From contig NZ_CP109327.1 of NCBI RefSeq assembly GCF_035918155.1, positions 2,666,001-2,730,000 on the forward strand: a stretch of DNA of 64,000 bases. The letters run 5' to 3'. Within the stretch, counting starts at the first letter, position 1. Each line of letters begins with the position of its first letter. The notes beneath the pieces were generated by a model, which ran no database searches, was not told where the DNA came from, and saw only the letters and a program-made list of their open reading frames with translations. Source of the DNA: Streptomyces sp. NBC_01591 (lineage in GTDB: Bacteria > Actinomycetota > Actinomycetes > Streptomycetales > Streptomycetaceae). Positions 1 through 64,000 of the stretch are shown one piece after another. The translations under genes were made by a program, and so were the position numbers.

Positions 1-25
1 GGCTCACTCTTCCTCCGGAGCTTCG

Positions 26-2476
26 ATGACAACTGCCTGGTCCCGTCGTGCCCTGCTGGCCACGGGCGGCGGTGCGGCGCTCGCCCTCGGCCTGCCGACC
101 GCCGCGTCCGCGTCCGCGTCCGTGTCCGACTCCGCCTTCTCCCCGACGGCCTCGCTTTCCACCGCCGCTGCCGACGCCGCCGACGAATTCGCCGCCCTGC
201 GTGCGAAGTGGCGCGATCTGTACCTGGGAACCGGTTTCAGTCCGACCGCCGAGCCCTTCAAGTCCAAGCTCGCCGACCTCGGCGCCCAGGCAACCGCTTA
301 CCGCTCCACGATGGCCCCCGCGCGCGGCTCCCTCTGGCCGGACCTCGTCCATCTCGACCCCGAACCGGACACCGACACCGAATCGTTCGGCTTCTCCGCC
401 AACATGAACACCGGCTACAACCGGCTGCGCACCATGGCGGAGGCGTACTCCCAGCCCGGCACCGGGGTCACCGGCGACACCGGCCTCAGGGACGCGGTCA
501 TCACCGGCCTCGACCACCTCCACGCCGACGTCTTCAACGAGACGACCACCCGATACGGGAACTGGTGGAACTGGCAGATCGGCGCGCCCCAGGCCCTCAT
601 GGACACCTGTGTGCTGCTCCATGACGCCCTGTCGGACGCCCAGCGGGCCGACTACTGCAAGGCCGTCGACAAGTTCCTGCCCGACTCGGCCGTCGGCTCG
701 TACACCGGTACCAGCACCGGCGCCAACCGTGTCGACCTGTGCCGCGGCATGATCCTGCGCGGCATCGTCGGCGCCAATGCCGCCAAGATCGCGCTGGCGG
801 TCGACGCGCTCTCGCCGGTCTTCCCGTACGTCACGACCGGCGACGGCTTCTACCCGGACGGCTCCTTCGTCCAGCACACCTCGATCCCGTACATCGGTGG
901 CTACGGCGCGGTCCTCAACGACGGTCTCGGCCGGCTCTTCGCCCTGCTGCGCGGCTCGACCTGGGAGATCACCGATCCGGGCAGCCGGCAGTTCCTCGAC
1001 ACCATCGACGCGGCCATCGCCCCGTTCATCTACGACGGCCTGATGATGGACAACGTCTCGGGTCGCGGCATCACCCGCGTCGGCTCCAGCGACCACACCC
1101 GCGCCCACGGCGTCATGGCCTCCATCGTGCTGCTCGGCATGGGCGCCGGCCCCGAGGAGAACGCCCGCTGGCGCGCCATGGTCAAGGGCTGGCTGCAGCG
1201 CGACCACTACGCCCCGGCGCTCAAGGCCGGCTCCCTGAGCCTGGTCAACACCGCCCGGCTGCAGGTCCTGTTGGACGACACGACCGTCACCGCGTCCCCG
1301 GAACCGTCCGCGCACCGCGCCTTCCACAACATGGACCGGGTCACCCACCGCCGCCGCGGCTGGGGCGCCGGTCTCTCCATGGCCTCCGAGCGGATCGCCC
1401 ACTACGAGTTCGGCAACGGGGAGAACAAGCGCGGCTGGCACACCGGCGCGGGCTGGCTGCAGTGGTGGGGCGACGGCGCGGGTCTCGATCAGTACTCGGA
1501 CGCGTACTGGCCGACCGTCGACCCGTACCGGCTGCCCGGCATCACCGTCTCCCGGAAGAAGCTCGCCGACGGACAGGGCGGCGCCTGGGCCAACCCGAAG
1601 CCGGGCACGCGGTGGGTCGGCGGCACCGGCGACGGCGAGTTCGGCACCACCGGCCAGCACCTCCAGGGCCTGGCGAGCACGATGCGCGCCCGCAAGTCAT
1701 GGTTCTGGCTCGACGACTGCGTGGTCTGCCTCGGCTCCGGCATCACCTCCACGGACGGCGCCGGCGTCGAGACGGTCGTCGACAACCGCTGCCTCGGCAC
1801 GAGCGGCACGCAGCGGCTGCTGCTCGACGGCGAGGCCCAGCCCGCCACCCAGGGCTGGTCCACCACCCGCACCACCACCTGGGCCCACCTCGACGGGCAC
1901 GCCGGATACGTCTTCCCCGGCGGCACCGGACTGCACGCGCTGCGCGAGGAGCGCACCGGCGCCTGGAAGGACATCAACGACGGCGGCACCACCACGCCCA
2001 ACACCCGCCGGTACGTGACCCTTTGGCAGGACCACGGCACCGATCCGGCGGACAGCGCCTACGCGTACATCCTGCTGCCGGGCGCGAGCAGCAAGCGCAC
2101 CGCCGCCCGCGCCGAGGACACCGGCTGGCTGGAGATCCTCGCCAATGACGCCCGGCGCACCGGTATCCGTGTCCCCTCCCTCGGCTTCACCGGCGTCAAC
2201 TTCTGGGCGGCGGGCACGGCGGGCAAGGTCACGGCGAGTGCGCCGGTCTGCGTGCAGATCCACGAGAAGCGCGACGGCACCGCCACGATCTGCGTCTCCG
2301 ACCCGTCCCGCACCGTCACCGGCCTCACCCTCACCTGGCAGCGGCCCGTCAAGTCCGTCCTGTCCAAGGCGGAGACCGTCAGCGACATCCGGACCGGCTC
2401 GTCGGCGACCGTGACCTACGGCGACCTGAGCAAGAGCCGGGGCGCCACGCACACCGTGCGCGTACGCGTCCGGTGA
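26..2476 (+). CDS. Exported polysaccharide lyase family 8 (hyaluronate/chondroitin/xanthan lyase type)
   Basis: Predicted secreted lyase that cleaves uronic-acid-containing polysaccharides by beta-elimination. The 816-residue protein opens with a Tat signal (SRRALLA at residues 6-12, hydrophobic stretch, ASA cleavage region near 30). The PL8 catalytic pattern is visible: the WWNWQIG aromatic patch, Asn234 in TGANRVD, His284 and Tyr293 in the QHTSIPYIGGYG block, and Arg347/Arg351 in GRGITR. These correspond to the Asn/His/Tyr/Arg set known for hyaluronate lyases. The rest is the beta-sandwich C-terminal part, so the length is complete. A CGGAG ribosome site precedes the ATG. The exact substrate cannot be read from sequence. 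Confidence 0.93.
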   Translation: MTTAWSRRALLATGGGAALALGLPTAASASASVSDSAFSPTASLSTAAADAADEFAALRAKWRDLYLGTGFSPTAEPFKSKLADLGAQATAYRSTMAPARGSLWPDLVHLDPEPDTDTESFGFSANMNTGYNRLRTMAEAYSQPGTGVTGDTGLRDAVITGLDHLHADVFNETTTRYGNWWNWQIGAPQALMDTCVLLHDALSDAQRADYCKAVDKFLPDSAVGSYTGTSTGANRVDLCRGMILRGIVGANAAKIALAVDALSPVFPYVTTGDGFYPDGSFVQHTSIPYIGGYGAVLNDGLGRLFALLRGSTWEITDPGSRQFLDTIDAAIAPFIYDGLMMDNVSGRGITRVGSSDHTRAHGVMASIVLLGMGAGPEENARWRAMVKGWLQRDHYAPALKAGSLSLVNTARLQVLLDDTTVTASPEPSAHRAFHNMDRVTHRRRGWGAGLSMASERIAHYEFGNGENKRGWHTGAGWLQWWGDGAGLDQYSDAYWPTVDPYRLPGITVSRKKLADGQGGAWANPKPGTRWVGGTGDGEFGTTGQHLQGLASTMRARKSWFWLDDCVVCLGSGITSTDGAGVETVVDNRCLGTSGTQRLLLDGEAQPATQGWSTTRTTTWAHLDGHAGYVFPGGTGLHALREERTGAWKDINDGGTTTPNTRRYVTLWQDHGTDPADSAYAYILLPGASSKRTAARAEDTGWLEILANDARRTGIRVPSLGFTGVNFWAAGTAGKVTASAPVCVQIHEKRDGTATICVSDPSRTVTGLTLTWQRPVKSVLSKAETVSDIRTGSSATVTYGDLSKSRGATHTVRVRVR

Positions 2477-2553
2477 CGGCATGCCGCTTGCGGTGACCGC
2501 GCGCCGGGCCCGCGCGCCCTCCGGGCGTCGCCGGGAGATCCTGGGTGCCGGGG

Positions 2554-2584
2554 TTGCGGTTGCCGCAGCGGCAGCTTCTACCGT
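2554..2584 (+). promoter_or_regulatory. MerR-type promoter with 19-bp spacer and central palindrome
   Basis: A -35 like TTGCGG (2554-2559) and a -10 like TACCGT (2579-2584) are separated by 19 bp, the stretched spacing typical of MerR-controlled promoters. The palindrome TGCCGC-A-GCGGCA (2561-2573) sits in the spacer. It lies 55 bp upstream of the MerR-family gene, so autoregulation is the simple inference. Confidence 0.5.
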
Positions 2585-2639
2585 CCTGACCAGGGCCGGA
2601 GAGACCGGCCAGGTGAGGTGTTCGTGAGGGGAGGCGGCG

Positions 2640-3401
2640 ATGGTCTGGCCGATCGCGGAGGTCGCCCGGATGTCCGGTGTGACGGCTCGGACGCTGCGGC
2701 ACTACGACGAGATCGGCCTGCTGCCGCCCGCGGGGATCGGTTCCAACGGCCACCGCTGCTACGGGGAGGGCGAGTTGCTCCGGCTGCAGCAGATCCTCGT
2801 ACTGCGGGCGCTGGGCCTGGGTCTGCCCGAGATCGGGCGGATCCTGGCCTCGCAGGTCGATGAGGTGGAGGCCCTGCGCGGTCACCACCGCCGGCTTCTC
2901 GCCGAGCGCGACCGGATCGACGCGCTGGCCGGCACCGTCTCCCGCACGATCACCGAACTGGAGGAGTCCAGGAAGGACGGTAACCCCATGACCGCCATCA
3001 ACCGACCGGAGAACCTCTTCGAGGGCGTTCGGCCCGCCCAGTACCAGGAGAGCCTGCGCGACTTCCCGGAGCTGGCCGGGGAGATCGACCGGCACACCTC
3101 GTCGATGAGCGAGGCGCAGATCGAGGCCGGACACCGGGAGCGCACGGCGCAGATGATCCGGCTGGCCGAGCTGCTGGCCGCGGGTGTGCCCGCCGAGGCC
3201 GATCCGGTGCAGGCCGAGATCGAGGCCCAGCACCGGGCCCTGACCGCCCTCCGGGCGGTCTCCGCCGAGGAGTACCGCGCGATCGGGCGTTCCTGCGTGG
3301 AGAACGAGCAGTGGCGCGCGGCGTACGAGGCGATCACGCCGGGCCTGGCCGCGTACCAGCGGGACGCCATCGAGGCGTACGTCACGACCCGGCTGAGCTG
3401 A
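2640..3401 (+). CDS. MerR family regulator with TipAS-like effector domain
   Basis: Transcriptional activator of the TipA type. Residues 1-70 form a MerR winged helix (IAEVARMSGVTARTLRHYDEIG and the RCYGEGEL wing), followed by a coiled-coil dimerisation helix to about residue 105. The C-terminal 140 residues resemble the TipAS antibiotic-recognition domain, which binds thiopeptides in TipA; ligand here is unknown. The ATG at 2640 follows GAGGGGAGGCGG. The gene stands alone and converges with the TetR gene. The promoter upstream has the long spacer expected for this family. Confidence 0.85.
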   Translation: MVWPIAEVARMSGVTARTLRHYDEIGLLPPAGIGSNGHRCYGEGELLRLQQILVLRALGLGLPEIGRILASQVDEVEALRGHHRRLLAERDRIDALAGTVSRTITELEESRKDGNPMTAINRPENLFEGVRPAQYQESLRDFPELAGEIDRHTSSMSEAQIEAGHRERTAQMIRLAELLAAGVPAEADPVQAEIEAQHRALTALRAVSAEEYRAIGRSCVENEQWRAAYEAITPGLAAYQRDAIEAYVTTRLS

Positions 3402-3405
3402 GCCG

Positions 3406-3447
3406 GACGGGGGTGCCATCGCGGGAAAGTCCGCGGCGGCACCCCGT
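3406..3447. terminator. Stem-loop between convergent MerR and TetR genes
   Basis: GGGGTGCC (from about 3409) pairs with GGCACCCCGT (3438-3447), with a one-base bulge and an interrupted loop. It lies between two convergent stop codons and could terminate from both sides. Confidence 0.55.
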
Positions 3448-3460
3448 TCCTCGCGCCGGC

Positions 3461-4075
3461 TCACTCGGTGACGTCGTCGGGCCCGCGCCTGAGGGTGGTT
3501 TCGAGCAGGGCCACCAGTCGCCCGGCACGCTCCTGTGCGTTCCGCCCGTCATGTCCGCCGGTCATGAGCAGGTGGTGGAGGGTCCCGACCAGGGCGAGGG
3601 CCGCGGCGGCGGTGTCGGCCCGTTCCGCGATGCGGCCGGCCCGCCGTTCCGCGTCCAGGTAGTCGGCGATCGCGTCCTGGACCGTGTCGAAGCCCGGCGC
3701 ACCGCCCTCCAGGGCCTCGCGGATCCGCAAGGACGCCGCGGGGCGGGTGAGCGCCAGGCCGGCGACGGTGGGGCCGGCCGAGGACAGCAACGCGAGAGCG
3801 ATGCCGAGAAGGTTCTCCGCGACGGTGCCCCGCCCCACCCGCCCCCGGAGTTCCTCGGCGTGCCCGGCCACTCGCGCGAAACGGTCCAGGACCAACTCCG
3901 CGACGAACTGGTCGAGTCCGGAGAAGTGGGCGTGCAGCAGTCCCTTGGCGCAGCCGGCCTCACCGGTGATCGCTCTGCTCGTCAGGGCTCCCGGCCCCTC
4001 CCGCTCCAGCACCCGCTCCGCAGCGGTGAACAGCCGCTCACGGACGTCCGGAGTCGTCACACCGCGTGGTGACAT
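3461..4075 (-). CDS. TetR family transcriptional repressor
   Basis: A 204-residue TetR regulator. The N-terminal HTH (TSRAITGEAGCAKGLLHAHFSG) is clear and the rest is an all-helical ligand domain. I chose the ATG at 4075 over an upstream in-frame start because GGGAGGGG lies directly before it and the longer start would run through the operators. The gene is divergent from the methyltransferase at 4193, and two palindromes lie in the shared intergenic region, so it probably represses both itself and that gene. The inducer is unknown. Confidence 0.85.
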   Translation of the reverse strand: MSPRGVTTPDVRERLFTAAERVLEREGPGALTSRAITGEAGCAKGLLHAHFSGLDQFVAELVLDRFARVAGHAEELRGRVGRGTVAENLLGIALALLSSAGPTVAGLALTRPAASLRIREALEGGAPGFDTVQDAIADYLDAERRAGRIAERADTAAAALALVGTLHHLLMTGGHDGRNAQERAGRLVALLETTLRRGPDDVTE

Positions 4076-4103
4076 GGGGCCCCTCCCTCTCACGTGTTTA
4101 CAG

Positions 4104-4143
4104 TATGGGCGATTGCCCATACCTTGAATGGGCGCCCGCCCAT
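4104..4143. promoter_or_regulatory. Tandem TetR operator palindromes
   Basis: Two palindromes share the half-site ATGGGC: TATGGGC-GATT-GCCCATA (4104-4121) and ATGGGCG-CC-CGCCCAT (4128-4143). Their centres are 23 bp apart, about two helical turns. They lie between the divergent TetR and methyltransferase genes. Confidence 0.7.
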
Positions 4144-4192
4144 ACTAGATGTCCCCATACCTCCGGGCGCCCGCATCCACCGGGAGCACCGC

Positions 4193-5038
4193 ATGCGACG
4201 CATTGCCAACAAGGACCAGGAACAGGCATGGAACGGTTACGAGGGAACGTACTGGGCCGACAACCAGGACCGCTGGGACGGCGTGAACGAGGGATTCAAC
4301 GAACCGCTCCTCACCGCCGCAGCGATCACGGAACGGGACCGCGTCCTCGACATCGGCTGCGGGGCGGGGCGCACCACCCGTCTCGCCGCACGGCAGGCAA
4401 GCGGCGGGCAGGTGCTGGGACTTGACCTGTCGGTCCCCATGCTCGACCGTGCGCGGGAGTCCGCGCGGCACGAAGCGCTCGGCAATGTGACGTTCGAGCG
4501 GGCGGACGTCCAGGTCCATCCGTTCGGTCCCGGGACCTTCGACGTCGCGATCAGCCGCTTCGGGGTGATGTTCTTCGACGATCCCGTCGCCGCCTTCACC
4601 AACATCGGGCGAGCTCTGCGCCCTGGCGGCCGTATCGCCTTCGTCTGCCCCGCGGAGCCCGGCCGGACCGAGTGGCTGCAGGCCATCCAGGGGCTGAGCG
4701 ACATCCTGCCCTTCGGTGGCCTGGGAGCCCCTGGAGGCCCCGGCATGTTCTCGCTGGCGGCCCCGGGGACCATGCGCGACGTACTGTCCCGCGCCGGTTA
4801 CGAGGCCATCGGCACCGCACAGGTCGAGGCGTACGGGACATGGGGCCGGGACGCCGCCGATGCCGCCGCATTCCTGTTGGACTCCGGTCCCGGCCGACAC
4901 CTGATGAGCCAGGTGCGGGAGGACGTCCGGGATCAGGCCCAGCAGAGGCTCGTCGATCTGCTGCGACCCCGCGAGCGGGGAGGAGTGCTCCAACTGCGCA
5001 GTGCCGCCCTGCTGGTCACCGCCCGTCGGCCGCGGTGA
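4193..5038 (+). CDS. Class I SAM-dependent methyltransferase
   Basis: A 281-residue Rossmann-fold methyltransferase of the Methyltransf_11/25 kind. SAM-binding motif I is VLDIGCGAGRTT near residue 55, motif II (GLDLS) ends the next strand, and the post-motif ALRPGGR is present. The ATG at 4193 has GGAG six bases upstream; an earlier in-frame start would overlap the operators. It is probably controlled by the divergent TetR repressor. The substrate is a small molecule by analogy, not identifiable here. Confidence 0.85.
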   Translation: MRRIANKDQEQAWNGYEGTYWADNQDRWDGVNEGFNEPLLTAAAITERDRVLDIGCGAGRTTRLAARQASGGQVLGLDLSVPMLDRARESARHEALGNVTFERADVQVHPFGPGTFDVAISRFGVMFFDDPVAAFTNIGRALRPGGRIAFVCPAEPGRTEWLQAIQGLSDILPFGGLGAPGGPGMFSLAAPGTMRDVLSRAGYEAIGTAQVEAYGTWGRDAADAAAFLLDSGPGRHLMSQVREDVRDQAQQRLVDLLRPRERGGVLQLRSAALLVTARRPR

Positions 5039-5070
5039 CCGAGGGACGGTGTCCCCGGTGACCGCGGGGC

Positions 5071-5098
5071 GGTGTCCGCTGCCGGGGCGGCGGACACC
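5071..5098. terminator. Stem-loop between convergent methyltransferase and MFS genes
   Basis: GGTGTCCGC (5071-5079) pairs perfectly with GCGGACACC (5090-5098). It is placed between two convergent genes and is likely a bidirectional terminator. Confidence 0.55.
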
Positions 5099-5147
5099 CG
5101 CCCTCGGCAGCGGGCGCCGCCCGGCCGCAGTCGTCGGAGAACGGTCG

Positions 5148-5179
5148 CCCTTTCAGGCCGTGGCCCTTTCAGGCCGTGG
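5148..5179. repeat. 16-nt tandem duplication at the end of the MFS gene
   Basis: CCCTTTCAGGCCGTGG occurs twice in direct succession (5148-5163, 5164-5179). The inner copy contains the MFS stop codon, so the duplication repeats the last codons and the stop just downstream. It probably has no functional effect. Confidence 0.7.
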
Positions 5180-6623
5180 CCTTTTCCGGCTGGTCACCGC
5201 TGCCCGCACCCTCGGCGGCCGGTGCGGTGCGCAGGGTCAGCAGGGCGGCGAGGGCGCCGACCACCGCGAGGGCCGCGGCACCGAGGAAGGCGGCGGAGAA
5301 GCCGTTGGTGAGGGCCACCGGGTCCCCGGGTTCGCGGGCGCCGTGTGCGGCGGCGAGTGCCGTCATGGCGGCGAGGCCGAGGGCGGAGCCGACCTGGTAG
5401 CTGGTGTTGACGATCCCCGAGGCGAGGCCGCCCTCCTCCGGGCGGGCACTGGACAGCGCGGTGCCGAGCGACGGGATGAACGCCAGCGACATGCCCACCG
5501 CCGAGAGCAGGGAGGCGGGCAGGACGTCGACGAGGAAGTTTCCGTCCGGGCGGGCCAGCGAGAGCCAGAACATGCCCGCGCCGAGCGCGAACAGCCCCAG
5601 GACGATGAGGGGCTTGGGCCCGAACCGCGAGATCAGGCGCGGCGCCAGGACGATCATCATGATCATGATGGCGACCGTCATGGGCAGCAGCGCGGAGCCG
5701 GAGGCGAAGGCGTCGAGCCCCAGGACCTGCTGCAGGTAGAGGTTGAGGAAGAACCACATGGGTATCCACGCGGCGGCCATGAGCAGCTGGGCGATGTTGG
5801 CACCGGCCAGGTTGGGTGCCCGCCAGATCCCCAGCCGCATCAGCGGTTCGCGCCGCTTGGACTGGATCGCGACGAACGCGGCGATCAGTGCCGCGCCGGC
5901 CAGGAGGACCAGCCAGGTCTCGGCGGAATCCCAACCGGTCTCGGGGGCCCGGACGATGGCGTAGACGGCGGCGGCGAGACCCGCCGTGACGGTGACCGCG
6001 CCGGCGAGGTCGATCGAGCCGCGTCGCCCCGTGCCCGAAGGCATGACGGCAGGCGTGACGGCCAGGACGACGAGGGCGACGGGGATGTTGATGTAGAACA
6101 CCCAGGGCCAGCTGGCGTACTGGGTGATGACCCCACCGAGGAAGACTCCGGCGGTACCTCCGGCCGGGGCGGCCGCGCCGTACAGCGCGAAGGCCTTCCC
6201 CAGCTCCTGGGGACGTGAGCCGAACAGGGTCATCAGCAGGGTGAGGGCGGACGGGGCGATCAGCGCGGCACCCACGCCCTGCAGGGCCCGCCCGGTCAGC
6301 TCGACCCAGACCTCACCCGCGAGGCCCGCGGTCAGGGAGCCTGCGGCGAGGACGACCCATCCGGCGCTGAACAGGCGCCTGGCACCGAGCAGGTCCGAGA
6401 GCCGTCCGCCGAGCAGCAGCAGCCCCCCGAAGGCGACGACGTAGGCGTTGAACACCCACGACAGGTTCTCCTGGGAGAAGCCCAGGTCGGCCTGCATCTT
6501 GGGCAGGGCCACGCCGATGATCGACGTATCCATGATGACGATGAACTGAGCCAGGGCGATCAGGGCGAGCGCGGACCATCTCCGCGAATCGGTTGACGCG
6601 GTTGGTGAGGCTGACACGGTCAT
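5169..6623 (-). CDS. MFS drug exporter, DHA2 (EmrB/QacA) type, 14 TM
   Basis: A 484-residue integral membrane proton/drug antiporter. The DHA2 signature near the N-terminus (QFIVIMDTSIIGVALP) and motif A (GGRLSDLLGARR) are present, and hydrophobic segments fit 14 membrane helices. I chose the ATG at 6623 because AGGAG lies nine bases upstream; an in-frame GTG at 6632 would leave no room for a ribosome site. Its substrate is unknown. It is divergent from a quinone-type oxidoreductase and shares a regulatory region containing CsoR-like palindromes. Confidence 0.9.
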   Translation of the reverse strand: MTVSASPTASTDSRRWSALALIALAQFIVIMDTSIIGVALPKMQADLGFSQENLSWVFNAYVVAFGGLLLLGGRLSDLLGARRLFSAGWVVLAAGSLTAGLAGEVWVELTGRALQGVGAALIAPSALTLLMTLFGSRPQELGKAFALYGAAAPAGGTAGVFLGGVITQYASWPWVFYINIPVALVVLAVTPAVMPSGTGRRGSIDLAGAVTVTAGLAAAVYAIVRAPETGWDSAETWLVLLAGAALIAAFVAIQSKRREPLMRLGIWRAPNLAGANIAQLLMAAAWIPMWFFLNLYLQQVLGLDAFASGSALLPMTVAIMIMMIVLAPRLISRFGPKPLIVLGLFALGAGMFWLSLARPDGNFLVDVLPASLLSAVGMSLAFIPSLGTALSSARPEEGGLASGIVNTSYQVGSALGLAAMTALAAAHGAREPGDPVALTNGFSAAFLGAAALAVVGALAALLTLRTAPAAEGAGSGDQPEKATA

Positions 6624-6636
6624 TGCAAGCACTCCT

Positions 6637-6685
6637 ATACGGGAGGGGGGTATCTACGCGTCGCGAATATACCCCCTAGGGGTAT
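6637..6685. promoter_or_regulatory. CsoR-like palindromes upstream of the MFS exporter
   Basis: ATACCCC-CTA-GGGGTAT (6669-6685) is a 17-nt inverted repeat like operators of CsoR/RcnR-type (DUF156) copper and thiol sensors. A second 17-nt element with ATAC...GTAT ends and a G-rich core lies at 6637-6653, overlapping the likely leader of the MFS gene. No CsoR gene is in this window, so any regulator must act in trans. Confidence 0.45.
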
Positions 6686-6839
6686 CTATGGCCAGTGCCC
6701 GGCGACGCGAGAGGACCGACGGGATCCACCCGGAGCCGGATGACCTGCCGCCCCTTCGTTCGATAGCTTGGGCACGGGAGCTGACAGATCGTCAGAGATC
6801 CTGATCAACCAGATGAAACCCATATCGAAAAGGGCAAAA

Positions 6840-7766
6840 ATGACAGAGACGTATCGCGCTGTGGAGTTCTCGGAGTACGGAGGTCCCGAGGTCTTACGCG
6901 TGGTGGACCGCGAGGTGCCTCGCCCGGGTCCCGGGCAGGTGCTGGTGGAGGTCCGCGCCGCCGGGGTGAATCCACTGGACTGGCAGCTGCGCAGCGGGGC
7001 CGTCGCGGCGATGATGCCGGTGGAGTTCCCCTCGGTGCCCGGCGGAGACGTCGCCGGTGTCGTCGCGGACGTCGGTGCGGACGTGACCGACTTCGCCGCG
7101 GGTGACGAGGTCTTCGGTTCGATCGGCTCCGGCGGCTACGCCGAGTTCGCACTGGCGCCCGCGGCGCAGCTCGCACGGAAGCCCGAAGCCGTGTCCTGGG
7201 AGGTCGCGGCCGGGCTGCCGGTGGCCGTCAACACGGCGTACCAGGCGCTCACGGACCTCGGGGTGAAGGCCGGGGAGACCCTGGTCGTGGACGGGGCCGC
7301 CGGTGGCGTCGGGTCCGTGGCCGTACAGATCGCCAGGCATCTCGGCGCGACCGTGATCGGTACGGCCGGCGAACGCAATCACGCGTACCTGCGCTCGCTC
7401 GGCGCCGAACCCGTGATGTATGGCGAGGGGTTCGCCGGGCGGATCCGTGCCGTCGCCGTGAAGGGCGTGGACGCGGCATTCGACGCCGCCGGAAAGGGGT
7501 CGCTGCCCGCCCTCGTCGAACTGGCCGGCGGGCCGGATCGCGTGGTCACCATCGCCGATCACCGGGCGGCGGAGCACGGTGTGCGCTTCGTGTTCGCCGG
7601 CCCCGACGCGATCCGTGAACGCCTTGAGCAGGCAGCCGCGCTGGTCGAGAGCGGCGAACTCGACCTGTCCGTGGCCCGGACGTACTCACTCTCCCAGGCG
7701 GCCGACGCCCACCGGGAGAGCGCGGGCGGCCATGTGCGCGGCAAGCTGATCATCGTGCCGAACTGA
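6840..7766 (+). CDS. NADP-dependent quinone/zinc-independent MDR oxidoreductase
   Basis: A 308-residue medium-chain dehydrogenase/reductase of the quinone oxidoreductase group. The nucleotide-binding motif GAAGGVGSVAVQIA sits mid-protein and the N-terminal GroES-like fold has the typical YGGPEV and PGQVLVEVRAAGVNP segments. Zinc ligands of alcohol dehydrogenases are not evident. The ATG at 6840 follows AAAAGGG by six bases. It is expected in the cytosol, reducing quinones or enones with NADPH. It is divergent from the MFS exporter and may share its control. Confidence 0.88.
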   Translation: MTETYRAVEFSEYGGPEVLRVVDREVPRPGPGQVLVEVRAAGVNPLDWQLRSGAVAAMMPVEFPSVPGGDVAGVVADVGADVTDFAAGDEVFGSIGSGGYAEFALAPAAQLARKPEAVSWEVAAGLPVAVNTAYQALTDLGVKAGETLVVDGAAGGVGSVAVQIARHLGATVIGTAGERNHAYLRSLGAEPVMYGEGFAGRIRAVAVKGVDAAFDAAGKGSLPALVELAGGPDRVVTIADHRAAEHGVRFVFAGPDAIRERLEQAAALVESGELDLSVARTYSLSQAADAHRESAGGHVRGKLIIVPN

Positions 7767-7887
7767 CACCGGTACGTCACGCACCAGGAAGGCTCCGCCC
7801 CCACCGGCAGGCTGGTCGAAGCCGGAGGATGCGAGCGCGTGCGCGTCTCCTGTCTCCTTCTGCGGCCATCGAGCCTATGGTTAAAAG

Positions 7888-8088
7888 ATGAGCAAAGCCG
7901 AGCATGAGACCGGTCCCCAAGGGGTGCTTGTCTGCCCGGTCTGCAAGCAGCCCGTGACCGCGGTTGTGAAGAGACGGCACAAGAGTCTCGGAATCTTCGT
8001 GCCCGTGTGGCACCCCGGCCCCTGTCACAACCCCGAATGCCCTGAATACCTGGAGGCCCCGGAGCGACCCGAACACCAGGACACCTGA
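7888..8088 (+). CDS. Small zinc-ribbon-like protein, 66 aa
   Basis: An unassigned 66-residue protein with a possible zinc site: CPVC near residue 16 and CHNPEC near residue 46. There is no clear ribosome site; a -10-like TATGGT (7876-7881) ends six bases before the ATG, so a leaderless transcript is plausible. No function can be assigned. Confidence 0.6.
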   Translation: MSKAEHETGPQGVLVCPVCKQPVTAVVKRRHKSLGIFVPVWHPGPCHNPECPEYLEAPERPEHQDT

Positions 8089-8240
8089 CACGGACGGGTC
8101 CGGGGAGTCACCCACCTCCCGGGGCACCCCGCGGGGCACCTTCCGGGGCGCGACTCGCCGGGCGCGTCCGGAATCCCGAGCGCATCGTGACCGATGATCG
8201 ACCCGACAGCTGTGTTCACGAGAGCGCGGGAGAGGCTGCA

Positions 8241-8477
8241 GTGGCAGAGCATCCGGTGATCGGCTACCTCGTCTGGGCAGTGCTCTTCGGGGCCATTTTT
8301 GCCTGGGAGGGCATCGGCCTGCTGCGGCCGAACGACGGCTTTCCCACGCTCAGCGACGCCACCAGGGCCGTCATGAGCTACCCGGCAGGCCGCTGGGCAC
8401 TGTTCGCCCTATGGCTGTGGTTCGGCTGGCACACCTTCGTCCGGGGCTGGCACTTCCTGCTCCAGACCCCCTCCTGA
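8241..8477 (+). CDS. Small membrane protein, 78 aa
   Basis: Two hydrophobic segments (VIGYLVWAVLFGAIFAW and WALFALWLWFGWHTF) flank a short polar loop with NDGFPTLSD. It resembles small conserved actinobacterial membrane proteins of unknown role. I prefer the GTG at 8241, preceded by GGGAGAGG, over an upstream ATG at 8187. A second small membrane gene follows 20 bp downstream. Confidence 0.6.
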   Translation: MAEHPVIGYLVWAVLFGAIFAWEGIGLLRPNDGFPTLSDATRAVMSYPAGRWALFALWLWFGWHTFVRGWHFLLQTPS

Positions 8478-8497
8478 GGCCCCGCCAGGAGCCGGTC

Positions 8498-8860
8498 ATG
8501 CTTCCCGTGTCCCTCAACGTCACACTCATGGTGACCGGCTACCTCCTGGTCATGGGCCTCCTCGGAACGGGCCTGTTCATCACCCGGCGCCGCCCGCCCA
8601 GGGCCTGGACCACGGCGCGACGGCTCGCTCCGGCCCCGACCGTCGGCCGAGGCCGGCCCGCGTTCGTCCGCCAGGTCGCCGGCACCGCGCTCGGCGGCTA
8701 CGTGACGCTCACGACCGTGACGGTCGGCTACTACCAAGGCGTCGCGCACCTGGGAGCCGGCTTCCTCATGAGTGCGGTCACCGGCACCGCGCTCCTGCTC
8801 GGCATCGCCCTGCCCGTGTTTCTGCTCGCTTCGTGGGCCGCAACCCGCCGACGCGCTTGA
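8498..8860 (+). CDS. Small membrane protein, 120 aa
   Basis: A predicted membrane protein with hydrophobic stretches near residues 5-25, 63-85 and 90-112 and a basic, proline-rich loop after the first. The ATG at 8498 has AGGAG seven bases upstream; earlier in-frame starts lie inside the preceding gene. It is probably co-transcribed with the 78-residue membrane protein. Function is unknown. Confidence 0.6.
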   Translation: MLPVSLNVTLMVTGYLLVMGLLGTGLFITRRRPPRAWTTARRLAPAPTVGRGRPAFVRQVAGTALGGYVTLTTVTVGYYQGVAHLGAGFLMSAVTGTALLLGIALPVFLLASWAATRRRA

Positions 8861-8902
8861 GGCGAGCGACATCAGCCTCGGCCCTTGCCGCACGAATCAA
8901 CG

Positions 8903-8922
8903 AATTGCGAAATTCTGCAATT
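8903..8922. promoter_or_regulatory. Candidate ArsR operator
   Basis: AATTGC (8903-8908) and GCAATT (8917-8922) form an AT-rich inverted repeat with 8-nt spacing in otherwise GC-rich DNA. It lies about 95 bp before the ArsR/SulP operon and is a likely autorepression site. Confidence 0.5.
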
Positions 8923-9017
8923 GACTACATGCTGTGTTGGCTGTGTCCGCAGGTAGTCGTGGGCACGGCCAAGAAGGCACCTCGGGGCATCGGGGTGGTG
9001 AAGGGAGTCCGAAGACC

Positions 9018-9359
9018 GTGCCGGTTCCGCTGTACCAGGCCAAGGCCGAGTTCTTCCGGATGCTCGGGCACCCGGTCCGTATACGCGTACTGGAGCTGCT
9101 GCAGGACGGGCCGTTGCCGGTACGGGATCTGCTGACCGCGATCGAGGTGGAACCGTCGGCGCTCTCCCAGCAGCTGGCCGTGCTGCGCCGCTCCGGCATC
9201 GTGACCTCGGCGAGGGAGGGCTCGACCGTGGTGTACGAGCTGTCCGGCGGGGATGTGGCGGAGCTGATGCGGGCCGCGCGTCGGATCCTGACCGAGATGC
9301 TGGCCGGGCGGAACGAACTGCTGGCCGAGCTGCGGGAAGCCGAGGTAGCGGCGGGGTGA
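9018..9359 (+). CDS. ArsR family regulator, first gene of SulP operon
   Basis: A 113-residue ArsR/SmtB winged-helix repressor; the recognition helix region is PSALSQQLAVLRRSGIV. It has no cysteine at all, so classical arsenic or cadmium thiolate sensing is excluded. I chose the GTG at 9018 (ribosome site GGGAG) because the protein then starts VPVPLYQAK, matching its paralogue at 12162 (VSTPLYQLK). Its stop overlaps the GTG of the SulP gene, so the two are translationally coupled. A palindromic AT-rich site lies upstream. Confidence 0.85.
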   Translation: MPVPLYQAKAEFFRMLGHPVRIRVLELLQDGPLPVRDLLTAIEVEPSALSQQLAVLRRSGIVTSAREGSTVVYELSGGDVAELMRAARRILTEMLAGRNELLAELREAEVAAG

Positions 9360-11071
9360 GTACCGTCCTTGCCCGGTCCTGGGGCCGGGTCGCTTCCCTG
9401 TTGCCCGCCCGTGCCGACTTCACGGTCATGGGCCGCAACCCCCGTCGCGATCTGCTCGCCGGTCTGACCGTGGCGATCGTCGCGCTGCCGCTCGCGCTGG
9501 GCTTCGGCGTCTCCTCCGGGCTCGGTGCCGAGGCGGGGCTGGCGACCGCCGTGGTGGCGGGCGCGCTGGCGGCGCTGTTCGGTGGTTCCAACCTCCAGGT
9601 GTCCGGGCCGACCGGGGCGATGACGGTGGTGCTGGTGCCGATCGTGGCCCAGTACGGGCCGGGCGGGGTGCTGACGGTCGGGCTGATGGCCGGTGTGCTG
9701 CTGATCGTGCTCGCGCTGCTGAAGGCCGGCCGCTACATGCGCTACATCCCGGCACCGGTGGTGGAGGGCTTCACGCTCGGCATCGCGTGCGTCATCGGTC
9801 TCCAGCAGGTACCGAACGCGCTGGGCGTGGCCAAGCCGGAGGGCGACAAGGTCCTGGTGGTGACCTGGCGCGCGGTCGAGGAGTTCGTACGGACCCCGAA
9901 CTGGACCGCCGTCGCCCTCGCGGTGGGCGTGGCGACCGTGATGCTGCTGGGTGCCCGGTGGCGCCCCACCGTCCCGTTCTCCATCGTCGCGGTGATCGCC
10001 GCCACCCTCGCGGCTCAGCTCTTCCACCTGGACGCGGCCGCTCCGATCGGCGACCTGCCCTCCGGGCTGCCCGCGCCCTCCCTCGGCTTCCTCGACCTGT
10101 CCGCGCTGGGGTCGCTGCTCGCCCCGGCCGTCGCGGTCGCGGCGCTGGCCGCGTTGGAGTCGCTGCTGTCGGCGACTGTCGCGGACGGCATGACGGTCGG
10201 CCAGCAGCACGACCCGGACAAGGAGCTGTTCGGGCAGGGCATCGCGAACCTGGCGGCCCCGCTGTTCGGCGGAGTCCCCGCCACCGCGGCGATCGCCCGT
10301 ACCGCCGTCAACGTCCGGACCGGCGCGGGCTCGCGGCTCGCCGCCCTCACCCACGCCGCCGTCCTGGCCGTGATCGTCTTCGCCGCCGCCCCGCTCGTCT
10401 CCAGGATCCCGCTGTCCGCGCTCGCCGGGGTGCTGCTGGCGACCGCGATCCGGATGGTGGAGGTCGGTGCGCTGCGGGCGATGGCCCGCGCGACCCGCTC
10501 GGACGCGATCGTGCTGGTGCTGACCGCCGTCGCCACGCTCGTGCTCGACCTGGTCTACGCGGTGATCATCGGCCTGGTCGTGGCGGGCGCCCTGGCGCTG
10601 CGGGCGGTCGCCGGTCAGGCCCGGATGGATCAGGTCGATTTCAAAGCGGACCTGCCCGGCGAGCACAGCGAGGAGGAGCACGCGCTGCTGGCCGAGCACA
10701 TCGTCGCGTACCGGATCGACGGGCCGCTGTTCTTCGCCGGCGCCCACCGCTTCCTTCTGGAGCTGAGCGAGGTCGCCGACGTCCGGGTGGTGATCCTGCG
10801 CATGTCGCGGGTGTCGACGATGGACGCCACCGGCGCCCTGGTCCTCAAGGACGCCGTGGAGAAGCTGAACCGGCGCGGCATCGCCGTGATGACCTCAGGG
10901 GTACGCCCCGGCCAGCGCCAGGCACTGGAATCGGTCGGCGCGCTGGACCTGCTCCGGCGGGAGGGCCGGGAGTACGCCACCACGCCCGAGGCCATCGCCG
11001 GAGCCCGCGCCCACCTGCACCGGGCCGGAGTCCTGCCCGCCGCCCCCGATACCGCCGAGGCCGTCCGGTGA
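9356..11071 (+). CDS. SulP family anion transporter with STAS domain
   Basis: A 571-residue SLC26/SulP carrier for sulfate, bicarbonate or similar anions. The membrane domain (about residues 30-420) has the family hallmark SGLGAEAGL...VSGPTGAMTVVLVPIV. A cytoplasmic STAS domain (about 440-560) contains VSTMDATGALVLKD, the segment equivalent to the anti-sigma antagonist phosphorylation loop. The GTG overlaps the ArsR stop and the gene's own stop overlaps the GTG of the ATP-binding protein. Substrate cannot be assigned; bicarbonate or sulfate are the usual choices. Confidence 0.9.
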   Translation: MSTVLARSWGRVASLLPARADFTVMGRNPRRDLLAGLTVAIVALPLALGFGVSSGLGAEAGLATAVVAGALAALFGGSNLQVSGPTGAMTVVLVPIVAQYGPGGVLTVGLMAGVLLIVLALLKAGRYMRYIPAPVVEGFTLGIACVIGLQQVPNALGVAKPEGDKVLVVTWRAVEEFVRTPNWTAVALAVGVATVMLLGARWRPTVPFSIVAVIAATLAAQLFHLDAAAPIGDLPSGLPAPSLGFLDLSALGSLLAPAVAVAALAALESLLSATVADGMTVGQQHDPDKELFGQGIANLAAPLFGGVPATAAIARTAVNVRTGAGSRLAALTHAAVLAVIVFAAAPLVSRIPLSALAGVLLATAIRMVEVGALRAMARATRSDAIVLVLTAVATLVLDLVYAVIIGLVVAGALALRAVAGQARMDQVDFKADLPGEHSEEEHALLAEHIVAYRIDGPLFFAGAHRFLLELSEVADVRVVILRMSRVSTMDATGALVLKDAVEKLNRRGIAVMTSGVRPGQRQALESVGALDLLRREGREYATTPEAIAGARAHLHRAGVLPAAPDTAEAVR

Positions 11072-11508
11072 GCGCTCAGCTCGACTCCCTTCCCCTGCGG
11101 CACGTCCTGACCCTGCCCGCGATGGGCTCGGCCGTGCGGATCGCCCGCGAGACCACCGAGCAGGTCCTTGCGGAGTGGGGCATCAGCCGGAGCCATCCCG
11201 CCGTCGATCCGGCACTGCTGATCCTGTCCGAGCTGGTCGCCAACAGCATCCGGCACGCGGCCCCGCTGTCCCCGAACGTCACCGTGATCTACGCGGCGGG
11301 CCAGGACACGCTCGCGTTCGCCGTCCACGACCGCCACCCGTACCGGCCCCCGCTCACCTCGGCAGCCACCGGGACCGGCGGCAGCGGACTGGGCACCGTC
11401 ATGGAACTCACCCTCGGCCTGGGCGGTACCGCGGTCGTCCGGGGCGACGCGGACGGCGGAGGCAAAAGCATCTGGATCACCCTTCCCCTGCGGAAGGCCC
11501 CCGTGTGA
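11068..11508 (+). CDS. RsbW-like HATPase (anti-sigma-factor-type kinase)
   Basis: A 146-residue GHKL ATP-binding protein like the many RsbW-type proteins of Streptomyces. The N-box ELVANSIRHA and a glycine-rich lid (GTGGSGLGTVMEL) are visible. GTG start overlaps the SulP stop by four bases, so synthesis is coupled. Physical pairing with a STAS-domain transporter is suggestive, because RsbW proteins normally act on STAS domains, but this link is inference. Confidence 0.82.
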   Translation: MSAQLDSLPLRHVLTLPAMGSAVRIARETTEQVLAEWGISRSHPAVDPALLILSELVANSIRHAAPLSPNVTVIYAAGQDTLAFAVHDRHPYRPPLTSAATGTGGSGLGTVMELTLGLGGTAVVRGDADGGGKSIWITLPLRKAPV

Positions 11509-11598
11509 AGGACCGGGGCGGCCGCCGCACCGCGGCAACATGAAGCCTGATGTAGATGATGCACAGGAACGAACGAACAAACGAGGCAAGGAAAGACC

Positions 11599-11961
11599 AT
11601 GAGCGATGTGACCGAGGCGCTGCCGCCGTGCCCCGAGTGCTCCGGCGTGTACACGTACGAGATGGGCGCACTCCTGATCTGTCCCGAGTGCGGCCATGAG
11701 TGGTCGCCCACCTCCGCCGAGCCCGCGGGCGAGGGCACGGACGGGGGAATCAGGGATGCGGTCGGCAACGTGCTCGCCGACGGCGACACCGTCACCGTGA
11801 TCAAGACCCTGAAGGTCAAGGGCAGCCCGAGCGGCATCAAGGCCGGCACCAAGGTGCGCAACATCCGCCTCGTCGACGGTGTGGACGGCCACGACATCGA
11901 CTGCAGGATCGACGGGTTCGGCCCCATGCAGCTCAAGTCCAGCGTGGTCAAGAAGGCCTGA
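11599..11961 (+). CDS. yjdM: YjdM/PhnA family zinc-ribbon protein
   Basis: A 120-residue protein of the YjdM (formerly PhnA) family. The N-terminal zinc ribbon has CPEC at residues 11-14 and CPECGHEW near 33, and the C-terminal SH3-like half contains [19 protein letters not shown]. The name PhnA reflects historical linkage to phosphonate genes in E. coli; a phosphonate role is not established. An AAGGAAAG ribosome site precedes the ATG. It appears monocistronic. Confidence 0.88.
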
Positions 11962-12161
11962 CCCGCGCTTTCGGCCTGCCACAGGCTGACGAAGACGGCT
12001 CGCGCGTTGATAATCTTGGCAACTCCCGAAGTCATCACGTCGGTGTGAGGGCGCGAGGATGTCCTCATGGTGAAGAGTCTTGGGTGGATGCGATGCACGG
12101 CGCACGCACGACAGCGGCCGTCCGGCATCCCGGCGGCCCCTACGGGCGCGGGGCGGGTGCG

Positions 12162-12524
12162 GTGAGCACTCCGCTGTACCAGCTGAAGGCCGAGTTCTTC
12201 AAGACACTGGGTCACCCGGTGCGGATCAGGGTGCTCGAGCTCCTGAGCGAGCGGGAGCACGCGGTCTCCGAAATGCTGACCGAGATCGGCGTGGAGGCGG
12301 CTCACCTCTCCCAGCAGCTGGCTGTCCTGCGCCGGGCCAACCTCGTCGTCCCCCGTCGGGAGGGCTCGGCCGTCTACTACTCGCTGGCCAATCCGCAGGT
12401 GGCGGAGCTGCTGCGGGTCGCGCGGAGCATCCTGTCCGGCGTACTGGCCGGGCAGGCCGAACTGCTGGCAGACCTCAAGGCCGCCGAATCCGGCACCGCC
12501 CCCAGGCACCGCAAGCCGTCCTAG
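12162..12524 (+). CDS. ArsR family regulator, paralogue of the SulP-operon ArsR
   Basis: A 120-residue ArsR-type winged helix closely similar to the protein at 9018: both begin P-LYQ-KAEFF-LGHPVRIRVLELL and share LSQQLAVLRR. It also lacks cysteine. GTG at 12162 is chosen by that alignment, although an ATG further upstream is possible. GTTG/CAAC at 12006-12023 may be part of an operator. It is the last chromosomal gene before the ICE junction. Confidence 0.8.
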   Translation: MSTPLYQLKAEFFKTLGHPVRIRVLELLSEREHAVSEMLTEIGVEAAHLSQQLAVLRRANLVVPRREGSAVYYSLANPQVAELLRVARSILSGVLAGQAELLADLKAAESGTAPRHRKPS

Positions 12525-12590
12525 ACGACCCGCGCCGCCCTGCGGTGTGCCGTCTCTCGGCGGAAACCATCCGGCGCTCCGGCGGGAGGC

Positions 12591-12623
12591 GGCAGACGAG
12601 TCGGGCTGTACGCCGGGTTCTGT
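12591..12623 (-). other. rnpB 3'-end sequence: probable ICE attachment site (attL)
   Basis: Read on the minus strand, this stretch (AACCCGGCGTACAGCCC then GACTCGTCTGCC) looks like the 3' terminus of actinobacterial RNase P RNA. Only the last 33 bases are recognisable; upstream of this, toward the integrase, the match ends. A truncated RNA-gene 3' end next to a tyrosine integrase is the usual picture of an att site. The rest of rnpB should lie beyond the other ICE end. The match is from memory of the family, not a search. Confidence 0.6.
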
Positions 12624-12691
12624 TCCGCTCAGGGAGCGATCACGCTCTGACCTGCATGTTTACGGGAATCCGGCGGCTGGTCCAGCCCTCT

Positions 12692-12709
12692 GGGACTTCT
12701 CAGGGACTT
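12692..12709. repeat. Direct repeat GGGACTT x2, possible integrase arm sites
   Basis: GGGACTT occurs at 12692-12698 and 12703-12709, spaced 11 bp, between the att site and the integrase stop. Such short direct repeats are often integrase arm-binding sites; this is inference. Confidence 0.3.
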
Positions 12710-13963
12710 TCAGCCGAGATCCGTGAGCCACGTCTCGATCGCGGACAGTCCCCGCGCGCCGGCCTGCGGCATGAAGTGAGTGTACGTCCGGAGCGTGAAC
12801 GCCGGATCGGAGTGCCCCAGCCACTTCGCGAGCGAGACGATCGACTCACCGGCTTCGAGCATCACCGAGGCGTACGTGTGGCGCAGGACGTGGAAGCCGT
12901 GCTCACGGCTCGGCTCCCATACGCGCGACGGCTTCTCGCCCGGCTGCCGCTCGGGCAGCGGCGGGATGACTCCCACCTCGGCGAGCGCCGGCTTCCACGC
13001 CTTGGTGTTCCAGGTGGTGCGGTTGATCGCGCCGCGCCGCCCGGTGTACACGAGCAACGGGACGGTAACCTTGCGCCGATCCTCGCGCGCGAGGTCGGGC
13101 TCCTCGGGGTCCAGCCACGGCAGGGTGACGTCGATCGGCTCGAAGCGTTCCTGGTGCGTGAGGAGCCGCTTCGCGAGCACCTTCGGCAGAGGCACGTCGC
13201 GCTCCTTGCCACCCTTGGGCGGGCCGAAGTACAGCCGCGACTTGTACATGAGGATCTGGCGCTCCACGTGCACGAAGTCGCCGTGGACGTCGCCCGGGCT
13301 GAAGCCGAACACCTCGCCCTGTCGCAGTCCGCATCCGACTCCGAGGTCGAGCGCGATCTGGTAGCGGTCGGCGAGCGCCTCCCGTACGGCGTCGACACGA
13401 TCCTGCTCCCAGGCGCGAGCCTTGCGCTCCGGTTTCTTCGGCGGCTTGATCGAGCTGTTGCCCTTGCACGGGTTGCGGTAGAGCCGCTTGTCCTCGACCG
13501 CGGCCTGCATGATCGCCTTGAGGTACACCCACGCGACATAAGCCGTGCTCGACGCCACCGCCCTCTGCACGTCGGCCGACCACTTGCGCAGCTCCGCGAC
13601 ACCGATGTCCCTGAGCGCCAGGTCTCCGAGCTGCGGCAGCACCTGCCCCCAGATCCGGTGCCTCATGCTTTCCAGCGTCTGGGCGGGATGCACCTGAGAC
13701 GGCCACCAGTGCTTCTCGACGTACTCACGAAGGCTGATCGCACCGTCTCGCGCGTCGACGAAATCCCCTCGCCGTGCATCGGTCTGTGCCTCGGCCAGCC
13801 ACGCCTTGGCGTCCGCGACCGTGTCGAAAGACCGGTCGCGGACCCCCGGTATTCCCTTGACGCGGTAGCGCGTGCACTTGCCCCATAGCGCAGTGCGTTC
13901 GCGCTTGCCCGTCTCCTTGTTCGGTCGCTTCTTGAGCCACCGGTCTTCGATGTAACCAGCCAT
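12710..13963 (-). CDS. int: Tyrosine recombinase (ICE integrase)
   Basis: A 417-residue site-specific integrase. The catalytic set is complete: Arg214 in GCGLRQGEV, His358 and Arg361 in HVLRH, His384 in LGHS, and nucleophile Tyr394 in LRTYTHF. The N-terminal part has an arm-binding region and a SAM-like core-binding domain. It lies directly beside the attachment site, about 80 bp from the rnpB-like end, and is transcribed toward it. The ATG at 13963 fits the family N-terminus (MAGYIEDRWLKK). It catalyses integration and, with the excisionase, excision. Confidence 0.95.
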   Translation of the reverse strand: MAGYIEDRWLKKRPNKETGKRERTALWGKCTRYRVKGIPGVRDRSFDTVADAKAWLAEAQTDARRGDFVDARDGAISLREYVEKHWWPSQVHPAQTLESMRHRIWGQVLPQLGDLALRDIGVAELRKWSADVQRAVASSTAYVAWVYLKAIMQAAVEDKRLYRNPCKGNSSIKPPKKPERKARAWEQDRVDAVREALADRYQIALDLGVGCGLRQGEVFGFSPGDVHGDFVHVERQILMYKSRLYFGPPKGGKERDVPLPKVLAKRLLTHQERFEPIDVTLPWLDPEEPDLAREDRRKVTVPLLVYTGRRGAINRTTWNTKAWKPALAEVGVIPPLPERQPGEKPSRVWEPSREHGFHVLRHTYASVMLEAGESIVSLAKWLGHSDPAFTLRTYTHFMPQAGARGLSAIETWLTDLG

Positions 13964-14090
13964 ACTCGTCTTACCCTCGGCTTCGCCTTGCTTCTCTTGG
14001 CGCGATCTGCGTCACGATCAGACACACAGACGATCTCCGTGCGCATGAAATTCCGAGTGCTGCTGAACTCCTCAGACCTGTATTCCCAAG

Positions 14091-14369
14091 TCAGGCAGCC
14101 CGGCGACGCTCACGCTGCCGCGAGGCCCTGTTCAGCGGGTTGAGGGCCGGGTTCGACCGCGAGTCCGCCTTCTGCTGCTCACTGAGCCACGCATCGAGCA
14201 GATCCCGGCGGTACATGACCCTTCCGCCAGGACCCATCCGAAAGCTGGGCGGCCCTTGCCGGCGGTGGCGCCAGACGTAAAGCGTGTTCACCGAGATGCC
14301 CATGTACTTCGCCGCGTTCTGAACGTTCAGGAAGGCAGCCTCAACGGCGGGCTTGGACTGGTTACGCAT
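14091..14369 (-). CDS. xis: Excisionase-like HTH protein
   Basis: A 92-residue protein with a MerR-like helix-turn-helix (FLNVQNAAKYMGISVNTLYVWRHR, about residues 13-36) of the HTH_17/excisionase class and a basic tail. The ATG at 14369 has GGAG seven bases upstream; longer reading-frame extensions lack a start signal. Position immediately upstream of the integrase on the same strand fits a recombination directionality factor. Confidence 0.8.
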   Translation of the reverse strand: MRNQSKPAVEAAFLNVQNAAKYMGISVNTLYVWRHRRQGPPSFRMGPGGRVMYRRDLLDAWLSEQQKADSRSNPALNPLNRASRQRERRRAA

Positions 14370-14983
14370 CGTGTGTCTCCGGTGTAAGCGCTGCCGAAGC
14401 AGCGGGCGTTCCGTCCTCCCGGCTGCCGCACCGTGGAGACGTTCACCGTGCGGCAGGGGGCTGGCAAGCAGGATCAGAATCCGGAGAATCGGTGATTTGG
14501 CGCAGCTGTCCCAGCGTGATAAAGCACGGAGACGTTCATCCAGCGTCGTACTGTTGTCGGCAGGTGAACCCAATTTCAGCCGTTGCCGACAGTGCACTGG
14601 TTGGGACTCTCACCCACATCTGACGATTCGGCCGGCTGAGGTCACGCACCGTGTCGTGCATCGCCGGCATTTCGCCGAAGACCACGTTCTACTGAGACCG
14701 CACGTCCGCCCGGACACCAAGAACCCCTCCCCGATTACACCTGCCGGACCGGACGCTCATCTACCCATGGCCGGGGCGGCGCGGCCTGCGGACAAGCAGG
14801 CGCAGGCCACGACTTAGCATCTGGTTCAACCCGGTGGTTACCCTCTGCCGCCGCTCCGCTCAGCGCCAGGCGAGCGGAGGGGCAGCACGGACAGCCCCGT
14901 CCTCGTCGGCCACCCGATCTCCACTGTTCTCGTTCGCGGTGACCGATCAGTGGTGGCCCCTGAGAAACTACTGATTCCCTGCA
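14370..14983. other. Intergenic region upstream of xis
   Basis: About 610 bp with no convincing gene on either strand. It contains an inverted repeat, TGTCGGCA (14555-14562) and TGCCGACA (14584-14591) with 21 nt between arms, which may be an operator for the int/xis promoter or a regulator elsewhere in the ICE. Open frames here have poor codon bias and no ribosome site. Confidence 0.5.
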
Positions 14984-15640
14984 TTAGTCGATGAGAGTAG
15001 GTTGCAACGGGCCACGGCCATCGCCCGTCGCCCCAAGGTAGTCGGGGTTAGGCACCATCTCGCGGTGGAGATGCCGTAGGTCGGCGCCGCAACGCAGTGC
15101 GAGTCGTTCCTGGCGCGTGTGCTCAGCCGTGGAGACAGTCTCGCCGTTGCGGGTCGTGATGACGATCGCGGGCCGCTCCGTCGAGTCGATGGCCTCGTTC
15201 AACGCGGCCCAGACGAGGTCACGAAAGTTCCCAACACGGCCCCAGCAGATGTATCGCGTGGCGTCGCCAGCAATGGCGTAGCAGTGGTTCGGCTTCTCCC
15301 CAACCGAATCGGGCTTCATCACCCAGCCGCTGCCACATGCCGCACGAACGATTTCCTCCGGACCTTGGAACCGATTTACCGCGTAGCGGACATAGTTCCC
15401 GATCCCCTCCTGTGCTCGGGCGTACTCCTTCATGGGGACATCCTTGATCCAGACCCGGGCGTCCTTCTCCGGCCCGTAGGCGAGCAGGACTCCGCCGACC
15501 TTGGGGTCCTCGATCCATCGCCGGTACTGGTTCGTCTTCTCGGTGTTGCTCAAGAACTCCCAGTCCATGTCGTTGGCCTGCTGATAGATCTCGATAAGAA
15601 GGCGCTCGCGAATGGGGGCGGGCAGCTGCTGCAAGGCCAC
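14984..15640 (-). CDS. Unrecognised protein, last gene of restriction cassette, 218 aa
   Basis: I do not recognise a family. The protein is soluble, with a helical N-terminus (IRERLLIEIYQQAND) and a mixed alpha/beta centre with several Trp and Cys residues (AACGSGWVM, RYICWGRVGNFRDLVW). The GTG at 15640 has AGGAG eight bases upstream and starts six bases after the helicase stop, so it belongs to the same operon. By context it is a subunit or accessory factor of the restriction system. No catalytic motif is obvious. Confidence 0.75.
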   Translation of the reverse strand: MALQQLPAPIRERLLIEIYQQANDMDWEFLSNTEKTNQYRRWIEDPKVGGVLLAYGPEKDARVWIKDVPMKEYARAQEGIGNYVRYAVNRFQGPEEIVRAACGSGWVMKPDSVGEKPNHCYAIAGDATRYICWGRVGNFRDLVWAALNEAIDSTERPAIVITTRNGETVSTAEHTRQERLALRCGADLRHLHREMVPNPDYLGATGDGRGPLQPTLID

Positions 15641-15645
15641 GGTGA

Positions 15646-17304
15646 TTACTCCTGGGGGGCGCGGGTGGCGGGGAACTGGAGTCGGTGCTCGTCGTACGCG
15701 GTCTCAAGGCTGGCCGCGTCCTTGATCCACTCATCCATGAGGGTGGCCACCTTCTGATCGCTGAAGTCGAAGTTCGACGGGGTGATCTTCGCCAGGGTCT
15801 CGATTTCACCATCCCCATCAAGCGCGCGTTTGAGCCTGAGCGCGGCAGCGATGCGGCGGAGGTCGCTGACGAAGTCCAGCACCGTGACTCGCTCCTTTCC
15901 CTCGCGCAGGCGGAGCCCTCGCCCAAGCTGCTGAACGAAGATGCGGCGGGAGTGAGTGACTCGCGCGAAGCAGAGAATATTCACGTCCGGCACATCGACG
16001 CCCTCGTTGAGGATGTCGATCGCCGTCAAAATGGGCACCTCGCCGGCCCGGAAGGCGAGTAGGCGGTTCTGCCGCTCCCTCTTGGCGAGTCCCGCGTGGA
16101 TGGCGAGGGCACCTGACCAAAGGGGGGTGCGCCGCAGCATGTCAGCGAGTCGCTCGGCGTGTTCGATGGTGCGGCAGAAGACGATGGCTCGGGGATTACG
16201 CGTGCCGGCCCATGCAGTGGCCAGCTCGTCGCGGATGGCTTCATCCCGCTGCGGCAGGAAGAGCTTGGCGTTGAGTTCGGCCAGTCCGTACGAGTGGCTG
16301 CTGGCCTCACGGACGATGTCCCAGTCGATGTCGTCAACGAACAGGCGGTAGTGGACCTGAGCGAGGTAGCCGCGCCGCATGCCCTCCTCGATCCCCAGGC
16401 TGAAGCTGGGGGCGCCGAGCTGATGGGTGATGTCGTGCTTGTCACCGCGCCATGGGGTCGCCGTGACGCCCAGGTGCCTTGCCGAGTTGAGAAGTTCCAG
16501 GAGCTCGTCGTATTGACCTTCTTCACCCACATGGTGGGCTTCGTCGATCATGACGAGGCCTGGGCGGTATCCGAATCGCGCGGCCGACAGCGCCGAGCCG
16601 ACCGTCGCGCAGGTGAGGCCGGAGAGATCGTCGGGGCGGGTGTCGCCCGTGAGGATCCGCGTCGGGACATCTTTGGGTAGGTGCCGCCAGAGCGCCCGTT
16701 CTAGTTGCTGGACAAGGTCTTTCGCGTGCGCGACGACCAGGACCTGATCCTGGGGGGCGCGTCGCAGGTGCGCCGCGACCACCTCGCCTCCGACGACCGT
16801 TTTACCCAGGCCGGTGGCCAGCACAAGGAGCGCACGACCCGAGGCATCGAGATCGGCGGTCAGTGCCTGGAGCGCCTCGGTCTGGTACGGCCGTGGCGTC
16901 ACTCGCCCAAAGCGGGGCGGCACCCGGTCGAAACTGGTCGTCAGGTCCGTTCCGCCCCACAGAAGGATCCCAGGACCTAGGCGCGCCAGAGTCGCCACCC
17001 GCTTCCGAGCCTCAGGGCTGAAGCGAGTGTTGGTGACGACGACGGCTTTGTGGGCGCGATAGTGATCCCGAGCGCGAGCGACCTCATCCACCGCGTCGGC
17101 CCCTACGGCTCCGTGTCGCTTCCACTTGCACTGGATCACCCAGGTCTCGCCCCTGTGGAGGGCGAGGATGTCGCCCCCCTCGTCACCGGAGCCGTCGATG
17201 TTGGTCACATCGGAGAAGCCCAGGTGCCACAGGAGTCGTTCAATGCGGCGAGGGAACTGCAGGGGGCCCGAGTCCAGCAGGGAGGCGGCGTCAAGGAATC
17301 GCAT
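15646..17304 (-). CDS. SF2 helicase with N-terminal Mrr-like nuclease domain
   Basis: A 552-residue DNA restriction enzyme. The N-terminal domain (1-140) is Mrr-type PD-(D/E)XK: Glu22, Asp45 in GDEGGDI and Gln58-x-Lys60. The helicase core follows: Q-like motif PRPYQTEAL, Walker A ATGLGKT with Lys168, DEAH box at 254-257, TAT motif in GVTATPWRGD, and motif VI QQLGRGLR. ATG at 17304 has GGGAG upstream and lies ten bases after the ATPase stop. It likely translocates on and cuts unmodified DNA together with the GHKL ATPase. Confidence 0.9.
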   Translation of the reverse strand: MRFLDAASLLDSGPLQFPRRIERLLWHLGFSDVTNIDGSGDEGGDILALHRGETWVIQCKWKRHGAVGADAVDEVARARDHYRAHKAVVVTNTRFSPEARKRVATLARLGPGILLWGGTDLTTSFDRVPPRFGRVTPRPYQTEALQALTADLDASGRALLVLATGLGKTVVGGEVVAAHLRRAPQDQVLVVAHAKDLVQQLERALWRHLPKDVPTRILTGDTRPDDLSGLTCATVGSALSAARFGYRPGLVMIDEAHHVGEEGQYDELLELLNSARHLGVTATPWRGDKHDITHQLGAPSFSLGIEEGMRRGYLAQVHYRLFVDDIDWDIVREASSHSYGLAELNAKLFLPQRDEAIRDELATAWAGTRNPRAIVFCRTIEHAERLADMLRRTPLWSGALAIHAGLAKRERQNRLLAFRAGEVPILTAIDILNEGVDVPDVNILCFARVTHSRRIFVQQLGRGLRLREGKERVTVLDFVSDLRRIAAALRLKRALDGDGEIETLAKITPSNFDFSDQKVATLMDEWIKDAASLETAYDEHRLQFPATRAPQE

Positions 17305-17314
17305 TCCGCTCTCC

Positions 17315-19663
17315 CTACGTGTTGTCGGCGAGGTCGCGCGCGATGAGTCTGCAGCTGATCCTGATCCGGGCCAGCTCCTCCACATCTAGGCGTGGACGGT
17401 GCTGTTCCAGGAGCGCGAGGTCCCCCAGGGGGTTGATCAGTCGTTCCACGACGAGCGCTCGAGCGCCGGGATCGCTCAGAGCGATGTACCCGCGCTTGAA
17501 GACGCACCCGTCGAGGAAGGTCTCCGGGGAGTCCTGGATGATACGGATAACGGCGCTGGCCGGGACATAGCGGATGAACTCACCACTGGAGATCGCGTCG
17601 TTCCAGGGGGATGCTCCGCCGGCCTCTACCGCGAATCGGCGCTCGGCATCGGCTCGTTCATCCTTCGTGAGCAGCAGCCAGTGCACCGCTGGGTTCGCCG
17701 AAACGGGCGCCACCATCGCCACGCGCACCTGTTCCAGAAGCCTCTCGGATTCCTCCGCAGTCGCCGCCGGCGTCAGCCGAGGACTGGAGGTGTGGCTCTT
17801 GAGTTGTGCCACGATCTCGCTCAAGGGCATCGCCACGATATTCGCCCGTACCCGCATGAACTCCGCGACCTCGACGAGCGCCAGGTCACGCATGTCCGCG
17901 CCATGTTCACGGAAGAGCGAGTGGCCGGTGTCGACGAATACGTCCAGGTGCGGGGCTCGGACCATCGAGACGATCACAGGTGCGGGCCGCTCATCCTTGG
18001 TGACGAGGTTATGTCCGCGGACCGCCCAGGCCGTCAGATCCACACGGCCCAATTCTTCAAGGTAGTACGGGCCTGTCAGGTCCACGATGGGGTCGGCGTT
18101 GTCTCGGTATCGCTGGAGCCGCTGATCCAGCGTCTCCGCCGGTGCGGCCTCGTCCTCGGGTGGTTCTTGACCAGCTGTGCTCGTGCCCGGCGTGCCCGGC
18201 GCCGCACCGCCTTCCGGCTTGTCATCCGGGTCGAGGAGTCCAGCCCCGAACCCGGGGAGGATGTCGTCATTCTCCGGTTGCGGGTCCACCGCTATCGGGT
18301 TGTCGTGCTGGTAGGCGGCGCGGTACCAGACCTCGTCGGTCTGGTACTCGGAAACACCCTTCCGCATCAGCGCGGCCCACTTCGAGGCCGTCTCGTGAAG
18401 AGCGTTTTTGCCTCCGTCGCCGGGGATCAAGTAGTTGAGTCCCGGGTCTTGGCGGCGGAAGCCCGCATAGAGCAAGGCCAGGGGACTGCGGTTCTCTGGC
18501 AGCCCAAGGCTCTTCGCGATCTTTGGTCGCAACGGGCTTGTTCCACGGACCTCGCGCAGGACTTGCCGCCACTCGGCCGTCTCGAACTCAAAGGCGGTCT
18601 TCTGATAGTTCGGAGCGACGTGATCGCAATGGATCTCACCGACGATGCGACCCATTTTCACGGCCCCGGAGTCAATGGGGTACTCGGGATCCGGCTCAGC
18701 GAGGCCCTCCTCGTCCTCCCAATCGAAGACCCGTTTGTCCTTGAGAAGGATCTTGCGACCGTTGCGGAGGAAGTCCAGCCCGTAGTCGGTACGGTGGAGG
18801 TATCGCTGGATTCCGATCCAACCCCAGATCTTGCGCTCTCTCAGTTCCAGATGGCCCTGACCGCATTCCTCACAGTTCTCAGCGTCGACGGAGCTCCAGT
18901 ATCCGCAGGCCATGCAAGCGTTCTTGGGGGTCAACTCCTGGTTGATCTCCTGGACAGCGTGGATCTCCACTCCTTGGCGGGTGACGGTCCGCTTCTCATC
19001 CCAGACGCAGGGCAGACGCGGCCTGACCTTTTTGCCGTTGAGCGTGAGCAGGAAGCCCTTCTCCGACAGAAGGTAGCTGTAGACATCCCCGAGCTTCTCC
19101 CGGATCACGCTCTGCGTCTTGGGACGACAGAGCGTGGCGTACTGCTCCTGTTTGAGGTCACTAATGGTGACTGAGGTGCCGTGCTCTTCACGATTAACCT
19201 TGGGCACCGTGCGGTACGGCGCTTGATATTTGGCAGAGTTGGCAATCTGCGCGAGGTCCAGAGTCACCTCTATCCAGTCCAGGTCGCCGGCCCGACTGGT
19301 ACGCACAGTGGTACGCCGACCGAGCCGAGCGGTACTGATATTGAAGCCCATGCCGAACAGGCCGAGGGAACCATGTCGACCGTTACTCGTCCAGCCCGCG
19401 CTGATGGCGTTGGTGACGGCCTCCAGGCTCATGCCCCGCCCGTTGTCCTGCACCTTGATCTCAGCTGTCGCACGCTGCGAGTTGGCCGGGGGGAGCGAGA
19501 CCGCGACCGAGGGCCGGTCGACCGTTCCGCCAGCCGCCTGGAACTCGTCGAAGGAGTTGTCGATCAACTCGGCCAGGCACTGCCAGTGAGAGAACTCGAT
19601 GTCGCCAAGCACACCCAAGATGCGCGGGTGTGGCGTGACGTTGATGTACTGGTTCTCGGTCAC
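17315..19663 (-). CDS. GHKL ATPase of MutL/Hsp90/MORC type with internal zinc ribbon
   Basis: A 782-residue protein with an N-terminal GHKL ATPase: N-box ELIDNSFDE (Glu32, Asn36), G1 DNGRGM (73-78) and G2 GLFGMG (101-106). A zinc ribbon CMAC...CEEC (Cys250, 253, 264, 267) interrupts the transducer region. A long C-terminal region after an acidic, proline-rich linker (about residues 480-535) is unassigned. GTG at 19663 starts VTENQYINV, just before the ATPase fold. In computationally described GHKL-linked restriction systems this ATPase acts with the SF2 helicase as a clamp-like switch; here that role is inferred. Confidence 0.88.
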   Translation of the reverse strand: MTENQYINVTPHPRILGVLGDIEFSHWQCLAELIDNSFDEFQAAGGTVDRPSVAVSLPPANSQRATAEIKVQDNGRGMSLEAVTNAISAGWTSNGRHGSLGLFGMGFNISTARLGRRTTVRTSRAGDLDWIEVTLDLAQIANSAKYQAPYRTVPKVNREEHGTSVTISDLKQEQYATLCRPKTQSVIREKLGDVYSYLLSEKGFLLTLNGKKVRPRLPCVWDEKRTVTRQGVEIHAVQEINQELTPKNACMACGYWSSVDAENCEECGQGHLELRERKIWGWIGIQRYLHRTDYGLDFLRNGRKILLKDKRVFDWEDEEGLAEPDPEYPIDSGAVKMGRIVGEIHCDHVAPNYQKTAFEFETAEWRQVLREVRGTSPLRPKIAKSLGLPENRSPLALLYAGFRRQDPGLNYLIPGDGGKNALHETASKWAALMRKGVSEYQTDEVWYRAAYQHDNPIAVDPQPENDDILPGFGAGLLDPDDKPEGGAAPGTPGTSTAGQEPPEDEAAPAETLDQRLQRYRDNADPIVDLTGPYYLEELGRVDLTAWAVRGHNLVTKDERPAPVIVSMVRAPHLDVFVDTGHSLFREHGADMRDLALVEVAEFMRVRANIVAMPLSEIVAQLKSHTSSPRLTPAATAEESERLLEQVRVAMVAPVSANPAVHWLLLTKDERADAERRFAVEAGGASPWNDAISSGEFIRYVPASAVIRIIQDSPETFLDGCVFKRGYIALSDPGARALVVERLINPLGDLALLEQHRPRLDVEELARIRISCRLIARDLADNT

Positions 19664-19897
19664 AGTCGGCCCCCGTCTTCGTCGTGAACAGATGCGTGGC
19701 CGGCGGACGCGAAGCGCGCCCACCAGCGTCTAGGCGCCCCCGCCGGCCCCGGTCCCGGGGCATCCACCAACATGGCGTCAACCCTAATGGGCAGCACCGG
19801 TACCTGCGGGACGTAGATCTCGAAACCCCTGCTGGAACCACTCCGCACCCCGCCACGGGGAGTGCCCCGGCATTGCACCGCGTGCGAGACTCGCGTC

Positions 19898-20086
19898 ATG
19901 ATCCGGGAACCAGCGCAAGTCACCATCGACTCGAGCGGCCGGGTGGAGATCCCCTTGGGGATTCTCGCCGAGGCAGGTCTCGACACGGGGAGTGTCGTCC
20001 TCGCGTACAGCGATGGTGGCGGCCGCATCGTGCTGCGCAGGTTGACCGACGCCATCGACGACCTACTGCATGGCGAGGAGCTGTAA
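19898..20086 (+). CDS. AbrB/MazE-like DNA-binding protein, 62 aa
   Basis: A small swapped-hairpin AbrB-type protein: VTIDSSGRVEIPLGILAEAGL followed by VVLAYSDGGGRIVLRR. MazE antitoxins and transition regulators share this fold. The ATG at 19898 begins MIREPAQ; there is no strong ribosome site. It sits on the plus strand between the Vsr and ATPase genes and converges with vsr seven bases apart. No toxin partner is adjacent, so it may be a regulator of the cassette rather than an antitoxin. Confidence 0.7.
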   Translation: MIREPAQVTIDSSGRVEIPLGILAEAGLDTGSVVLAYSDGGGRIVLRRLTDAIDDLLHGEEL

Positions 20087-20092
20087 CCGCAG

Positions 20093-20869
20093 CTAGCCGG
20101 TCGCACGGCGGACCGCTGAGATGACCCGTCGTGCCACCTCCTCCGGTGCCTCGTGCTCCCAAGCCCGGATGACCGTCCAGCCCGCTTCCTCCAGGATCCG
20201 GTTGGTCTCGGCGTCCCGCCGCTGGTTCTCGGCAAACTTCTCCGCCCAGAAGTCCTTGTTCTTCGTCGCTGGTCGATGATGCTCCGGGCAGACATGCCAG
20301 AAGCAGCCGTCGACGAAAACCGCGACTCGTGCCTTCGGGAACAGCACATCCGCGCTACGCCGAAGGCCCCGGATCGGCGGTGCGTTGACCCGGTAGCGAA
20401 GCCCTTCCTTGAAGAGGAGGGATCTGAGGGCCTTCTCGGGCTTCGTGTCCCTTCCACGGTTGCCTTGCATTGAGGCACGGACCGTCGGCGTCGAGGCTGT
20501 CGAGCCCTCGGGCAACGTCTCCTCCTTCAAGAGGCCCTTAGCCCAGGCCAGCCGCCATCCCTCAGCGAGGTTGGCCTCACGGCTGTCGTGTTCGACCTCA
20601 CCCAGATAGCGCTCCGGGGACTTCCTCCCGTCGCCCCACCGCAGTGACGCACGGATGCGCCGCGTCTTGGGCAGGACCCTCAATGAGACCGAGGCGTGAG
20701 CCACACGGCCGTCACCCAGGTCAACCTCACGCCGATGGCGACCGCCCGCCGCTTTGTCCTGTTCGACGGACAGGGCCTTCCGAGTCCTTCCCGACCGCCC
20801 TTTCCAGGCGCGATCGGGGGGCAACCTGTCGTTCCAGCGGCTCTGAGGTGGCTTCGCCACATCACTCAC
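20093..20869 (-). CDS. vsr: Vsr-type very-short-patch-repair endonuclease with N-terminal extension
   Basis: The C-terminal 125 residues are a Vsr nuclease: RDTKPEKALRSLLF, the metal-binding Asp in SADVLFP, VDGCFWHVCP with the His/Cys zinc region, and NQRRDAETNRILEEAGW. Classical Vsr is about 150 residues; this protein has 258, with about 125 extra N-terminal residues that look like a separate basic domain. GTG overlaps the dcm stop by four bases (GTGA), so the two are co-translated. It could nick T:G mismatches from 5mC deamination or serve as the restriction nuclease of the cassette. Confidence 0.88.
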   Translation of the reverse strand: MSDVAKPPQSRWNDRLPPDRAWKGRSGRTRKALSVEQDKAAGGRHRREVDLGDGRVAHASVSLRVLPKTRRIRASLRWGDGRKSPERYLGEVEHDSREANLAEGWRLAWAKGLLKEETLPEGSTASTPTVRASMQGNRGRDTKPEKALRSLLFKEGLRYRVNAPPIRGLRRSADVLFPKARVAVFVDGCFWHVCPEHHRPATKNKDFWAEKFAENQRRDAETNRILEEAGWTVIRAWEHEAPEEVARRVISAVRRATG

Positions 20870-22191
20870 GCCCTTGGCCCCGATGCCGTATCGAGAGCCT
20901 TCGCCACCGCATTGGCGAATACCGCGCCAAGCTTCACCGGGACCGCGTTGCCCAGCTGCCGCATCTTCTCCCCGCGGGGTCCTTCGAGCTTCCAGTCGTC
21001 GGGAAAAGTCATGACGCGGGCCGTCTCACGCACAGTCATGTACCTGTGCCTATAGGTAGTGCCTCCGGGGGTCTCCAGATCATCGGTCAGCATCACGGAC
21101 TCCCCGCCCGGGACGCCGTGCACGCCGGCCTTCACGGTCTTGGCGGGACGGTCCAACTCATTGGGCGTGTGGCCCTTGTAGATCCGAGCGCCGGGCCACC
21201 CGATGTGGTCGGTGAACCCATCAGCTCGATACTCATTGCGGTCGAGCCTGTCCCAGTCGATCTTCGGCAGGGGCTTGCCCTCGTTCTCATCGATGCCGGC
21301 GATGGCGTCCCGGAAGGTGCGCCAGGGCTTCGATTCGTCCGGAGTGAGTGAAACGTCCTTACGGATCCCGGCCCTGGCCCTGGCTATGGCCAGGGCGCGC
21401 ACGTGATCGGGAACTTCGGGATGGCGCTTCCAGTAGGAGTCGTCGGAATCGTCAAGCATCGACCGGAATAGCGCCTGCTCGGAGTACCGGGGAAGCACGT
21501 CCTCATTGAACTGGTCGATGTCGACGCCGAGGTCCTCCCGGAAGGCGACGATGATGATGCGGTGCCTGATCTGGGGGACCCCGTAATCGGCGGCGTTAAC
21601 GCGCGTCATCACCACCTTGTAGCGCTCCGACGGATCGTCGGCAGTCCTGCGCCTGGCCTCGATGAGGGCCTGATCGTGCTTCTGCCAAGGGATCTTGGGA
21701 TCTCGTAGCTCGAAGGGCATCTCCATCTCGCGCAAGATGTAGTCGAGGTAGGGCTTGAACGATGGCCTGAGCAATCCCACGACGTTCTCGCAGATGACGG
21801 CCTTGGGCCGGATCTGGCGCATCGCCTTGAACATCTGAGGGAACATGTTGCGCCTGTCCTCGTCCCCCTTGGCGATCCCGCCCAGGCTAAACGGCTGGCA
21901 CGGCGGACCGCCAGCGAGGACGTCGACACGACCAAGTAGATAGCCCATATCCAGATCCTGGACATCGCCCGCCACCAGCGGCCACGGCTCCCCGGGCTCG
22001 GGGATGCGCTCCTCGTCCCCCCGAGGCTTCGCCCCGTTCGCCTCCAGGGTCTGACACGCTCGCGGGGCGAACTCGTTGAACAGCAATGGCCGGAAGCCCG
22101 CCCCGTGGACCGCCATGGCGAGGCCCCCCGCGCCCGCGAACAGCTCGACCCCGGTGCGATCACGCTTCGACTCTTCTTGCAGTTCAACCAT
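20866..22191 (-). CDS. dcm: DNA (cytosine-5)-methyltransferase
   Basis: A 441-residue C5-cytosine methylase with all core motifs: I ELFAGAGGL, IV GGPPCQPFS with catalytic Cys, VI ICENVVGLL, VIII QIRHRIIIV and X RQLGNAVPV. It protects host DNA from the cassette nucleases; target sequence is unknown. I chose the ATG at 22191: a -10-like TATGCT ends six bases upstream, suggesting a leaderless transcript. It is the first gene of the minus-strand operon dcm-vsr-(gap)-ATPase-helicase-218 aa. Confidence 0.93.
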   Translation of the reverse strand: MVELQEESKRDRTGVELFAGAGGLAMAVHGAGFRPLLFNEFAPRACQTLEANGAKPRGDEERIPEPGEPWPLVAGDVQDLDMGYLLGRVDVLAGGPPCQPFSLGGIAKGDEDRRNMFPQMFKAMRQIRPKAVICENVVGLLRPSFKPYLDYILREMEMPFELRDPKIPWQKHDQALIEARRRTADDPSERYKVVMTRVNAADYGVPQIRHRIIIVAFREDLGVDIDQFNEDVLPRYSEQALFRSMLDDSDDSYWKRHPEVPDHVRALAIARARAGIRKDVSLTPDESKPWRTFRDAIAGIDENEGKPLPKIDWDRLDRNEYRADGFTDHIGWPGARIYKGHTPNELDRPAKTVKAGVHGVPGGESVMLTDDLETPGGTTYRHRYMTVRETARVMTFPDDWKLEGPRGEKMRQLGNAVPVKLGAVFANAVAKALDTASGPRA

Positions 22192-22261
22192 TGCGAAAGC
22201 ATACCGCGGAAATATGACACCTGTGACCGTTGTCGAGAGGTTCACCTCACTTTCGCAAGTG
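22191..22261. promoter_or_regulatory. Inverted 9-mers flanking the dcm promoter
   Basis: TTGCGAAAG (22191-22199) and its exact complement CTTTCGCAA (22250-22258) flank the promoter region of dcm; the first touches the start codon. The outer copy also lies in CACTT-TCGC-AAGTG (22248-22261). A repressor or the methylase itself could bind there. Confidence 0.45.
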
Positions 22262-22595
22262 GCCGAAGATGCTTCGGTCAGGCACTCCCAGCCATCCGCC
22301 GGCCGAGCCCTCACCGGGCTCAGCCGCAGGCCGCTCGGGCGTCCGAGACCGGAAAGGAGGGCCCAGATCGCGGCCCCGCGCGGGCATCGACTCGGCCGTC
22401 AGGTCCCTGGGGCACCGAGCACGCTGCCGGGTAACGGAGTCGACACGTCCCGTCCGCCCTGCCAGGCCCGTGCGAGCGTGCTGGTCAACGGACACGGGAG
22501 GCGGCCGGACGGCCACCTCCCGATATCCCATCAGCCGATCACCGCGATAGCACTCCGTGGCCGCGGGCCGAGCGGCCGTCCCCACGGCCGGGCGG
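22262..22595. other. Intergenic region upstream of dcm
   Basis: About 330 bp with no gene I can support. Open frames on both strands lack start signals and show no family resemblance. Confidence 0.4.
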
Positions 22596-22829
22596 TCACG
22601 AACGCGGCGGCCTGCCACGCCAGGCCGCGAACAAGCCCAAACCGACGCTCGTCACCGCAGTGAACGCCTCGGGGCCAGCGAGCATAAAGACACCCGCCGA
22701 GAGCGTGATCAGGACAAGCAGCGCGACGAGGTCGAGAACTCGATCCCGGGGGGATGCCACCTCCGCCGAGTCGTGCGTGAGGGCAGTCTGCTGAGCCGGG
22801 GACGGAGTGGTCTTTTCGATTTCATCCAT
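22596..22829 (-). CDS. Small two-TM membrane protein, 77 aa
   Basis: A short protein with a polar N-terminus (MDEIEKTTPSP) and two hydrophobic helices (VLDLVALLVLITLSAGVFML and FTAVTSVGLGLFAAW), ending in RPPRS. I use the ATG at 22829 because the upstream extension is highly basic and shadow-like. Proteins of this size and topology are common in Streptomyces mobile elements. Function is unknown. Confidence 0.55.
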   Translation of the reverse strand: MDEIEKTTPSPAQQTALTHDSAEVASPRDRVLDLVALLVLITLSAGVFMLAGPEAFTAVTSVGLGLFAAWRGRPPRS

Positions 22830-23030
22830 GCGCCCAGCACACCAGCCCCACCCGCCATACCTCATACAGCGCGAACGAACCCGGTTAGACTCGATCGCCG
22901 CAGGCCATCGCCGTACGGCGTGGCACAACGAGCGAACACGCACTCTGTACGGTGGTGTTCGGCGAAATTCGGTCCTGTTCGGCAACCAGCGTCCTACGCT
23001 GAGCCCCACAGACCATCGGGGGGACGTTAC

Positions 23031-25481
23031 GTGGCGCACGAGGACGCTTCCGGCGGCGCGTTTGACCGCGAACTCGCGGGCTTCGCCGCCAACCTCCGGA
23101 AGTTGCAGGCCGATTGCGGCCGCCCCTCCCAGCGCGACATCAGCCGGGCCGCGCCCCGTGGGCAGTCGTTGCCAGTCACCACGATCAGTGACACCCTCCG
23201 TGGAAAGCGCCTGCCCAAGATCGACTTCCTCATCGCCCTCGTCCGGGCAATGCTGAGTCTCTCCAGCGACCGCCGGTCTCCAGTGAGCCGCGATGATCCG
23301 GCAGTCGAGTCATGGCGTACGGAGTGGACCCGGCTCGAACAGCTGCGTACCGAGGCCCGCTACGCGCCCTCGGCATCCGAGCCGGTGCGGACGCCTGTCC
23401 CGGTTGACTCCTCACCGACCGCGCCGGCTCTCGATACGCCGGTCCTTCCGACAAACCCGCCCGCGCCGATGGAGAACAGCCGACGCCTGAGATTTCGTCC
23501 CGTGCTGCCGGTACTGCCCCACTCCGGCTTCGTATGGTCAGTGGCGTTCTCCCCCGATGGCAAGCTGATCGCCGCCGCCAGCGCCGCCGGAGTGGTGGCC
23601 CTCTGGGACCCCACCACCCGCCTAACTGCCGGTGAGCCCATGATCGGTGGCGAGAGCACTATGAGGTCAGTCGTGTTCTCCCCCGACGGCGGCCTGCTCG
23701 CCGCCGCCAGCGATGATGGCAATGTGCGGCTTTGGGACCCCGCCACCCACGATGAGGTCAACGTACTCCCGACCACGAAAAACATCGCGGTCACAGAGGT
23801 GGCGTTCTCCCCTGACGGCAGCCTGCTGGCCGCCGCCAGCTTCGATTGCACGGTGCGCCTTTGGGATGGGCACACCCACGCAGCCGTAGGTCAGCCGCTG
23901 ACTGGCCACACCGGAGCCGTCACAGCGGTGAGGTTCTCCCCCGACGGCGGCCTGCTCGCCACCGCCAGCTTTGACGGCATGGTGCGCCTTTGGGACCCGA
24001 CAACTCGCCAGAAAGTCGGCAAGCCCTTGATGGGCCATTCCTGCCCCGTCAGGTCAGTGGCTTTCTCCCCCAACGGCAACCTGCTCGCCACCGCGAGCGA
24101 CGACGGCCTGGTGCGCCTTTGGGACCCGGCCACCCACCAGGCCGTCGGAGCACCCCTCACCGGCCACACCGGCTCCGCCACGGCCGTCACGTTCTCCCCC
24201 GACGGCAGCCTGCTCGCCACCGCCGACGTCGACGGCATCGTGCGCCTTTGGGACCCGGCCACCCACCAGACCGTCGGAGCACCCCTCACCGGCCACACCG
24301 GCTCCGCCACGGCCGTCACGTTCTCCCCCGACGGCAGCCTGCTCGCCACCGCTGGTTACGATCACACAGTGCGGCTATCGAAAGCCGAGGAGGCCCCGCC
24401 TGTGCCTGTCCCGGCGCAGCGTGCGTGTCACGGCGAGGACTCGCACGAGAGCCTGATCGCTGAGAACACCGAACTGCGCACTCGACTCGACCTTCTGACC
24501 GCGCGGGGCCTCGCCAGCAGAAGTGTCCTCACCGCGCTCAAGAACGGTGAAGGTATCTCTCTGGCCCCTCTGATCGGCCACCGCGACGCGGTCTGGTCGG
24601 TGGTGTTCTCCCCCGACGGAACCCAACTCGCTACAGCCAGTGCCGACGACACGGTGCGGTTCTGGGACCCGGCCAACCGGCGATCAGTCGGCAGACCCCT
24701 GACGAATCACCGTGACTCGGTGATGGCTGTGGCTTACTCCCCCGACGGTGCTCTGATCGCAACGGCGGACCGCGGCGGCGCGGTACGCCTGTGGGACGCG
24801 GCCACCCGGGTGCCGGCAGGTAGCCCATTGGCCGACCACCTCGGCCCCATCACATCGGTGCTCTTCTCCCCCACCGGCACCCTACTCGCCGTCGCCAATG
24901 ACGGTGGCGTCGTGCGACTGTGGTCACCAACTACCCAACAGGCTTCAGGTAGCCCACTGACCAGCCACCACGGGCTCGTAACGGGGGTCGCTTTCTCCCC
25001 TGATGGCAAGTTGATCGCCACTGCCACCGATGCTGGCACAGTGCCGCTATGGGACGCAGCCAGTCGCAAGTCAACAGGCGAGCTCCTTGGCGGCCACACC
25101 GGCTCTATCAGCTCCGTGGCCTTTTCCCCCGACGGCAACCTGATCGCCACCGCCGGCGATGATCACTCGATACAGCTATGGGATGCGACCACCCACCAGC
25201 CAGTTGGAAAGCCCCTGACCGGCCACGATGACGCCGTCGCGGCGGTGGCCTTCTCCCCCGACGGCAGCCTGGTCGCCACGGCCAGCAACGATCGCACTGT
25301 GCGCCTCTGGGACCCGTCCACCCACCAACCCGTGGGAGAGCCTCTCACCGGCCATCATGACGCCGTGACGGCAGTCACTTTCTCCCCGGACAGTTCCGTG
25401 CTCGCCACCGCGAGCGTCGATCGCACCGTTCGATTGTGGGTGCCTCCGTTGGTGAGCAGTCTCGTCGGATCTCGGGGTTGA
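23031..25481 (+). CDS. HTH protein with fourteen WD40 repeats (two beta-propellers)
   Basis: An 816-residue protein. Residues 1-75 form a helical domain like the N-termini of actinobacterial STAND/WD40 proteins (RDISRAA...TTISDTLRGKRLPKIDFLIALV). A proline-rich linker follows, then seven WD40 blades (about 160-448), a coiled-coil-like insert (ESLIAENTELRTRLDLL, about 470-500) and seven more blades (about 515-810). Blades follow the pattern VAFSPDG-LLATAS-D-TVRLWDP. Blades 6 and 7 are nearly identical at DNA level (about 24,150-24,350), showing recent duplication. No NTPase or protease domain is present. GTG at 23031 follows GGGGGG. Probably a scaffold. Confidence 0.85.
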   Translation: MAHEDASGGAFDRELAGFAANLRKLQADCGRPSQRDISRAAPRGQSLPVTTISDTLRGKRLPKIDFLIALVRAMLSLSSDRRSPVSRDDPAVESWRTEWTRLEQLRTEARYAPSASEPVRTPVPVDSSPTAPALDTPVLPTNPPAPMENSRRLRFRPVLPVLPHSGFVWSVAFSPDGKLIAAASAAGVVALWDPTTRLTAGEPMIGGESTMRSVVFSPDGGLLAAASDDGNVRLWDPATHDEVNVLPTTKNIAVTEVAFSPDGSLLAAASFDCTVRLWDGHTHAAVGQPLTGHTGAVTAVRFSPDGGLLATASFDGMVRLWDPTTRQKVGKPLMGHSCPVRSVAFSPNGNLLATASDDGLVRLWDPATHQAVGAPLTGHTGSATAVTFSPDGSLLATADVDGIVRLWDPATHQTVGAPLTGHTGSATAVTFSPDGSLLATAGYDHTVRLSKAEEAPPVPVPAQRACHGEDSHESLIAENTELRTRLDLLTARGLASRSVLTALKNGEGISLAPLIGHRDAVWSVVFSPDGTQLATASADDTVRFWDPANRRSVGRPLTNHRDSVMAVAYSPDGALIATADRGGAVRLWDAATRVPAGSPLADHLGPITSVLFSPTGTLLAVANDGGVVRLWSPTTQQASGSPLTSHHGLVTGVAFSPDGKLIATATDAGTVPLWDAASRKSTGELLGGHTGSISSVAFSPDGNLIATAGDDHSIQLWDATTHQPVGKPLTGHDDAVAAVAFSPDGSLVATASNDRTVRLWDPSTHQPVGEPLTGHHDAVTAVTFSPDSSVLATASVDRTVRLWVPPLVSSLVGSRG

Positions 25482-25875
25482 TCCGCTAGACGGAACAGAT
25501 GTCACCCGGCCTCGATTGTTCGGTCGTGCCGGTGATCAAGGTTGGGTGGGGAGGCTCATGAGCATCCTGAAGGTCTTCAAGGTGAGAGGCGGTCAGGCAA
25601 CGAGGTGCCAGGGCGGCCTTGGGGGTGGAGGGATGCCGGCTTCCTGCAGTTGGCCAATTCCATGGTCGAACTGGAGGGCCCCTAAACGTTCGGGGAAGAG
25701 CCGGAGGACTACGAACGCTGACGCGAGCCAGGGGATTCGTGCCACCGGCTGGCGCCCGCCGCGGGCACGAGCGTACTGGCCGGATTTCGAGGCAAGCCGC
25801 CCTCCCTCTGCCTAAGCGGAATACCCAGAGCCTCCCGTTGATTGGTCTTTGCAGAGATCACGGGAGGGGGCGCTG
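25482..25875. other. Intergenic region, no supported gene
   Basis: Nearly 400 bp between the WD40 gene and the nuclease-like gene. Open frames exist on both strands but have poor codon bias; AT-richer stretches suggest decayed mobile DNA, which I cannot confirm. Confidence 0.4.
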
Positions 25876-26811
25876 GTGGCCGAGCTGATGCTGTTCCGGC
25901 AGGACGCGGACGGTCGGGATGTCGAGCTGTCCGGTTCGACGGTGGCGCTGGAGGTGGAGCTGCAGCGGCGGGTCGAGGCCGGGCTGGAGCAGATGCTCGG
26001 TATCCGGTTCGTGGCGTCGGAGTACGCGACCGGTCCGTGGCACCGGGGGCGGATCGACACGCTGGGGCTTGACGAGAACGGCAGCCCGGTCGTGATCGAG
26101 TTCAAGAAGGGCTCCGACAGCGGGGTGCTGTCGCAGGCCGTCTCCTACCTGTCCTGGCTGGACTCGGCGCGCCACGAGTTCGAGGCGCTCGTCCGGAAGG
26201 TGCTGGGCGCGGAGGCCGCCGAGTCGATCAACTGGCGCCGTCCGCGGATGGTCTGCATCGCGGCTGGTTTCTCCCACCACGACCGTGTGGCCGTGCAGTG
26301 GCTGCCCGAGCGGATCGATCTGGTGCGCTACCGGGTCTTCGATGGCGGCCTGCTGAGTCTGCTGCTCGTCGATTCCTCGCCCGGCTCTCCGAGCGCCGCT
26401 TCGTCTCGGCGGATCCGGGGGCGGGACGCTGCGGTCAGCAGCGCGCCGACGGCACCGGCGACTCCTGCGCCGACGGGTGTCGGCCTCGTGCCGGAGTCCT
26501 TGCGTGACCTGTACGCGGAGCTGGACGAGGCGCTGACGGCGTGGGGCGAGGTCGAGGTCGCAGTCCTGCGGCACTACATCGCCTACCGGCGGCTGGTGAA
26601 CATCGCGTCGGTGATCTTCCGTCCGAAGCACGAGGCGATCCTGGTGTACCTCAGACTCGGCCCGGATTCGGTCGTGCTGGAGGAGAGCTTCACCCGGGAC
26701 ATGCGCGGCATCGGGCACCTGGGGACCGGGGACCTGGAGGTGCGTCTCGTCTCGGCGGCCGGCCTGGAGAAGGCGGCCCCGCTCATCCGGCGGGCGTTCG
26801 AAGCTGCCTGA
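25876..26811 (+). CDS. PD-(D/E)XK nuclease-like protein (NucS/DUF5655 type)
   Basis: A 311-residue protein. Residues 45-90 carry a nuclease core like NucS/DUF91: GRIDTLGLDENGSPVVIEFKKGSD with Asp, Glu-x-Lys, and then QAVSYLSWLD. After a Ser/Ala/Pro linker (about 175-205) the C-terminal half resembles DUF5655, which is found with such nucleases. GTG at 25876 follows GGGAGGGGG. It might cut or repair DNA; a role in defence is plausible in this location but unproven. It converges with the DNA methyltransferase across a strong terminator. Confidence 0.75.
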   Translation: MAELMLFRQDADGRDVELSGSTVALEVELQRRVEAGLEQMLGIRFVASEYATGPWHRGRIDTLGLDENGSPVVIEFKKGSDSGVLSQAVSYLSWLDSARHEFEALVRKVLGAEAAESINWRRPRMVCIAAGFSHHDRVAVQWLPERIDLVRYRVFDGGLLSLLLVDSSPGSPSAASSRRIRGRDAAVSSAPTAPATPAPTGVGLVPESLRDLYAELDEALTAWGEVEVAVLRHYIAYRRLVNIASVIFRPKHEAILVYLRLGPDSVVLEESFTRDMRGIGHLGTGDLEVRLVSAAGLEKAAPLIRRAFEAA

Positions 26812-26820
26812 CGCAACGAT

Positions 26821-26864
26821 AAGGGCGGCTGGTGCATCGGTTACTCGATGCACCAGCCGCCCTT
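26821..26864. terminator. Strong bidirectional terminator, 19-bp perfect stem
   Basis: AAGGGCGGCTGGTGCATCG (26821-26839) pairs without mismatch with CGATGCACCAGCCGCCCTT (26846-26864), with a 6-nt loop. It separates the convergent nuclease-like and methyltransferase genes. Confidence 0.85.
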
Positions 26865-26908
26865 CGGCGTCGGCCAGCCGTCGGCCCCGGCTCTCTCCGC
26901 TCTCATGA

Positions 26909-27655
26909 TCAGTCCTCCGGTCCCGCCAGGTCGAAGTCGTCCTTGGTCAGCTCGGCGCGCAGCCGCCGCTCGGCGACATCGGCATAGTGCCGGGACAGCT
27001 CGACGCCGACGAAGTTCCTGCCTTCTCGCAGGGCCGCGACACCGGTGGAGCCGCTGCCGGTGAACGGGTCGAGGACGGTGCCGCCCTCGGGGCAGACCTG
27101 GACGAGCTGCTGCATGATCTCGACGGGCTTCTGCGTGATGTGGACCCTGCCCTTGCGAGGCTGAGAGGCAATGTAGTGGCCGGGCAGGTAGAGGTCGCGG
27201 GTGTTGTCGAGGGATCCCTTGACGCCCCACAGGATGAACTCGGAGTCCTGCTTCGGCCCGCCCTTGCGGGGCCGGCTGGCGGGCTTGATCCACGGGATGG
27301 TGCCGCTCCAGGTCCAGCCGGCCATCTGCAGGGCGTCGGTCGTGGTCGGTTCCTGGCGCCAGTCGGAGAAGACCATGACCACCGCGTGCTCGGTGGCGGC
27401 CCGGTACGACTCGGTGAGCAGCTCGGTCAGCCAGGAGCGGTATGAGCGCTGATCGCGGTTCTCTCCGGGGAAGTTGGCGAGGTCGTGGGCCGAGTTGCCG
27501 GTGACGTACTTGGCGCGTGCGGTGCGTCCGGTGCGTTCCGAGCTGGTGCGTCCACCGGAGTTGTACGGGGGGTCGGTGATCACCGCGTCGACGCTCTCGT
27601 CCGGGAGGGATTTCAGGACGGTCAGGGCGTCGCCTCGGTGCAGGGTGTAGCTCAC
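26909..27655 (-). CDS. DNA methyltransferase, N6-adenine/N4-cytosine type
   Basis: A 248-residue amino-methyltransferase. Catalytic motif IV DPPYNSGG is near residue 28 and the SAM motif LDPFTGSGSTGVAA is near 195, so the order is the beta class (IV before I). Motif X-like HITQKPVEIM precedes the SAM motif. GTG at 27655 is preceded by GAGAGAGG. No restriction enzyme is directly beside it on the same strand, so it is an orphan. It may protect the ICE from host restriction or act with the convergent nuclease-like protein. Confidence 0.9.
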   Translation of the reverse strand: MSYTLHRGDALTVLKSLPDESVDAVITDPPYNSGGRTSSERTGRTARAKYVTGNSAHDLANFPGENRDQRSYRSWLTELLTESYRAATEHAVVMVFSDWRQEPTTTDALQMAGWTWSGTIPWIKPASRPRKGGPKQDSEFILWGVKGSLDNTRDLYLPGHYIASQPRKGRVHITQKPVEIMQQLVQVCPEGGTVLDPFTGSGSTGVAALREGRNFVGVELSRHYADVAERRLRAELTKDDFDLAGPED

Positions 27656-28150
27656 GGGAAGGGCCTCTCTCAGCGCGTGGTGGGACTACTCCTCGCTCCG
27701 GGCAGCTTCAACGGCGCTCTTCCGGGGCGGGGTTGCGCCGAGGTTAGCGGTGATTTCCGGCCGGGCCCAGCGAGGTGGGCCGCTCTGGCAGCACGGTCTG
27801 GAGAGTCGTTTGGTGCGGCCGGAATCCCGGTCTACTGTCTCGCCCTGTCGCCGGGCAGGAGCCTCACTCCACCCCCGCTGACCTGTGCTTATCCGTGCTG
27901 TCTCGTCCAACCGGGCAGCGTCGGAGGCGCGTTGCCCATGCATTTCCGAGCGCCGTCCGGAGGCCCCGGTGTACTGCCTGAGATTACGAGCGCGGCTGGC
28001 TGCCGCGCGTGACCTGAGACCGGCGTCCGGGAGCTACCAACTCCCCTGCCCCGGGCCCGCCCGAGCGGCGGATGCACATCGGCGCGGTGCCGACGGCTTT
28101 GCACGAGAAGTCGGCACCGCGCCTCCTACGAACCCCGAGGAGCCGCTGCG
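27656..28150. other. Long leader region of the conjugation operon with 13-bp hairpin
   Basis: About 500 bp without a supported gene. It ends in a hairpin, GCGCGGTGCCGAC (28082-28094) and GTCGGCACCGCGC (28110-28122) with a 15-nt loop, about 30 bp before the first ribosome site of the transfer operon. It could be an attenuator, a terminator or part of oriT. A smaller GGGAG/CTCCC stem is near 28,029. Confidence 0.5.
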
Positions 28151-28237
28151 ATGCAGCATGCCCTGATACACCCGCGCCCCGGCCCACCGCTTTCACCCGG
28201 CCAGCACCGCCTTCTCGGTGAACGGCGGCGGCGATGA
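28151..28237 (+). CDS. 28-codon leader ORF coupled to the VirB1-like gene
   Basis: ATG at 28151 has GAGGAG nine bases upstream and the ORF (MQHALIHPRPG...) ends at TGA 28235-28237, overlapping the ATG of the next gene (ATGA). The downstream gene lacks a good ribosome site of its own, so translation coupling from this short ORF is plausible. It may have no product function. Confidence 0.5.
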   Translation: MQHALIHPRPGPPLSPGQHRLLGERRRR

Positions 28238-29379
28238 AGAAGACCACCGGAGCCCTCGTCAGTCTCTGCGCAACCGGCCCGCTGCTGCTGGCCGTTCCGA
28301 TCCTCGCCATCGGGGCCGGAACCGCCTCGGCCTCCTGCTCGACCGGCGGCGCACAGACGGTGAATGCCGGGGCCGTCGCCAAGCAGGTGAAGGCCATCCT
28401 GCACGGCGGCGACAAGGGCAAGGTCTCCGTGCCGGGCCTGGACGACCCTGTCGAGCAGGTGCCCAACGCCAAGACGATCCAGGCCACCGGCGTCGCGATG
28501 AACATCCCGGCCCGCGGGCAGGTCGTGGCCCTGGCAACCGCCCTGCAGGAGAGCGGACTTCGGAATCTGACCTACGGCGACCGCGACAGCTTGGGCCTGT
28601 TCCAGCAGCGGCCGTCGCAGGGCTGGGGCACGGCGAACCAGATCCTCGACCCGGTGCACGCCAGCACCAAGTTCTACGAGGGGCTCAAGAAGGTCTCCGG
28701 CTGGCAGTCCCTGTCCATCACCCAGGCCGCCCAGGCGGTGCAGCGGTCCGGCTTCCCCGAGGCATACGCCAAGTGGGAGCCGCTGGCCACCGCCCTGCAA
28801 AGGGCCATCGAGCCCCTGCTGCTGAAGGATGGCAACCCGTCGCCGAATCCTTCGCCGTCCGGCTCGGCCGACGCCAGTAGTCCTTCACCCAGCGCCGGGG
28901 ACGGCTGTTCGGCGGACGGTGACGGGACGGACTTCGGCACCATCCCCGCCGGCGCTCTGCCCGACGAGTACAAGATCCCCGCCAACGCGTCACCGAAGGT
29001 GCAGACGGCGATCCGCTGGGCGCTCGGACAGCTCGGCACGCCGTATCAGTGGGGCGGGACCTGCACGAACGCCCACGGGAAGGACGCGATGGGCCGGTGC
29101 GACTGCTCCTCCCTGGTGGAGCAGGCGTACAAGGCAGCCGGGGTGTCCCTGACGCGGACCACGTACACGCAGGTCAAGGACGGCAAAGCCGTGTCCGTCG
29201 ACGCCCTTCGGCCGGGTGACCTCCTGTTCACGGAGGGGACGGCCGCCGTGCCCGAGCACGTCGGGATGGTCATCGGGCAGGGCCTGATCGTCCACGCCCC
29301 GCACACCGGCGACGTGGTCCGCATCGCGACCCTCGCCTCCTGGAAACCGCGGATTCTCGCAGCTCGCCGAGTCGTCTGA
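28234..29379 (+). CDS. Bifunctional cell-wall hydrolase (VirB1-like transglycosylase plus NlpC/P60)
   Basis: A 381-residue exported peptidoglycan hydrolase of the T4SS. It has a signal peptide or anchor (MKKTTGALVSLCATGP..., ASA at about 31-33). A lysozyme-like segment (ALATALQESGL...GLFQQRPSQGWG) lies near residues 95-130, then a Pro/Ser linker, then a C40 NlpC/P60 domain with Cys291 in CDCSSLVEQ, His342 in PEHVGMV and His354 in IVHAPHTG. It opens the cell wall for the transfer channel. First large gene of the transfer operon. Confidence 0.88.
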   Translation: MKKTTGALVSLCATGPLLLAVPILAIGAGTASASCSTGGAQTVNAGAVAKQVKAILHGGDKGKVSVPGLDDPVEQVPNAKTIQATGVAMNIPARGQVVALATALQESGLRNLTYGDRDSLGLFQQRPSQGWGTANQILDPVHASTKFYEGLKKVSGWQSLSITQAAQAVQRSGFPEAYAKWEPLATALQRAIEPLLLKDGNPSPNPSPSGSADASSPSPSAGDGCSADGDGTDFGTIPAGALPDEYKIPANASPKVQTAIRWALGQLGTPYQWGGTCTNAHGKDAMGRCDCSSLVEQAYKAAGVSLTRTTYTQVKDGKAVSVDALRPGDLLFTEGTAAVPEHVGMVIGQGLIVHAPHTGDVVRIATLASWKPRILAARRVV

Positions 29380-29461
29380 CCGGCGCCTCCCCTTCCTCTC
29401 TCTTCGCACTGCCGTTTCGCCCGTGCGGGCTTCGGCGTGCCATAAATCGAACTGGAGTTCC

Positions 29462-29770
29462 ATGTTTCTCGCCGAGCAGGTCATACAGCTCGCCTACGAT
29501 CCCGGGATCAAGCCGAACGAGGGCGGCCTGCCGGGTCTGTCCGTCCTCAAGCAGGTGATGGGTTCCATCAACCTCTTCGGCCTCGTCGCCGTGGTCGGCG
29601 CCCTCGCCGTGAGCGCGGGCGTGTGGGCCTGGGGCCACCACTCCGGCGGCCACCAGGCGGAGGCAAACGGGAAGAAGGGCGTGCTGGTCAGCGCCGGCGC
29701 GGCCCTTCTGCTGGGCGCGGCGAACGGTGTGGTGGCGTTCTTCAGCACGCTCGGGACGCAGGTCCGCTGA
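29462..29770 (+). CDS. VirB2-like small membrane protein (DUF6112 type)
   Basis: A 102-residue protein with two hydrophobic segments (LFGLVAVVGALAVSAGVWAW and VLVSAGAALLLGAANGVVAFF) separated by a short basic loop (GGHQAEANGKKG). Size, topology and position match DUF6112, found in actinobacterial T4SS clusters, and resemble VirB2/TrbC pilins. ATG at 29462 has TGGAG six bases upstream. Its stop overlaps the ATG of the next gene (TGATG). Confidence 0.75.
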   Translation: MFLAEQVIQLAYDPGIKPNEGGLPGLSVLKQVMGSINLFGLVAVVGALAVSAGVWAWGHHSGGHQAEANGKKGVLVSAGAALLLGAANGVVAFFSTLGTQVR

Positions 29771-30450
29771 TGGCTCAGCACTCCCCTCATCCCAGCGGCG
29801 CATCGCGCGTGCGCCGCCGGGCGCTGCTCGGCACCGTCGTTCTGGTGGTGCTCGTCGCCCTCGCCGGCCTGGCCGCCTACCTCACCCGCGACGGCAGGAG
29901 CCCCTCGAAAACCCCGGCTCCACCGCCGAGTTCGCCCGTGGCCTCCTCCTCGCCTGCGGCACCGTCCGGCCCACACACCCGGCCCCGTGCTCTTCCTGTC
30001 CCGCCGAAGACCCACGATCCGATCAAGTACGGGAAGGCAGCCGCTGCTGCGCTGTGGTCCTACGACACACGGGCCTACTCCCAGCGTGAGTTGCTGGACG
30101 CCCTGCACGGGTGGCTGACGCGCGAGAGCAAGTACGCCGACAAGGCTTCGGTCGAAGCTCTCGTCCCTTCACCCGTCCTGTGGAAGGAGATGGCGGCCAA
30201 CGGGCAGTTCGCCTCCGCCACGGCGAACGAGGGGCACTTCCCCGAGTCATTCAGCCGGGCCCTGCAGGAGGATCCCGGGGCGATCACGCAGACGTACGTC
30301 TATGCCGTCACGGTCTCCGGCAAGCAGTCGATCGCGTGGAACGGCTCGTCCGCGGGAGGTGCGGAGAGCCGTGTCACCACCCTCGCGGTCCAGTGCCGTC
30401 CCTCTCAGCCCTGCGCCCTGGCCGGCGTTCTGCCGGCTGTCGCCCCCTGA
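29770..30450 (+). CDS. Membrane-anchored VirB8/TcpC-like transfer protein
   Basis: A 226-residue protein with one N-terminal TM (LLGTVVLVVLVALAGLAAYL), a proline/serine-rich linker and an extracytoplasmic alpha/beta domain from about residue 80 (YGKAAAAALWSYDTRAYSQRELLDAL...). This layout matches TcpC/VirB8 channel components. Family identity is inferred from topology and position, not from a sharp motif. It overlaps the pilin-like gene by TGATG. Confidence 0.65.
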   Translation: MAQHSPHPSGASRVRRRALLGTVVLVVLVALAGLAAYLTRDGRSPSKTPAPPPSSPVASSSPAAPSGPHTRPRALPVPPKTHDPIKYGKAAAAALWSYDTRAYSQRELLDALHGWLTRESKYADKASVEALVPSPVLWKEMAANGQFASATANEGHFPESFSRALQEDPGAITQTYVYAVTVSGKQSIAWNGSSAGGAESRVTTLAVQCRPSQPCALAGVLPAVAP

Positions 30451-30477
30451 CCCCTTCCGCAGAAAGGAGGTACTGCC

Positions 30478-31842
30478 ATGGGAGTTTGCGACTTCCCCCT
30501 GATGGACAAGGTCTGCGGCACCGTTGATTTCGTCAGCAACCCGTCCGGAGCCGTGACCGACGGCATCGGCGCATGGCTCGCGAAGTCAGCGGGTGAGCTG
30601 GCGGCGACCGCTACGGATCTCGCTTCCGATGCTGTCAATATGACCACTGCCATCGACCTCGACGCCAAGTGGTTCCGGGACAACTACGAGCTGCTGCTTC
30701 CCATCGGGCTCGCCCTGACCGTGGGGGCCTTCTGCATTCAGCTGATGACCGCGGCGTGGAGGCGGGACGAACGCGCCCTCGCCCAGGCCGCGATCGGCAC
30801 CATGATCGGTGTCCTCTTCAGCTTCTGTGCCATCGCTTTCACGTCCGTCGCCATCACAGTCGTCGACGCGTTGTCGGACGGCTTGTTCCAGGCAGCGAAC
30901 AGTTCCGTGGATGATGCGGTCCGCCGCATCGTCAAGGTCAACATGCTCGGTGCGCTGTACCCGATGGGCTGGGCCGTCCCAGTCCTGATCGCTGTCGGCT
31001 GCGCGGTGGGCGCCTTCCTCTACTGGGGGGTCATGGTCGCCCGCAAGGTCGGCATCCTCATTCTCGTCACGCTCGCCGTCTTCGCCGGAGCCGGCGGAGG
31101 CTGGGAGGTCGCGAAGAAGTGGCGGCGCGGCTGGATCGAGGCCACCGCCACCCTGATCGTCTCCAAACTGCTGATGACCGTCGTCTTCCTGATCGGTGTC
31201 TCCGCTCTCGGCAAGACGGAGACCACCGACGGCATGACCGCACTCTCCGACGCGATGGCCGGGATCGTTGTGATGGTCCTGGTGCTGCTCTGCCCCTACG
31301 CGACCTACAAGTTCGTCCACTGGGCCAGCGACGGCGGCGGCCACGACGACCTGCACCGCACCGGCGTCGCCGGCATGGCGGTCGCGGCCGGAGCGGCGAA
31401 GACCGCAGGCTCCCTGGCGATGCAGGCCAGCACGGGAACTCCCGCACCGCAGGGCCCGAACACGGTTCCCGGTGCCGGTGCCGACGGCGTCGCCTCCGGT
31501 ATCAACCCCTCCGGCGGCACCCTCAGCAAGGAGGGCATCGACGCCGGGCCGCCCAAGCCGCAGACCCGCTTCCGGTACGGCGAGGACCCGAACGCCACCG
31601 GCGACAAGGGCCAGGCCCTGATCCAGCGGCCCGGGATCCCACCGCTCATCACGCGCCCCGGCGAAGGCGAAGCGGAGGAGTCCGAGGTCACCGTCCAGGA
31701 CGGCTCCGGCCATCTGGCGGGCACGTCGACACCGGGCAGCAGGCCAGCCCCCGTACCGCCTGTCGCACCCGGACCCTCGGCCGCCGGTTCTCCGACGCCG
31801 ACGACCTGGGTGTTCCCCACCCAGCCGCCCAGGGGTTCCTGA
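30478..31842 (+). CDS. VirB6/TrbL-like polytopic membrane protein (SCO6881-like)
   Basis: A 454-residue inner-membrane channel subunit. Hydrophobic helices run from about residue 70 to 285 (LLLPIGLALTVGAFCIQLM, ALGTMIG-type, VPVLIAVGCAVGAFLYWG, VVMVLVLLCPYATYKF), followed by a 160-residue Pro/Gly-rich cytoplasmic tail. This is the VirB6/TrbL architecture and the usual neighbour order for SCO6881-like proteins. AAAGGAGG lies seven bases before the ATG, the strongest ribosome site in the operon. Confidence 0.8.
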   Translation: MGVCDFPLMDKVCGTVDFVSNPSGAVTDGIGAWLAKSAGELAATATDLASDAVNMTTAIDLDAKWFRDNYELLLPIGLALTVGAFCIQLMTAAWRRDERALAQAAIGTMIGVLFSFCAIAFTSVAITVVDALSDGLFQAANSSVDDAVRRIVKVNMLGALYPMGWAVPVLIAVGCAVGAFLYWGVMVARKVGILILVTLAVFAGAGGGWEVAKKWRRGWIEATATLIVSKLLMTVVFLIGVSALGKTETTDGMTALSDAMAGIVVMVLVLLCPYATYKFVHWASDGGGHDDLHRTGVAGMAVAAGAAKTAGSLAMQASTGTPAPQGPNTVPGAGADGVASGINPSGGTLSKEGIDAGPPKPQTRFRYGEDPNATGDKGQALIQRPGIPPLITRPGEGEAEESEVTVQDGSGHLAGTSTPGSRPAPVPPVAPGPSAAGSPTPTTWVFPTQPPRGS

Positions 31843-31856
31843 CCCACCACACCCCA

Positions 31857-31887
31857 GGGGGCGGGCCGTATCGCACGGCCCGCCCCC
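31857..31887 (+). terminator. GC-rich hairpin within the transfer operon
   Basis: GGGGGCGGGCCGT (31857-31869) pairs perfectly with ACGGCCCGCCCCC (31875-31887), 5-nt loop. It lies between the VirB6-like stop and the next ribosome site. It may attenuate rather than end transcription, since the operon continues. Confidence 0.6.
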
Positions 31888-31917
31888 GCCTCACCCGACC
31901 AGCAGGAAGGTTCCGCC

Positions 31918-32016
31918 ATGACATCCAGAAGATCACCGCGCGCCCCGTCCCCCGCCCGTTCTCACCGTCTGGAACCACCTTGTCCGGCAAGCACCAGGCC
32001 CCCTCGGCCACCGTGA
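31918..32016 (+). CDS. 32-codon ORF overlapping the SCO6880-like start
   Basis: ATG at 31918 has AGGAAGG seven bases upstream, a good signal, but this frame closes at TGA 32014-32016, overlapping a GTG of the next gene. The DNA at 31937-31984 closely resembles 40025-40071, the start of the coupling-protein gene, where the same frame stays open. A one-base difference near 31970 therefore may have put this start out of frame. Confidence 0.45.
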   Translation: MTSRRSPRAPSPARSHRLEPPCPASTRPPRPP

Positions 32017-33446
32017 AGTTCCCCCACCGCAGCAGGCGGGGCATCCTGCTCGGCCTGACCGCCCCGCAGCTGACCGTCACCGGCCTCACCGGCCTTCTCC
32101 TTCTCGCCGTGGTCCTGACCCGCGGCGTGGTCGGCGCTCTCCAGCTCATCCCGCTGTGGGCCGTCATCGCCCTCCTCGTCTTCGTCCGCCACCGCAGCCG
32201 TGCCCTGGCCGACTGGGCCCCGATCGCCACCCGGTACGTTCTGCGCCGGATGCGAGGCCAGCTCGTCTGGCTCACCCGCCCCTCCCGCCGACCGACCCGC
32301 GAAGGACTCCTCCACCTGCCCGGTACCGCCGCGAGCCTGCGCGTGGTCACCGCGCCGGACGGCCGCTACAGTGCGGTCAACGACCCTCACAGCGGCACGC
32401 TGACCGCCGTCGTCAAGGTGTCCTCCCGCGCCTACGCGCTGCTCGACCCGGGGACCCAGCAGGCCAACGTCGGCGGCTGGGGACGCGCGCTGGCCGCTCT
32501 CGCCCGTACCGGGCAGGTCGCCCGCATCCAGGTGATCGAGCGAACGGTCCCGGACTCCGGCGACGCCCTGCGCCGTTACTGGGAAGAGCACGGGCAGCCG
32601 CACGCCACCACGGCGGGTCCGATCTACAGCGAGCTGATCCAGAGCGCGGGCCCGGCCGCCGCACCGCACGAGGCGTACGTCGCGGTGTCGCTGGACACCA
32701 AGGCAGCGCGGCGCCTGATCAATCAGACTGGCGGTGGGCTGACCGGCGCCTTCAGCGTCCTGGCGCAGCTTACGTCCACCTTCGATCAGGCCGCGCGGAC
32801 CGCCGGGCTCAATCCGACCGGCTGGCTCACCGCCCGGGAGATCGCGGCCGTCGTGCGCACCGCGTACGACCCCAAGGCCCTTGCGCCGCTGGACCGTTGG
32901 TCGGCAGACGGGCGTCCCGAGGCCGATCCGGCCGCCGCCGGGCCCGTCGTGGTTGTCGAGAAGGCGGATCACATCGTGACCGACTCGGCCGTCCACGCCA
33001 CGTACTGGGTGGAGAACTGGCCGCGGACCGAGACGTCGGCCGGGTTCCTGCATCAGCTCCTGTTCACCGGCGGGGTCCGGCGCACGTTGTCGCTCTCCTA
33101 TGAGCCGAAGGGCCTGGACGCCGCGCTGCGCGATGTCCAGCGCAAGAAGGCCAGCGTGATCGCCGATGCCGCCGAGCGGGCCCGGCGCGGCCAGGTCGAC
33201 TCCGAGGCCGACTCGGTCGAGTACCAGGACATCAAGTCGCGCGAACGTCAGCTCATCGCGGGCCATGCCGATGTCGCGCTGACCGGGCTGCTGACCGTCT
33301 CGGCCGACTCCGAGGACGAACTCCGAACCGCGTGCGCGGTCGTGGAGACCGCTGCCGTCGGTGCCCAGCTCGACGTTCGGCCACTGACCTGGCAGCAGGC
33401 CGAGGCATTCACCGCCGCCGCCCTGCCGCTCGCGCGCGCCGCCTGA
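31980..33446 (+). CDS. SCO6880-like T4SS membrane protein
   Basis: About 488 residues. Two N-terminal TM helices (LTVTGLTGLLLLAVVL and LIPLWAVIALLVFV) follow the typical RSRRGILLGL start, and the rest is a large soluble domain without nucleotide motifs. This matches SCO6880-type proteins of actinobacterial T4SS clusters. The start is uncertain: TTG at 31980 (GGA upstream) or GTG at 32013 coupled to the preceding small ORF. Function in the channel is unknown; some authors see PrgI/VirB4-associated roles for the equivalent position. Confidence 0.78.
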   Translation: MSGKHQAPSATVKFPHRSRRGILLGLTAPQLTVTGLTGLLLLAVVLTRGVVGALQLIPLWAVIALLVFVRHRSRALADWAPIATRYVLRRMRGQLVWLTRPSRRPTREGLLHLPGTAASLRVVTAPDGRYSAVNDPHSGTLTAVVKVSSRAYALLDPGTQQANVGGWGRALAALARTGQVARIQVIERTVPDSGDALRRYWEEHGQPHATTAGPIYSELIQSAGPAAAPHEAYVAVSLDTKAARRLINQTGGGLTGAFSVLAQLTSTFDQAARTAGLNPTGWLTAREIAAVVRTAYDPKALAPLDRWSADGRPEADPAAAGPVVVVEKADHIVTDSAVHATYWVENWPRTETSAGFLHQLLFTGGVRRTLSLSYEPKGLDAALRDVQRKKASVIADAAERARRGQVDSEADSVEYQDIKSRERQLIAGHADVALTGLLTVSADSEDELRTACAVVETAAVGAQLDVRPLTWQQAEAFTAAALPLARAA

Positions 33447-33482
33447 CGCCGGCCTTTCCTCACCTTCCGAAAGAGCACCCTC

Positions 33483-33935
33483 ATGTCCCGCACCGCCAGC
33501 CCGACCGCGCAGGACTTCGTGCCCTTCGCCACCGCCGCGCTCGACTTCCACCGCGCGCTCAACATCCCCGGCGGCCCTCTCGTCACCACCCGCGCCGAGC
33601 TCGACGCCCTGCACGCCCACCTCGTCGCGGTGCACGGATTGCTCGATGCCCACGCCGTCCGCACCGGTCAGATCGTTCCGGCCGAGGGCGACCCGCTCCG
33701 TGCCGCCCGCACCCGCATCTGGCAGGCCGCCGAGCACCTCCACTCCGCGTACCACGCGGCGCCCCGGCCGGACTCGGGCGAGGTGCCCGAGCGTGAGGCG
33801 TGCCGGGCGGGCCTGCCCGAGGGGGCTCCGGAGCTGACCATCTGCCAGCGCCACCAGCGCACCGCGCACCTGGTGCGCCGACGCACCACACCGGCCGACC
33901 TGCACACGCCGTTCACCGGCCTCGTCCGCCGCTGA
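33483..33935 (+). CDS. DUF6238-like accessory protein, 150 aa
   Basis: A soluble, mainly helical protein (FVPFATAALDFHRALN..., ELDALHAHLVAVHGLLDAH) with one CxxH-like segment (LTICQRHQRTAHLVRRR) near the C-terminus. It resembles DUF6238, seen at the same place in other Streptomyces T4SS clusters. AAAGAG precedes the ATG. Its tail ends in LVRR. Confidence 0.65.
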   Translation: MSRTASPTAQDFVPFATAALDFHRALNIPGGPLVTTRAELDALHAHLVAVHGLLDAHAVRTGQIVPAEGDPLRAARTRIWQAAEHLHSAYHAAPRPDSGEVPEREACRAGLPEGAPELTICQRHQRTAHLVRRRTTPADLHTPFTGLVRR

Positions 33936-33958
33936 CCTCCCCGTCTGGAGCTACGACC

Positions 33959-35464
33959 ATGTCCCGCCCCCGCGCCAGCGCCTCCCCTCTCTACGTGCCC
34001 CACAAGGCGTCGCGTGCCGAACAGAGGGCCGCCCGAGCCGGTTTCGCCGAGGCCCGCCGTCAGGCCCGGCTCGCCGAAACGCACCCAAAGCACCACGCCG
34101 AGAAGACCCGCGACCCGGAACTCCAGCCGACCTACCCGGTGGCCGGTCGTCCCGGCCCGGCCTCGGCCCGCGGCGGCAAGCTCAACCTGCCCGCCCACCG
34201 GATGACCACCGCCACGGCCAGCGGGGCCTACCCGTTCGTGGCCGAGGGCGGCCTGGGGGCCGAGGGCGTCTTCATCGGCCGTGACGTCCACGCCGAAGCC
34301 GCTTTCTGTTTCGATCCTTTCTCTCTGTACAACAGCGGCCGGATCGAGGGCTTCACGAACCCGAACGTGGTCCTCGCCGGGATCATCGGCATGGGCAAGT
34401 CGGCGCTGGCGAAGTCCATCGCGACCCGGTCGATCGCCCACGGCTACCGCATCTACATTCCCTGCGACCCGAAGGGCGAGTGGACCGGCGTCGCGCAGGC
34501 CCTCGGCGGCTACAGCATCGCGCTCGGCCCCGGCCTCCCGGGCCGGTTGAACCCGCTGGACGCCCCGGCCCGGCCCGCCTCGGTCAGCGAGGACGACTGG
34601 GCGACCGAGGTACGGAAGCGACGCCTTCTGCTGCTGGCTGGCCTGGCGCGCACCGTACTGAAGCGCGATCTGCTGCCGATGGAGCACACCGCCCTGGACC
34701 TCGCCCTCGACCTGGTCGTCGCCGAGGCCGCCGCCCGGGACACGGTGCCGCTACTCGGCGAGATCGCGCACGCCCTCGGCTCTCCCAAACGCCTCGACCA
34801 GGCCCTCGGCCACCAGAGCGGGCAGCTGGGCTCCGCTGCCCAGGACCTCGCGCACGCCCTGCGCCGTTTGGTCCACGGCGACCTCAGCGGCATGTTCGAC
34901 GCTCCCTCGACGGTGGCGTTCGACCCGACCGCGCCGATGCTGTCCATCGACCTCTCCCGCCTCGGCGGCGCCGGAGACGACACCGCGCTGGTCCTTGCCA
35001 TGACCTGCGCGAGCGCGTGGATGGAGTCCGCCCTCGCCGACCCCGACGGCGGACGGCGCTGGGTGATCTACGACGAGGCGTGGCGCCTGATGAGGCACGT
35101 CGGTCTGCTGGAGCGAATGCAGAGCCAGTGGAAGCTGAGCCGTGGGCTCGGCATCGCGAACTTGATGGTGATCCACCGGCTGTCGGACCTGCTCTCGGCG
35201 GGCGATGCCGGCTCGCGCGGCCGGGTGCTGGCCGAAGGCCTCCTGGCCGACTGCTCCACCCGCATCATCTACCGCCAGGAACCCGACCAGCTCGCCGCCG
35301 CCGCGTCGTTGCTCGGCCTGACCGGCGTCGAGACCCAGGCGGTGTCCGCCCTGACCAAGGGCCGGGGCCTGTGGAAGGTCGCGGGCCGCTCCTTCATCAC
35401 GCAGCACATCCTGCACCCGGCGGAACGCGAGCTGTTCGACACCGACGCCCGCATGGCGACATAA
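33959..35464 (+). CDS. VirB4-like conjugation ATPase
   Basis: A 501-residue ATPase that powers the T4SS. Walker A is GIIGMGKSALAKS with Lys147 and Walker B is RWVIYDEAWRLM with Asp372/Glu373. The motif MVIHRLSDL and TRIIYRQEPDQL follow, as in TraC/VirB4 proteins. The N-terminus is basic and lacks TM helices. ATG at 33959 follows CTGGAG. It is complete though shorter than Gram-negative VirB4 (about 800), which is common in Gram-positive systems. Confidence 0.88.
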   Translation: MSRPRASASPLYVPHKASRAEQRAARAGFAEARRQARLAETHPKHHAEKTRDPELQPTYPVAGRPGPASARGGKLNLPAHRMTTATASGAYPFVAEGGLGAEGVFIGRDVHAEAAFCFDPFSLYNSGRIEGFTNPNVVLAGIIGMGKSALAKSIATRSIAHGYRIYIPCDPKGEWTGVAQALGGYSIALGPGLPGRLNPLDAPARPASVSEDDWATEVRKRRLLLLAGLARTVLKRDLLPMEHTALDLALDLVVAEAAARDTVPLLGEIAHALGSPKRLDQALGHQSGQLGSAAQDLAHALRRLVHGDLSGMFDAPSTVAFDPTAPMLSIDLSRLGGAGDDTALVLAMTCASAWMESALADPDGGRRWVIYDEAWRLMRHVGLLERMQSQWKLSRGLGIANLMVIHRLSDLLSAGDAGSRGRVLAEGLLADCSTRIIYRQEPDQLAAAASLLGLTGVETQAVSALTKGRGLWKVAGRSFITQHILHPAERELFDTDARMAT

Positions 35465-35498
35465 CCCCCAACGACCGGCGCAGGAACAAGGATCGATC

Positions 35499-36179
35499 AT
35501 GTCTACATCTCCCAAGAGCCCGCTCACGACGGCCACCGATCCCCTGGCGTGGCGGCGGCACCTCCCGGCCCTGGCCTCGGCCGCCGCCGGCATCAGGCGG
35601 GCGTCCGACGCCTGGGACGCCATCTCGGACTCCTTCTGCGATCCGGACGGCTGGCCCATCGACGAGAAGGGCTACGCAGACGGCAAGGTGAAACGCGACG
35701 CCGAGGCGTGGAAGCACACCGAGGTATTCCTTGACCACGGCCCCGAGGTGCTGGTCGGCGTCCGCGCCGCCGCCGACGGTACCGACTACGTCGAGGGGCC
35801 GGTCAGCGACGACCTTCGCCGTCTGCGCGGGATCGACACCACGCTGGAACGAGCAGGCCAGATCCGCCACGAATGGGACCACATCTTGGCGCTCATGGAC
35901 GCCTCGCAACCGGGCTCGCGAGAGCTCTACCAGGAGAGCGCGGAGGAGCAGCGCAACTCCGAGGGCTGGCACTACGCAGACGAGCTGTCCTACCAGGGCC
36001 CTGCGCTCGTCCGGGCCGCCGAGTACCTGGCCGACCGGACGGACCTCGAACGGCCCGCGCACACCGACCGGGCACGAGTAGCCCTCGCCCGGTCCGCTCC
36101 CAGCGCCCGCGCCTCCCTGCCCGCTTCGCCTCCTGTCGCCCCGGCGCCAAATCCGCAGGCCCCCGGCCGTGCCCGCTGA
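35499..36179 (+). CDS. ICE accessory protein with Arg-ending tail, 226 aa
   Basis: No recognised family. The body (to about 185) is acidic and Trp/Asp-rich (DSFCDPDGWPIDEKGYADGK; AEEWQ-like repeats). The last 40 residues are Ala/Pro/Ser-rich, start with ARVALARSAPS and end GRAR. This tail type recurs in many ICE proteins. AAGGA precedes the ATG at 35499. Confidence 0.7.
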   Translation: MSTSPKSPLTTATDPLAWRRHLPALASAAAGIRRASDAWDAISDSFCDPDGWPIDEKGYADGKVKRDAEAWKHTEVFLDHGPEVLVGVRAAADGTDYVEGPVSDDLRRLRGIDTTLERAGQIRHEWDHILALMDASQPGSRELYQESAEEQRNSEGWHYADELSYQGPALVRAAEYLADRTDLERPAHTDRARVALARSAPSARASLPASPPVAPAPNPQAPGRAR

Positions 36180-36180
36180 C

Positions 36181-36240
36181 GCTCCTAGCACCGAGTTACG
36201 GCAGCGCCAAACCGGCCGTTCTCCGGACCCTCGTGGCCCA
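36181..36240 (+). repeat. 60-nt intergenic element, copy A
   Basis: One of three related elements (others at 38357 and 44544). Shared core: GCCAAACC, then TTCTCCGGA near the end, and a GCTC-TA start. Copy A fills the gap between two accessory genes. Confidence 0.6.
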
Positions 36241-36312
36241 CCGCACCTCTTCCAGCGCCACGCTCCTGCGGCTCATGCCGTGGGCGCGTGGCGTCCGGCA
36301 ACGGAGAAACCC

Positions 36313-36921
36313 ATGCACCCCGACAACGTCCTCACCACCTTCGCGCGGATCAGTGCGCCGTCTTCCCGGCCTGCGGCTTCCGAACAGGCCCACCGGTACG
36401 CCGCCCTCATCACTGCCCTCCGGCAGCGCGGCCTGGAGTGCACCGTCGAGTACGGCCTCAGCGACTACATCGTCCACGCCGAGCTACCGGACGGCAGCTC
36501 GCTGATCATCTCGCCGCCGCAGGAGCCGTCGTCCGAGCACCCCGAGTCGCCCGAGAGCTGGACGGTGACCCGTCACCGGTCCGCCGAGCCCGCGGTGTAC
36601 GAAGTGGTCTACGACTCCGAGCCCGACGGCCCCGATGCCCGGCACGGCGGCAGCGTCCCGGACCTGCTCACCGCCGTCGACGCGCACCTGGACCGGCTTG
36701 GCGTGCCGCCACGCCCGGAACAGGAACGATCCGTCGAGGAGCGCGCCGCCGACGCGGCGCCGCACCGCGCGGGCTTCGTCCCTGACCCGTCACGGGTGAG
36801 CGCCGCTCTCTCTCCTTCGCCGTCGGCCGGACAGCACGCGGTCCCGGCCGGCCCGCCGACGGCGTCGTCCGCGCACACCGCGCTGCCGCCCGCGCGCCCT
36901 TCGTCCGCCCTCGGGCGCTGA
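36313..36921 (+). CDS. ICE accessory protein with Arg-ending tail, 202 aa
   Basis: No recognised family. The N-terminal 120 residues form a compact alpha/beta unit (AALITALRQRGLECTVEYGLSDYIVHAELPDGSSLIISPP). The C-terminal 60 residues are disordered, with SRVSAALSPSP and an end in ALGR. ATG at 36313 has GGAG upstream; an earlier in-frame start would run through repeat copy A. Confidence 0.65.
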   Translation: MHPDNVLTTFARISAPSSRPAASEQAHRYAALITALRQRGLECTVEYGLSDYIVHAELPDGSSLIISPPQEPSSEHPESPESWTVTRHRSAEPAVYEVVYDSEPDGPDARHGGSVPDLLTAVDAHLDRLGVPPRPEQERSVEERAADAAPHRAGFVPDPSRVSAALSPSPSAGQHAVPAGPPTASSAHTALPPARPSSALGR

Positions 36922-37017
36922 CCCCCGCCGTCTTGGAGTTCTTCGTGTACCGCATCGGCAGAAGCGATCCGTCCCGCGACTACCACTGCGACCGAGCCCA
37001 CCCCGGATGGATCCGCC

Positions 37018-37782
37018 ATGCCCAGCCACTACGACGTACTGCCCGATCTCGCCTTCGGCCACCACCCCGTCCACGGCATCGTTGCCGCGAACCCGAAGAA
37101 CCTCGCCGCGAGCGCGTGGATGCTGAAGCGGTTCGACTTCCACCCCGTTCCCGGCCAGCCGACGCTGTACTCGCTGGCCGACCAGGAACGTGACGGGCAG
37201 GGCCGTACGGCCCGAGCCGTCGAACTGCTGCGCAAGTCCGGCTACCGGGTGGACGTCGACGCCGCGCTCGATCCCTCGCCGGTCCGCGATGCGGCGCCCG
37301 TCCGCGACCGGGTTCCGCTCGGCGAGCCCGATGTCGCGTTCGCCGAGCATCCACGCCTCGGCATCGTCGCGGCCGTCGACAACCGCGTCTCCGGGCTCAC
37401 CGCACTCGCGCTGGCGGAGCACGGCTGGCGGCACAACCCGGGCCTGGACATCTACACGTTGCCCGCCACCACGGGGCGGGACGCGGCGCTGGGGAAGGTC
37501 GCCGACGCCACGCTGACGCTGCACCAATCCGGTGTCCAGGTCGCGGTGCAGCCCCGCCTCGCTCAGGACGTAGCAGTACGCCCGCGCCCTGCTCCCCTAC
37601 CGGCCGCGTCCCGTGAACGCGGCCAGGGCGCCCCGCGTGCGTCTCCGATCAGCGCCGCCGCGCTCGCTGCCAGCCCCGCCCGCGCCGGTTTCCCGGGCAA
37701 GGCGCCGGTCCCCGCGCCCGCCGACCCGGCTGCGGCGTCCCGTCCGGTCGACCCGCGCATCGCGTTCTCCCGCACTCGCTGA
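37018..37782 (+). CDS. Accessory protein with internal domain duplication, 254 aa
   Basis: Two tandem copies of one domain: residues 8-80 (DLAFGHHPVHGIVAA ... LYSLADQERDGQGRTARAVELLRKSGYRVDVD) and 103-180 (DVAFAEHPRLGIVAAVD ... IYTLPATTGRDAALGKVADATLTLHQSGVQVAV). The tail after 190 is Ala/Pro-rich with ISAAALAASPARAG and ends FSRTR. Function is unknown. GGATGGATCC lies before the ATG. Confidence 0.7.
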   Translation: MPSHYDVLPDLAFGHHPVHGIVAANPKNLAASAWMLKRFDFHPVPGQPTLYSLADQERDGQGRTARAVELLRKSGYRVDVDAALDPSPVRDAAPVRDRVPLGEPDVAFAEHPRLGIVAAVDNRVSGLTALALAEHGWRHNPGLDIYTLPATTGRDAALGKVADATLTLHQSGVQVAVQPRLAQDVAVRPRPAPLPAASRERGQGAPRASPISAAALAASPARAGFPGKAPVPAPADPAAASRPVDPRIAFSRTR

Positions 37783-37808
37783 TCCAACTTCCTTAAGGAG
37801 ATTGCCTC

Positions 37809-38306
37809 ATGGCCGTGAAGACCATCTGGTCGATCAACCACACCTGCGGTCACCAGGCCGACCGTGATCTGTCCGACCGGGCGGCCGACCGCCGGGCGGG
37901 CTTCGCCGAGTGGCTCGCCAAGCAGGAGTGCACCGACTGCTGGCGTGCCTCCAAGGATGGTGACGAGCAGGACAAGGCCGCCTGGCTCAAGGCCAAGCGC
38001 GCCGAGGAGCAGGCCGAGTCCGAAGCCTGGTCCGAGCAGTACCGGATGCCCCCTCTGGAGGGGACTGAGCGGGCCGTCGCCTGGGGTGTGCGCTGTCGCC
38101 ACCAGGTCCTGGCCGCCGCCCACACCGCTCTGGTCCTCGAAGGCGCAACCAGCGCGACCGAGTGGGAGGGGATCGAGGACACCGCTCGTACCGTCACCCG
38201 TGCCGGGTGGTGGATCGACCAGCGCTCCTCCGAGCCGGACGACCTCGCCGAGCTGCTCCAGGCCGCCACCGAGGCCGACCGGCCGACCGAGAACCCCTAC
38301 TTCTGA
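37809..38306 (+). CDS. ICE accessory protein with possible zinc finger, 165 aa
   Basis: Unrecognised. The N-terminus has HTCGHQ (residues 11-16) and CTDCW (41-45), a plausible zinc site, followed by a charged helix rich in Glu, Lys and Ala. It lacks the Arg-ending tail. AAGGAG lies eight bases before the ATG. A terminator follows. Confidence 0.65.
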   Translation: MAVKTIWSINHTCGHQADRDLSDRAADRRAGFAEWLAKQECTDCWRASKDGDEQDKAAWLKAKRAEEQAESEAWSEQYRMPPLEGTERAVAWGVRCRHQVLAAAHTALVLEGATSATEWEGIEDTARTVTRAGWWIDQRSSEPDDLAELLQAATEADRPTENPYF

Positions 38307-38312
38307 CCGCCC

Positions 38313-38338
38313 GGGTGCCCCGCTGCGGCGGGGCACCC
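38313..38338 (+). terminator. Hairpin terminator, 11-bp stem
   Basis: GGGTGCCCCGC (38313-38323) pairs with GCGGGGCACCC (38328-38338), 4-nt loop, seven bases after the 165-residue gene. It would end or reduce the first part of the transfer transcript. Confidence 0.8.
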
Positions 38339-38356
38339 GTCTCCTTCCGCGCCGGG

Positions 38357-38417
38357 GCCTCTACCAGCGATCCCCGGCCGGGCCAAACCCCGAATCCGGC
38401 GGATTCTCTCCCTGCCA
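38357..38417 (+). repeat. 60-nt intergenic element, copy C
   Basis: Same element as at 36181 and 44544: GCCTCTACC start, GGGCCAAACCCC centre and GGATTCTCTCC end. It lies just after a terminator and 60 bp before the next start, as a promoter would. Confidence 0.6.
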
Positions 38418-38478
38418 GCCCGAGTACGGCGCCGCGCCGCCGAACTGGGAAATCTGCCCCCATACTCAGGAGGCCCAT

Positions 38479-39219
38479 GTGCCTGCCCCCTCGATCATCA
38501 TCACGTCCGAGTTCAGCGGCAGCGTCGTCGCCAAGGGCGCCACCGACGACCTGTCCGCCCAGCTCCTCAAGCACGCCGGCTTCAAGCAGATCGACGACTG
38601 GCACGGTCGGCGCCATCGCCTGCCCAGCACCATGCCGATCGTCGACCAGGTCGCCATCTCCACCCACGCGGCCGAGATGCTCCGCGCCGCCCGCTACGAC
38701 GTCACTCTGCCGCCCTCCCTGGACACGGCCCGAATGAGCCCCCCGGTGCCTGTCCTCGGGCCCCATCCCGCCGGAGCGGAACTCCTTCAGATCACCGACC
38801 GGATCAAGGCAGCCGAGGACGGGGCCGACCTTCAGCGGGCGGTCGACCACCTCCTTCACCCTAAACACGGCGCCCTGGAGCGCCTCCGAGAAGCACTGGA
38901 GGCTGCAGGCCAGCAGATCTACGACCTCGACGACGAGGCGTACAAACTCGCCGACCGGTTCGACTTCGCCGCAGAGTTCGTCAGCTCGGCACAGGCCGAA
39001 CTCATCAGCTCTGAAGCCGAGTTGCGCCGCGTCGGCACCGCCTCCGAGTCCCGCACCGAGGAACCAACGCGGTCCTCGGCGGTACCCAACCATCGGGGCG
39101 CCGCGCTGGCCACGTCGCCCGCAGCGGCCAAGGCCAAGGTCTCCTCGGCGCCCGGCTTCGAAACGGCGCCATCCAACGCGACCGTGCACCCGTCGCGTGT
39201 CTCGGGCCCCCGGCGGTGA
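38479..39219 (+). CDS. ICE accessory protein with Arg-ending tail, 246 aa
   Basis: Unrecognised. The first 80 residues look like a small DNA- or protein-binding fold (SEFSGSVVAKGATDDLSAQLLKHAGFKQ). Residues 95-175 are helical. The tail has HRGAALATSPAA and ends SGPRR. GTG at 38479 has AGGAGG five bases upstream; the ATG two bases earlier is in another frame. Confidence 0.7.
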   Translation: MPAPSIIITSEFSGSVVAKGATDDLSAQLLKHAGFKQIDDWHGRRHRLPSTMPIVDQVAISTHAAEMLRAARYDVTLPPSLDTARMSPPVPVLGPHPAGAELLQITDRIKAAEDGADLQRAVDHLLHPKHGALERLREALEAAGQQIYDLDDEAYKLADRFDFAAEFVSSAQAELISSEAELRRVGTASESRTEEPTRSSAVPNHRGAALATSPAAAKAKVSSAPGFETAPSNATVHPSRVSGPRR

Positions 39220-39276
39220 CCCAGGCCGTCTTCGCCCTTTTCCCGGCCGCCTGGGACAACCTCTGAGGAGGGCTGC

Positions 39277-39435
39277 GTGCCTGAGTACTACTCCAGCATC
39301 GGCGAGGCCGTCGGTGCCGCGATGCAGCACAACATCCGGCTCGCCCACCGCGGTGTGGCGCCCGGCTCCGACGAGCCGCTGCAGGTCCGGCACCTGCCCA
39401 GTGCTTCCGACGCCCGTACTCCGTCCTCGGGATGA
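39277..39435 (+). CDS. Small ORF, 52 aa, coupled to next gene
   Basis: GTG at 39277 with GAGGAGG upstream opens a frame MPEYYSSIGEAVGAAMQHNIR... that ends at TGA 39433-39435, overlapping the ATG at 39432. The ribosome site and ATGA overlap support a real gene. No family is recognised. Confidence 0.6.
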   Translation: MPEYYSSIGEAVGAAMQHNIRLAHRGVAPGSDEPLQVRHLPSASDARTPSSG

Positions 39436-39971
39436 TCGCCTGTCTCGCCGAGGACGCATCGCCCGCCGAAGTCGCGGAAATTCTGGAGGGGGTCAACGGT
39501 GCGCTGGTCGGCGCGCTGCCTCAGCTGACCGAACTCGTCGCCGCTGCGGCTGACTGGACCCGTGTCCGCCTGTCATTCGACGACCCGCACCACAACCCCG
39601 CCTTCGAGACCTGGACACGGCTGGCCGCCGCCCTCGGGATGCTTCAGGACGTCCGGGAACAGTTGGAGGTCGCCGAGGACGGGTTCGCCGCATGTCCTGC
39701 CGAACGGACCGATCCCCGGTTGCACGAGATGGTCAACGTTCTGCGGACCCGGGAACTGCTCGACGACGTCCTCGGCGCGGGCCCGGTCGCCGCAGCGCCT
39801 TCCGCCCCAGATCCGGGCTTCGTCGGCGAGGTCGTCGATCCCGAAAGCCGGCGTCTGGCCGCCGCCCGCCAGGTCTCGCCGGTCACGACCACCGCCGGCA
39901 TTGCCACCAGCACCGCATCGCCCGCCGCGCCGTCACCTCCTGCCGCCCGCCCCGTCACCCGCCTCCGCTGA
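39432..39971 (+). CDS. ICE accessory protein with Arg-ending tail, 179 aa
   Basis: A helical protein (IACLAEDASPAEVAEILEGVNGAL..., FETWTRLAAALGMLQDVREQL) whose last 40 residues are Ser/Thr/Ala/Pro-rich and end ARPVTRLR. ATGA overlap with the 52-residue ORF couples them. Function is unknown. Confidence 0.7.
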   Translation: MIACLAEDASPAEVAEILEGVNGALVGALPQLTELVAAAADWTRVRLSFDDPHHNPAFETWTRLAAALGMLQDVREQLEVAEDGFAACPAERTDPRLHEMVNVLRTRELLDDVLGAGPVAAAPSAPDPGFVGEVVDPESRRLAAARQVSPVTTTAGIATSTASPAAPSPPAARPVTRLR

Positions 39972-40003
39972 ACCTTTCTCTTCGATCCTCAAGGAGTGAG
40001 CCC

Positions 40004-41852
40004 GTGAACTGCACGAGAGCCGAGCGTGCCCCGCCCCCCGCCCGCTCGCACCGCCAAGGAACCACCTTGCCCTCCCCGCGCACCAGCGCGCCCTCGACCA
40101 CCACCAGGTCGGACGCGCTCCTCTTCTTCCTGATCGGCGCCGTCGGAGCCGCCCTCGCCTTCGCCTCCCTCGCCTGGCTGACCGGCAACCTCACCAACTC
40201 CCTGGTCGGCAGCGGTCCGTGGACCCCGCTCCGCGCCGACGCCCTGCTGCACCCCGAGGTGCTGTGGCCGGCCCTGAGCAGCACCGCGCTGCTGGTCGGC
40301 ACCCGCATCATCCCCGGCCTGCTCACCCTGACCCTGCTCACCACCGGCCTGGTGTTGTGGATGCGCTGGCGCTCCGGTGCGAAGTCCGGCCTGGCCCGCA
40401 AAAGCGACGTGGCGTCGCTGCTGGACAAGGAGATCACCACCAAGGCGAAGAGCCTGCGGCCGTCCCTGAGCGGCCGGGAGGGTAAAAGAGGTCGCTCCCT
40501 CCGACCGCGGCATCCTGCTCGGCACCCTCGACCCCGGGCGTGCCGATGTCCGCGCGTCCTGGGAGGACGTGATCGTCGCGATCATGGCCCCACGTTCCGG
40601 CAAAACGTCCGGTCTGGCGATCCCCGCGATCCTCTCGGCGCCCGGCCCGGTCCTGCTGACCAGTAACAAGGCCGCGAACGACGCGTTCACCGCCACCGTG
40701 GACGCCCGCGCCGGCGTCGGCACGGTCTGGACCCTCGATCCCCAGCAGATCGCTCACCATCCGCGCGAGATGTGGTGGGACATCCTGGCCGACGCCCGCG
40801 ATCTGGCCGGCGCGAAGCGGCTCGCCGGGCACTTCGTGGCCGCGAGCGTGGACGAGTCCAGCGGCTCCGACTTCTGGTCGACCGCTGCGTCCAACACGCT
40901 CGGCGCCCTGTTCCTGGCCGCCGCCAGCCACCGGCGGCCAGTCACCGACGTCCTGGCCTGGCTCGCGATGCCGGCCGACCGGACCCCGGTGGACCTGCTC
41001 ACCGACGCGGGCCATCACGCGGTCGCCGCCCAGCTCCAGGGCACCGTCTCCGGCGCGACCGAGACCCGCGACGGCATCTACGAGACCGCGAGGCAGTACG
41101 CGAGTTGCCTGCTCGACCCGGACGTCGCCGCGTGGGTCACGCCGAACGAGGACCTCCCCGAGTTCAAGCCCTTCGCGTTCGCCACTTCCCGCGACACGCT
41201 GTACCTGCTCAGCAAGGACGGCGGCGGCAGCGCGAGCGCGATCATCGCGGCGGCGGCCGACGCCGTGATGCGCGCGGCCGTCGTCGTCGCGGAGCGCTCC
41301 GGCGGACGGCTCGACCCGCCCGCCCTGTGCGTCCTCGACGAGGCCGCCAACGTATGCAAAATCTCCGACCTCCCCGACCTGTACAGCCATTTGGGCAGCC
41401 GGGGCGTCATCCCGATGACGATCTTGCAGTCCTACCGGCAGGGGCAGCGGTGCTGGGGCGAGGCCGGGATGGACGCCCTGTGGTCCGCAGCCACCGTCAA
41501 GATCATCGGGTCGGGTATCGATGACGCCGACTTCGCCGACCGTCTCAGCAGGCAGGTCGGTGACCACGACGTCCAGACCACCTCGGTGTCGACCAGCGAA
41601 GGCGGCAAGTCCACCTCGGTGAGCATGCGCACCGAGCGGATCCTGCCGCCCGACGCGATCCGTGCTCTGCCCAAGGGCAAGGCGCTGCTGCTGGCCACCG
41701 GCATCCGGGTCGCCATGCTCAACCTGAAGCCCTGGTACAAGGAGCCCGCTGCCAAGGTCGTCGGGCCCGCCTCCGCCCGTGCCACGAAGGCCATCACCGA
41801 GCGGGCCCTCGCGAAGAACATCGGCCACGACGACTTCGGGCTGTCGGCATGA
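40004..41852 (+). pseudogene. VirD4/TraG-like coupling protein, frameshifted
   Basis: The T4SS coupling protein is split between two frames. The first part (GTG 40004, AAGGAG upstream) has two TM helices (LLFFLIGAVGAALAFASLAWL; LLTLTLLTTGLVLWM) and runs to about 40,480. The ATPase part (Walker A PRSGKTSG, Walker B LCVLDEAANV, SYRQGQRCWG) is in the +1 frame. The switch is at AAAA 40484-40487; removing one A would restore a 615-residue protein. It may be a true mutation, a sequencing error or a programmed shift. An alternative start for the ATPase part is 40569. Confidence 0.8.
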
Positions 41853-42079
41853 GTGCGCCCACGTCGCGTCCCCGGCCCCTGGCCCACGCGCCGGTCGTTC
41901 TGCGCGACGGCCAGTGGTGGCTGGTCGGCAGGGCCGGCTCGATTCCCGCTTCTGATTCCGCCTTCACTACCGTCCTGGACGACTTCGCCCAGGCTATGGC
42001 CGCTGCCGACCGGGCAGTCGCCTGCCTCGTCATCCGGCAGAGCGGGTCCTCCGCACCTGATCCGGGAGACCGTCGATGA
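41849..42079 (+). CDS. Small protein, 76 aa, coupled to coupling-protein gene
   Basis: ATGA overlaps with both the upstream and downstream genes. The protein has a short beta-rich start (VVLRDGQWWLVGRAGSIPASD) and a helix (VLDDFAQAMAAADRAVACLVI). Family unknown. Confidence 0.65.
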   Translation: MSAPTSRPRPLAHAPVVLRDGQWWLVGRAGSIPASDSAFTTVLDDFAQAMAAADRAVACLVIRQSGSSAPDPGDRR

Positions 42080-43248
42080 ACCCGCTGCTGCGCGCCGAGC
42101 AGGCGGTCCTCGGCGCGGTGCTGATCGACCCGGGCCAGCTCACACGCCTGGACTGGCTCGCGCCGGATCACTTCTACCGGCCCGTCCACCAGGCGCTGTT
42201 CGGCGCGCTCCGCACGCTCCGAGACGACGGCCACTCCGCGCTCTCGGACGACGGTCCGGTACCGCTGTCGTGGGTGAACAACGCGGTCGACGAGGCCGGC
42301 CTCCACGTCCGGGGGCTGACCACGTCGTACGCCCACACCCTGATCTCGGCCTGCCCTCGCTTCGAACACGCTCCGGTGTACGGCCGCATGGTCCTGGAGG
42401 GGGCGATCCACCGCACCATCGCCCAGCACGCGATCCGCCTTCACCAGGCGGCTCGGGCCGACGCCGTCCAGGGCGAGGTCGAGGGAGCGCTGCGCACAGC
42501 GGACGTCCTGACAGGAGTGCTCACCGATCTCGCGCGCCGCTGGGGAACCGATCCACGCCCGGTCGCGCCCACCACTGCACCCGCCGCCGTGACCACCGTC
42601 TCGCCGCCGGTCCAGTCCGACCAGGTCGCCGAGGACGAGCGGTTCCTCCTTGCCGTCCTCACCGAGCAGCCGAGGGCCATGGATGAAGTGGTGGACTGGC
42701 TGCGGCCGGTCGACTTCGCCGACCCGGCCCACGGGCAGGTCTACCGGTGCCTGGGCGCGCTGCATCATCGGGGCGAGCCCATCGACCGGATCACCCTGCT
42801 CTGGGAGGCCCAGCGGCGCGGTCTCCTGGCCGACGGCACCCTGTCGGGCGAGCAACTGATCGCCATCGGCGACGGCATGCTCCCCGGCAGCGCCGAATGG
42901 TTCGGGCACCGGGTGATGCGCTCCTCCCTCACCCGCACCGCAGCCGCCTCCGCACGCGCCGTCCGGGCCCTGGCCGAGGACGAGGCCCTGGGACCCGGCC
43001 GGCTGATCAACCACGCCCTGCACGCCCTCGGCCCGCTCGACGAGGTGCGTGCCCGCTGGGCGACCGCGAAGGGCAGTCCGGCTCCGAAGCCGACGGCCTC
43101 CGCTCCATCGGCGGGCGGACCGCCTCCGGCCCGGGTGCAGGCCGCTCGCGCCCGCAGCGCTCCTCGGCCGACTCCGTCGCCTCCGGTCCAGCCCAGTCCC
43201 GTGCCCGCAGCGGCCCCTTCCCGGCCGCCCTCGCGCGCCCGCCCCTGA
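42076..43248 (+). CDS. DnaB N-terminal-domain protein without helicase core, 390 aa
   Basis: Two copies of the DnaB helicase N-terminal domain: residues 1-60 (LLRAEQAVLGAVLIDPGQL...DHFYRPVHQALFGAL) and about 180-290 (EDERFLLAVLTEQPRAMDEVVDWLRPVDFADPAHGQVYRCL). No RecA-type ATPase follows; instead a Pro/Ala-rich tail with ARVQAARARSAP ends SRARP. It may bind host primase or helicase to aid ICE DNA processing. ATG overlaps the preceding stop. Confidence 0.78.
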   Translation: MNPLLRAEQAVLGAVLIDPGQLTRLDWLAPDHFYRPVHQALFGALRTLRDDGHSALSDDGPVPLSWVNNAVDEAGLHVRGLTTSYAHTLISACPRFEHAPVYGRMVLEGAIHRTIAQHAIRLHQAARADAVQGEVEGALRTADVLTGVLTDLARRWGTDPRPVAPTTAPAAVTTVSPPVQSDQVAEDERFLLAVLTEQPRAMDEVVDWLRPVDFADPAHGQVYRCLGALHHRGEPIDRITLLWEAQRRGLLADGTLSGEQLIAIGDGMLPGSAEWFGHRVMRSSLTRTAAASARAVRALAEDEALGPGRLINHALHALGPLDEVRARWATAKGSPAPKPTASAPSAGGPPPARVQAARARSAPRPTPSPPVQPSPVPAAAPSRPPSRARP

Positions 43249-43297
43249 CACCGTTTACCGCCCAGCCCATCTCCCCGTACCTTCCTTGGACTTCGCC

Positions 43298-44542
43298 TTG
43301 ATCGACTCCCTTTCCTCCGACGCTCTGGCCCTGCGCAGCGGCGACCTGCGCGCCGCCTCCGCGGGTCCTCCGCTGATCGGGTCGCTCTGCTCCGGGTACG
43401 GCGGCCTCGACCTGGGCGTGCAGTCCGCCCTCGGCGGCACCCTGGCCTGGCACGCGGAGGTCGATCCGAACGCCTCGCGCATCCTGGCCCGCCACTGGCC
43501 GGGCGTCCCCAACCTGGGCGACATCACTGCCGTCGACTGGTCCCCCGTCCCCCGGGTGTGCGTCCTGACTGCGGGCTTCCCCTGTCAAAGACGTCTCGGT
43601 CGCCGGCCGCCGGGCCGGACTCAACGCCCAGACCCGCTCCGGGCTCTGGCTGCACGTCGCCCGTGCGGTCGAGGCCCTCCGACCCTGCCTGGTTGTGATC
43701 GAGAATGTGCGCGGCCTCCTCACCTCCCCCGCCGGTTCCCCTGGCGACGTGGAACCCTGCCCGTGGTGTCTGGGAGACACCCCAGGTCAGCCTCCTTTGC
43801 GGGCACTCGGTGCCGTACTCGGATCCCTGGCCGACCTCCGGTACGACGCGAAGTGGATCGTGCTTCGTGCCTCCGACGTCGGGGCCCCGCACCGCCGCGA
43901 GCGGACCTTCCTCGCCGCCTGGCCCGCCGGAGACCCTGCTCAAGACGCCGACCAGCAACATCGGCAAGAACGGCGGCTCCCAGCACCCCGCGAAGCGGAA
44001 GAGCGGCGGGCACGGTCCGAATCTGGCCGACGAGGTCGAGTGGCTGCTGCCAACCCCGAAGGCATCGGACGGGATCAAAGGCTCGCCCAACCAGCGGCAC
44101 GGCAATGGCGACATGACCCTGCCCAGCGCAGCGGCGTCGCTGCTGCCCACACTCAGGACCAGCGACACGGGCGCACCGGGCCGTCGCCCCGGGAAGGGGT
44201 GGCGTCCTCACGTGTCGGCGGTAGTCCTGCCGCTCTGGACGCAGGAGTCGCCGGAGGCCGAGGACCGGACCGGCGGTGGGGAGCGTACGCAGCCGCTATC
44301 ACCCGATGGGAGATGCTCACCCGTCCCGCGCCGGACCCCACGGACGCGGGCGGGCGGCTCCGGGCCGACTTCGTCGAGTGGATGCAGGGCCTGGACTCCG
44401 GCTGGGTCACCGCCACCCCGGGGCTCGGACGGCCGGCGCAGCTCACCGCGCTCGGCAACGGCGTCGTACCCCAACAGGCGGCGCGCGCCGTCAGTTGCTG
44501 GCACCGCCCTTCCCGCGCTGCTCGCATTGCGCGGGCGGGTAG
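43298..44542 (+). pseudogene. Second cytosine-5 DNA methyltransferase, broken by several frameshifts
   Basis: Pieces of a C5 methylase occur in successive frames: motif I SLCSGYGGLDLGVQ and motif IV GFPCQ (frame of TTG 43298), then DVSVAGRRAGL...VVIENVRGLL and APHRRERTFLAAWP after a shift at CAAAG (43586-43590), then TLLKTPTSNIGKNGGSQHP after a shift near 43,925, back again near 44,270 (AAITRWE, LTALGNGVVPQQAA) and a last change near 44,500 (PRCSHCAGG, stop 44540-44542). At least three shifts are needed, so it is probably inactive unless the sequence has errors. Confidence 0.8.
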
Positions 44543-44543
44543 C

Positions 44544-44604
44544 GCTCTACTACCGGGTTTTCCCGGCCCGGCCAAACCGCGGTTTCTCCGGATCCTCTCG
44601 GGCA
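44544..44604 (+). repeat. 60-nt intergenic element, copy B
   Basis: Third copy of the element at 36181 and 38357: GCTCTACTACC start, GGCCAAACCGC centre, TTTCTCCGGATCC end. It lies directly after the broken methylase and 31 bp before the DUF4913 start. Confidence 0.6.
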
Positions 44605-44635
44605 TGTCGCCGTCTCACAGATGGAGCACGCCCCC

Positions 44636-45247
44636 ATGCCCGACACCAGCCCGACCTCCCCCGCCCCCGAGCCGTTCCGCGTCCCGGAGGGGAACCTCGA
44701 CGACCTCGCCAGCACCCTCGCCAAGACCATGGCCGAGGTCAGGCAGCACGGCGTCATCCTCGACCGCCTCGGCTCCGAACCCGAACCCACGCCCGATCCG
44801 ACTGACCACCAGCAGGAAGACGGCGCTTCGGCAGCCGAGGCGGCCGATACCAAGCAGGCCGACGGCCCCGCCTCGGTGTTCATCGTCGCCCTGGGCGGCA
44901 AGGCGTACGCCGCCGAACTCACCGCCCTCAGCAACTGGGTGCACCACCTCTTTCTCCCGGTCTACGGCCGGGAGATCAGTACCAACCGCCCGTGGTGTGC
45001 GCAGTGGCACGAGCACCCCGAGGCCGTCGCCCGGCTCCACGCTCTCTGGCTCGCGTGGCAGCAGTTCACCGACACGGAGGCCGGTCTGTCCGGTCCCTCG
45101 ACGTGGCACCGCGACCACCTGGACCAGGCGCTGGTACACCTGCGCGCCCCCGACGGGCCCTTCGCGGCGTGCACGACAAGCGCAACCCGGCCCAACCACC
45201 GCTTGCTGGCCGCCCCGGCGCCCGAGCAGTCGCAGGTGGCGGCGTGA
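44636..45247 (+). CDS. DUF4913 protein
   Basis: A 203-residue protein. Residues 80-190 match DUF4913 of actinobacterial plasmids and ICEs (LSNWVHHLFLPVYGREI, WCAQWHEHPEAVARLHALWLAW, WHRDHLDQALVHL). Its function is unknown but it is tied to conjugation modules. ATG at 44636 has GGAG nine bases upstream. The stop overlaps the next GTG. Confidence 0.8.
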   Translation: MPDTSPTSPAPEPFRVPEGNLDDLASTLAKTMAEVRQHGVILDRLGSEPEPTPDPTDHQQEDGASAAEAADTKQADGPASVFIVALGGKAYAAELTALSNWVHHLFLPVYGREISTNRPWCAQWHEHPEAVARLHALWLAWQQFTDTEAGLSGPSTWHRDHLDQALVHLRAPDGPFAACTTSATRPNHRLLAAPAPEQSQVAA

Positions 45248-46041
45248 ACGACGACCTCGACTTCGCCTTCGATTTTGACCTCGACAAGCTCGCGCCCGCG
45301 GATGCCTCCTCCGAGGAGGAGGAGCCGGACGGGCTCTGGCCCGGTGACCTGAAGGTCCTGCCCCAGCACCATTCCGCTCCCAACCGCTCGCACAGCTTCG
45401 TCCTCGCCCACGACCAGTCGGCCACGTGGGGGATACCCAGCACGCCGCAACTCGTCGCAATCGTGGTCGCGCGGGATCTCAGCCTTTCCACGTTCACTCT
45501 GGAGACGAGCCACCACGCCACGGCATCCTTCGCCCAGAACTGGCTCGTCGAACGCGGCTGCCCGCCCGAGCAAATCGGCGTGGCCGGCAGCGACTACCCC
45601 AAACCTGACGACGACCTCACTCTCCAGGTGGAACAGCAGATCCGGGAGTCCGGCACTCGCTACGAAGTCCTCGACACCCACACCTCGGACCATGACCCGA
45701 GCGAGACCTGGGTGCTGACCCGCGACTCCAGTGCGAGTCAGGCACCGATTCGCGTCTTCCACGAAGAGTGGAACCATGACGCCGGCACATACACGATGCG
45801 TGAGGGCGCCTTCGCCGACATGGGTGCCGCAGACTCCTGGCTAAACGACCGCAGCGGCCCGCTGCCGGAACCGCCGGAGTACAGCAGCCGCAACGGCGCC
45901 GTCCTGCGTGCCCGCATCGCCCGTACCGCCCTCGCCCGGTCGGCCGCCGCGTCCACGACGCCGAAGTCCGGCCTCGACGCCACCCGCACGCCGCCGACGG
46001 CGGGGGCGGTCCAGCGTCCGGGGCAGGAGAGGCTGCTGTGA
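45244..46041 (+). CDS. ICE accessory protein with tail motif, 265 aa
   Basis: Unrecognised. It is acidic at the N-terminus (DDLDFAFDFDLDKL) and then alpha/beta with two related blocks (PNRSHSFVLAHDQSATW; SETWVLTRDSSASQ). The C-terminus has ARIARTALARSAA and ends GQERLL. GTGA overlaps on both sides tie it to its neighbours. Confidence 0.7.
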   Translation: MNDDLDFAFDFDLDKLAPADASSEEEEPDGLWPGDLKVLPQHHSAPNRSHSFVLAHDQSATWGIPSTPQLVAIVVARDLSLSTFTLETSHHATASFAQNWLVERGCPPEQIGVAGSDYPKPDDDLTLQVEQQIRESGTRYEVLDTHTSDHDPSETWVLTRDSSASQAPIRVFHEEWNHDAGTYTMREGAFADMGAADSWLNDRSGPLPEPPEYSSRNGAVLRARIARTALARSAAASTTPKSGLDATRTPPTAGAVQRPGQERLL

Positions 46042-46514
46042 GCCGCGCCCGCTTCGCGTTCGCCGCGCACCCCGACGCCATCGCCGACCTGCGTGAACTT
46101 CCCGACGAGGTCCGGGACTTGGCGCTGCTGGAACTGCAGAACCTGGTCCACGGAAGTGACGACTGCCTGCCGTTGAAGGGCCGCCTCGCCGGCTTCCACA
46201 AGGTCTACGTCGACCCTTCCGTCGCCTACCGGATGGTCATCCAGTTCCGCCCCGCCCCACCGACCTCGACCCACAAACACGAGGTCTATCTCGTCGCCGC
46301 CGGAAGCCGGAAGGACTACGCGGTCTACCGCTCGGCCCACCTGCGCACCGGCCCCCAGCAGGACACCAAGACGGCCTCCGCCACCGAGGCCCGCGTACGC
46401 GCCGCCCGGTCCCGCTCCTCCCTCACCACCGGTCGCCCGACGGCCTCCCCCACAGCTCCACCCACAGCGGCCCACTCCACGGGTGCCGCTTCCCGAAAGG
46501 CCCCCCAGCGATGA
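46038..46514 (+). CDS. RelE/ParE-like protein with Arg-ending tail, 158 aa
   Basis: Residues 1-95 have the RelE/ParE plan: FAFAAHPDAIADLRELPDEVRDLALLEL, LKGRLAGFHKVYVDP, YRMVIQF and EVYLVAAGSRKDYAVYRSA. No antitoxin gene is adjacent; both neighbours are larger ICE proteins joined by GTGA/ATGA overlaps. The tail has ARVRAARSRSS and ends APQR. A catalytically inert or delivered toxin-like protein is possible. Confidence 0.65.
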   Translation: MSRARFAFAAHPDAIADLRELPDEVRDLALLELQNLVHGSDDCLPLKGRLAGFHKVYVDPSVAYRMVIQFRPAPPTSTHKHEVYLVAAGSRKDYAVYRSAHLRTGPQQDTKTASATEARVRAARSRSSLTTGRPTASPTAPPTAAHSTGAASRKAPQR

Positions 46515-47167
46515 CCGCCGACCGCACTCCACTGTCCCGTACCGACCTGGCTGGCCTCCTCACCGAGGCCGCGCAGAGCGTCTCCGCCATCCTCACCGCC
46601 GAATACCCGACGGCCCCCAGCCGCTCCTACCTGCACCCCGTCCTGGGCATGCTCGCAGCCGGACCCCGGGTGGTCGGCGAACTGAACGACCGCCTCGAAG
46701 AGTTCGTGGCCGCCGAGCCGCGACCCACCACCCCGGCGGGCCTATTCACCCTGGCCTCCTACGCCGCCACCCTGGGCTGGCTCACCGAGTCCCTCGCCGA
46801 GCTGACCACCGCAGTCGACCGGATCTGCACCCGCGCAGGCATCCCCACCGAGCCCCGCGATCCGGCCGTCACCACGCCCGACGACAACGAGTTCGACTTC
46901 TCGTTCAACGCGCTGGAGCTCGCGGCGATCCGTACCGCGGCCGAGGCCGCCGGCCTCGCGCCGGACGACTACGTCGCGGTCCTCGCCGAGTCACTGCTCG
47001 CCGCCTCCCGGGTCACCGACGCCTGCATCGAGATCTCCAGCAGCCTGCTCGAAGACGCCGTGTATGTCCTCGACGAGGCCACCGACCACATCTCGGCCGG
47101 CGACGGCCCCGGCAGTCTGCCCACCCTGGTCCGCTCCCTCCTCGCCCGGATGGAGGCGGCGGAGTGA
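46511..47167 (+). CDS. ICE accessory protein, 218 aa
   Basis: Mostly helical, with no recognised family (LLTEAAQSVSAILTAEY..., RIRTAAEAAGLAPDDYVAVL). It lacks the tail motif. ATGA with the RelE-like gene and GTGA with the next gene show strong translational coupling. Confidence 0.65.
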   Translation: MTADRTPLSRTDLAGLLTEAAQSVSAILTAEYPTAPSRSYLHPVLGMLAAGPRVVGELNDRLEEFVAAEPRPTTPAGLFTLASYAATLGWLTESLAELTTAVDRICTRAGIPTEPRDPAVTTPDDNEFDFSFNALELAAIRTAAEAAGLAPDDYVAVLAESLLAASRVTDACIEISSSLLEDAVYVLDEATDHISAGDGPGSLPTLVRSLLARMEAAE

Positions 47168-47997
47168 ACCCCCACAACGCGAACCGGTACCCCGGTACAC
47201 GCCTCGTCGCCGAGAAGCTCGGCGTCTCACAACCCAGCACGCTCCGCGTCACGTACCGCCCTGGCGAGCCGCAGTACGACGCTGCGACACAGGTGATCAA
47301 GGCCGCGTACGAGCTTGACGAGCTGCACGGCCGAGTGCAGCGCGCGGCCCAGGCCACGCGCGACGCACTCACCCCCGTCGCGCAAGGCAAGTTCGACGCA
47401 TCGCGCTCGCCCATCTCGCTCTTCTCGCTTCGGGCCGAACTCCGGCACGTCGACCACCTCGTCTCGAAGCAGAACGAGACGTACGAACGTCTTTACGAAT
47501 CTATCTCCGCGTACCGCCGTCTTGTGCCTGCGGCAAACGTGATTCGCCATTCGAATACGGCAGCCCACGAGCTGCACCAGGAACAGAATTCCGGTCGGGA
47601 CGACGACTGGGCTGTCGCGGGTGATCGCAGGCTCAGGGCACTCGAAGCCGTCGAGGCCGGCGGCGTCCGGTTCCGCCTCACGGGGATCGGCGACGACCCC
47701 TACGTGGTGTGGGAGAAGGCCCAGCGGCAGGACCCGGCGATCTGGCCCCGGACCGTGCAACGGCTGGTCGCCGACGGGCTGCTGCACCACGACACCAGCG
47801 AGAGCCTCTACCGGCCCGGACAACTTCTCTCGCTCACGCCGCAGGGTGAAGCCTCCCTTCTCGCAGCGCGTGCGGCAACGCCACGGGTGTCTGCCGCGCT
47901 CGACCGCAGCCGCACCTCCACACCCCACGGCCCCCTCGCCGACTCGGCCGTCCGGCCCGTTACCGCGTCGGTCGGCAAGCCCTCGCGTTCCCGCTGA
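47164..47997 (+). CDS. ICE accessory protein with winged-helix-like part and Arg tail, 277 aa
   Basis: A helical N-terminus is followed, after about residue 180, by a segment like a winged helix (PRTVQRLVADGLLHHDTSESLYRPGQLLSLTPQGEASLLAAR). The last 40 residues include PRVSAALDRSR and end KPSRSR. It may be a DNA-binding regulator; the winged-helix call is tentative. Confidence 0.6.
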   Translation: MNPHNANRYPGTRLVAEKLGVSQPSTLRVTYRPGEPQYDAATQVIKAAYELDELHGRVQRAAQATRDALTPVAQGKFDASRSPISLFSLRAELRHVDHLVSKQNETYERLYESISAYRRLVPAANVIRHSNTAAHELHQEQNSGRDDDWAVAGDRRLRALEAVEAGGVRFRLTGIGDDPYVVWEKAQRQDPAIWPRTVQRLVADGLLHHDTSESLYRPGQLLSLTPQGEASLLAARAATPRVSAALDRSRTSTPHGPLADSAVRPVTASVGKPSRSR

Positions 47998-48021
47998 CTC
48001 CTTCCGAAGAAAGGGCATTTC

Positions 48022-48864
48022 ATGTCCGCCCCCGTACAGCCTCCCGTCTTCTCCATCGGCTCGGTCGATGCTCAGCGTGTCGAGGGCGCGCTGTCTCTGC
48101 TGGAGCCGAGGTGGACCACCTGGACGGCGATGATTCTGGCCCAGGGGAACCGCCCCATGCGCGTTTACGACGTCGCCGCCCAACTCCCCTTCATCAGCGA
48201 GCAATTCGTCGGCAAGAGGCTGGCCACGATGCGCACCGCCGGGCTGGTCACCCGGGAGGATGCCCGTCGCGGGGCTCCGTACCGGCTCAGCATGCTTGGC
48301 GAGTCCCTGCATCCCGTGCATCGCACCGTGTCGGACTGGTCCCACGCCTATCTGCCGCTGGGCCGGATGCCCGAAGCCGAACGCGTCGAGGACGCCCTGA
48401 GCCGTCTGCATCTTCGGCATTCGACCGCCGTGATCCAGGTCCTCGACGAAGGCGGTCCGATGCGGCTCGGCCACATCGCCGAGAGGGCCGACCTCGGCAA
48501 CCAGTTCGCTCGGGTGCGGCTCGTCCGGCTCCAAGCCGACGGACTGGTTACCCGCACGGGGCCGCGCCACGGCGACCCTTACATACTGACCGACGCCGGT
48601 CAGGCGCTGGGAGCCGTGTACGCGAGCGTCGAGCACTGGAGCAACCCTCTCACCGAGCGGCGGACCTCGCCTGCGCCGCGCCCCATCCCGGCTGCCACAC
48701 GCACCCACACCGGTGTCCCGCTGGAGGTGGACGGCGCCCGTACGGCTGCAGCTCTTCGCCGCAGCGCTGTCGCGCCGACTTCGCTGTTCAGCCATGCTCC
48801 GCAGCCGCAACCGCGAGTGCCGGCGGCCGTGACCGCCCAGTCGGCCCCGGGCCGGTCCCGGTGA
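48022..48864 (+). CDS. Tandem HxlR-like winged-helix regulator with Arg tail, 280 aa
   Basis: Two winged-helix units in tandem: residues 15-105 (RWTTWTAMILAQGNRPMRVYDVAAQLPFISEQFVGKRLATMRTAGLV) and 118-205 (HSTAVIQVLDEGGPMRLGHIAERADL...RLVRLQADGLV). Both resemble HxlR-type domains, usually single and dimeric. The tail has ARTAAALRRSAVAP and ends GRSR. AAAGGG precedes the ATG at 48022. Confidence 0.75.
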   Translation: MSAPVQPPVFSIGSVDAQRVEGALSLLEPRWTTWTAMILAQGNRPMRVYDVAAQLPFISEQFVGKRLATMRTAGLVTREDARRGAPYRLSMLGESLHPVHRTVSDWSHAYLPLGRMPEAERVEDALSRLHLRHSTAVIQVLDEGGPMRLGHIAERADLGNQFARVRLVRLQADGLVTRTGPRHGDPYILTDAGQALGAVYASVEHWSNPLTERRTSPAPRPIPAATRTHTGVPLEVDGARTAAALRRSAVAPTSLFSHAPQPQPRVPAAVTAQSAPGRSR

Positions 48865-48980
48865 CCCGCGTGGGGAGAACCAGAGCCGCCCCTCCGCCAC
48901 GGCGTCCGCGTGCGCACCAGCCGCTCGCCCGACTGCGCACGCGGGCGCGTTCCCCACCCACACGCCCCGGAGCCTCGATC

Positions 48981-49928
48981 ATGCCCACCCCTGATGACGC
49001 GCACCTCTACGAGGAGGTGCTGGTCAGCCCCATGTACCTGGCCGGCTCCAACGGGACCGGAGACGCCGGTTTCGCCCCCGTCGCTCACTGGCCGCACCAC
49101 TACCTCGACGAGGGCCCCTGCCAGCTCGTCGTCACCTCGCCCGACCAGCGGATTCGAATCGGCTGGTTCGGCGACGACTTCGAACTGTGGAAGATCACCG
49201 CAGCCACGGATGCGGTTGCCACGCCCCGCTGGACGGCCACCTTCAACCACGTCACCCCGGCCGAGATCGTCGCCGGCCTCACCACTGCGCTGGCCCACGA
49301 CTACGCCGAGGCCGACGCGTACGACGGCAACGGCTGCTTCCTGGCCAACCCGTCGTATCGCTGGGCCGACGCCGTCCGACCACTGACCGATGCTGGCTGG
49401 ACGCTCGACGGCGGCGCCCAGCGTGACACCGTCGAGATCGTCGCCCCCGACGGACAGGCGGGCGTCCTGATCGACAACCGCCTCTCCGGCTGGGACGACG
49501 AGACCGTCACACTCTGGGCCGGTCCACCAGGCTGGAGCACACGGGCGGAGGCGGTGTTCACCGAACGCACCCCGTCCCACCTGATCGCCGCGACCGCGGC
49601 CGTGATGGCGGATTCGGCCCCGGTGATCCGTGAACGGCACCAGATCGACCGGCGGATGGAGCACCTGGTCACGCTGTCCCCGGTCGCCCCAGCCGCCGAG
49701 ACCTCCGAGACCTTGGGCTCCCGCGCTCCGACTCCGCTCGACGTGCGCCGTACGGCGGTCACCCAGGCCGTCCACCGCGCCACGCGCGCCCCGCGCACCG
49801 CAGCCGACCTCCGGGTGATGGCAGCCCAGAGCCGCACCACGGACGCGGTACACGGCCGGCCGAGCACCTTCGCTCCCGCCTCAGCCACACCGCCGATCAG
49901 CGCGTCGGCTCCGCGACGCAGCCGCTGA
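48981..49928 (+). CDS. DUF317 protein with Arg-ending tail, 315 aa
   Basis: Two DUF317 units typical of Streptomyces plasmids: residues 10-105 (VSPMYLAGSNGTG ... TSPDQRIRIGWFGDDFELWKI) and 125-215 (AGWTLDGGAQRDTVEIVAPDGQAGVLIDN). The C-terminal 75 residues are basic and Ala/Pro-rich and end PRRSR. The molecular role is unknown. ATG at 48981 has GGAG nine bases upstream. Confidence 0.75.
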   Translation: MPTPDDAHLYEEVLVSPMYLAGSNGTGDAGFAPVAHWPHHYLDEGPCQLVVTSPDQRIRIGWFGDDFELWKITAATDAVATPRWTATFNHVTPAEIVAGLTTALAHDYAEADAYDGNGCFLANPSYRWADAVRPLTDAGWTLDGGAQRDTVEIVAPDGQAGVLIDNRLSGWDDETVTLWAGPPGWSTRAEAVFTERTPSHLIAATAAVMADSAPVIRERHQIDRRMEHLVTLSPVAPAAETSETLGSRAPTPLDVRRTAVTQAVHRATRAPRTAADLRVMAAQSRTTDAVHGRPSTFAPASATPPISASAPRRSR

Positions 49929-50053
49929 TCCCCAGGCCGCCGTCGCCCGCTCCGGGCACATACCGCACACCGCGGGCCAAGTGCCCGCCCCGCCGACTCC
50001 TTCGGCCGGGGCCGGACCGTCAGCGCCTGCCTCGGCGCCACGACGCTGAGCAG

Positions 50054-50320
50054 TCAGTCCAGACCTCCGTCATGGTGGGCATCCTCGATGTGGGTGCCCA
50101 CCACGCGGGCCAGCTCCTCCACCGTCAACTCGACCCGGAGTTTTTCCGCCGCACGGTGCTCCACGCCCCTCTCCCCGTCCGGCCACCTGCTCGGCTGTGC
50201 TCCGACGCCCCACTGACCGTCGGCGACCATCGCAATGTCGCCCACCGTCCACGGCCGACCGGCAGCGCGGATCTTGCGCTCCAGCCCGGCTCCGTCCCAG
50301 TGTCTGCTCGCCTCGACCAT
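50054..50320 (-). CDS. Small hypothetical protein, 88 aa
   Basis: ATG at 50320 has GGGGGAGCAGGG directly upstream and the frame shows normal codon bias (MVEASRHWDGAGLERKIRAAGRPWTVGDIAMVADGQWG...). The much longer upstream frame has no supporting signal. It is divergent from the DUF317 gene at 50539. No family is recognised. Confidence 0.55.
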   Translation of the reverse strand: MVEASRHWDGAGLERKIRAAGRPWTVGDIAMVADGQWGVGAQPSRWPDGERGVEHRAAEKLRVELTVEELARVVGTHIEDAHHDGGLD

Positions 50321-50538
50321 CCCTGCTCCCCCTTCGCTGCTGCGCGGCCTGTCGCCGCGACCCACGTACGACAACCGCGTTCTCCGATCCATTCCCGCGC
50401 CACCGACCACCTGCTGGCGGCCTCCAGTTCGCCCACGGCAGACGGCCCTCCCCTGGAAACGACTACGTACTTCGGCGTGCCGCATGCCAACGTACGGGTG
50501 TTGGGAAAACCGCAGGTCAACGAAGGGATCGTCGAACC

Positions 50539-50886
50539 GTGACCACCTCTGCCACCCTCCTGCCCGCCGTCGTGCGCCCCGCCGTGGAAGCCCCCCACTG
50601 GCTCTCCTCCGACCACTGCGCGGGTCCGGTGCTCGGCCTCCTGAGCGCCCTCGGCTGGGCGATCGTCGACACCCCGGAGGCCAACGTCCACGCGACCAGC
50701 CCGGACGGCCGCGTCTACGTCGGCTGGCTCCCCGAAGACCCGGCCGCCTGGAAGCGGAACATCGTCTGGCACGTCCGGGTGCAGCCCGCCGACAGCGACG
50801 CATGGGTCCAGGAGTTCGGCCTCGACACCCCCGCCGAAGCCGTTGCCGGATTCCTCGCCGCCCTCGTCGCCCACTCCTCGCGCTGA
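50539..50886 (+). CDS. Single-domain DUF317 protein, 115 aa
   Basis: One DUF317 unit (LGLLSALGWAIVDTPEANVHATSPDGRVYVGWLPEDPAAWKRNIVWHV) with the PAEAVAGFLAAL end, related to each half of the protein at 48981. GTG at 50539 follows AAGGG. It has no tail. Confidence 0.72.
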   Translation: MTTSATLLPAVVRPAVEAPHWLSSDHCAGPVLGLLSALGWAIVDTPEANVHATSPDGRVYVGWLPEDPAAWKRNIVWHVRVQPADSDAWVQEFGLDTPAEAVAGFLAALVAHSSR

Positions 50887-51030
50887 CCGCCGAACCACCG
50901 GGGCAGGCCGAGGCCGACCGGCTCTGTTCCCTCATCCACTTCGCGAGGAGCGCCCGCTCCTCACGCTGTCCGACAAGAAGGTCCTCCCAGTGCGCATGCT
51001 CCTGGCCACCCGGCCCAGCTATCGCCGCAA

Positions 51031-51162
51031 GTGCTCGTACGCCCGGCGCGCTGCACCTGCTACTACCTGCCCGATCAGTACGGCCGCCGTGCCAAGACCA
51101 TCCGTCGCCGCGCCGCACGCCGAGCCGAAACACGCCAGTGGCAGCGCGACCTCGCTGACTGA
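51031..51162 (+). CDS. Possible small cysteine-containing basic protein, 43 aa
   Basis: The frame reads VLVRPARCTCYYLPDQYGRRAKTIRRRAARRAETRQW..., a pattern I associate with small Streptomyces plasmid proteins (CTCYYLPD plus a basic tail). It lacks a ribosome site; a better site (AAGAAGG, GTG 50990) lies upstream in another frame, so a frameshift is possible. Confidence 0.35.
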   Translation: MLVRPARCTCYYLPDQYGRRAKTIRRRAARRAETRQWQRDLAD

Positions 51163-51305
51163 GCATGGTGCTCCGGACACCCGGCGACGCGGACGCTGGC
51201 GAGGGGCAGAAGGTCCTTCGCGACCTGCTCCGCCTCCTCAACGCCTTCCGCCTCGCCACCGCCAGCCCGTCCCCCTGTCTTCCCCTGCTGCACTTGGAGG
51301 TTCTC

Positions 51306-51518
51306 TTGCCCCAGTACCTGACCGTCGGTCACCTGCTCCGTCAGCTCCAGGAGCTGGACCCCGGCCTGCCGGTCCGCCTCGCCGTCAACCCCGACTTCCC
51401 CTTCGCGCACTACGTGGGGGCGGACATCGTCGTCCGGGACGGCGTGGCGTTCATCGCCGACGACGGCCAGGAGGACTACCTCTCCATGGGCGCGCGCGTC
51501 GCCCTCGCCTGGGCCTGA
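51306..51518 (+). CDS. Small hypothetical protein, 70 aa, TTG start
   Basis: TTG at 51306 lies five bases after TTGGAGG and starts LPQYLTVGHLLRQLQELDPGLPVRLAVNPDFPF..., a compact beta-rich protein. Family unknown. The TTG start is preferred over a distant upstream ATG. Confidence 0.6.
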   Translation: MPQYLTVGHLLRQLQELDPGLPVRLAVNPDFPFAHYVGADIVVRDGVAFIADDGQEDYLSMGARVALAWA

Positions 51519-51610
51519 CCCGCTCCCTCAACGCCACGGAGGATTCCATCTCGTCGCCGCAATCCCGCCCTTCGTCCGTCCTTCCGCTGACCGGCCTGGC
51601 CGTACGTCCC

Positions 51611-51940
51611 ATGCCGGACGGCGTGCGAGGCGCGCTGGTCCGGCGCGTCTCCGCCCGGCCCGACGGCCCACTCGACGTCACATGGCTCACCGCCGGAACT
51701 CCCAGACTTCCCCTCGGCCGCATCCTCCTCCACTGGGAACCCGCCCCACATGCGGGCTGGGACGTCACCGCCCGCCTGGGCCTGGCCACCGCCGAGGTGC
51801 ACCTCGCCTCCTGGCCCGCAGCCCCGGACGACTGGCCGCGCCTGGTCCGTCCGACCGTCCACGAGGTGATCGGCCTGTGCGCCGCTCTCGCGTTCGCGAC
51901 CGACGCCCTCAACCTCTCTAATCGCCTCGCCGAGGTCTGA
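51611..51940 (+). CDS. Small hypothetical protein, at least 109 aa; start uncertain
   Basis: Beta-rich protein (LVRRVSARPDGPLDVTWLTAG, LGRILLHWEPAPHAGWDVTARLGL) with a helical end. The best ribosome site (CGGAGG, 51537-51542) faces an in-frame ATC at 51548, an extremely rare start; the first conventional start is ATG 51611. A G-to-C change in the original start codon is possible. A terminator follows. Confidence 0.5.
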   Translation: MPDGVRGALVRRVSARPDGPLDVTWLTAGTPRLPLGRILLHWEPAPHAGWDVTARLGLATAEVHLASWPAAPDDWPRLVRPTVHEVIGLCAALAFATDALNLSNRLAEV

Positions 51941-51953
51941 CCGAGAGCCGCAG

Positions 51954-51989
51954 AAGGCCGCCCCGCGCCGATCAGGCAGGGGCGGCCTT
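51954..51989 (+). terminator. Hairpin terminator, 11-bp stem
   Basis: AAGGCCGCCCC (51954-51964) pairs with GGGGCGGCCTT (51979-51989), 14-nt loop. It ends the accessory gene run. Confidence 0.8.
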
Positions 51990-52045
51990 GCCGTGCGCCC
52001 AGCCGCGTGTTACGTACGCTCATCTCGACGAACGAGGAGGAAGCG

Positions 52046-52258
52046 ATGGCCGACGACCAGCAGCTCTGGGGGTACCCGGAGGTCGTCGCCCACCTGGGCA
52101 TCAGTGTCGGCGCCGCCCGCAGCCGAAAGAGCCGGAGCAGCCTGCCCGCGCCCGACGACAACAGCGTGCCGGACCGGCCCCGCTGGAAGCCGGTCGGCCG
52201 AGGGTTGCACAGCGACCTGCACGGCTCCTCCCAGCGGGAGGCCAGTCGGTCTGACTGA
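52046..52258 (+). CDS. Small HTH (AlpA/MerR-like) protein, 70 aa
   Basis: Residues 5-50 resemble small DNA-binding proteins of mobile elements (LWGYPEVVAHLGISVGAARSRKSRSSLPAPDDNSVPDRPRWKP). GAGGAGG precedes the ATG at 52046. It may regulate ICE genes. Confidence 0.65.
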   Translation: MADDQQLWGYPEVVAHLGISVGAARSRKSRSSLPAPDDNSVPDRPRWKPVGRGLHSDLHGSSQREASRSD

Positions 52259-52293
52259 CTGGCACGTACCCGCCCGTACGCTGCGGCCATGAC

Positions 52294-52520
52294 ATGCACT
52301 CGTCGATGCAACGGTCTCCATTCCCCTCGCCCGACAACGCTGTGTTCGGGGTGGTCGTCGCCGACGCCATCGTTTCGGTCCGCAACGGCGAGGCCACGGC
52401 GGAGGAGGCGATCCTGCACTGGCAGTCCATGGCTGGTACGAGGGCCATATTCCAGGTGAGGACGAGTGCCCCGGGTGCGGCTTCCGGGGAGAGCTATCCA
52501 AGCGCAGCAATCGCAGCTGA
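52294..52520 (+). pseudogene. Broken zinc-ribbon gene (left flank of toxin locus)
   Basis: The frame ADAIVSVRNGEATAEEAILHWQ... is interrupted: adding one G at 52455/52456 restores ...QGEDECPGCGFRGELSKRSNRS. The same end occurs at 59316 without the deletion. The start is unclear (ATG 52294 or 52306). Confidence 0.55.
52452..52491 (+). repeat. Direct repeat flanking the Rhs toxin locus, left copy
   Basis: The core GAGGACGAGTGCCCCGGGT plus GCG-CTTCCGGGG is shared with 59316-59354 in the same orientation, 6.9 kb apart. The locus 52693-59066 lies between them. Confidence 0.7.
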
Positions 52521-52644
52521 GCAGGAGCATTGCGTCTGAGGAACTTGCGACCGCACGAGCAGTGGTGGTCCGCCTTCTAGGCAGAGCTCGAAAGGCACCG
52601 TACGGCTCGTCTTTGGATGCGCGGTCCCTCCACCATCAGTCGTG

Positions 52645-52685
52645 CACGCCAGGAAGCCGCCCGGTGGCGCGGGCTTCCTGGCGTG
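52645..52685 (-). terminator. Terminator of the toxin operon, 14-bp stem
   Basis: CACGCCAGGAAGCC (52645-52658) pairs with GGCTTCCTGGCGTG (52672-52685), 13-nt loop, seven bases past the immunity stop on the minus strand. Confidence 0.75.
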
Positions 52686-52692
52686 GGGTGAG

Positions 52693-53175
52693 TCAGGCGG
52701 TGCCGGGCTCCTCCAGCGCCACCACGACCATCACCGGAAGATCGGTGTCCTGCTGGATCACACCGGCGGTCAGGATCCGGCCGTCGAGGGTCCACTTCTT
52801 CAACGCGATGAATTCGTCCTTGTCCGCCGCGGTCTGTTCGGCCTCGTCGAGGTGGCGGGCGAGAGCGGATTTCTCGATCTCGGGCAGGAAGCGGGCCAAC
52901 GCCTGCTCCCCCTCCTCGTAGACGGCATCCAGGTCGTCGAAGTAGCCCGACTCGTCGACGTCGCGGATCCAGACGTAGAAATTGACGCTGACAGCCCCAC
53001 TGCTGAACGTCTGGATCCAGCCCCCGACGCCGTCCTTGTCCCACGACGTCTCCACGCCGTCGCGGGGCTTGCCCCCGGGCGTCCACTCCTGGGCTGAGAA
53101 CCGCGCTGCCGCGCCTTCGGCGGTCAGCGGGGCGACATCCCGGAGCTCTTCCAGCATTGCGATCACTACAGCCAT
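52693..53175 (-). CDS. Probable immunity protein for the Rhs toxin
   Basis: A 160-residue acidic protein (EEL, DVDESGYFDDLDAVYEEGEQAL) that follows the Rhs gene and overlaps its stop by ten bases. ATG at 53175 has GGAATGAG upstream. Size, acidity and order are typical for toxin-neutralising partners in polymorphic toxin loci. No immunity family is recognised. Confidence 0.7.
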   Translation of the reverse strand: MAVVIAMLEELRDVAPLTAEGAAARFSAQEWTPGGKPRDGVETSWDKDGVGGWIQTFSSGAVSVNFYVWIRDVDESGYFDDLDAVYEEGEQALARFLPEIEKSALARHLDEAEQTAADKDEFIALKKWTLDGRILTAGVIQQDTDLPVMVVVALEEPGTA

Positions 53176-56100
53176 GAACTCATTCCACTCATTCCGTTGC
53201 CGGGCACGTGATACGCCTTCAGCTGCCCGCTGGCGTAGGCCTCGGGGAAGGCCTTGGACAGCACGTCGTTCACATGCGCGGCACCCCATTCGTTGGACAC
53301 CATATAGCGGACTCCCTTGCCTCCGAGATCCTCGTTGAGGGCGAGCAGCTTTTCGGTCTGATCGGTGAGCTTGGGCTCGTTGTAGTACTTGAAATTGGGG
53401 TTGTACGGGGATTTTTCCCATTCACCAAGGTTGTCTCCTCCGGTCCACTTGGCCTCCGTGATCCAGCCGTCCCGCGGGCCGCCGTCGACGTGGACTTCCC
53501 GGCCGTCCGGCAGGATCCACTGCTGCTCGTAGCTCTGGTCGGTGACGGCCCGCTGGTACCGGAACGATGCGCGTTCGAGCTGTTTGTCCGTCAGCCAGCC
53601 CAAACCTTTGAACCGTGAGTACGGCGACAGGCCGAGGGGGTCGCAGATGGTGAACGGGTTGTGCACGTAGGCGACCGGATTCGGCGCGGGGCCGAGGCCG
53701 AGTGGGTCCGGGGAGGTGTAGCGGCCGATCTGCGGGTCGTAGTGGCGGAAAAGGTTGTAGTGGAGGCCGGTCTCGGGGTCGTAGTACTGGCCGGGATAGC
53801 GCAGCGGGGTGTAGGCCGTGCTGGAGCGGGCCCATGCGGTGGTACCCCAGAGGGTGCTCCGGGCGTGCCAGGCGATCTCGCCGGACTCGTCGACCAGTTC
53901 GGTGGGGGTTCCCACGAGGTCGGTGGCTATGGCGAAGAACCGGCGGTCGATCTCTTCCTGGCGAGTGTCCGGGGTGAGGAGGCGTTCGGTCTGGGACAGC
54001 GGTACAAGGCCGCGGTGGTCCCAGGTGAGGGCGACCACGTGTGGAAGACCTGGTGTGTGGATCGTCTGTTCGCACAGGGTCGTGCCGTCCCAGGAGAAAC
54101 GGACCTCCTCGGCGACGCTCTCGCCGTCGTCGGTGAGGCGTTGCTTCGCGGTGCGGCGGCCCAGGGGGTCGTAGCGGTAGCGCCATCGGGTGCGGTCGGG
54201 GGTGACAACGGCGGCGAGACGGTCCTCTGCGTCCCACTCGTAGCGCCAGGTGTCGGGTTTGCGCGAGAGGCGGGTTCTCTGGCGCAGGGTCACGCGGCCG
54301 AGGGCGTCGTGTTCGAAGCGGACGTTGCCGGCTCTGGTGAGGGAGGTTCCGGTGTAGGAGCGGGGGCCGGTGGCGTCGTGGCCGGGTTGGGAGCCGGGCC
54401 AGGAGGCCGCCGTCTGATTTCCGGCGGCGTCGTAGGCGTAGCGCTCGGTCCAGGCCTCGGCGTGGACGGCGGTGACCCGCCCGGCCGCGTCCAGATCGAA
54501 GTTGCGGGAGCCTGACAGTTCGTCGGTCACGGAGGTGAGATATCCGTCGGCGCGGTGGGCGTAGTGACGGTGGTTGAGGGAACGGCCTCCGACCGTCAGG
54601 TGCTGGGCGCAGATTCTTCCGGCCTCGTCCCAGGCGGAGGCCAGGGCGAGGGAGCTGCCGAAGACGCGTTCAAGTTCCCGGCCTGCCGCGTCGTGGGTGA
54701 AGGCGATCTCGCGGCCGCCGCTGGTCATGCGGGCGGTACGGCCGGCAGCGTCGTAGCCGTACTCGGTGATCGCGCCGGTGGGGGTGATGCGGCGGGCCCG
54801 GCGGCCCAGAGTGTCGTAGGCGTAGTTCATGGCGTGGCCGTCGACGAGTTCGGTCTTGGTCCGGCCACGCCGGTCGTACACGTAGCGGATCTCGCTGTCC
54901 GGTCCAGCCGCGTGCAGCAGACGTCCGGCCCGGTCGTAGGCGTAGGTGGTCACCTGGCCCGCCACGTCCTTGCGGACCGTCTGGCCGAGCTGGTCGTAGG
55001 TGTAGGACACGGTCCGGCCGAGTGCGTCGGTCCGGGCGGTGAGCTGCCCGGCCGCGTCGTACTGGTAGGTGAGGGTGCGGCCGTCGAAGTCCGTCTCGGA
55101 GGTGAGCTGCCCGGCGGCGTCGTACGTGTAGGACCAGGTGCCGTGCGGGCCGGTGACCCGGGTCAGCCGCAGCTCCGCGTCGTGCTCGAACGTGTGGCGG
55201 GTGCCGTCGGGTCCGGTGCGGGTGGTGAGCAGGTCGAAGTGGGTGTACTCGAAGCGGGATGTGGCGTCGGCCGGACCGGTGTGACTGAGGGAGTTCCCTT
55301 CGCCGTCGTATGTCCATGACTCGGTGGACCCGTCCGGTGCGACGCGGCGGGCGAGATTGCCGTCCGGGTCCCGCACGACCCGGGTGACGTTGCCCACGGG
55401 GTCGGTGGTGCACATGACCCGGCCCAGGGCATCACGTTCCAGGCGGGTGGTGCCTCCGACCGGATCGGTCACTGCCACCGGCAGGCCCGCGGCGTCGCAG
55501 CGCACGGTGGTGGTGGCGCCGAGGGCATCGGTTACGGTGGTCAGACTGCCCCGGCTGTCATACGCGTAGCGGGTGGTGGTGCCGGCCGGGTCGGTGACGG
55601 CGGTGCGGCTGCCGTACTCGTCGAATTCCTGGAGCCAGCGGGCTCCGTCCGGCCCGCGGAATTCCGTGGACAGCCCCGATGGGCCTCGCGCGGTGCGTAG
55701 TTCGCTCCCGTCCGGGCGGGTGACAGCGAGCAGGCGGCCTTCCTCGTCGTGGACGAAGGCGGTGGTGCGGCCCAGCGGATCGGTGCGGGTCAGGGTGTTG
55801 CCGCGGTGGTCGTAAGTGAAGCGGGTGGTGTGACCGAGCGGATCGGTGGTGGCCACTACCTGGCAGCGGTGATCGATCTGATGCCGGGTGGTGTGACCGC
55901 CGGCCGTGGTGAGGGTCGTGGTGCGAAGGCCGGTCTGCGGGTCGGGTTCGGTGTAGGTGAGGGTGATCTGGACGTGGCCTGCCTGACCGCCTTCGGCGAT
56001 GACGCGGTCGCGGTCGTCGTAGGTGTAGTCGTAGCGGCTGTTGTTGGAGTCGATCCAGGCGGTGACGCGGCGACGGTCGTCGTGGACGTACCGGGTGGTG

Positions 56101-57953
56101 GCGCCGGACGGTTTGACGACGGAGCTGAGGTTGCCGCCCTCGTAGCCGTAGTACATCAGGGGCAGGTCCGCCCCGTCCTCTCCAGCGCCGGCCAGGGACA
56201 GGACGGTGATCAGGCCGTCGTTCAGGGTGACGACCACCCGCCGGTTCGCCGAACAGGCCAGGGCGAGCGGGGTGCCGTTCCCGGTGCGTTCCACGGCCCA
56301 CCAGTTGCCGTGGCGGTCTTCGACCTGGTCCAGCCAGGCATCGCCGTCGCCGCCGGGTTCGCTGCCGGTCGGGGCGGTGAAGTGCCGGACCAGGCCGGTG
56401 CTGGGATCCGTGATGGTGTAGTCGCCGTCCGTGTCACGGGCCAGCAGTGTGCGGGCGGTCCCGGACTCCGGACGGGTCGGGATGCCTGGGACGGGGTGCG
56501 GATAGGGGATCAGGAGGCCGTCGGCGGTGACGTGGACGACGCCGACCGCGTCGATCTCCAGGCGCTCGTCAACGGTGGAGGTCCAGGACGGGCCGAGGAA
56601 CCGGCCTGCCAGCAGGCCGGACTCGGTGCGGCGGGTGAAGACCAGAGGCAGGGTGCCCGGCAGCACCAGATCGGTCTGGGGCAGGAACATCCGGCCCGAG
56701 GCGAGGTCCACCGGGTCGGTGCCAGTGACGACGCGGCGCCCATCGGGGCGGCTGTGAGTGCCGTGGGGAGCTTTGTCGAGCAGCCTGCGGGCCCGGATTG
56801 CCTTGGCCATGTCCTCGGCAAGGCGGACACCCTTGGCGACGGCCCCGCCTCCGCCGGTGGCTATGGACAGTGCCGTGTCGGGCAGCAACCGGCCGAACCC
56901 TTCGGCCGGGTCCTTCATGAAGTCACTGATCATCAGCTTGCCGGCGCCGACCGGGTCGTTGGCGGTAACGACTAGGCCGGCGGCAAGACTGTTGAGGCTG
57001 GTGGCGTAGTCGGCGGGATGGGTGAGGTTGTACGGGTCCAGCGGATTGACTGCCCGGGCGAAGTTCACCAGCCCGGCGGCACCCTTGATGACGCCGCCGC
57101 CGACGTGCTGGTTGATGATCTGTGACTCCTTCAGGCCACTGACCATCTGCTGTGCGTACGACGGCTTTTCCGGAGCCATGTCGCGGACGGCGCGAACGGA
57201 GGCGCGGGCGATCTCCGCGGCGGTGTTCCGCTGCTTACGGGCCTGGGCAAGGAGTTCCTGCGCGTCCTGCATGAGCGATTTGCCCGGGTCGTCGAACGTC
57301 GGCGCGGGGCAGGGCGGCAGAGAACTCGGGTTGCGCTCCTCGGGGGCCTGTGCGTTGTATCGGTCGATGGCCTTGTTGTAGTCGTCGATCCGCTTGCGGT
57401 GCCCCTCGGCCGCGTTCTGGGAGGCTTTGACGCCTTCCTTCCACACGTCGATCGCCGTCTGCGCCTGGTTCTGCGCCCAGGTGACGGTGTCGGCGAACGA
57501 CTCCAGCGCGGCAGCCGCCTTCTCGCAGGCATCGGCACCGGTGAACCACTTCGGCGGCTGGGTACTCACCGCAGTGCGCAGCGCATCGGCCGTCTCGCCC
57601 TTCAGCCGCGAGGAATCGAGACCCTTCAACCCGCTGCCAGTGTCGTCGAACGCCTTCTGAAACGACCGGAGTTGCTTCGCGGTGGAGCGAATCTTCCCGG
57701 GGCTGCCATACACCAGCTTGGTGTTGTCCTCGGTCTGGCCGAGGTCCATCTCTTCGACCTCGGCGCCCATCCGGTTCGCCACCGAACGCGACTGCTCCCG
57801 GACCCAGTCCGATGCGGAATCCCAGTCGTCCAGCCGGTCCGCTGTCCAGCTCCCGGCGTCCTCGACCCGGTTGCCGACCCACTCGACACCGCCCTCGATG
57901 GCGTTCTCGACCGAGTCCGGCGTGATGTCGCTGACGAAATCCCCGATGCCCAT
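53166..57953 (-). CDS. Polymorphic toxin: T7SS-type N-terminus, Rhs/YD repeats, REase-fold C-terminus
   Basis: A 1595-residue secreted toxin. Residues 1-230 are helical, as in T7SS-targeted toxins (GIGDFVSDITPDSVENAIEGG). DUF6531-like DPVDLASGRMFLPQTDLVLPG starts near 420, then many YD repeats (YDPLGRRTAKQ). The Rhs core end is YYDPETGLHYNLFRHYDPQIGRYTSPDPLGL. The last 140 residues are the toxin, with Asp1495, Glu1500 and Lys1502 (D-x4-E-x-K), fitting a PD-(D/E)XK nuclease toxin. Start at 57953 by context. Competitor killing is likely. Confidence 0.85.
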   Translation of the reverse strand: MGIGDFVSDITPDSVENAIEGGVEWVGNRVEDAGSWTADRLDDWDSASDWVREQSRSVANRMGAEVEEMDLGQTEDNTKLVYGSPGKIRSTAKQLRSFQKAFDDTGSGLKGLDSSRLKGETADALRTAVSTQPPKWFTGADACEKAAAALESFADTVTWAQNQAQTAIDVWKEGVKASQNAAEGHRKRIDDYNKAIDRYNAQAPEERNPSSLPPCPAPTFDDPGKSLMQDAQELLAQARKQRNTAAEIARASVRAVRDMAPEKPSYAQQMVSGLKESQIINQHVGGGVIKGAAGLVNFARAVNPLDPYNLTHPADYATSLNSLAAGLVVTANDPVGAGKLMISDFMKDPAEGFGRLLPDTALSIATGGGGAVAKGVRLAEDMAKAIRARRLLDKAPHGTHSRPDGRRVVTGTDPVDLASGRMFLPQTDLVLPGTLPLVFTRRTESGLLAGRFLGPSWTSTVDERLEIDAVGVVHVTADGLLIPYPHPVPGIPTRPESGTARTLLARDTDGDYTITDPSTGLVRHFTAPTGSEPGGDGDAWLDQVEDRHGNWWAVERTGNGTPLALACSANRRVVVTLNDGLITVLSLAGAGEDGADLPLMYYGYEGGNLSSVVKPSGATTRYVHDDRRRVTAWIDSNNSRYDYTYDDRDRVIAEGGQAGHVQITLTYTEPDPQTGLRTTTLTTAGGHTTRHQIDHRCQVVATTDPLGHTTRFTYDHRGNTLTRTDPLGRTTAFVHDEEGRLLAVTRPDGSELRTARGPSGLSTEFRGPDGARWLQEFDEYGSRTAVTDPAGTTTRYAYDSRGSLTTVTDALGATTTVRCDAAGLPVAVTDPVGGTTRLERDALGRVMCTTDPVGNVTRVVRDPDGNLARRVAPDGSTESWTYDGEGNSLSHTGPADATSRFEYTHFDLLTTRTGPDGTRHTFEHDAELRLTRVTGPHGTWSYTYDAAGQLTSETDFDGRTLTYQYDAAGQLTARTDALGRTVSYTYDQLGQTVRKDVAGQVTTYAYDRAGRLLHAAGPDSEIRYVYDRRGRTKTELVDGHAMNYAYDTLGRRARRITPTGAITEYGYDAAGRTARMTSGGREIAFTHDAAGRELERVFGSSLALASAWDEAGRICAQHLTVGGRSLNHRHYAHRADGYLTSVTDELSGSRNFDLDAAGRVTAVHAEAWTERYAYDAAGNQTAASWPGSQPGHDATGPRSYTGTSLTRAGNVRFEHDALGRVTLRQRTRLSRKPDTWRYEWDAEDRLAAVVTPDRTRWRYRYDPLGRRTAKQRLTDDGESVAEEVRFSWDGTTLCEQTIHTPGLPHVVALTWDHRGLVPLSQTERLLTPDTRQEEIDRRFFAIATDLVGTPTELVDESGEIAWHARSTLWGTTAWARSSTAYTPLRYPGQYYDPETGLHYNLFRHYDPQIGRYTSPDPLGLGPAPNPVAYVHNPFTICDPLGLSPYSRFKGLGWLTDKQLERASFRYQRAVTDQSYEQQWILPDGREVHVDGGPRDGWITEAKWTGGDNLGEWEKSPYNPNFKYYNEPKLTDQTEKLLALNEDLGGKGVRYMVSNEWGAAHVNDVLSKAFPEAYASGQLKAYHVPGNGMSGMSSWL

Positions 57954-57955
57954 GT

Positions 57956-58621
57956 TCAGTTGTCCCCGCCCGTGGTCGATCCGCCCTGTTCCTGCCCCTG
58001 CTGAGCACGTTCCTCGGGCGACGGCCCGAATGTGTCGTCCAGGGCTCGGTCCCACTGGGCGTCACTGATGCCGAGCCTGGTGTTGAGCTCCTCCGACATC
58101 CGCTCCCCCTGCCCCTCGGTGAGGACGGTGCGGCCGGTGTCCTTCCAGGTCTGCTCCACGTCTTGGCCAGCCTGCACGAACGACTCGGCGCTCCAGTCCG
58201 GGTCCAGGTAGTCAGGAGTGAAGACGTCGCCCCAGTCCTGCTGGACGATGTCCTCCTCGCTGGCATGCGGGTTGCCGTTCATCAGGGCATTGGCTCCGAC
58301 CTTCAGCGTGCCCTCGACATACTGGTCAACCTCCCACTGCGTGCCCGCCGCCAGCCCAAGACGGTCCGCAAGCGCGCTCGCGTCACTCACCAGGGCGCGC
58401 ACCCCCCACTCCCACCGTTCGCAGAGATCCTCGAAATCCACCGACAGTCCGCGGTGCCCGGTTTCCATCCCTGTCATGGCCAGCCCCGAGAACCCCTTGC
58501 CCATCACCGAGCCGGTGGCACCGCCAAGCTCGCCGAGTTGATCAATGATCGAACCCATACCCTGTGTGAACTTCGCCACCGACGCCTTGTCGAAGGCGAG
58601 GTCCGCCCCGTCACCGCTCAT
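57956..58621 (-). CDS. ESX/T7SS-type partner protein, 221 aa
   Basis: A helical protein with WEWGVRALVSDASALADRLGLAAG near residue 75 and an acidic, Gln/Gly-rich end. It has WXG-like spacing and sits two bases before the toxin gene, so it probably guides toxin export by T7SS. ATG at 58621 overlaps the SseB-like stop. Confidence 0.6.
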   Translation of the reverse strand: MSGDGADLAFDKASVAKFTQGMGSIIDQLGELGGATGSVMGKGFSGLAMTGMETGHRGLSVDFEDLCERWEWGVRALVSDASALADRLGLAAGTQWEVDQYVEGTLKVGANALMNGNPHASEEDIVQQDWGDVFTPDYLDPDWSAESFVQAGQDVEQTWKDTGRTVLTEGQGERMSEELNTRLGISDAQWDRALDDTFGPSPEERAQQGQEQGGSTTGGDN

Positions 58622-59066
58622 AGCCGCCCCCTGCCAGTGCCGCACCGGAGTCGACCGATGCACTCTCCGGGACGATTCCGGTGACTGGCGGGAAGAACAT
58701 TGCCCCGCCCTCGCTCGCGATGTCCACGGCAAGGCCCGCGGGCTCGTCCAAGGCTGGCAGGATCTCGTCCACGATCCGCGCCCCGAGCAGCGCGACGTAG
58801 TCCGTCAAACGGTCGCCCGGGGCACGGCGAACGGCGAAGTGAGCCAGTGCCGTCTCGTCCGTGAACGCGCAGACCCACCGAACACCGCCGGAACGAGCGC
58901 TCCACAGACCAGCGTCGGTCGACGGGACCAGAAGAACCGTGCGCCGCATCTCACCCACCAGCGCCCGCGGATCACCAATTCCCGCCCGTTGCTCAGATAT
59001 TCGTTGGGCGAGCATCGTCCTCGGCTGTCCCACAGGTTCTCCCTTGTCCTGGTCGGCTGACGGCAC
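58611..59066 (-). CDS. SseB-like protein, first gene of the toxin operon
   Basis: A 151-residue protein resembling the SseB domain found beside T7SS genes in actinobacteria (LLVPSTDAGLWSARSGGVRWVCAFTDETALAHFA ... DRLTDYVALLGARIVDEILP). GTG at 59066 has no ribosome site but TCTAAT lies five bases upstream as a -10, so it may be leaderless; ATG 59015 is an alternative. Confidence 0.65.
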   Translation of the reverse strand: MPSADQDKGEPVGQPRTMLAQRISEQRAGIGDPRALVGEMRRTVLLVPSTDAGLWSARSGGVRWVCAFTDETALAHFAVRRAPGDRLTDYVALLGARIVDEILPALDEPAGLAVDIASEGGAMFFPPVTGIVPESASVDSGAALAGGGYER

Positions 59067-59214
59067 CGCAGATTAGAACGAGTATGTGGGTGTGACGGTT
59101 CTCGCACGTCCACGCACCCCATCCCCTCAGCCTCATGGGCATGAGCACCTGCTGATATCCCCGCCGAGGCGGGGCGTTACCGGCGTCCGACGACGAAACG
59201 TCCCGTCCTCTTGA

Positions 59215-59427
59215 GTACGGAAGGGGTTCGGGCCGGGGTCCACGCTCGGCAACGCCATCTCATCCGTCTACACCGGCGAAGCCTCAGTGGAGGACGCGAT
59301 CGTGTACGCGGCCGTCCAGGGTGAGGACGAGTGCCCCGGGTGCGACTTCCGGGGCGGACTACCGAAGGACAGCACACGCGGCTGGCCACGGCCACAACGC
59401 CGAGGAGCGCCACCGACGTATCGGTAG
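59215..59427 (+). pseudogene. Zinc-ribbon gene fragment (right flank of toxin locus)
   Basis: Reading starts after a stop and has no start codon: STLGNAISSVYTGEASVEDAIVYAAVQGEDECPGCDFRGG... to TAG 59425-59427. The CPGC end equals that of the broken gene at 52294. This is a truncated paralogue. Confidence 0.5.
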
Positions 59428-59439
59428 CGCTCCTCGGCG
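59398..59439. terminator. Bidirectional terminator, 13-bp stem
   Basis: CGCCGAGGAGCGC (59398-59410) pairs with GCGCTCCTCGGCG (59427-59439), 16-nt loop. It lies between the fragment and the minus-strand gene at 59457. Confidence 0.8.
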
Positions 59440-59456
59440 TTTGGTGTGTTGTTCGC

Positions 59457-59888
59457 CTACTCCAGGTAGATGCCGACGAAGACGCCGTCGAAACCGAGCG
59501 CGATCACGGCCGCTTCGACGCTCGGATAGCTCGTCCCGTCCGGGCCTCCGATCAGGGCGTCGAAGGCGGCGCGGCTGATCTCGGGTTCGAGCCACTGGTT
59601 GCCGCATCGGCAGCGGATCCAGACGTTGCGCCTGTGGTTGATGAGCAGCCAGTCGCGCCGGGCCCGGCAGGCCGAGCACCTCGCGGGGATGCCGCCGAAG
59701 GTCAGTTCGCGTGGGTGGCCGACGCAGCGGATCGCGCCGGGGCCGTCGACTGGGTGCGTCTCGTACTGGAGTTGCAGCAGGGGGTCGGTGCCGGCGGGGA
59801 GGACGGGCAGCCGGGGTGCCGGCTCCCTGGTGCGGTCGGTGGTTCTGAGCACGAGTGTCATCTCCCGGTCTGGGCTTTCTGTTTCCAT
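59457..59888 (-). CDS. Zinc-ribbon hypothetical protein, 143 aa
   Basis: Contains RCSACRARRDW and IRCRCGNQW, four cysteines fit for a zinc ribbon near residues 69-95, followed by EISRAAFDALIGG. The start at 59888 is uncertain; no strong ribosome site is visible. No function is assigned. It lies downstream of the relaxase. Confidence 0.6.
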   Translation of the reverse strand: METESPDREMTLVLRTTDRTREPAPRLPVLPAGTDPLLQLQYETHPVDGPGAIRCVGHPRELTFGGIPARCSACRARRDWLLINHRRNVWIRCRCGNQWLEPEISRAAFDALIGGPDGTSYPSVEAAVIALGFDGVFVGIYLE

Positions 59889-59968
59889 CCGTAACAGCAG
59901 GTGGAACCGGCTGTCCAGGCATTTCGTGGAGTCCGGTCGGCCAGTGGCCGGCCTGCCCGACGAGCTGA

Positions 59969-61738
59969 TCAGCGACGTAGTGGGCGGCTGGGCGGATCGG
60001 ACACGGCAGGGCGTGCAGCCGCTGCGGGGGCGTTCCGTTCGCTGGTGCGGTTGGTCGAGGTCTTGGCCGGGCGGGTGCCGGCCTGCGGGCGACGGGGAGC
60101 TGCGCCCGGGTGGGCGGGGAGTTGGGCGAGGCGGCGCAGGCGCCAGACCAGGACGTCGTTGACGTCTTCGGCGGTGTCGAGTTCGCGCAGGTTGATGGCC
60201 TGTCGTAGGAGGGTTTCGGGGTCGTGGCCCTCCTGTTCGGCCTGGGCGAGGGTGGCGATCAGTGCGTCGGTCTTCGTCGGCGTGCCGTTCGCTCGTACGC
60301 CGTGCTCTGGCAGAACGGCGCTGAGGGTGGCCTCGTGCGCCCGGCGTTGGGCTTCGGGGAGGGCGAGGCCTTGGTCGTGAAGTTTTCGCATGGGTGTGAC
60401 GGCGGCTTGGCGGTAGGCGGTGCGGAGGTGCTCGGCGGCTTGTCGGGAGGCGTGGGCCTGCTGGGCGTGGCCGCGGGCGGAGTGCCAGCGGGCGGCGGCG
60501 AGGGTGACCAGGACCAGGGTGGAGACGAGCATGGCGGTGGTGCCGCCGTCCTCGCCGCGTCCGAGGGCGCCGCCGGCCTGGATGATTCCTCGGGCGGCCG
60601 AGTGGAGCGCTCGGGATTCTGCGTGTTCTGCTCGGACGTGGCTGCGGGTCGCCCTCTCGAAGGAGCGTGCGGCAGCAGCCAGTTCGGTACGGGTGGCGGC
60701 CGGGGAGGTCTGGGCGAGGGCGTCCAGGAGTTCTCCGGCGCCGACGAGCTGGGCTGCGGCTTCGCCGTCGTCGTGGTCCAGGAGGACGACGGCACGTTCG
60801 GCGATGCCGGTGGCGCTGCGTCGTGCTCGGGCGGGCGGCGACCAGTTCGCTGTGCTGACGGCTTCTGGCTGCGTGGCACGTTCGGCGGGGCTGTCGGTCA
60901 GCCGGAGGCGGATCTTCGGGAGGGAGAGGTCGGGGGCCAGTTTGGAGCCGGGGTACCAGACCGGTTCGCCGTGGCGGTTGCGGTCGCCGGGCAGGGCTAC
61001 GTTGTAGCCGAGCGCGTCACCGGACGGGGCGTGGCGCACCTTCACGCGCAGGCCCGCCTCGTGGAGTCGGGTGAAGAACTCCGCTTCGGTGGCGGCGCCC
61101 GCGATGGCCTGGCGGACGGCTTCGCGGAGCGTCTCGCGGGAGGTCTCGGGGCGGCCGGTCCGTTCGGCCTTGAACTTCTCTGCGCTGGTGGGGTTCTTCG
61201 CTGCGGTGCCGTCGCCTGCGTTCAGGCGGCGCAGGCTCATCTCCTTCTCGATGCGGCGGCATTCGGCCTGGGCCTTGTTGAAGTCGTAGTTCAGGCGGGG
61301 ATTGCGCAGGTCGCCTCGGACCAGGGTGGCGACGATGTGGATGTGGTCTTCCGCGTGGCGGACTGCGATCCACCGACAGCTGTCGGGATCACCTTCCGGG
61401 GCAATGTTGGTGGCGTGGAGGATGCGCTGGGCGACGGCGTTCCACTCCTCGTCGGAGAGTCGCCGGTCACCGGGGGCGGTGCGGACCGAGCAGTGCCAGA
61501 CGTGCTTGGCGGGCGCGCGGTCGCCTGCCTGCTTGACCCGGAGGTCGAGGGCGGCGGTGAGCCGGGCGAGGGTGACCTTCGGGTCGGGGTCGGGGCTGGG
61601 GTCGCGGCCGGGGTCGGGGGCGAAGCCGTCCCAGGAGCCGACGAGGTGGGCGTCGGTGTGCTCCTCGCGCCTGCCGGGGCCGTACAGGTAGACGAGCAGG
61701 CCGTGGGTGCGGGAACCGCGTCCGATGTCGGGAACCAT
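59969..61738 (-). CDS. Relaxase (MOB type, VirD2/MobA-like)
   Basis: A 589-residue conjugative relaxase that nicks oriT and pilots the strand. The metal-binding triad is His128, His132 and His134 in RHAEDHIHIV. The conserved helical middle (NKAQAECRRIEKEM) follows. Near residue 400 a hydrophobic stretch (TTAMLVSTLVLVTLAAARW) is present. The C-terminus is disordered with AAAARPAVSDPPSRPLRR, like the tails of many ICE proteins. ATG at 61738 overlaps the MobC stop (TGATG). The catalytic Tyr is not certain, perhaps Tyr17 or Tyr19 near the N-terminus. Confidence 0.88.
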   Translation of the reverse strand: MVPDIGRGSRTHGLLVYLYGPGRREEHTDAHLVGSWDGFAPDPGRDPSPDPDPKVTLARLTAALDLRVKQAGDRAPAKHVWHCSVRTAPGDRRLSDEEWNAVAQRILHATNIAPEGDPDSCRWIAVRHAEDHIHIVATLVRGDLRNPRLNYDFNKAQAECRRIEKEMSLRRLNAGDGTAAKNPTSAEKFKAERTGRPETSRETLREAVRQAIAGAATEAEFFTRLHEAGLRVKVRHAPSGDALGYNVALPGDRNRHGEPVWYPGSKLAPDLSLPKIRLRLTDSPAERATQPEAVSTANWSPPARARRSATGIAERAVVLLDHDDGEAAAQLVGAGELLDALAQTSPAATRTELAAAARSFERATRSHVRAEHAESRALHSAARGIIQAGGALGRGEDGGTTAMLVSTLVLVTLAAARWHSARGHAQQAHASRQAAEHLRTAYRQAAVTPMRKLHDQGLALPEAQRRAHEATLSAVLPEHGVRANGTPTKTDALIATLAQAEQEGHDPETLLRQAINLRELDTAEDVNDVLVWRLRRLAQLPAHPGAAPRRPQAGTRPAKTSTNRTSERNAPAAAARPAVSDPPSRPLRR

Positions 61739-62403
61739 CACAGCCGCCTGGTCACCAGGTCGTTCGCCGCGTCGTCGACGCGGGCGAGAAGTTGGGTGAG
61801 CGTGCCCAGCGCGTGTTCGAGTTCGCCGGCGCGCGGGTGGCCGCCGCTGTTGAGGACGAAGGCGATCTGGTTGATGTTGTTACCGATGCGGGCCAGCGCG
61901 GTGCGTAGAGCGGCGAGTTCGTCGATGGCCGTGTCGAGTCGTTCGTTGGTGTGCATGACGGCGCGCCCGCGGGCGGCGGTCAGGCCGGCGGTGGCGAGGA
62001 AGCGGGCGACGGTGACGCCGCGCTGCGCGGCGGCGGCAATGATCTCGGCTTTCTCGGCGTCGGACAGGCGGGTGGTCGTCTTGCGGGTGCGCTCGCTCGG
62101 ATTACGGGTGCGGCGGCGCGGTGTGCGGTCGGGGAAGGCGGGCGTGCTCGGGCTCGGCTGCTCGCGCTGCTCGGCGCGGTTTGCTTCTCCCCCGGTGACC
62201 GGCGCCCCCTGGTGCCGGTTGCCCGGCTGGTCCCCGTGCGCCCTCGCTCGGGGACCAGCCGGGCTTCCCCCGCCCTCCTGGGCGGGGGCAAGTGCGTGCG
62301 ACGGGCCGTAGGACCGTCGTACGCGATAGCTTGCTCCGCCAGGAGCCGTCGTGGGGTCACGCTCTGGTCCGGGCGTGGTGACCGTCGGGTCGTTGGCGGT
62401 CAC
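61738..62403 (-). CDS. mobC: MobC-like mobilisation protein
   Basis: A 221-residue relaxosome accessory protein. The basic, disordered N-terminal 100 residues are followed by a ribbon-helix-helix-like region (KTTTRLSDAEKAEIIAAAAQRGVTVARFLATAGL) and the MobC signature IGNNINQIAFVLNSGG. GTGA overlap with the upstream gene and TGATG with the relaxase give one operon. It binds oriT to help nicking. Confidence 0.88.
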   Translation of the reverse strand: MTANDPTVTTPGPERDPTTAPGGASYRVRRSYGPSHALAPAQEGGGSPAGPRARAHGDQPGNRHQGAPVTGGEANRAEQREQPSPSTPAFPDRTPRRRTRNPSERTRKTTTRLSDAEKAEIIAAAAQRGVTVARFLATAGLTAARGRAVMHTNERLDTAIDELAALRTALARIGNNINQIAFVLNSGGHPRAGELEHALGTLTQLLARVDDAANDLVTRRL

Positions 62404-62624
62404 CGGCTAGCCTCCGGGTTCTGTTGCCGGATTTCGCGGACGAGTTCCTCGATCCAGTCCATGGCCAGGACCGGATGGTGCAGGGTCCAGGGGCGAGTAT
62501 GCGGGGTTCGTTGCACGGTCCAGGTGTTGCCGGGGCCGGATTGGGCGCGATGGAGGTGGCCGTGCTGGTGCAGGACGGTCAGCCAGGAATCGACCTCGAC
62601 AGGTGTGGCCGGGTGGGTGCGCAT
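62400..62624 (-). CDS. Small hypothetical protein, 74 aa
   Basis: GGAG lies eight bases before ATG 62624. The protein has VEVDSWLTVLHQHGHLHRAQ and WIEELVREIRQQN, a small helical fold with His residues. It is coupled to mobC by GTGA. Unknown function. Confidence 0.65.
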   Translation of the reverse strand: MRTHPATPVEVDSWLTVLHQHGHLHRAQSGPGNTWTVQRTPHTRPWTLHHPVLAMDWIEELVREIRQQNPEASR

Positions 62625-62677
62625 GAGGTGCTCTCCGCTCCGCTTCGGGAGTCTGTGAAGGTGCGTGTCCGGGGCGG

Positions 62678-63250
62678 GTGACCGGCCAAGGTGTCCGGCT
62701 CGGTCACCCGCTTCGGGCTGTCCGGTCAGTTCCGGGCGGAGGTGACCGGCTGTCCGTGCTGCTTGCGGAGCTGGGCCATCAGGGCGGTCAGCGTGTCGTT
62801 GGACAGGGGGATCTGCTGGCCTCGGATCGCCTGGGCGACCACCTTGCGGGTCAGCTTGTCCTCGGCCCTGACCGCTGACCGGGCGATCTTCAGCAGCTCC
62901 TCGGTGTCCGGGTCGGACTGCCGGTCGCTGGGTGTCCTGGTGTCCCGGCCGGTGACCGGCGGCGGAGTGTCCGACTGTCCGGGCAGGTCAGCGGTCTGGG
63001 GCGGCTGCTCGTAGTGACCGGTGACCGGATTACTGCTGTCCGCCGGAGCGCTGTCCCCGGTCAGTGACCGAGGACTCGGGGGCTGCTTGTCCAGGAACAG
63101 TCGCGGCCGGTCGGTCAGGGCGGTGACCGGCTGCCCGGCGCAGACCTGACCGGCCTGCGGCTGCTGCTGACCGATCCGGTCAGTCCGGGTGACCGCGATG
63201 TCCTCGAACTGGTCAGCCTCACCGACGTGATTGGCCTGACCGAGGCCCTC
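62678..63250. repeat. Dense TGACCGG/CGGTCA repeats
   Basis: About a dozen TGACCG or CGGTCA words, many in the form GTGACCGG or CCGGTCAC, plus several TGTCCGG, occur from the 5' side of DUF2637's stop into its coding region. They code for a low-complexity Pro/Thr/Ser/Gln segment but could also be protein-binding iterons. Confidence 0.5.
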
Positions 63251-63703
63251 ACGGTCACTGTCCTTGGCCGGGCCCCGGGCGATGAGGATGTAGAGGTGGA
63301 CCGCTCCGGCCAGCGCGAGCGGAGCGATGGTGGACAGCACCGCGACCACCATGTCTCCAAGCCGGAGTCCGGTGTCGGCGGCCGCATCCTCATTGAGCCG
63401 GACCGCGTGGAGAGCGTTGGCCCAGATGCTGGCAGCGGTGGCCGTGCCGAAGAGGGTCCAGACGTAAAGCCGGGCGCGCAGGGGCGCGTCGCGGAGGACC
63501 AGGAGTGCCCGGATGCCGTAGGCGATGAACCCGTCGATCACCAGGGGGAAGAGGTAGGTAAGGAAACCGCGGACGTGGACGGCGACGGCCATCTGCTGGA
63601 GTGCGTCGTACGACAGCGCGCATCCCGCGCCGCCCAGGGCGATGACGACCGCACGGTCCCAGCCGGTTATGTGTGCCGCCTTCGGCATGCTCGCGGTACT
63701 CAC
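62726..63703 (-). CDS. DUF2637 membrane protein with repetitive C-terminus
   Basis: A 325-residue protein. The N-terminal 145 residues have four hydrophobic helices of DUF2637 (IALGGAGCALSYDALQQMAV, YLFPLVIDGFIAYGI, LYVWTLFGTATAASIWANAL, LAGAVHLYILIA), a family linked to plasmid and ICE transfer in Streptomyces. A long Pro/Gln/Thr-rich region and a short HTH-like end (TRKVVAQAIRGQQIPLSNDTLTALMAQLRKQHG) follow. GTG overlaps the stop of the upstream gene. Confidence 0.8.
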   Translation of the reverse strand: MSTASMPKAAHITGWDRAVVIALGGAGCALSYDALQQMAVAVHVRGFLTYLFPLVIDGFIAYGIRALLVLRDAPLRARLYVWTLFGTATAASIWANALHAVRLNEDAAADTGLRLGDMVVAVLSTIAPLALAGAVHLYILIARGPAKDSDREGLGQANHVGEADQFEDIAVTRTDRIGQQQPQAGQVCAGQPVTALTDRPRLFLDKQPPSPRSLTGDSAPADSSNPVTGHYEQPPQTADLPGQSDTPPPVTGRDTRTPSDRQSDPDTEELLKIARSAVRAEDKLTRKVVAQAIRGQQIPLSNDTLTALMAQLRKQHGQPVTSARN

Positions 63704-64000
63704 GCCGCCGTCCCGAAGTCGTCGCAGCCCAGGCGCCCACCGCCGGTTTCTGAAGGCGCGGTGGTGTTCGTGGCCGGCTCCAGGTCACGGTGCACGAGGG
63801 CGCGGCGGGTCTCGCGGTACAACTTCTGGGCATGCTCCTCGGAGATCTTCAGAAGCCAGGCCAGACGCTGCTCGGTCGCCCCGTGGCGGTAGGCGGCGTA
63901 GACGACCGCGCGGCGCTCGGCCTTGGTGAGGTGGACGTCGCGCCCCGCGATCGTGTCGTTGACACGGCTGTAGTCGAGGCGGTGGGCGATCTTCTCGTGC
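63700..64000 (-). CDS. Partial HTH-like gene running off the window
   Basis: The minus-strand frame from the window edge reads HEKIAHRLDYSRVNDTIAGRDVHLTKAER... to TGA 63700-63702, with an HTH-like block (ATEQRLAWLLKISEEHAQKLYRETRRAL). The stop overlaps the DUF2637 GTG. The N-terminus is outside the window. Likely a transcriptional or sigma-type regulator of the mobilisation operon. Confidence 0.65.
   Translation of the reverse strand, partial: HEKIAHRLDYSRVNDTIAGRDVHLTKAERRAVVYAAYRHGATEQRLAWLLKISEEHAQKLYRETRRALVHRDLEPATNTTAPSETGGGRLGCDDFGTAA

What the first reader, a model, noticed from the sequence alone, without database searches (positions are those of the whole stretch)
36067..49928. Shared Arg-ending C-terminal tails on about eleven unrelated ICE proteins: candidate T4SS export signal
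Proteins ending at 36179, 36921, 37782, 39219, 39971, 43248, 46041, 46514, 47997, 48864 and 49928 have different bodies (DUF317, double HxlR, RelE-like, DnaB-N, unknowns) but similar last 30-75 residues: a short motif (ARVALARSAP, SRVSAALSPSP, ISAAALAASP, RGAALATSP, ARVQAARARSAP, ARIARTALARSA, ARVRAARSRSS, PRVSAALDRSR, ARTAAALRRSA), then an Ala/Pro/Ser-rich run ending mostly in R-x-R or R (GRAR, SRTR, GPRR, TRLR, SRSR, GRSR). The relaxase, a natural T4SS substrate, ends PSRPLRR after the same kind of run. Arg-rich C-terminal signals are known for VirB/D4 substrates. Inference: these proteins may be delivered into the recipient with the DNA.
Basis: partly seen in the sequence, partly recalled or inferred. 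Interest (0 to 1): 0.85.

Follow-up and report, generated by a model that had tools for sequence, protein, structure and literature searches.

The report
Shared export tags on conjugation proteins
Eleven unrelated proteins of a gene-transfer element in a Streptomyces-type bacterium end in the same kind of short tag, and similar tags in related elements sit on relaxases and toxins, so these proteins are probably injected into the neighbouring cell together with the DNA.

Summary
All 11 proteins end where stated with a tail: a core like R-x-x-A-A-x-x-R-S about 40 residues from the C terminus, an A/P/S/T-rich linker, then arginines. Unseeded motif search on homologous elements, window excluded, recovered the same motif (76 of 326 tails; start 40 residues from the end, quartiles 38-42; log-likelihood 221.8 against 86-98 shuffled). 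R-ended tails are on 323 of 835 non-core genes around related coupling-protein genes, 0 of 284 T4SS core genes and 0 of 321 control genes. Among orthologues the motif is as conserved as the bodies while its flanks drift. The motif follows the VirD4 clade rather than the body family. In other actinobacterial T4SS plasmids, tails of the same logic sit on relaxases, a primase and Fic, Zeta and AbiEii toxins, and rarely on antitoxins. Best explanation: a C-terminal type IV secretion signal that routes element-encoded proteins through VirD4 into the recipient. Delivery is inferred, not shown. Ten library searches (listings) showed no description of it. The 70.8-kb element sits at rnpB.

The parts
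35499..36179 (+). Tailed protein 1 (226 aa, unknown body); tail about 36069-36179, RARVALARSAP...GRAR
   Evidence: 11 of 12 aligned homologues end in R
36313..36921 (+). Tailed protein 2 (202 aa, unknown body); tail about 36793-36921, RVSAALSPSP...ALGR
   Evidence: weak fit to the profile
37018..37782 (+). Tailed protein 3 (254 aa, unknown body); tail about 37645-37782, PISAAALAASP...SRTR
   Evidence: 12 orthologues
38479..39219 (+). Tailed protein 4 (246 aa, unknown body); tail about 39094-39219, RGAALATSP...GPRR
   Evidence: weak fit to the profile
39432..39971 (+). Tailed protein 5 (179 aa, unknown body); tail about 39849-39971, RRLAAARQVSP...TRLR
40569..41852 (+). VirD4/TraG-type coupling protein, presumed reader of the tails; no tail. 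Its membrane part lies in another frame just upstream (about 40004-40666)
   Evidence: Pfam TraG-D_C 4.9e-35, T4SS-DNA_transf 1.6e-22; 147 of 297 sampled genomes of the family have a match at E<=1e-20
42076..43248 (+). Tailed protein 6 (390 aa, DnaB helicase N-terminal domain); tail about 43129-43248, ARVQAARARSAP...RARP
   Evidence: Pfam DnaB 3.4e-29; profile 18.9 bits
44621..45247 (+). DUF4913 protein, no tail; possible adaptor (inference). DUF4913 lies directly beside VirD4 in 11 of 15 fetched plasmid records, but here it is 2.8 kb away
   Evidence: Pfam DUF4913 1.7e-29; feature tables
45244..46041 (+). Tailed protein 7 (265 aa, unknown body); tail about 45910-46041, ARIARTALARSA...ERLL
46038..46514 (+). 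Tailed protein 8 (158 aa, RelE-like); tail about 46389-46514, ARVRAARSRSS...APQR
   Evidence: profile of 16 homologues best matches RelE in PDB (E=0.08, weak); tail residues R119, A123, R126, S127 and R153 invariant in all 16
46511..47167 (+). Untailed gene overlapping the RelE-like gene by 4 bp; candidate partner or antitoxin (inference)
   Evidence: no Pfam match at E<=0.1
47164..47997 (+). Tailed protein 9 (277 aa, possible HTH); tail about 47881-47997, PRVSAALDRSR...SRSR
   Evidence: Pfam HTH_50 below cut-off
48022..48864 (+). Tailed protein 10 (280 aa, double HxlR-like HTH); tail about 48736-48864, ARTAAALRRSA...GRSR
   Evidence: Pfam HxlR 2.8e-15
48981..49928 (+). Tailed protein 11 (315 aa, DUF317/SPDY); tail about 49809-49928, LRVMAAQSRTT...RRSR
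   Evidence: Pfam SPDY 4.9e-19, two stretches
49948..50046 (+). Orphan tail remnant (RSGHIP...SAPRR) of a further tailed gene whose body was not found in the window; relatives with a body in L032, L036, L037
   Evidence: tblastn
28234..35464 (+). T4SS core without tails: NlpC/P60 protein, small membrane proteins, TrbL/VirB6-like, SCO6880/EccE-like, VirB4-like ATPase
   Evidence: Pfam NLPC_P60, EccE; TrbL below cut-off; VirB4 assigned by P-loop and position only
59969..61741 (-). MOBP-type relaxase ending PSRPLRR after a disordered run
   Evidence: Pfam Relaxase 1.1e-7; homologues: 43 of the 47 reads over 400 aa end in R
12588..12623 (.). 36-bp left direct repeat (att); right copy about 83400-83435 in window numbering, at the 3' end of rnpB; element about 70.8 kb

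Best explanation
The tails are C-terminal type IV secretion signals. A short core (R-x-x-A-A-x-x-R-S/T, perhaps a helix), a flexible linker and terminal arginines are recognised by the element's own VirD4-type coupling protein, alone or with a partner such as DUF4913, and route the protein through the mating channel into the recipient with the relaxase-bound DNA strand. The 11 window proteins are thus candidate conjugation effectors (regulators, a RelE-like protein, a helicase-N protein, a DUF317 protein and unknowns) that help the incoming element establish itself. Shown here: the tails, their confinement to T4SS elements against the controls used, conservation, link to VirD4 clade, and occurrence of like tails on relaxases, primase and toxins. 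Inferred: binding to VirD4 and delivery.
For: Unseeded motif discovery, window excluded, finds it as top motif (log-likelihood 221.8; five shuffled sets with equal effort 85.8-97.9). Tails: 323/835 non-core, 0/284 core, 0/321 control. Orthologue identity: motif 0.685, body 0.659, linker 0.404, preceding 15 residues 0.418; terminal Arg kept 0.693. Motif on 162/491 cargo genes of the other near and mid elements but 12/170 in VirD4 clade L062-L070, with R-ended tails in both (216/491, 82/170); in seven body families present on both sides, 44/110 against 8/64 (p=0.0001). DUF317: 12/13 tailed with VirD4 in the fetched locus, 3/14 with no VirD4 hit within 300 kb (p=0.0003). Relaxases end in R in 43/47. 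Plasmid toxins: G..R end 12/16 against 1/14 antitoxin-position genes, motif 9/16 against 0/14. Curtobacterium plasmid: five S[YF]P...G-x-x-R tails, 0.0 expected by shuffling. Tailed bodies include relaxases, VbhT-type Fic, Zeta and a DnaG-type primase. Precedent: VbhT shares its C-terminal signal with the TraA relaxase and is translocated (PMC5675462, abstract and passages).
Against: No transfer or binding was measured. The window relaxase lacks the internal core. Clade L062-L070 keeps R-ended tails but mostly lacks the core, so the core is not always needed. Groups with more distant VirD4 have fewer tails (8/78, 13/37, 4/59), and the pattern is at or near chance in two of them (0/112 and 2/123). 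Nocardia L115 and Arthrobacter L119 show no clear tails. 3/14 DUF317 proteins without VirD4 nearby are tailed. 7/16 toxins lack the motif by regex and three do not end in R; 5/14 antitoxin-position genes do end in R. The tail rule and the regexes were written after looking at tails. Controls are chromosomal loci, not other mobile elements.
Confidence: 0.8

Rival explanations
1. The tails dock proteins onto the relaxosome or coupling protein inside the donor (regulation, DNA processing) without being exported.
For: Tails track the VirD4 clade, which docking alone would also explain; some bodies are DNA-binding regulators (HxlR).
Against: Like tails on Fic, Zeta and AbiEii toxins and largely not on antitoxin-position genes, nor by eye on the MobC, SSB and ArdC proteins read, fit delivery better; many different bodies carry them.
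Confidence: 0.1
2. General Streptomyces feature: high-GC genes often end in A/P/R-rich disordered runs, and mobile-element genes are poorly constrained at their ends.
For: 28 of 321 control genes also end in A/P-rich runs, and 52 of 321 have R as last residue.
Against: None of those 28 has two R in the last five residues; the motif is position-locked and conserved while its flanks drift; core genes of the same elements never pass the rule (0/284); Micrococcales elements use other letters with the same logic.
Confidence: 0.03
3. Tails are a DNA-binding or nucleoid-targeting peptide, or another binding site unrelated to secretion.
For: Basic C termini can bind DNA (general knowledge).
Against: Would not readily explain the toxin/antitoxin difference, presence on relaxases and primase, or correlation with VirD4 type.
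Confidence: 0.05
4. Tails spread by recent duplication or recombination of gene ends inside the element and have no selected function.
For: Similar tails on neighbouring genes; an orphan tail remnant at 49948-50046.
Against: No extended DNA similarity between window tails; motif conserved across orthologues.
Confidence: 0.02

Closest known systems
VbhT Fic toxin with BID domain shared with the TraA relaxase of pVbh (Bartonella; PMC5675462)
   Same: Toxin and relaxase share one C-terminal signal; Fic/VbhA pair; toxin delivered through a conjugative T4SS.
   Different: BID is a domain of alphaproteobacterial systems; here the signal is a tail of about 40 residues in actinobacterial SCO6880-type systems and is on many proteins at once.
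Agrobacterium VirB/VirD4 substrates with Arg-rich C termini (VirE2, VirF; R-x7-R-x-R-x-R pattern recalled)
   Same: Short, positively charged C-terminal signal; arginines near the end.
   Different: The recalled pattern is absent from all 11 tails; here an internal A-rich core about 40 residues from the end is the conserved part.
F plasmid (pED208) conjugation-translocated proteins (PMC11288057)
   Same: A conjugative element that delivers many of its own proteins; some C-terminal signals.
   Different: Signals there are C-terminal or internal and differ between substrates; no shared tail motif appears in the passages read.
Sog-type conjugative primases (Sog named in PMC11288057)
   Same: A DnaG-type primase on the Micromonospora plasmid has a tail-like basic end, GPRRA.
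   Different: Different system; homology to Sog not tested.

Membership tests
C-terminal T4SS translocation signals (functional class) | Located at the extreme C terminus, short, net positive | tested here: met
   11/11 tails; net charge +2 to +7 over the last 45 residues
C-terminal T4SS translocation signals (functional class) | Shared with the relaxase of the same element | tested here: inconclusive
   Window-type relaxases end R-rich (43/47 end in R) but by eye mostly lack the internal core; Rathayibacter relaxase and Zeta share AxSFPT and GGL[DG]R; relaxase L225 has RATAARART
C-terminal T4SS translocation signals (functional class) | Required and sufficient for VirD4-dependent transfer | not testable with these tools
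   Needs a mating assay
[quoted passage not shown]
   No BID hit in Pfam scans of the 11 proteins at E<=0.1
VirE2/VirF-type Arg signal | R-x7-R-x-R-x-R (recalled) | tested here: not met
   0 of 11 in the last 60 residues
Conjugative T4SS element (ICE) | Integrase, relaxase, VirD4, VirB4-like ATPase, flanking att repeats | tested here: met
   VirB4 has no specific Pfam hit and is assigned by P-loop and position; the VirD4 N-terminal part is in a different frame, so self-transfer is not certain
RelE toxin family (protein 8) | RelE fold or sequence similarity | tested here: inconclusive
   PDB profile hits include RelE at E=0.08 and 0.73; no NCBIfam match; structure job did not finish

The most novel reading that the evidence does not exclude
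Actinobacterial SCO6880-type T4SS elements use a lineage-specific address code: each coupling-protein clade reads its own C-terminal tag (AARARS...RxR in many Streptomyces elements, S[YF]P...GxxR in Micrococcales, AFP...R in Micromonospora), and in the Streptomyces elements nearest this one a third to a half of the cargo genes near VirD4 carry it, so conjugation in these bacteria delivers a large set of element-encoded effectors, including toxins without their antitoxins, with the DNA.
Probability: 0.6. Interest if true: 0.9.

Novelty: new variant of a known kind. Interest (0 to 1): 0.82.

Why it matters
Substrate signals of conjugative T4SSs are described as hard to predict (PMC5675462, passage). 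A sequence-readable tag would turn hundreds of unannotated actinobacterial genes into testable effectors and give a tag for protein delivery between Streptomyces or Arthrobacter cells. It also suggests why such elements carry so many DUF317, regulator and toxin genes: they may act in the next cell, not this one.

Tried and rejected
Compositional artefact: rejected by shuffled tails and control loci. Recent DNA duplication of tails: disfavoured. Agrobacterium R-x7-R-x-R-x-R pattern: absent. BID domain: no hit for the 11 window proteins. A first motif search with one global background mixed in low-complexity runs and was replaced by per-sequence backgrounds. The shuffled control had fewer restarts than the real run; one search repeated it with equal effort (85.8-97.9, five sets). 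A first comparison of body families across VirD4 clades (41/59 against 8/46) used loci picked after seeing their motif counts and filtered families; one search replaced it with all loci L032-L061 plus the window and all seven shared families. De novo search in clade L062-L070 found no internal motif of the AARARS kind. NCBIfam gave no match for the RelE-like family. A DNA search with the L225 relaxase end found nothing in plasmids. The two structure predictions had not finished at the last collecting calls (139, 141), so nothing rests on them. Rows dropped before counts: genes under 90 or 100 aa or with low coding score; 7 of 54 relaxase reads of 400 aa or less; DUF317 hits outside the fetched loci (37 genes read).
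Full report
SETTING. The window lies in a 10.25-Mb genome; of 54 named loci with a related relaxase, 51 are Streptomyces, one Kitasatospora and two Actinacidiphila. It holds most of a conjugative element: integrase (12710-13963, -), NlpC/P60 protein, TrbL/VirB6-like, SCO6880/EccE-like and VirB4-like proteins (28234-35464), a VirD4/TraG coupling protein (40569-41852), DUF4913 (44621-45247) and a MOBP-type relaxase (59969-61741, -). A 36-bp repeat at 12588-12623 recurs at about 83400 in window numbering, at the 3' end of the RNase P RNA gene (Rfam RF00010, 295.6 bits), so the element is about 70.8 kb and inserted at rnpB. No gene called between 61.7 and 93.9 kb has the tail.

THE OBSERVATION. 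Their bodies show no pairwise BLAST similarity, although chains of homologues link several. Pfam recognises DnaB-N, HxlR and DUF317/SPDY. The shared element is a core like R-x-x-A-A-x-x-R-S/T beginning roughly 36-45 residues from the end, an A/P/S/T-rich linker and arginines at the end; t36921 and t39219 fit the core weakly, and t43248 and t46041 do not end in R.

IS IT MORE THAN CHANCE? I fetched 60 loci of up to 20 kb around homologous coupling-protein genes (50-96% identity) and 20 control loci from 13 of the same genomes. A simple pattern at the right distance, with the mean of 20 shuffles in brackets: window element 6/27 (0.25), near group 46/235 (3.6), middle group 67/508 (7.95), plasmids 8/76 (1.0), 62-66% group 0/112 (0.65), 50-52% group 2/123 (0.7), controls 2/316 (1.95). 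Unseeded motif discovery on 326 non-redundant tails of 26 loci with 71-86% identical VirD4, window excluded, gave as top motif x-R-A-x-A-A-[RLT]-A-R-[ST] in 76 sequences, starting a median of 40 residues (quartiles 37.75-42) from the C terminus; log-likelihood 221.8 against 85.8-97.9 for five shuffled sets run with the same effort. An R-ended, A/P-rich tail is on 8/18 non-core genes in the window element, 66/186 (near), 224/457 (middle), 8/78 (62-66%), 13/37 (plasmids) and 4/59 (50-52%), 323/835 in all; on 0/284 core T4SS genes and 0/321 control genes. The rule was written after seeing tails but before control tails were scored with it. Core genes were set by BLAST, and the non-core set includes whatever host genes fell in the loci. 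Controls are chromosomal stretches, not other mobile elements.

SELECTION. Among orthologues of the eleven proteins in 13 near loci, identity to the window is 0.685 in the motif, 0.659 in the bodies, 0.418 in the 15 residues before the motif and 0.404 in the linker; terminal arginines are kept in 0.693 of comparisons (poorly aligned rows included). In 16 homologues of the RelE-like protein the invariant tail residues are R119, A123, R126, S127 and R153.

WHO READS IT? In a tree of VirD4 sequences, tails occur in most loci, but one supported clade (L062-L070) keeps R-ended tails and mostly lacks the internal core. Over all non-core genes the motif is on 162/491 in L032-L061 plus the window and 12/170 in L062-L070, while R-ended tails are on 216/491 and 82/170; in the seven body families with at least two members on each side the motif is on 44/110 against 8/64. 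The clade itself was picked after seeing its tails. So the tail follows the element more than the protein family. The 62-66% clade has few tails near VirD4 and no motif. DUF317 proteins are a matched control: 12/13 tailed where VirD4 lies in the fetched locus, 5/10 further along the same contigs, 3/14 with no VirD4 hit within 300 kb or on the contig (37 genes read, other hits not fetched). One of the five (L161) passes the rule without looking like a tail.

WHAT ELSE CARRIES IT? Of 92 tailed proteins scanned, recognisable bodies include relaxases (4), Zeta toxins (2), a VbhT-type Fic, a DnaG-type primase, a cytosine methylase, DnaB-N and DUF317 (25 of 39 Pfam families shown). In Micrococcales plasmids the tag reads [AS]S[YF]P...G-x-x-R. 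A scan for both parts gave 12 hits in 6 of 15 records (expected at most 0.05 per record by shuffling); one hit is an unannotated ORF, nine records had none. Curtobacterium D26b has five: Fic, AbiEii, the gene after the relaxase and two unknown proteins; its relaxase has only the GAER end. In Rathayibacter, relaxase and Zeta share both AxSFPT and the GGL[DG]R end. Over 16 plasmid toxins and 14 antitoxin-position genes, picked by me from the hits, G..R ends are 12/16 against 1/14, motif 9/16 against 0/14, R as last residue 13/16 against 5/14, mean net charge of the last 50 residues +3.9 against -5.5. In Gulosibacter, whose coupling protein is annotated CD1115-type, Fic and relaxase end in a different tail that by eye is alike in the two. 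Nocardia L115 and Arthrobacter L119 show no clear tails. Of 54 relaxase reads, 47 exceed 400 aa and 43 of these end in R; of the other four, L203 stops at a contig end and L208 runs on into other sequence. Most lack the core by eye; L225 (Actinacidiphila) has RATAARART at the usual distance.

MECHANISM. Shown: position, conservation, specificity against the controls used, link to VirD4 clade, and like tails on relaxases, primase and toxins. Inferred: the tail binds VirD4 or an adaptor (DUF4913 is a guess from synteny) and the protein is delivered with the DNA. The logic is that of Harms et al. (PMC5675462, abstract and passages): the VbhT toxin and the TraA relaxase share a C-terminal signal and both are translocated; the authors call short basic signals notoriously difficult to predict and expect more such toxins. 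The F-type plasmid pED208 is reported to translocate 16 plasmid-encoded proteins besides the relaxase (PMC11288057, passages). In the window the RelE-like gene is tailed and the gene overlapping it is not, as with toxin and antitoxin elsewhere; that reading is inference.

PRIOR ART. Ten library searches (listings) and passages of four papers gave no description of such tails in actinobacterial T4SS elements. In the passages shown, the 2025 T4SS review (PMC12857230) treats Streptomyces only for TraB-type transfer. Most subscription papers are not covered.

Noticed in passing
window 12588-12623 and L235 about 3500-3535: The element is flanked by 36-bp repeats; the right one is the 3' end of rnpB (RNase P RNA), giving a 70.8-kb element inserted at rnpB.
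   Followed up: yes
window 40004-40666 / 40470-41852: The coupling protein's membrane part and ATPase part lie in different frames. Of the 41 listed matches at 87% identity or more, 29 have an open frame of only 455-524 aa and 12 have 613 aa or more, so the split recurs in relatives and is unlikely to be a mere sequencing error; a split gene or programmed frame change is possible. Described only.
   Followed up: partly
window about 43304-44620: A cytosine-5 DNA methyltransferase gene is split over frames here; pieces of it are called separately in several related elements too.
   Followed up: no
window 49948-50046: Orphan tail of a further tailed gene whose body was not found in the window; relatives L032, L036 and L037 have it with a body.
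   Followed up: yes
L039:2201-3406 and L062:16053-17852: An AAA_5 (MoxR-like) ATPase and a protein with a weak VWA-domain match, present in some elements, also end in R-rich tails.
   Followed up: partly
L071-L078: T4SS-like loci with 62-66% identical VirD4 and few tailed neighbours (8/78); possibly a resident chromosomal relative of the T4SS.
   Followed up: no
L114, L173-L176, L179, L239: A Fic gene next to a VbhA-type antitoxin gene, in most records close to the relaxase, recurs in Micrococcales conjugative plasmids.
   Followed up: partly
window 53166-57953: A 1595-aa protein with YD-type repeats (by eye, no family search) and a small downstream gene lie inside the element on the opposite strand; no tail.
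   Followed up: no
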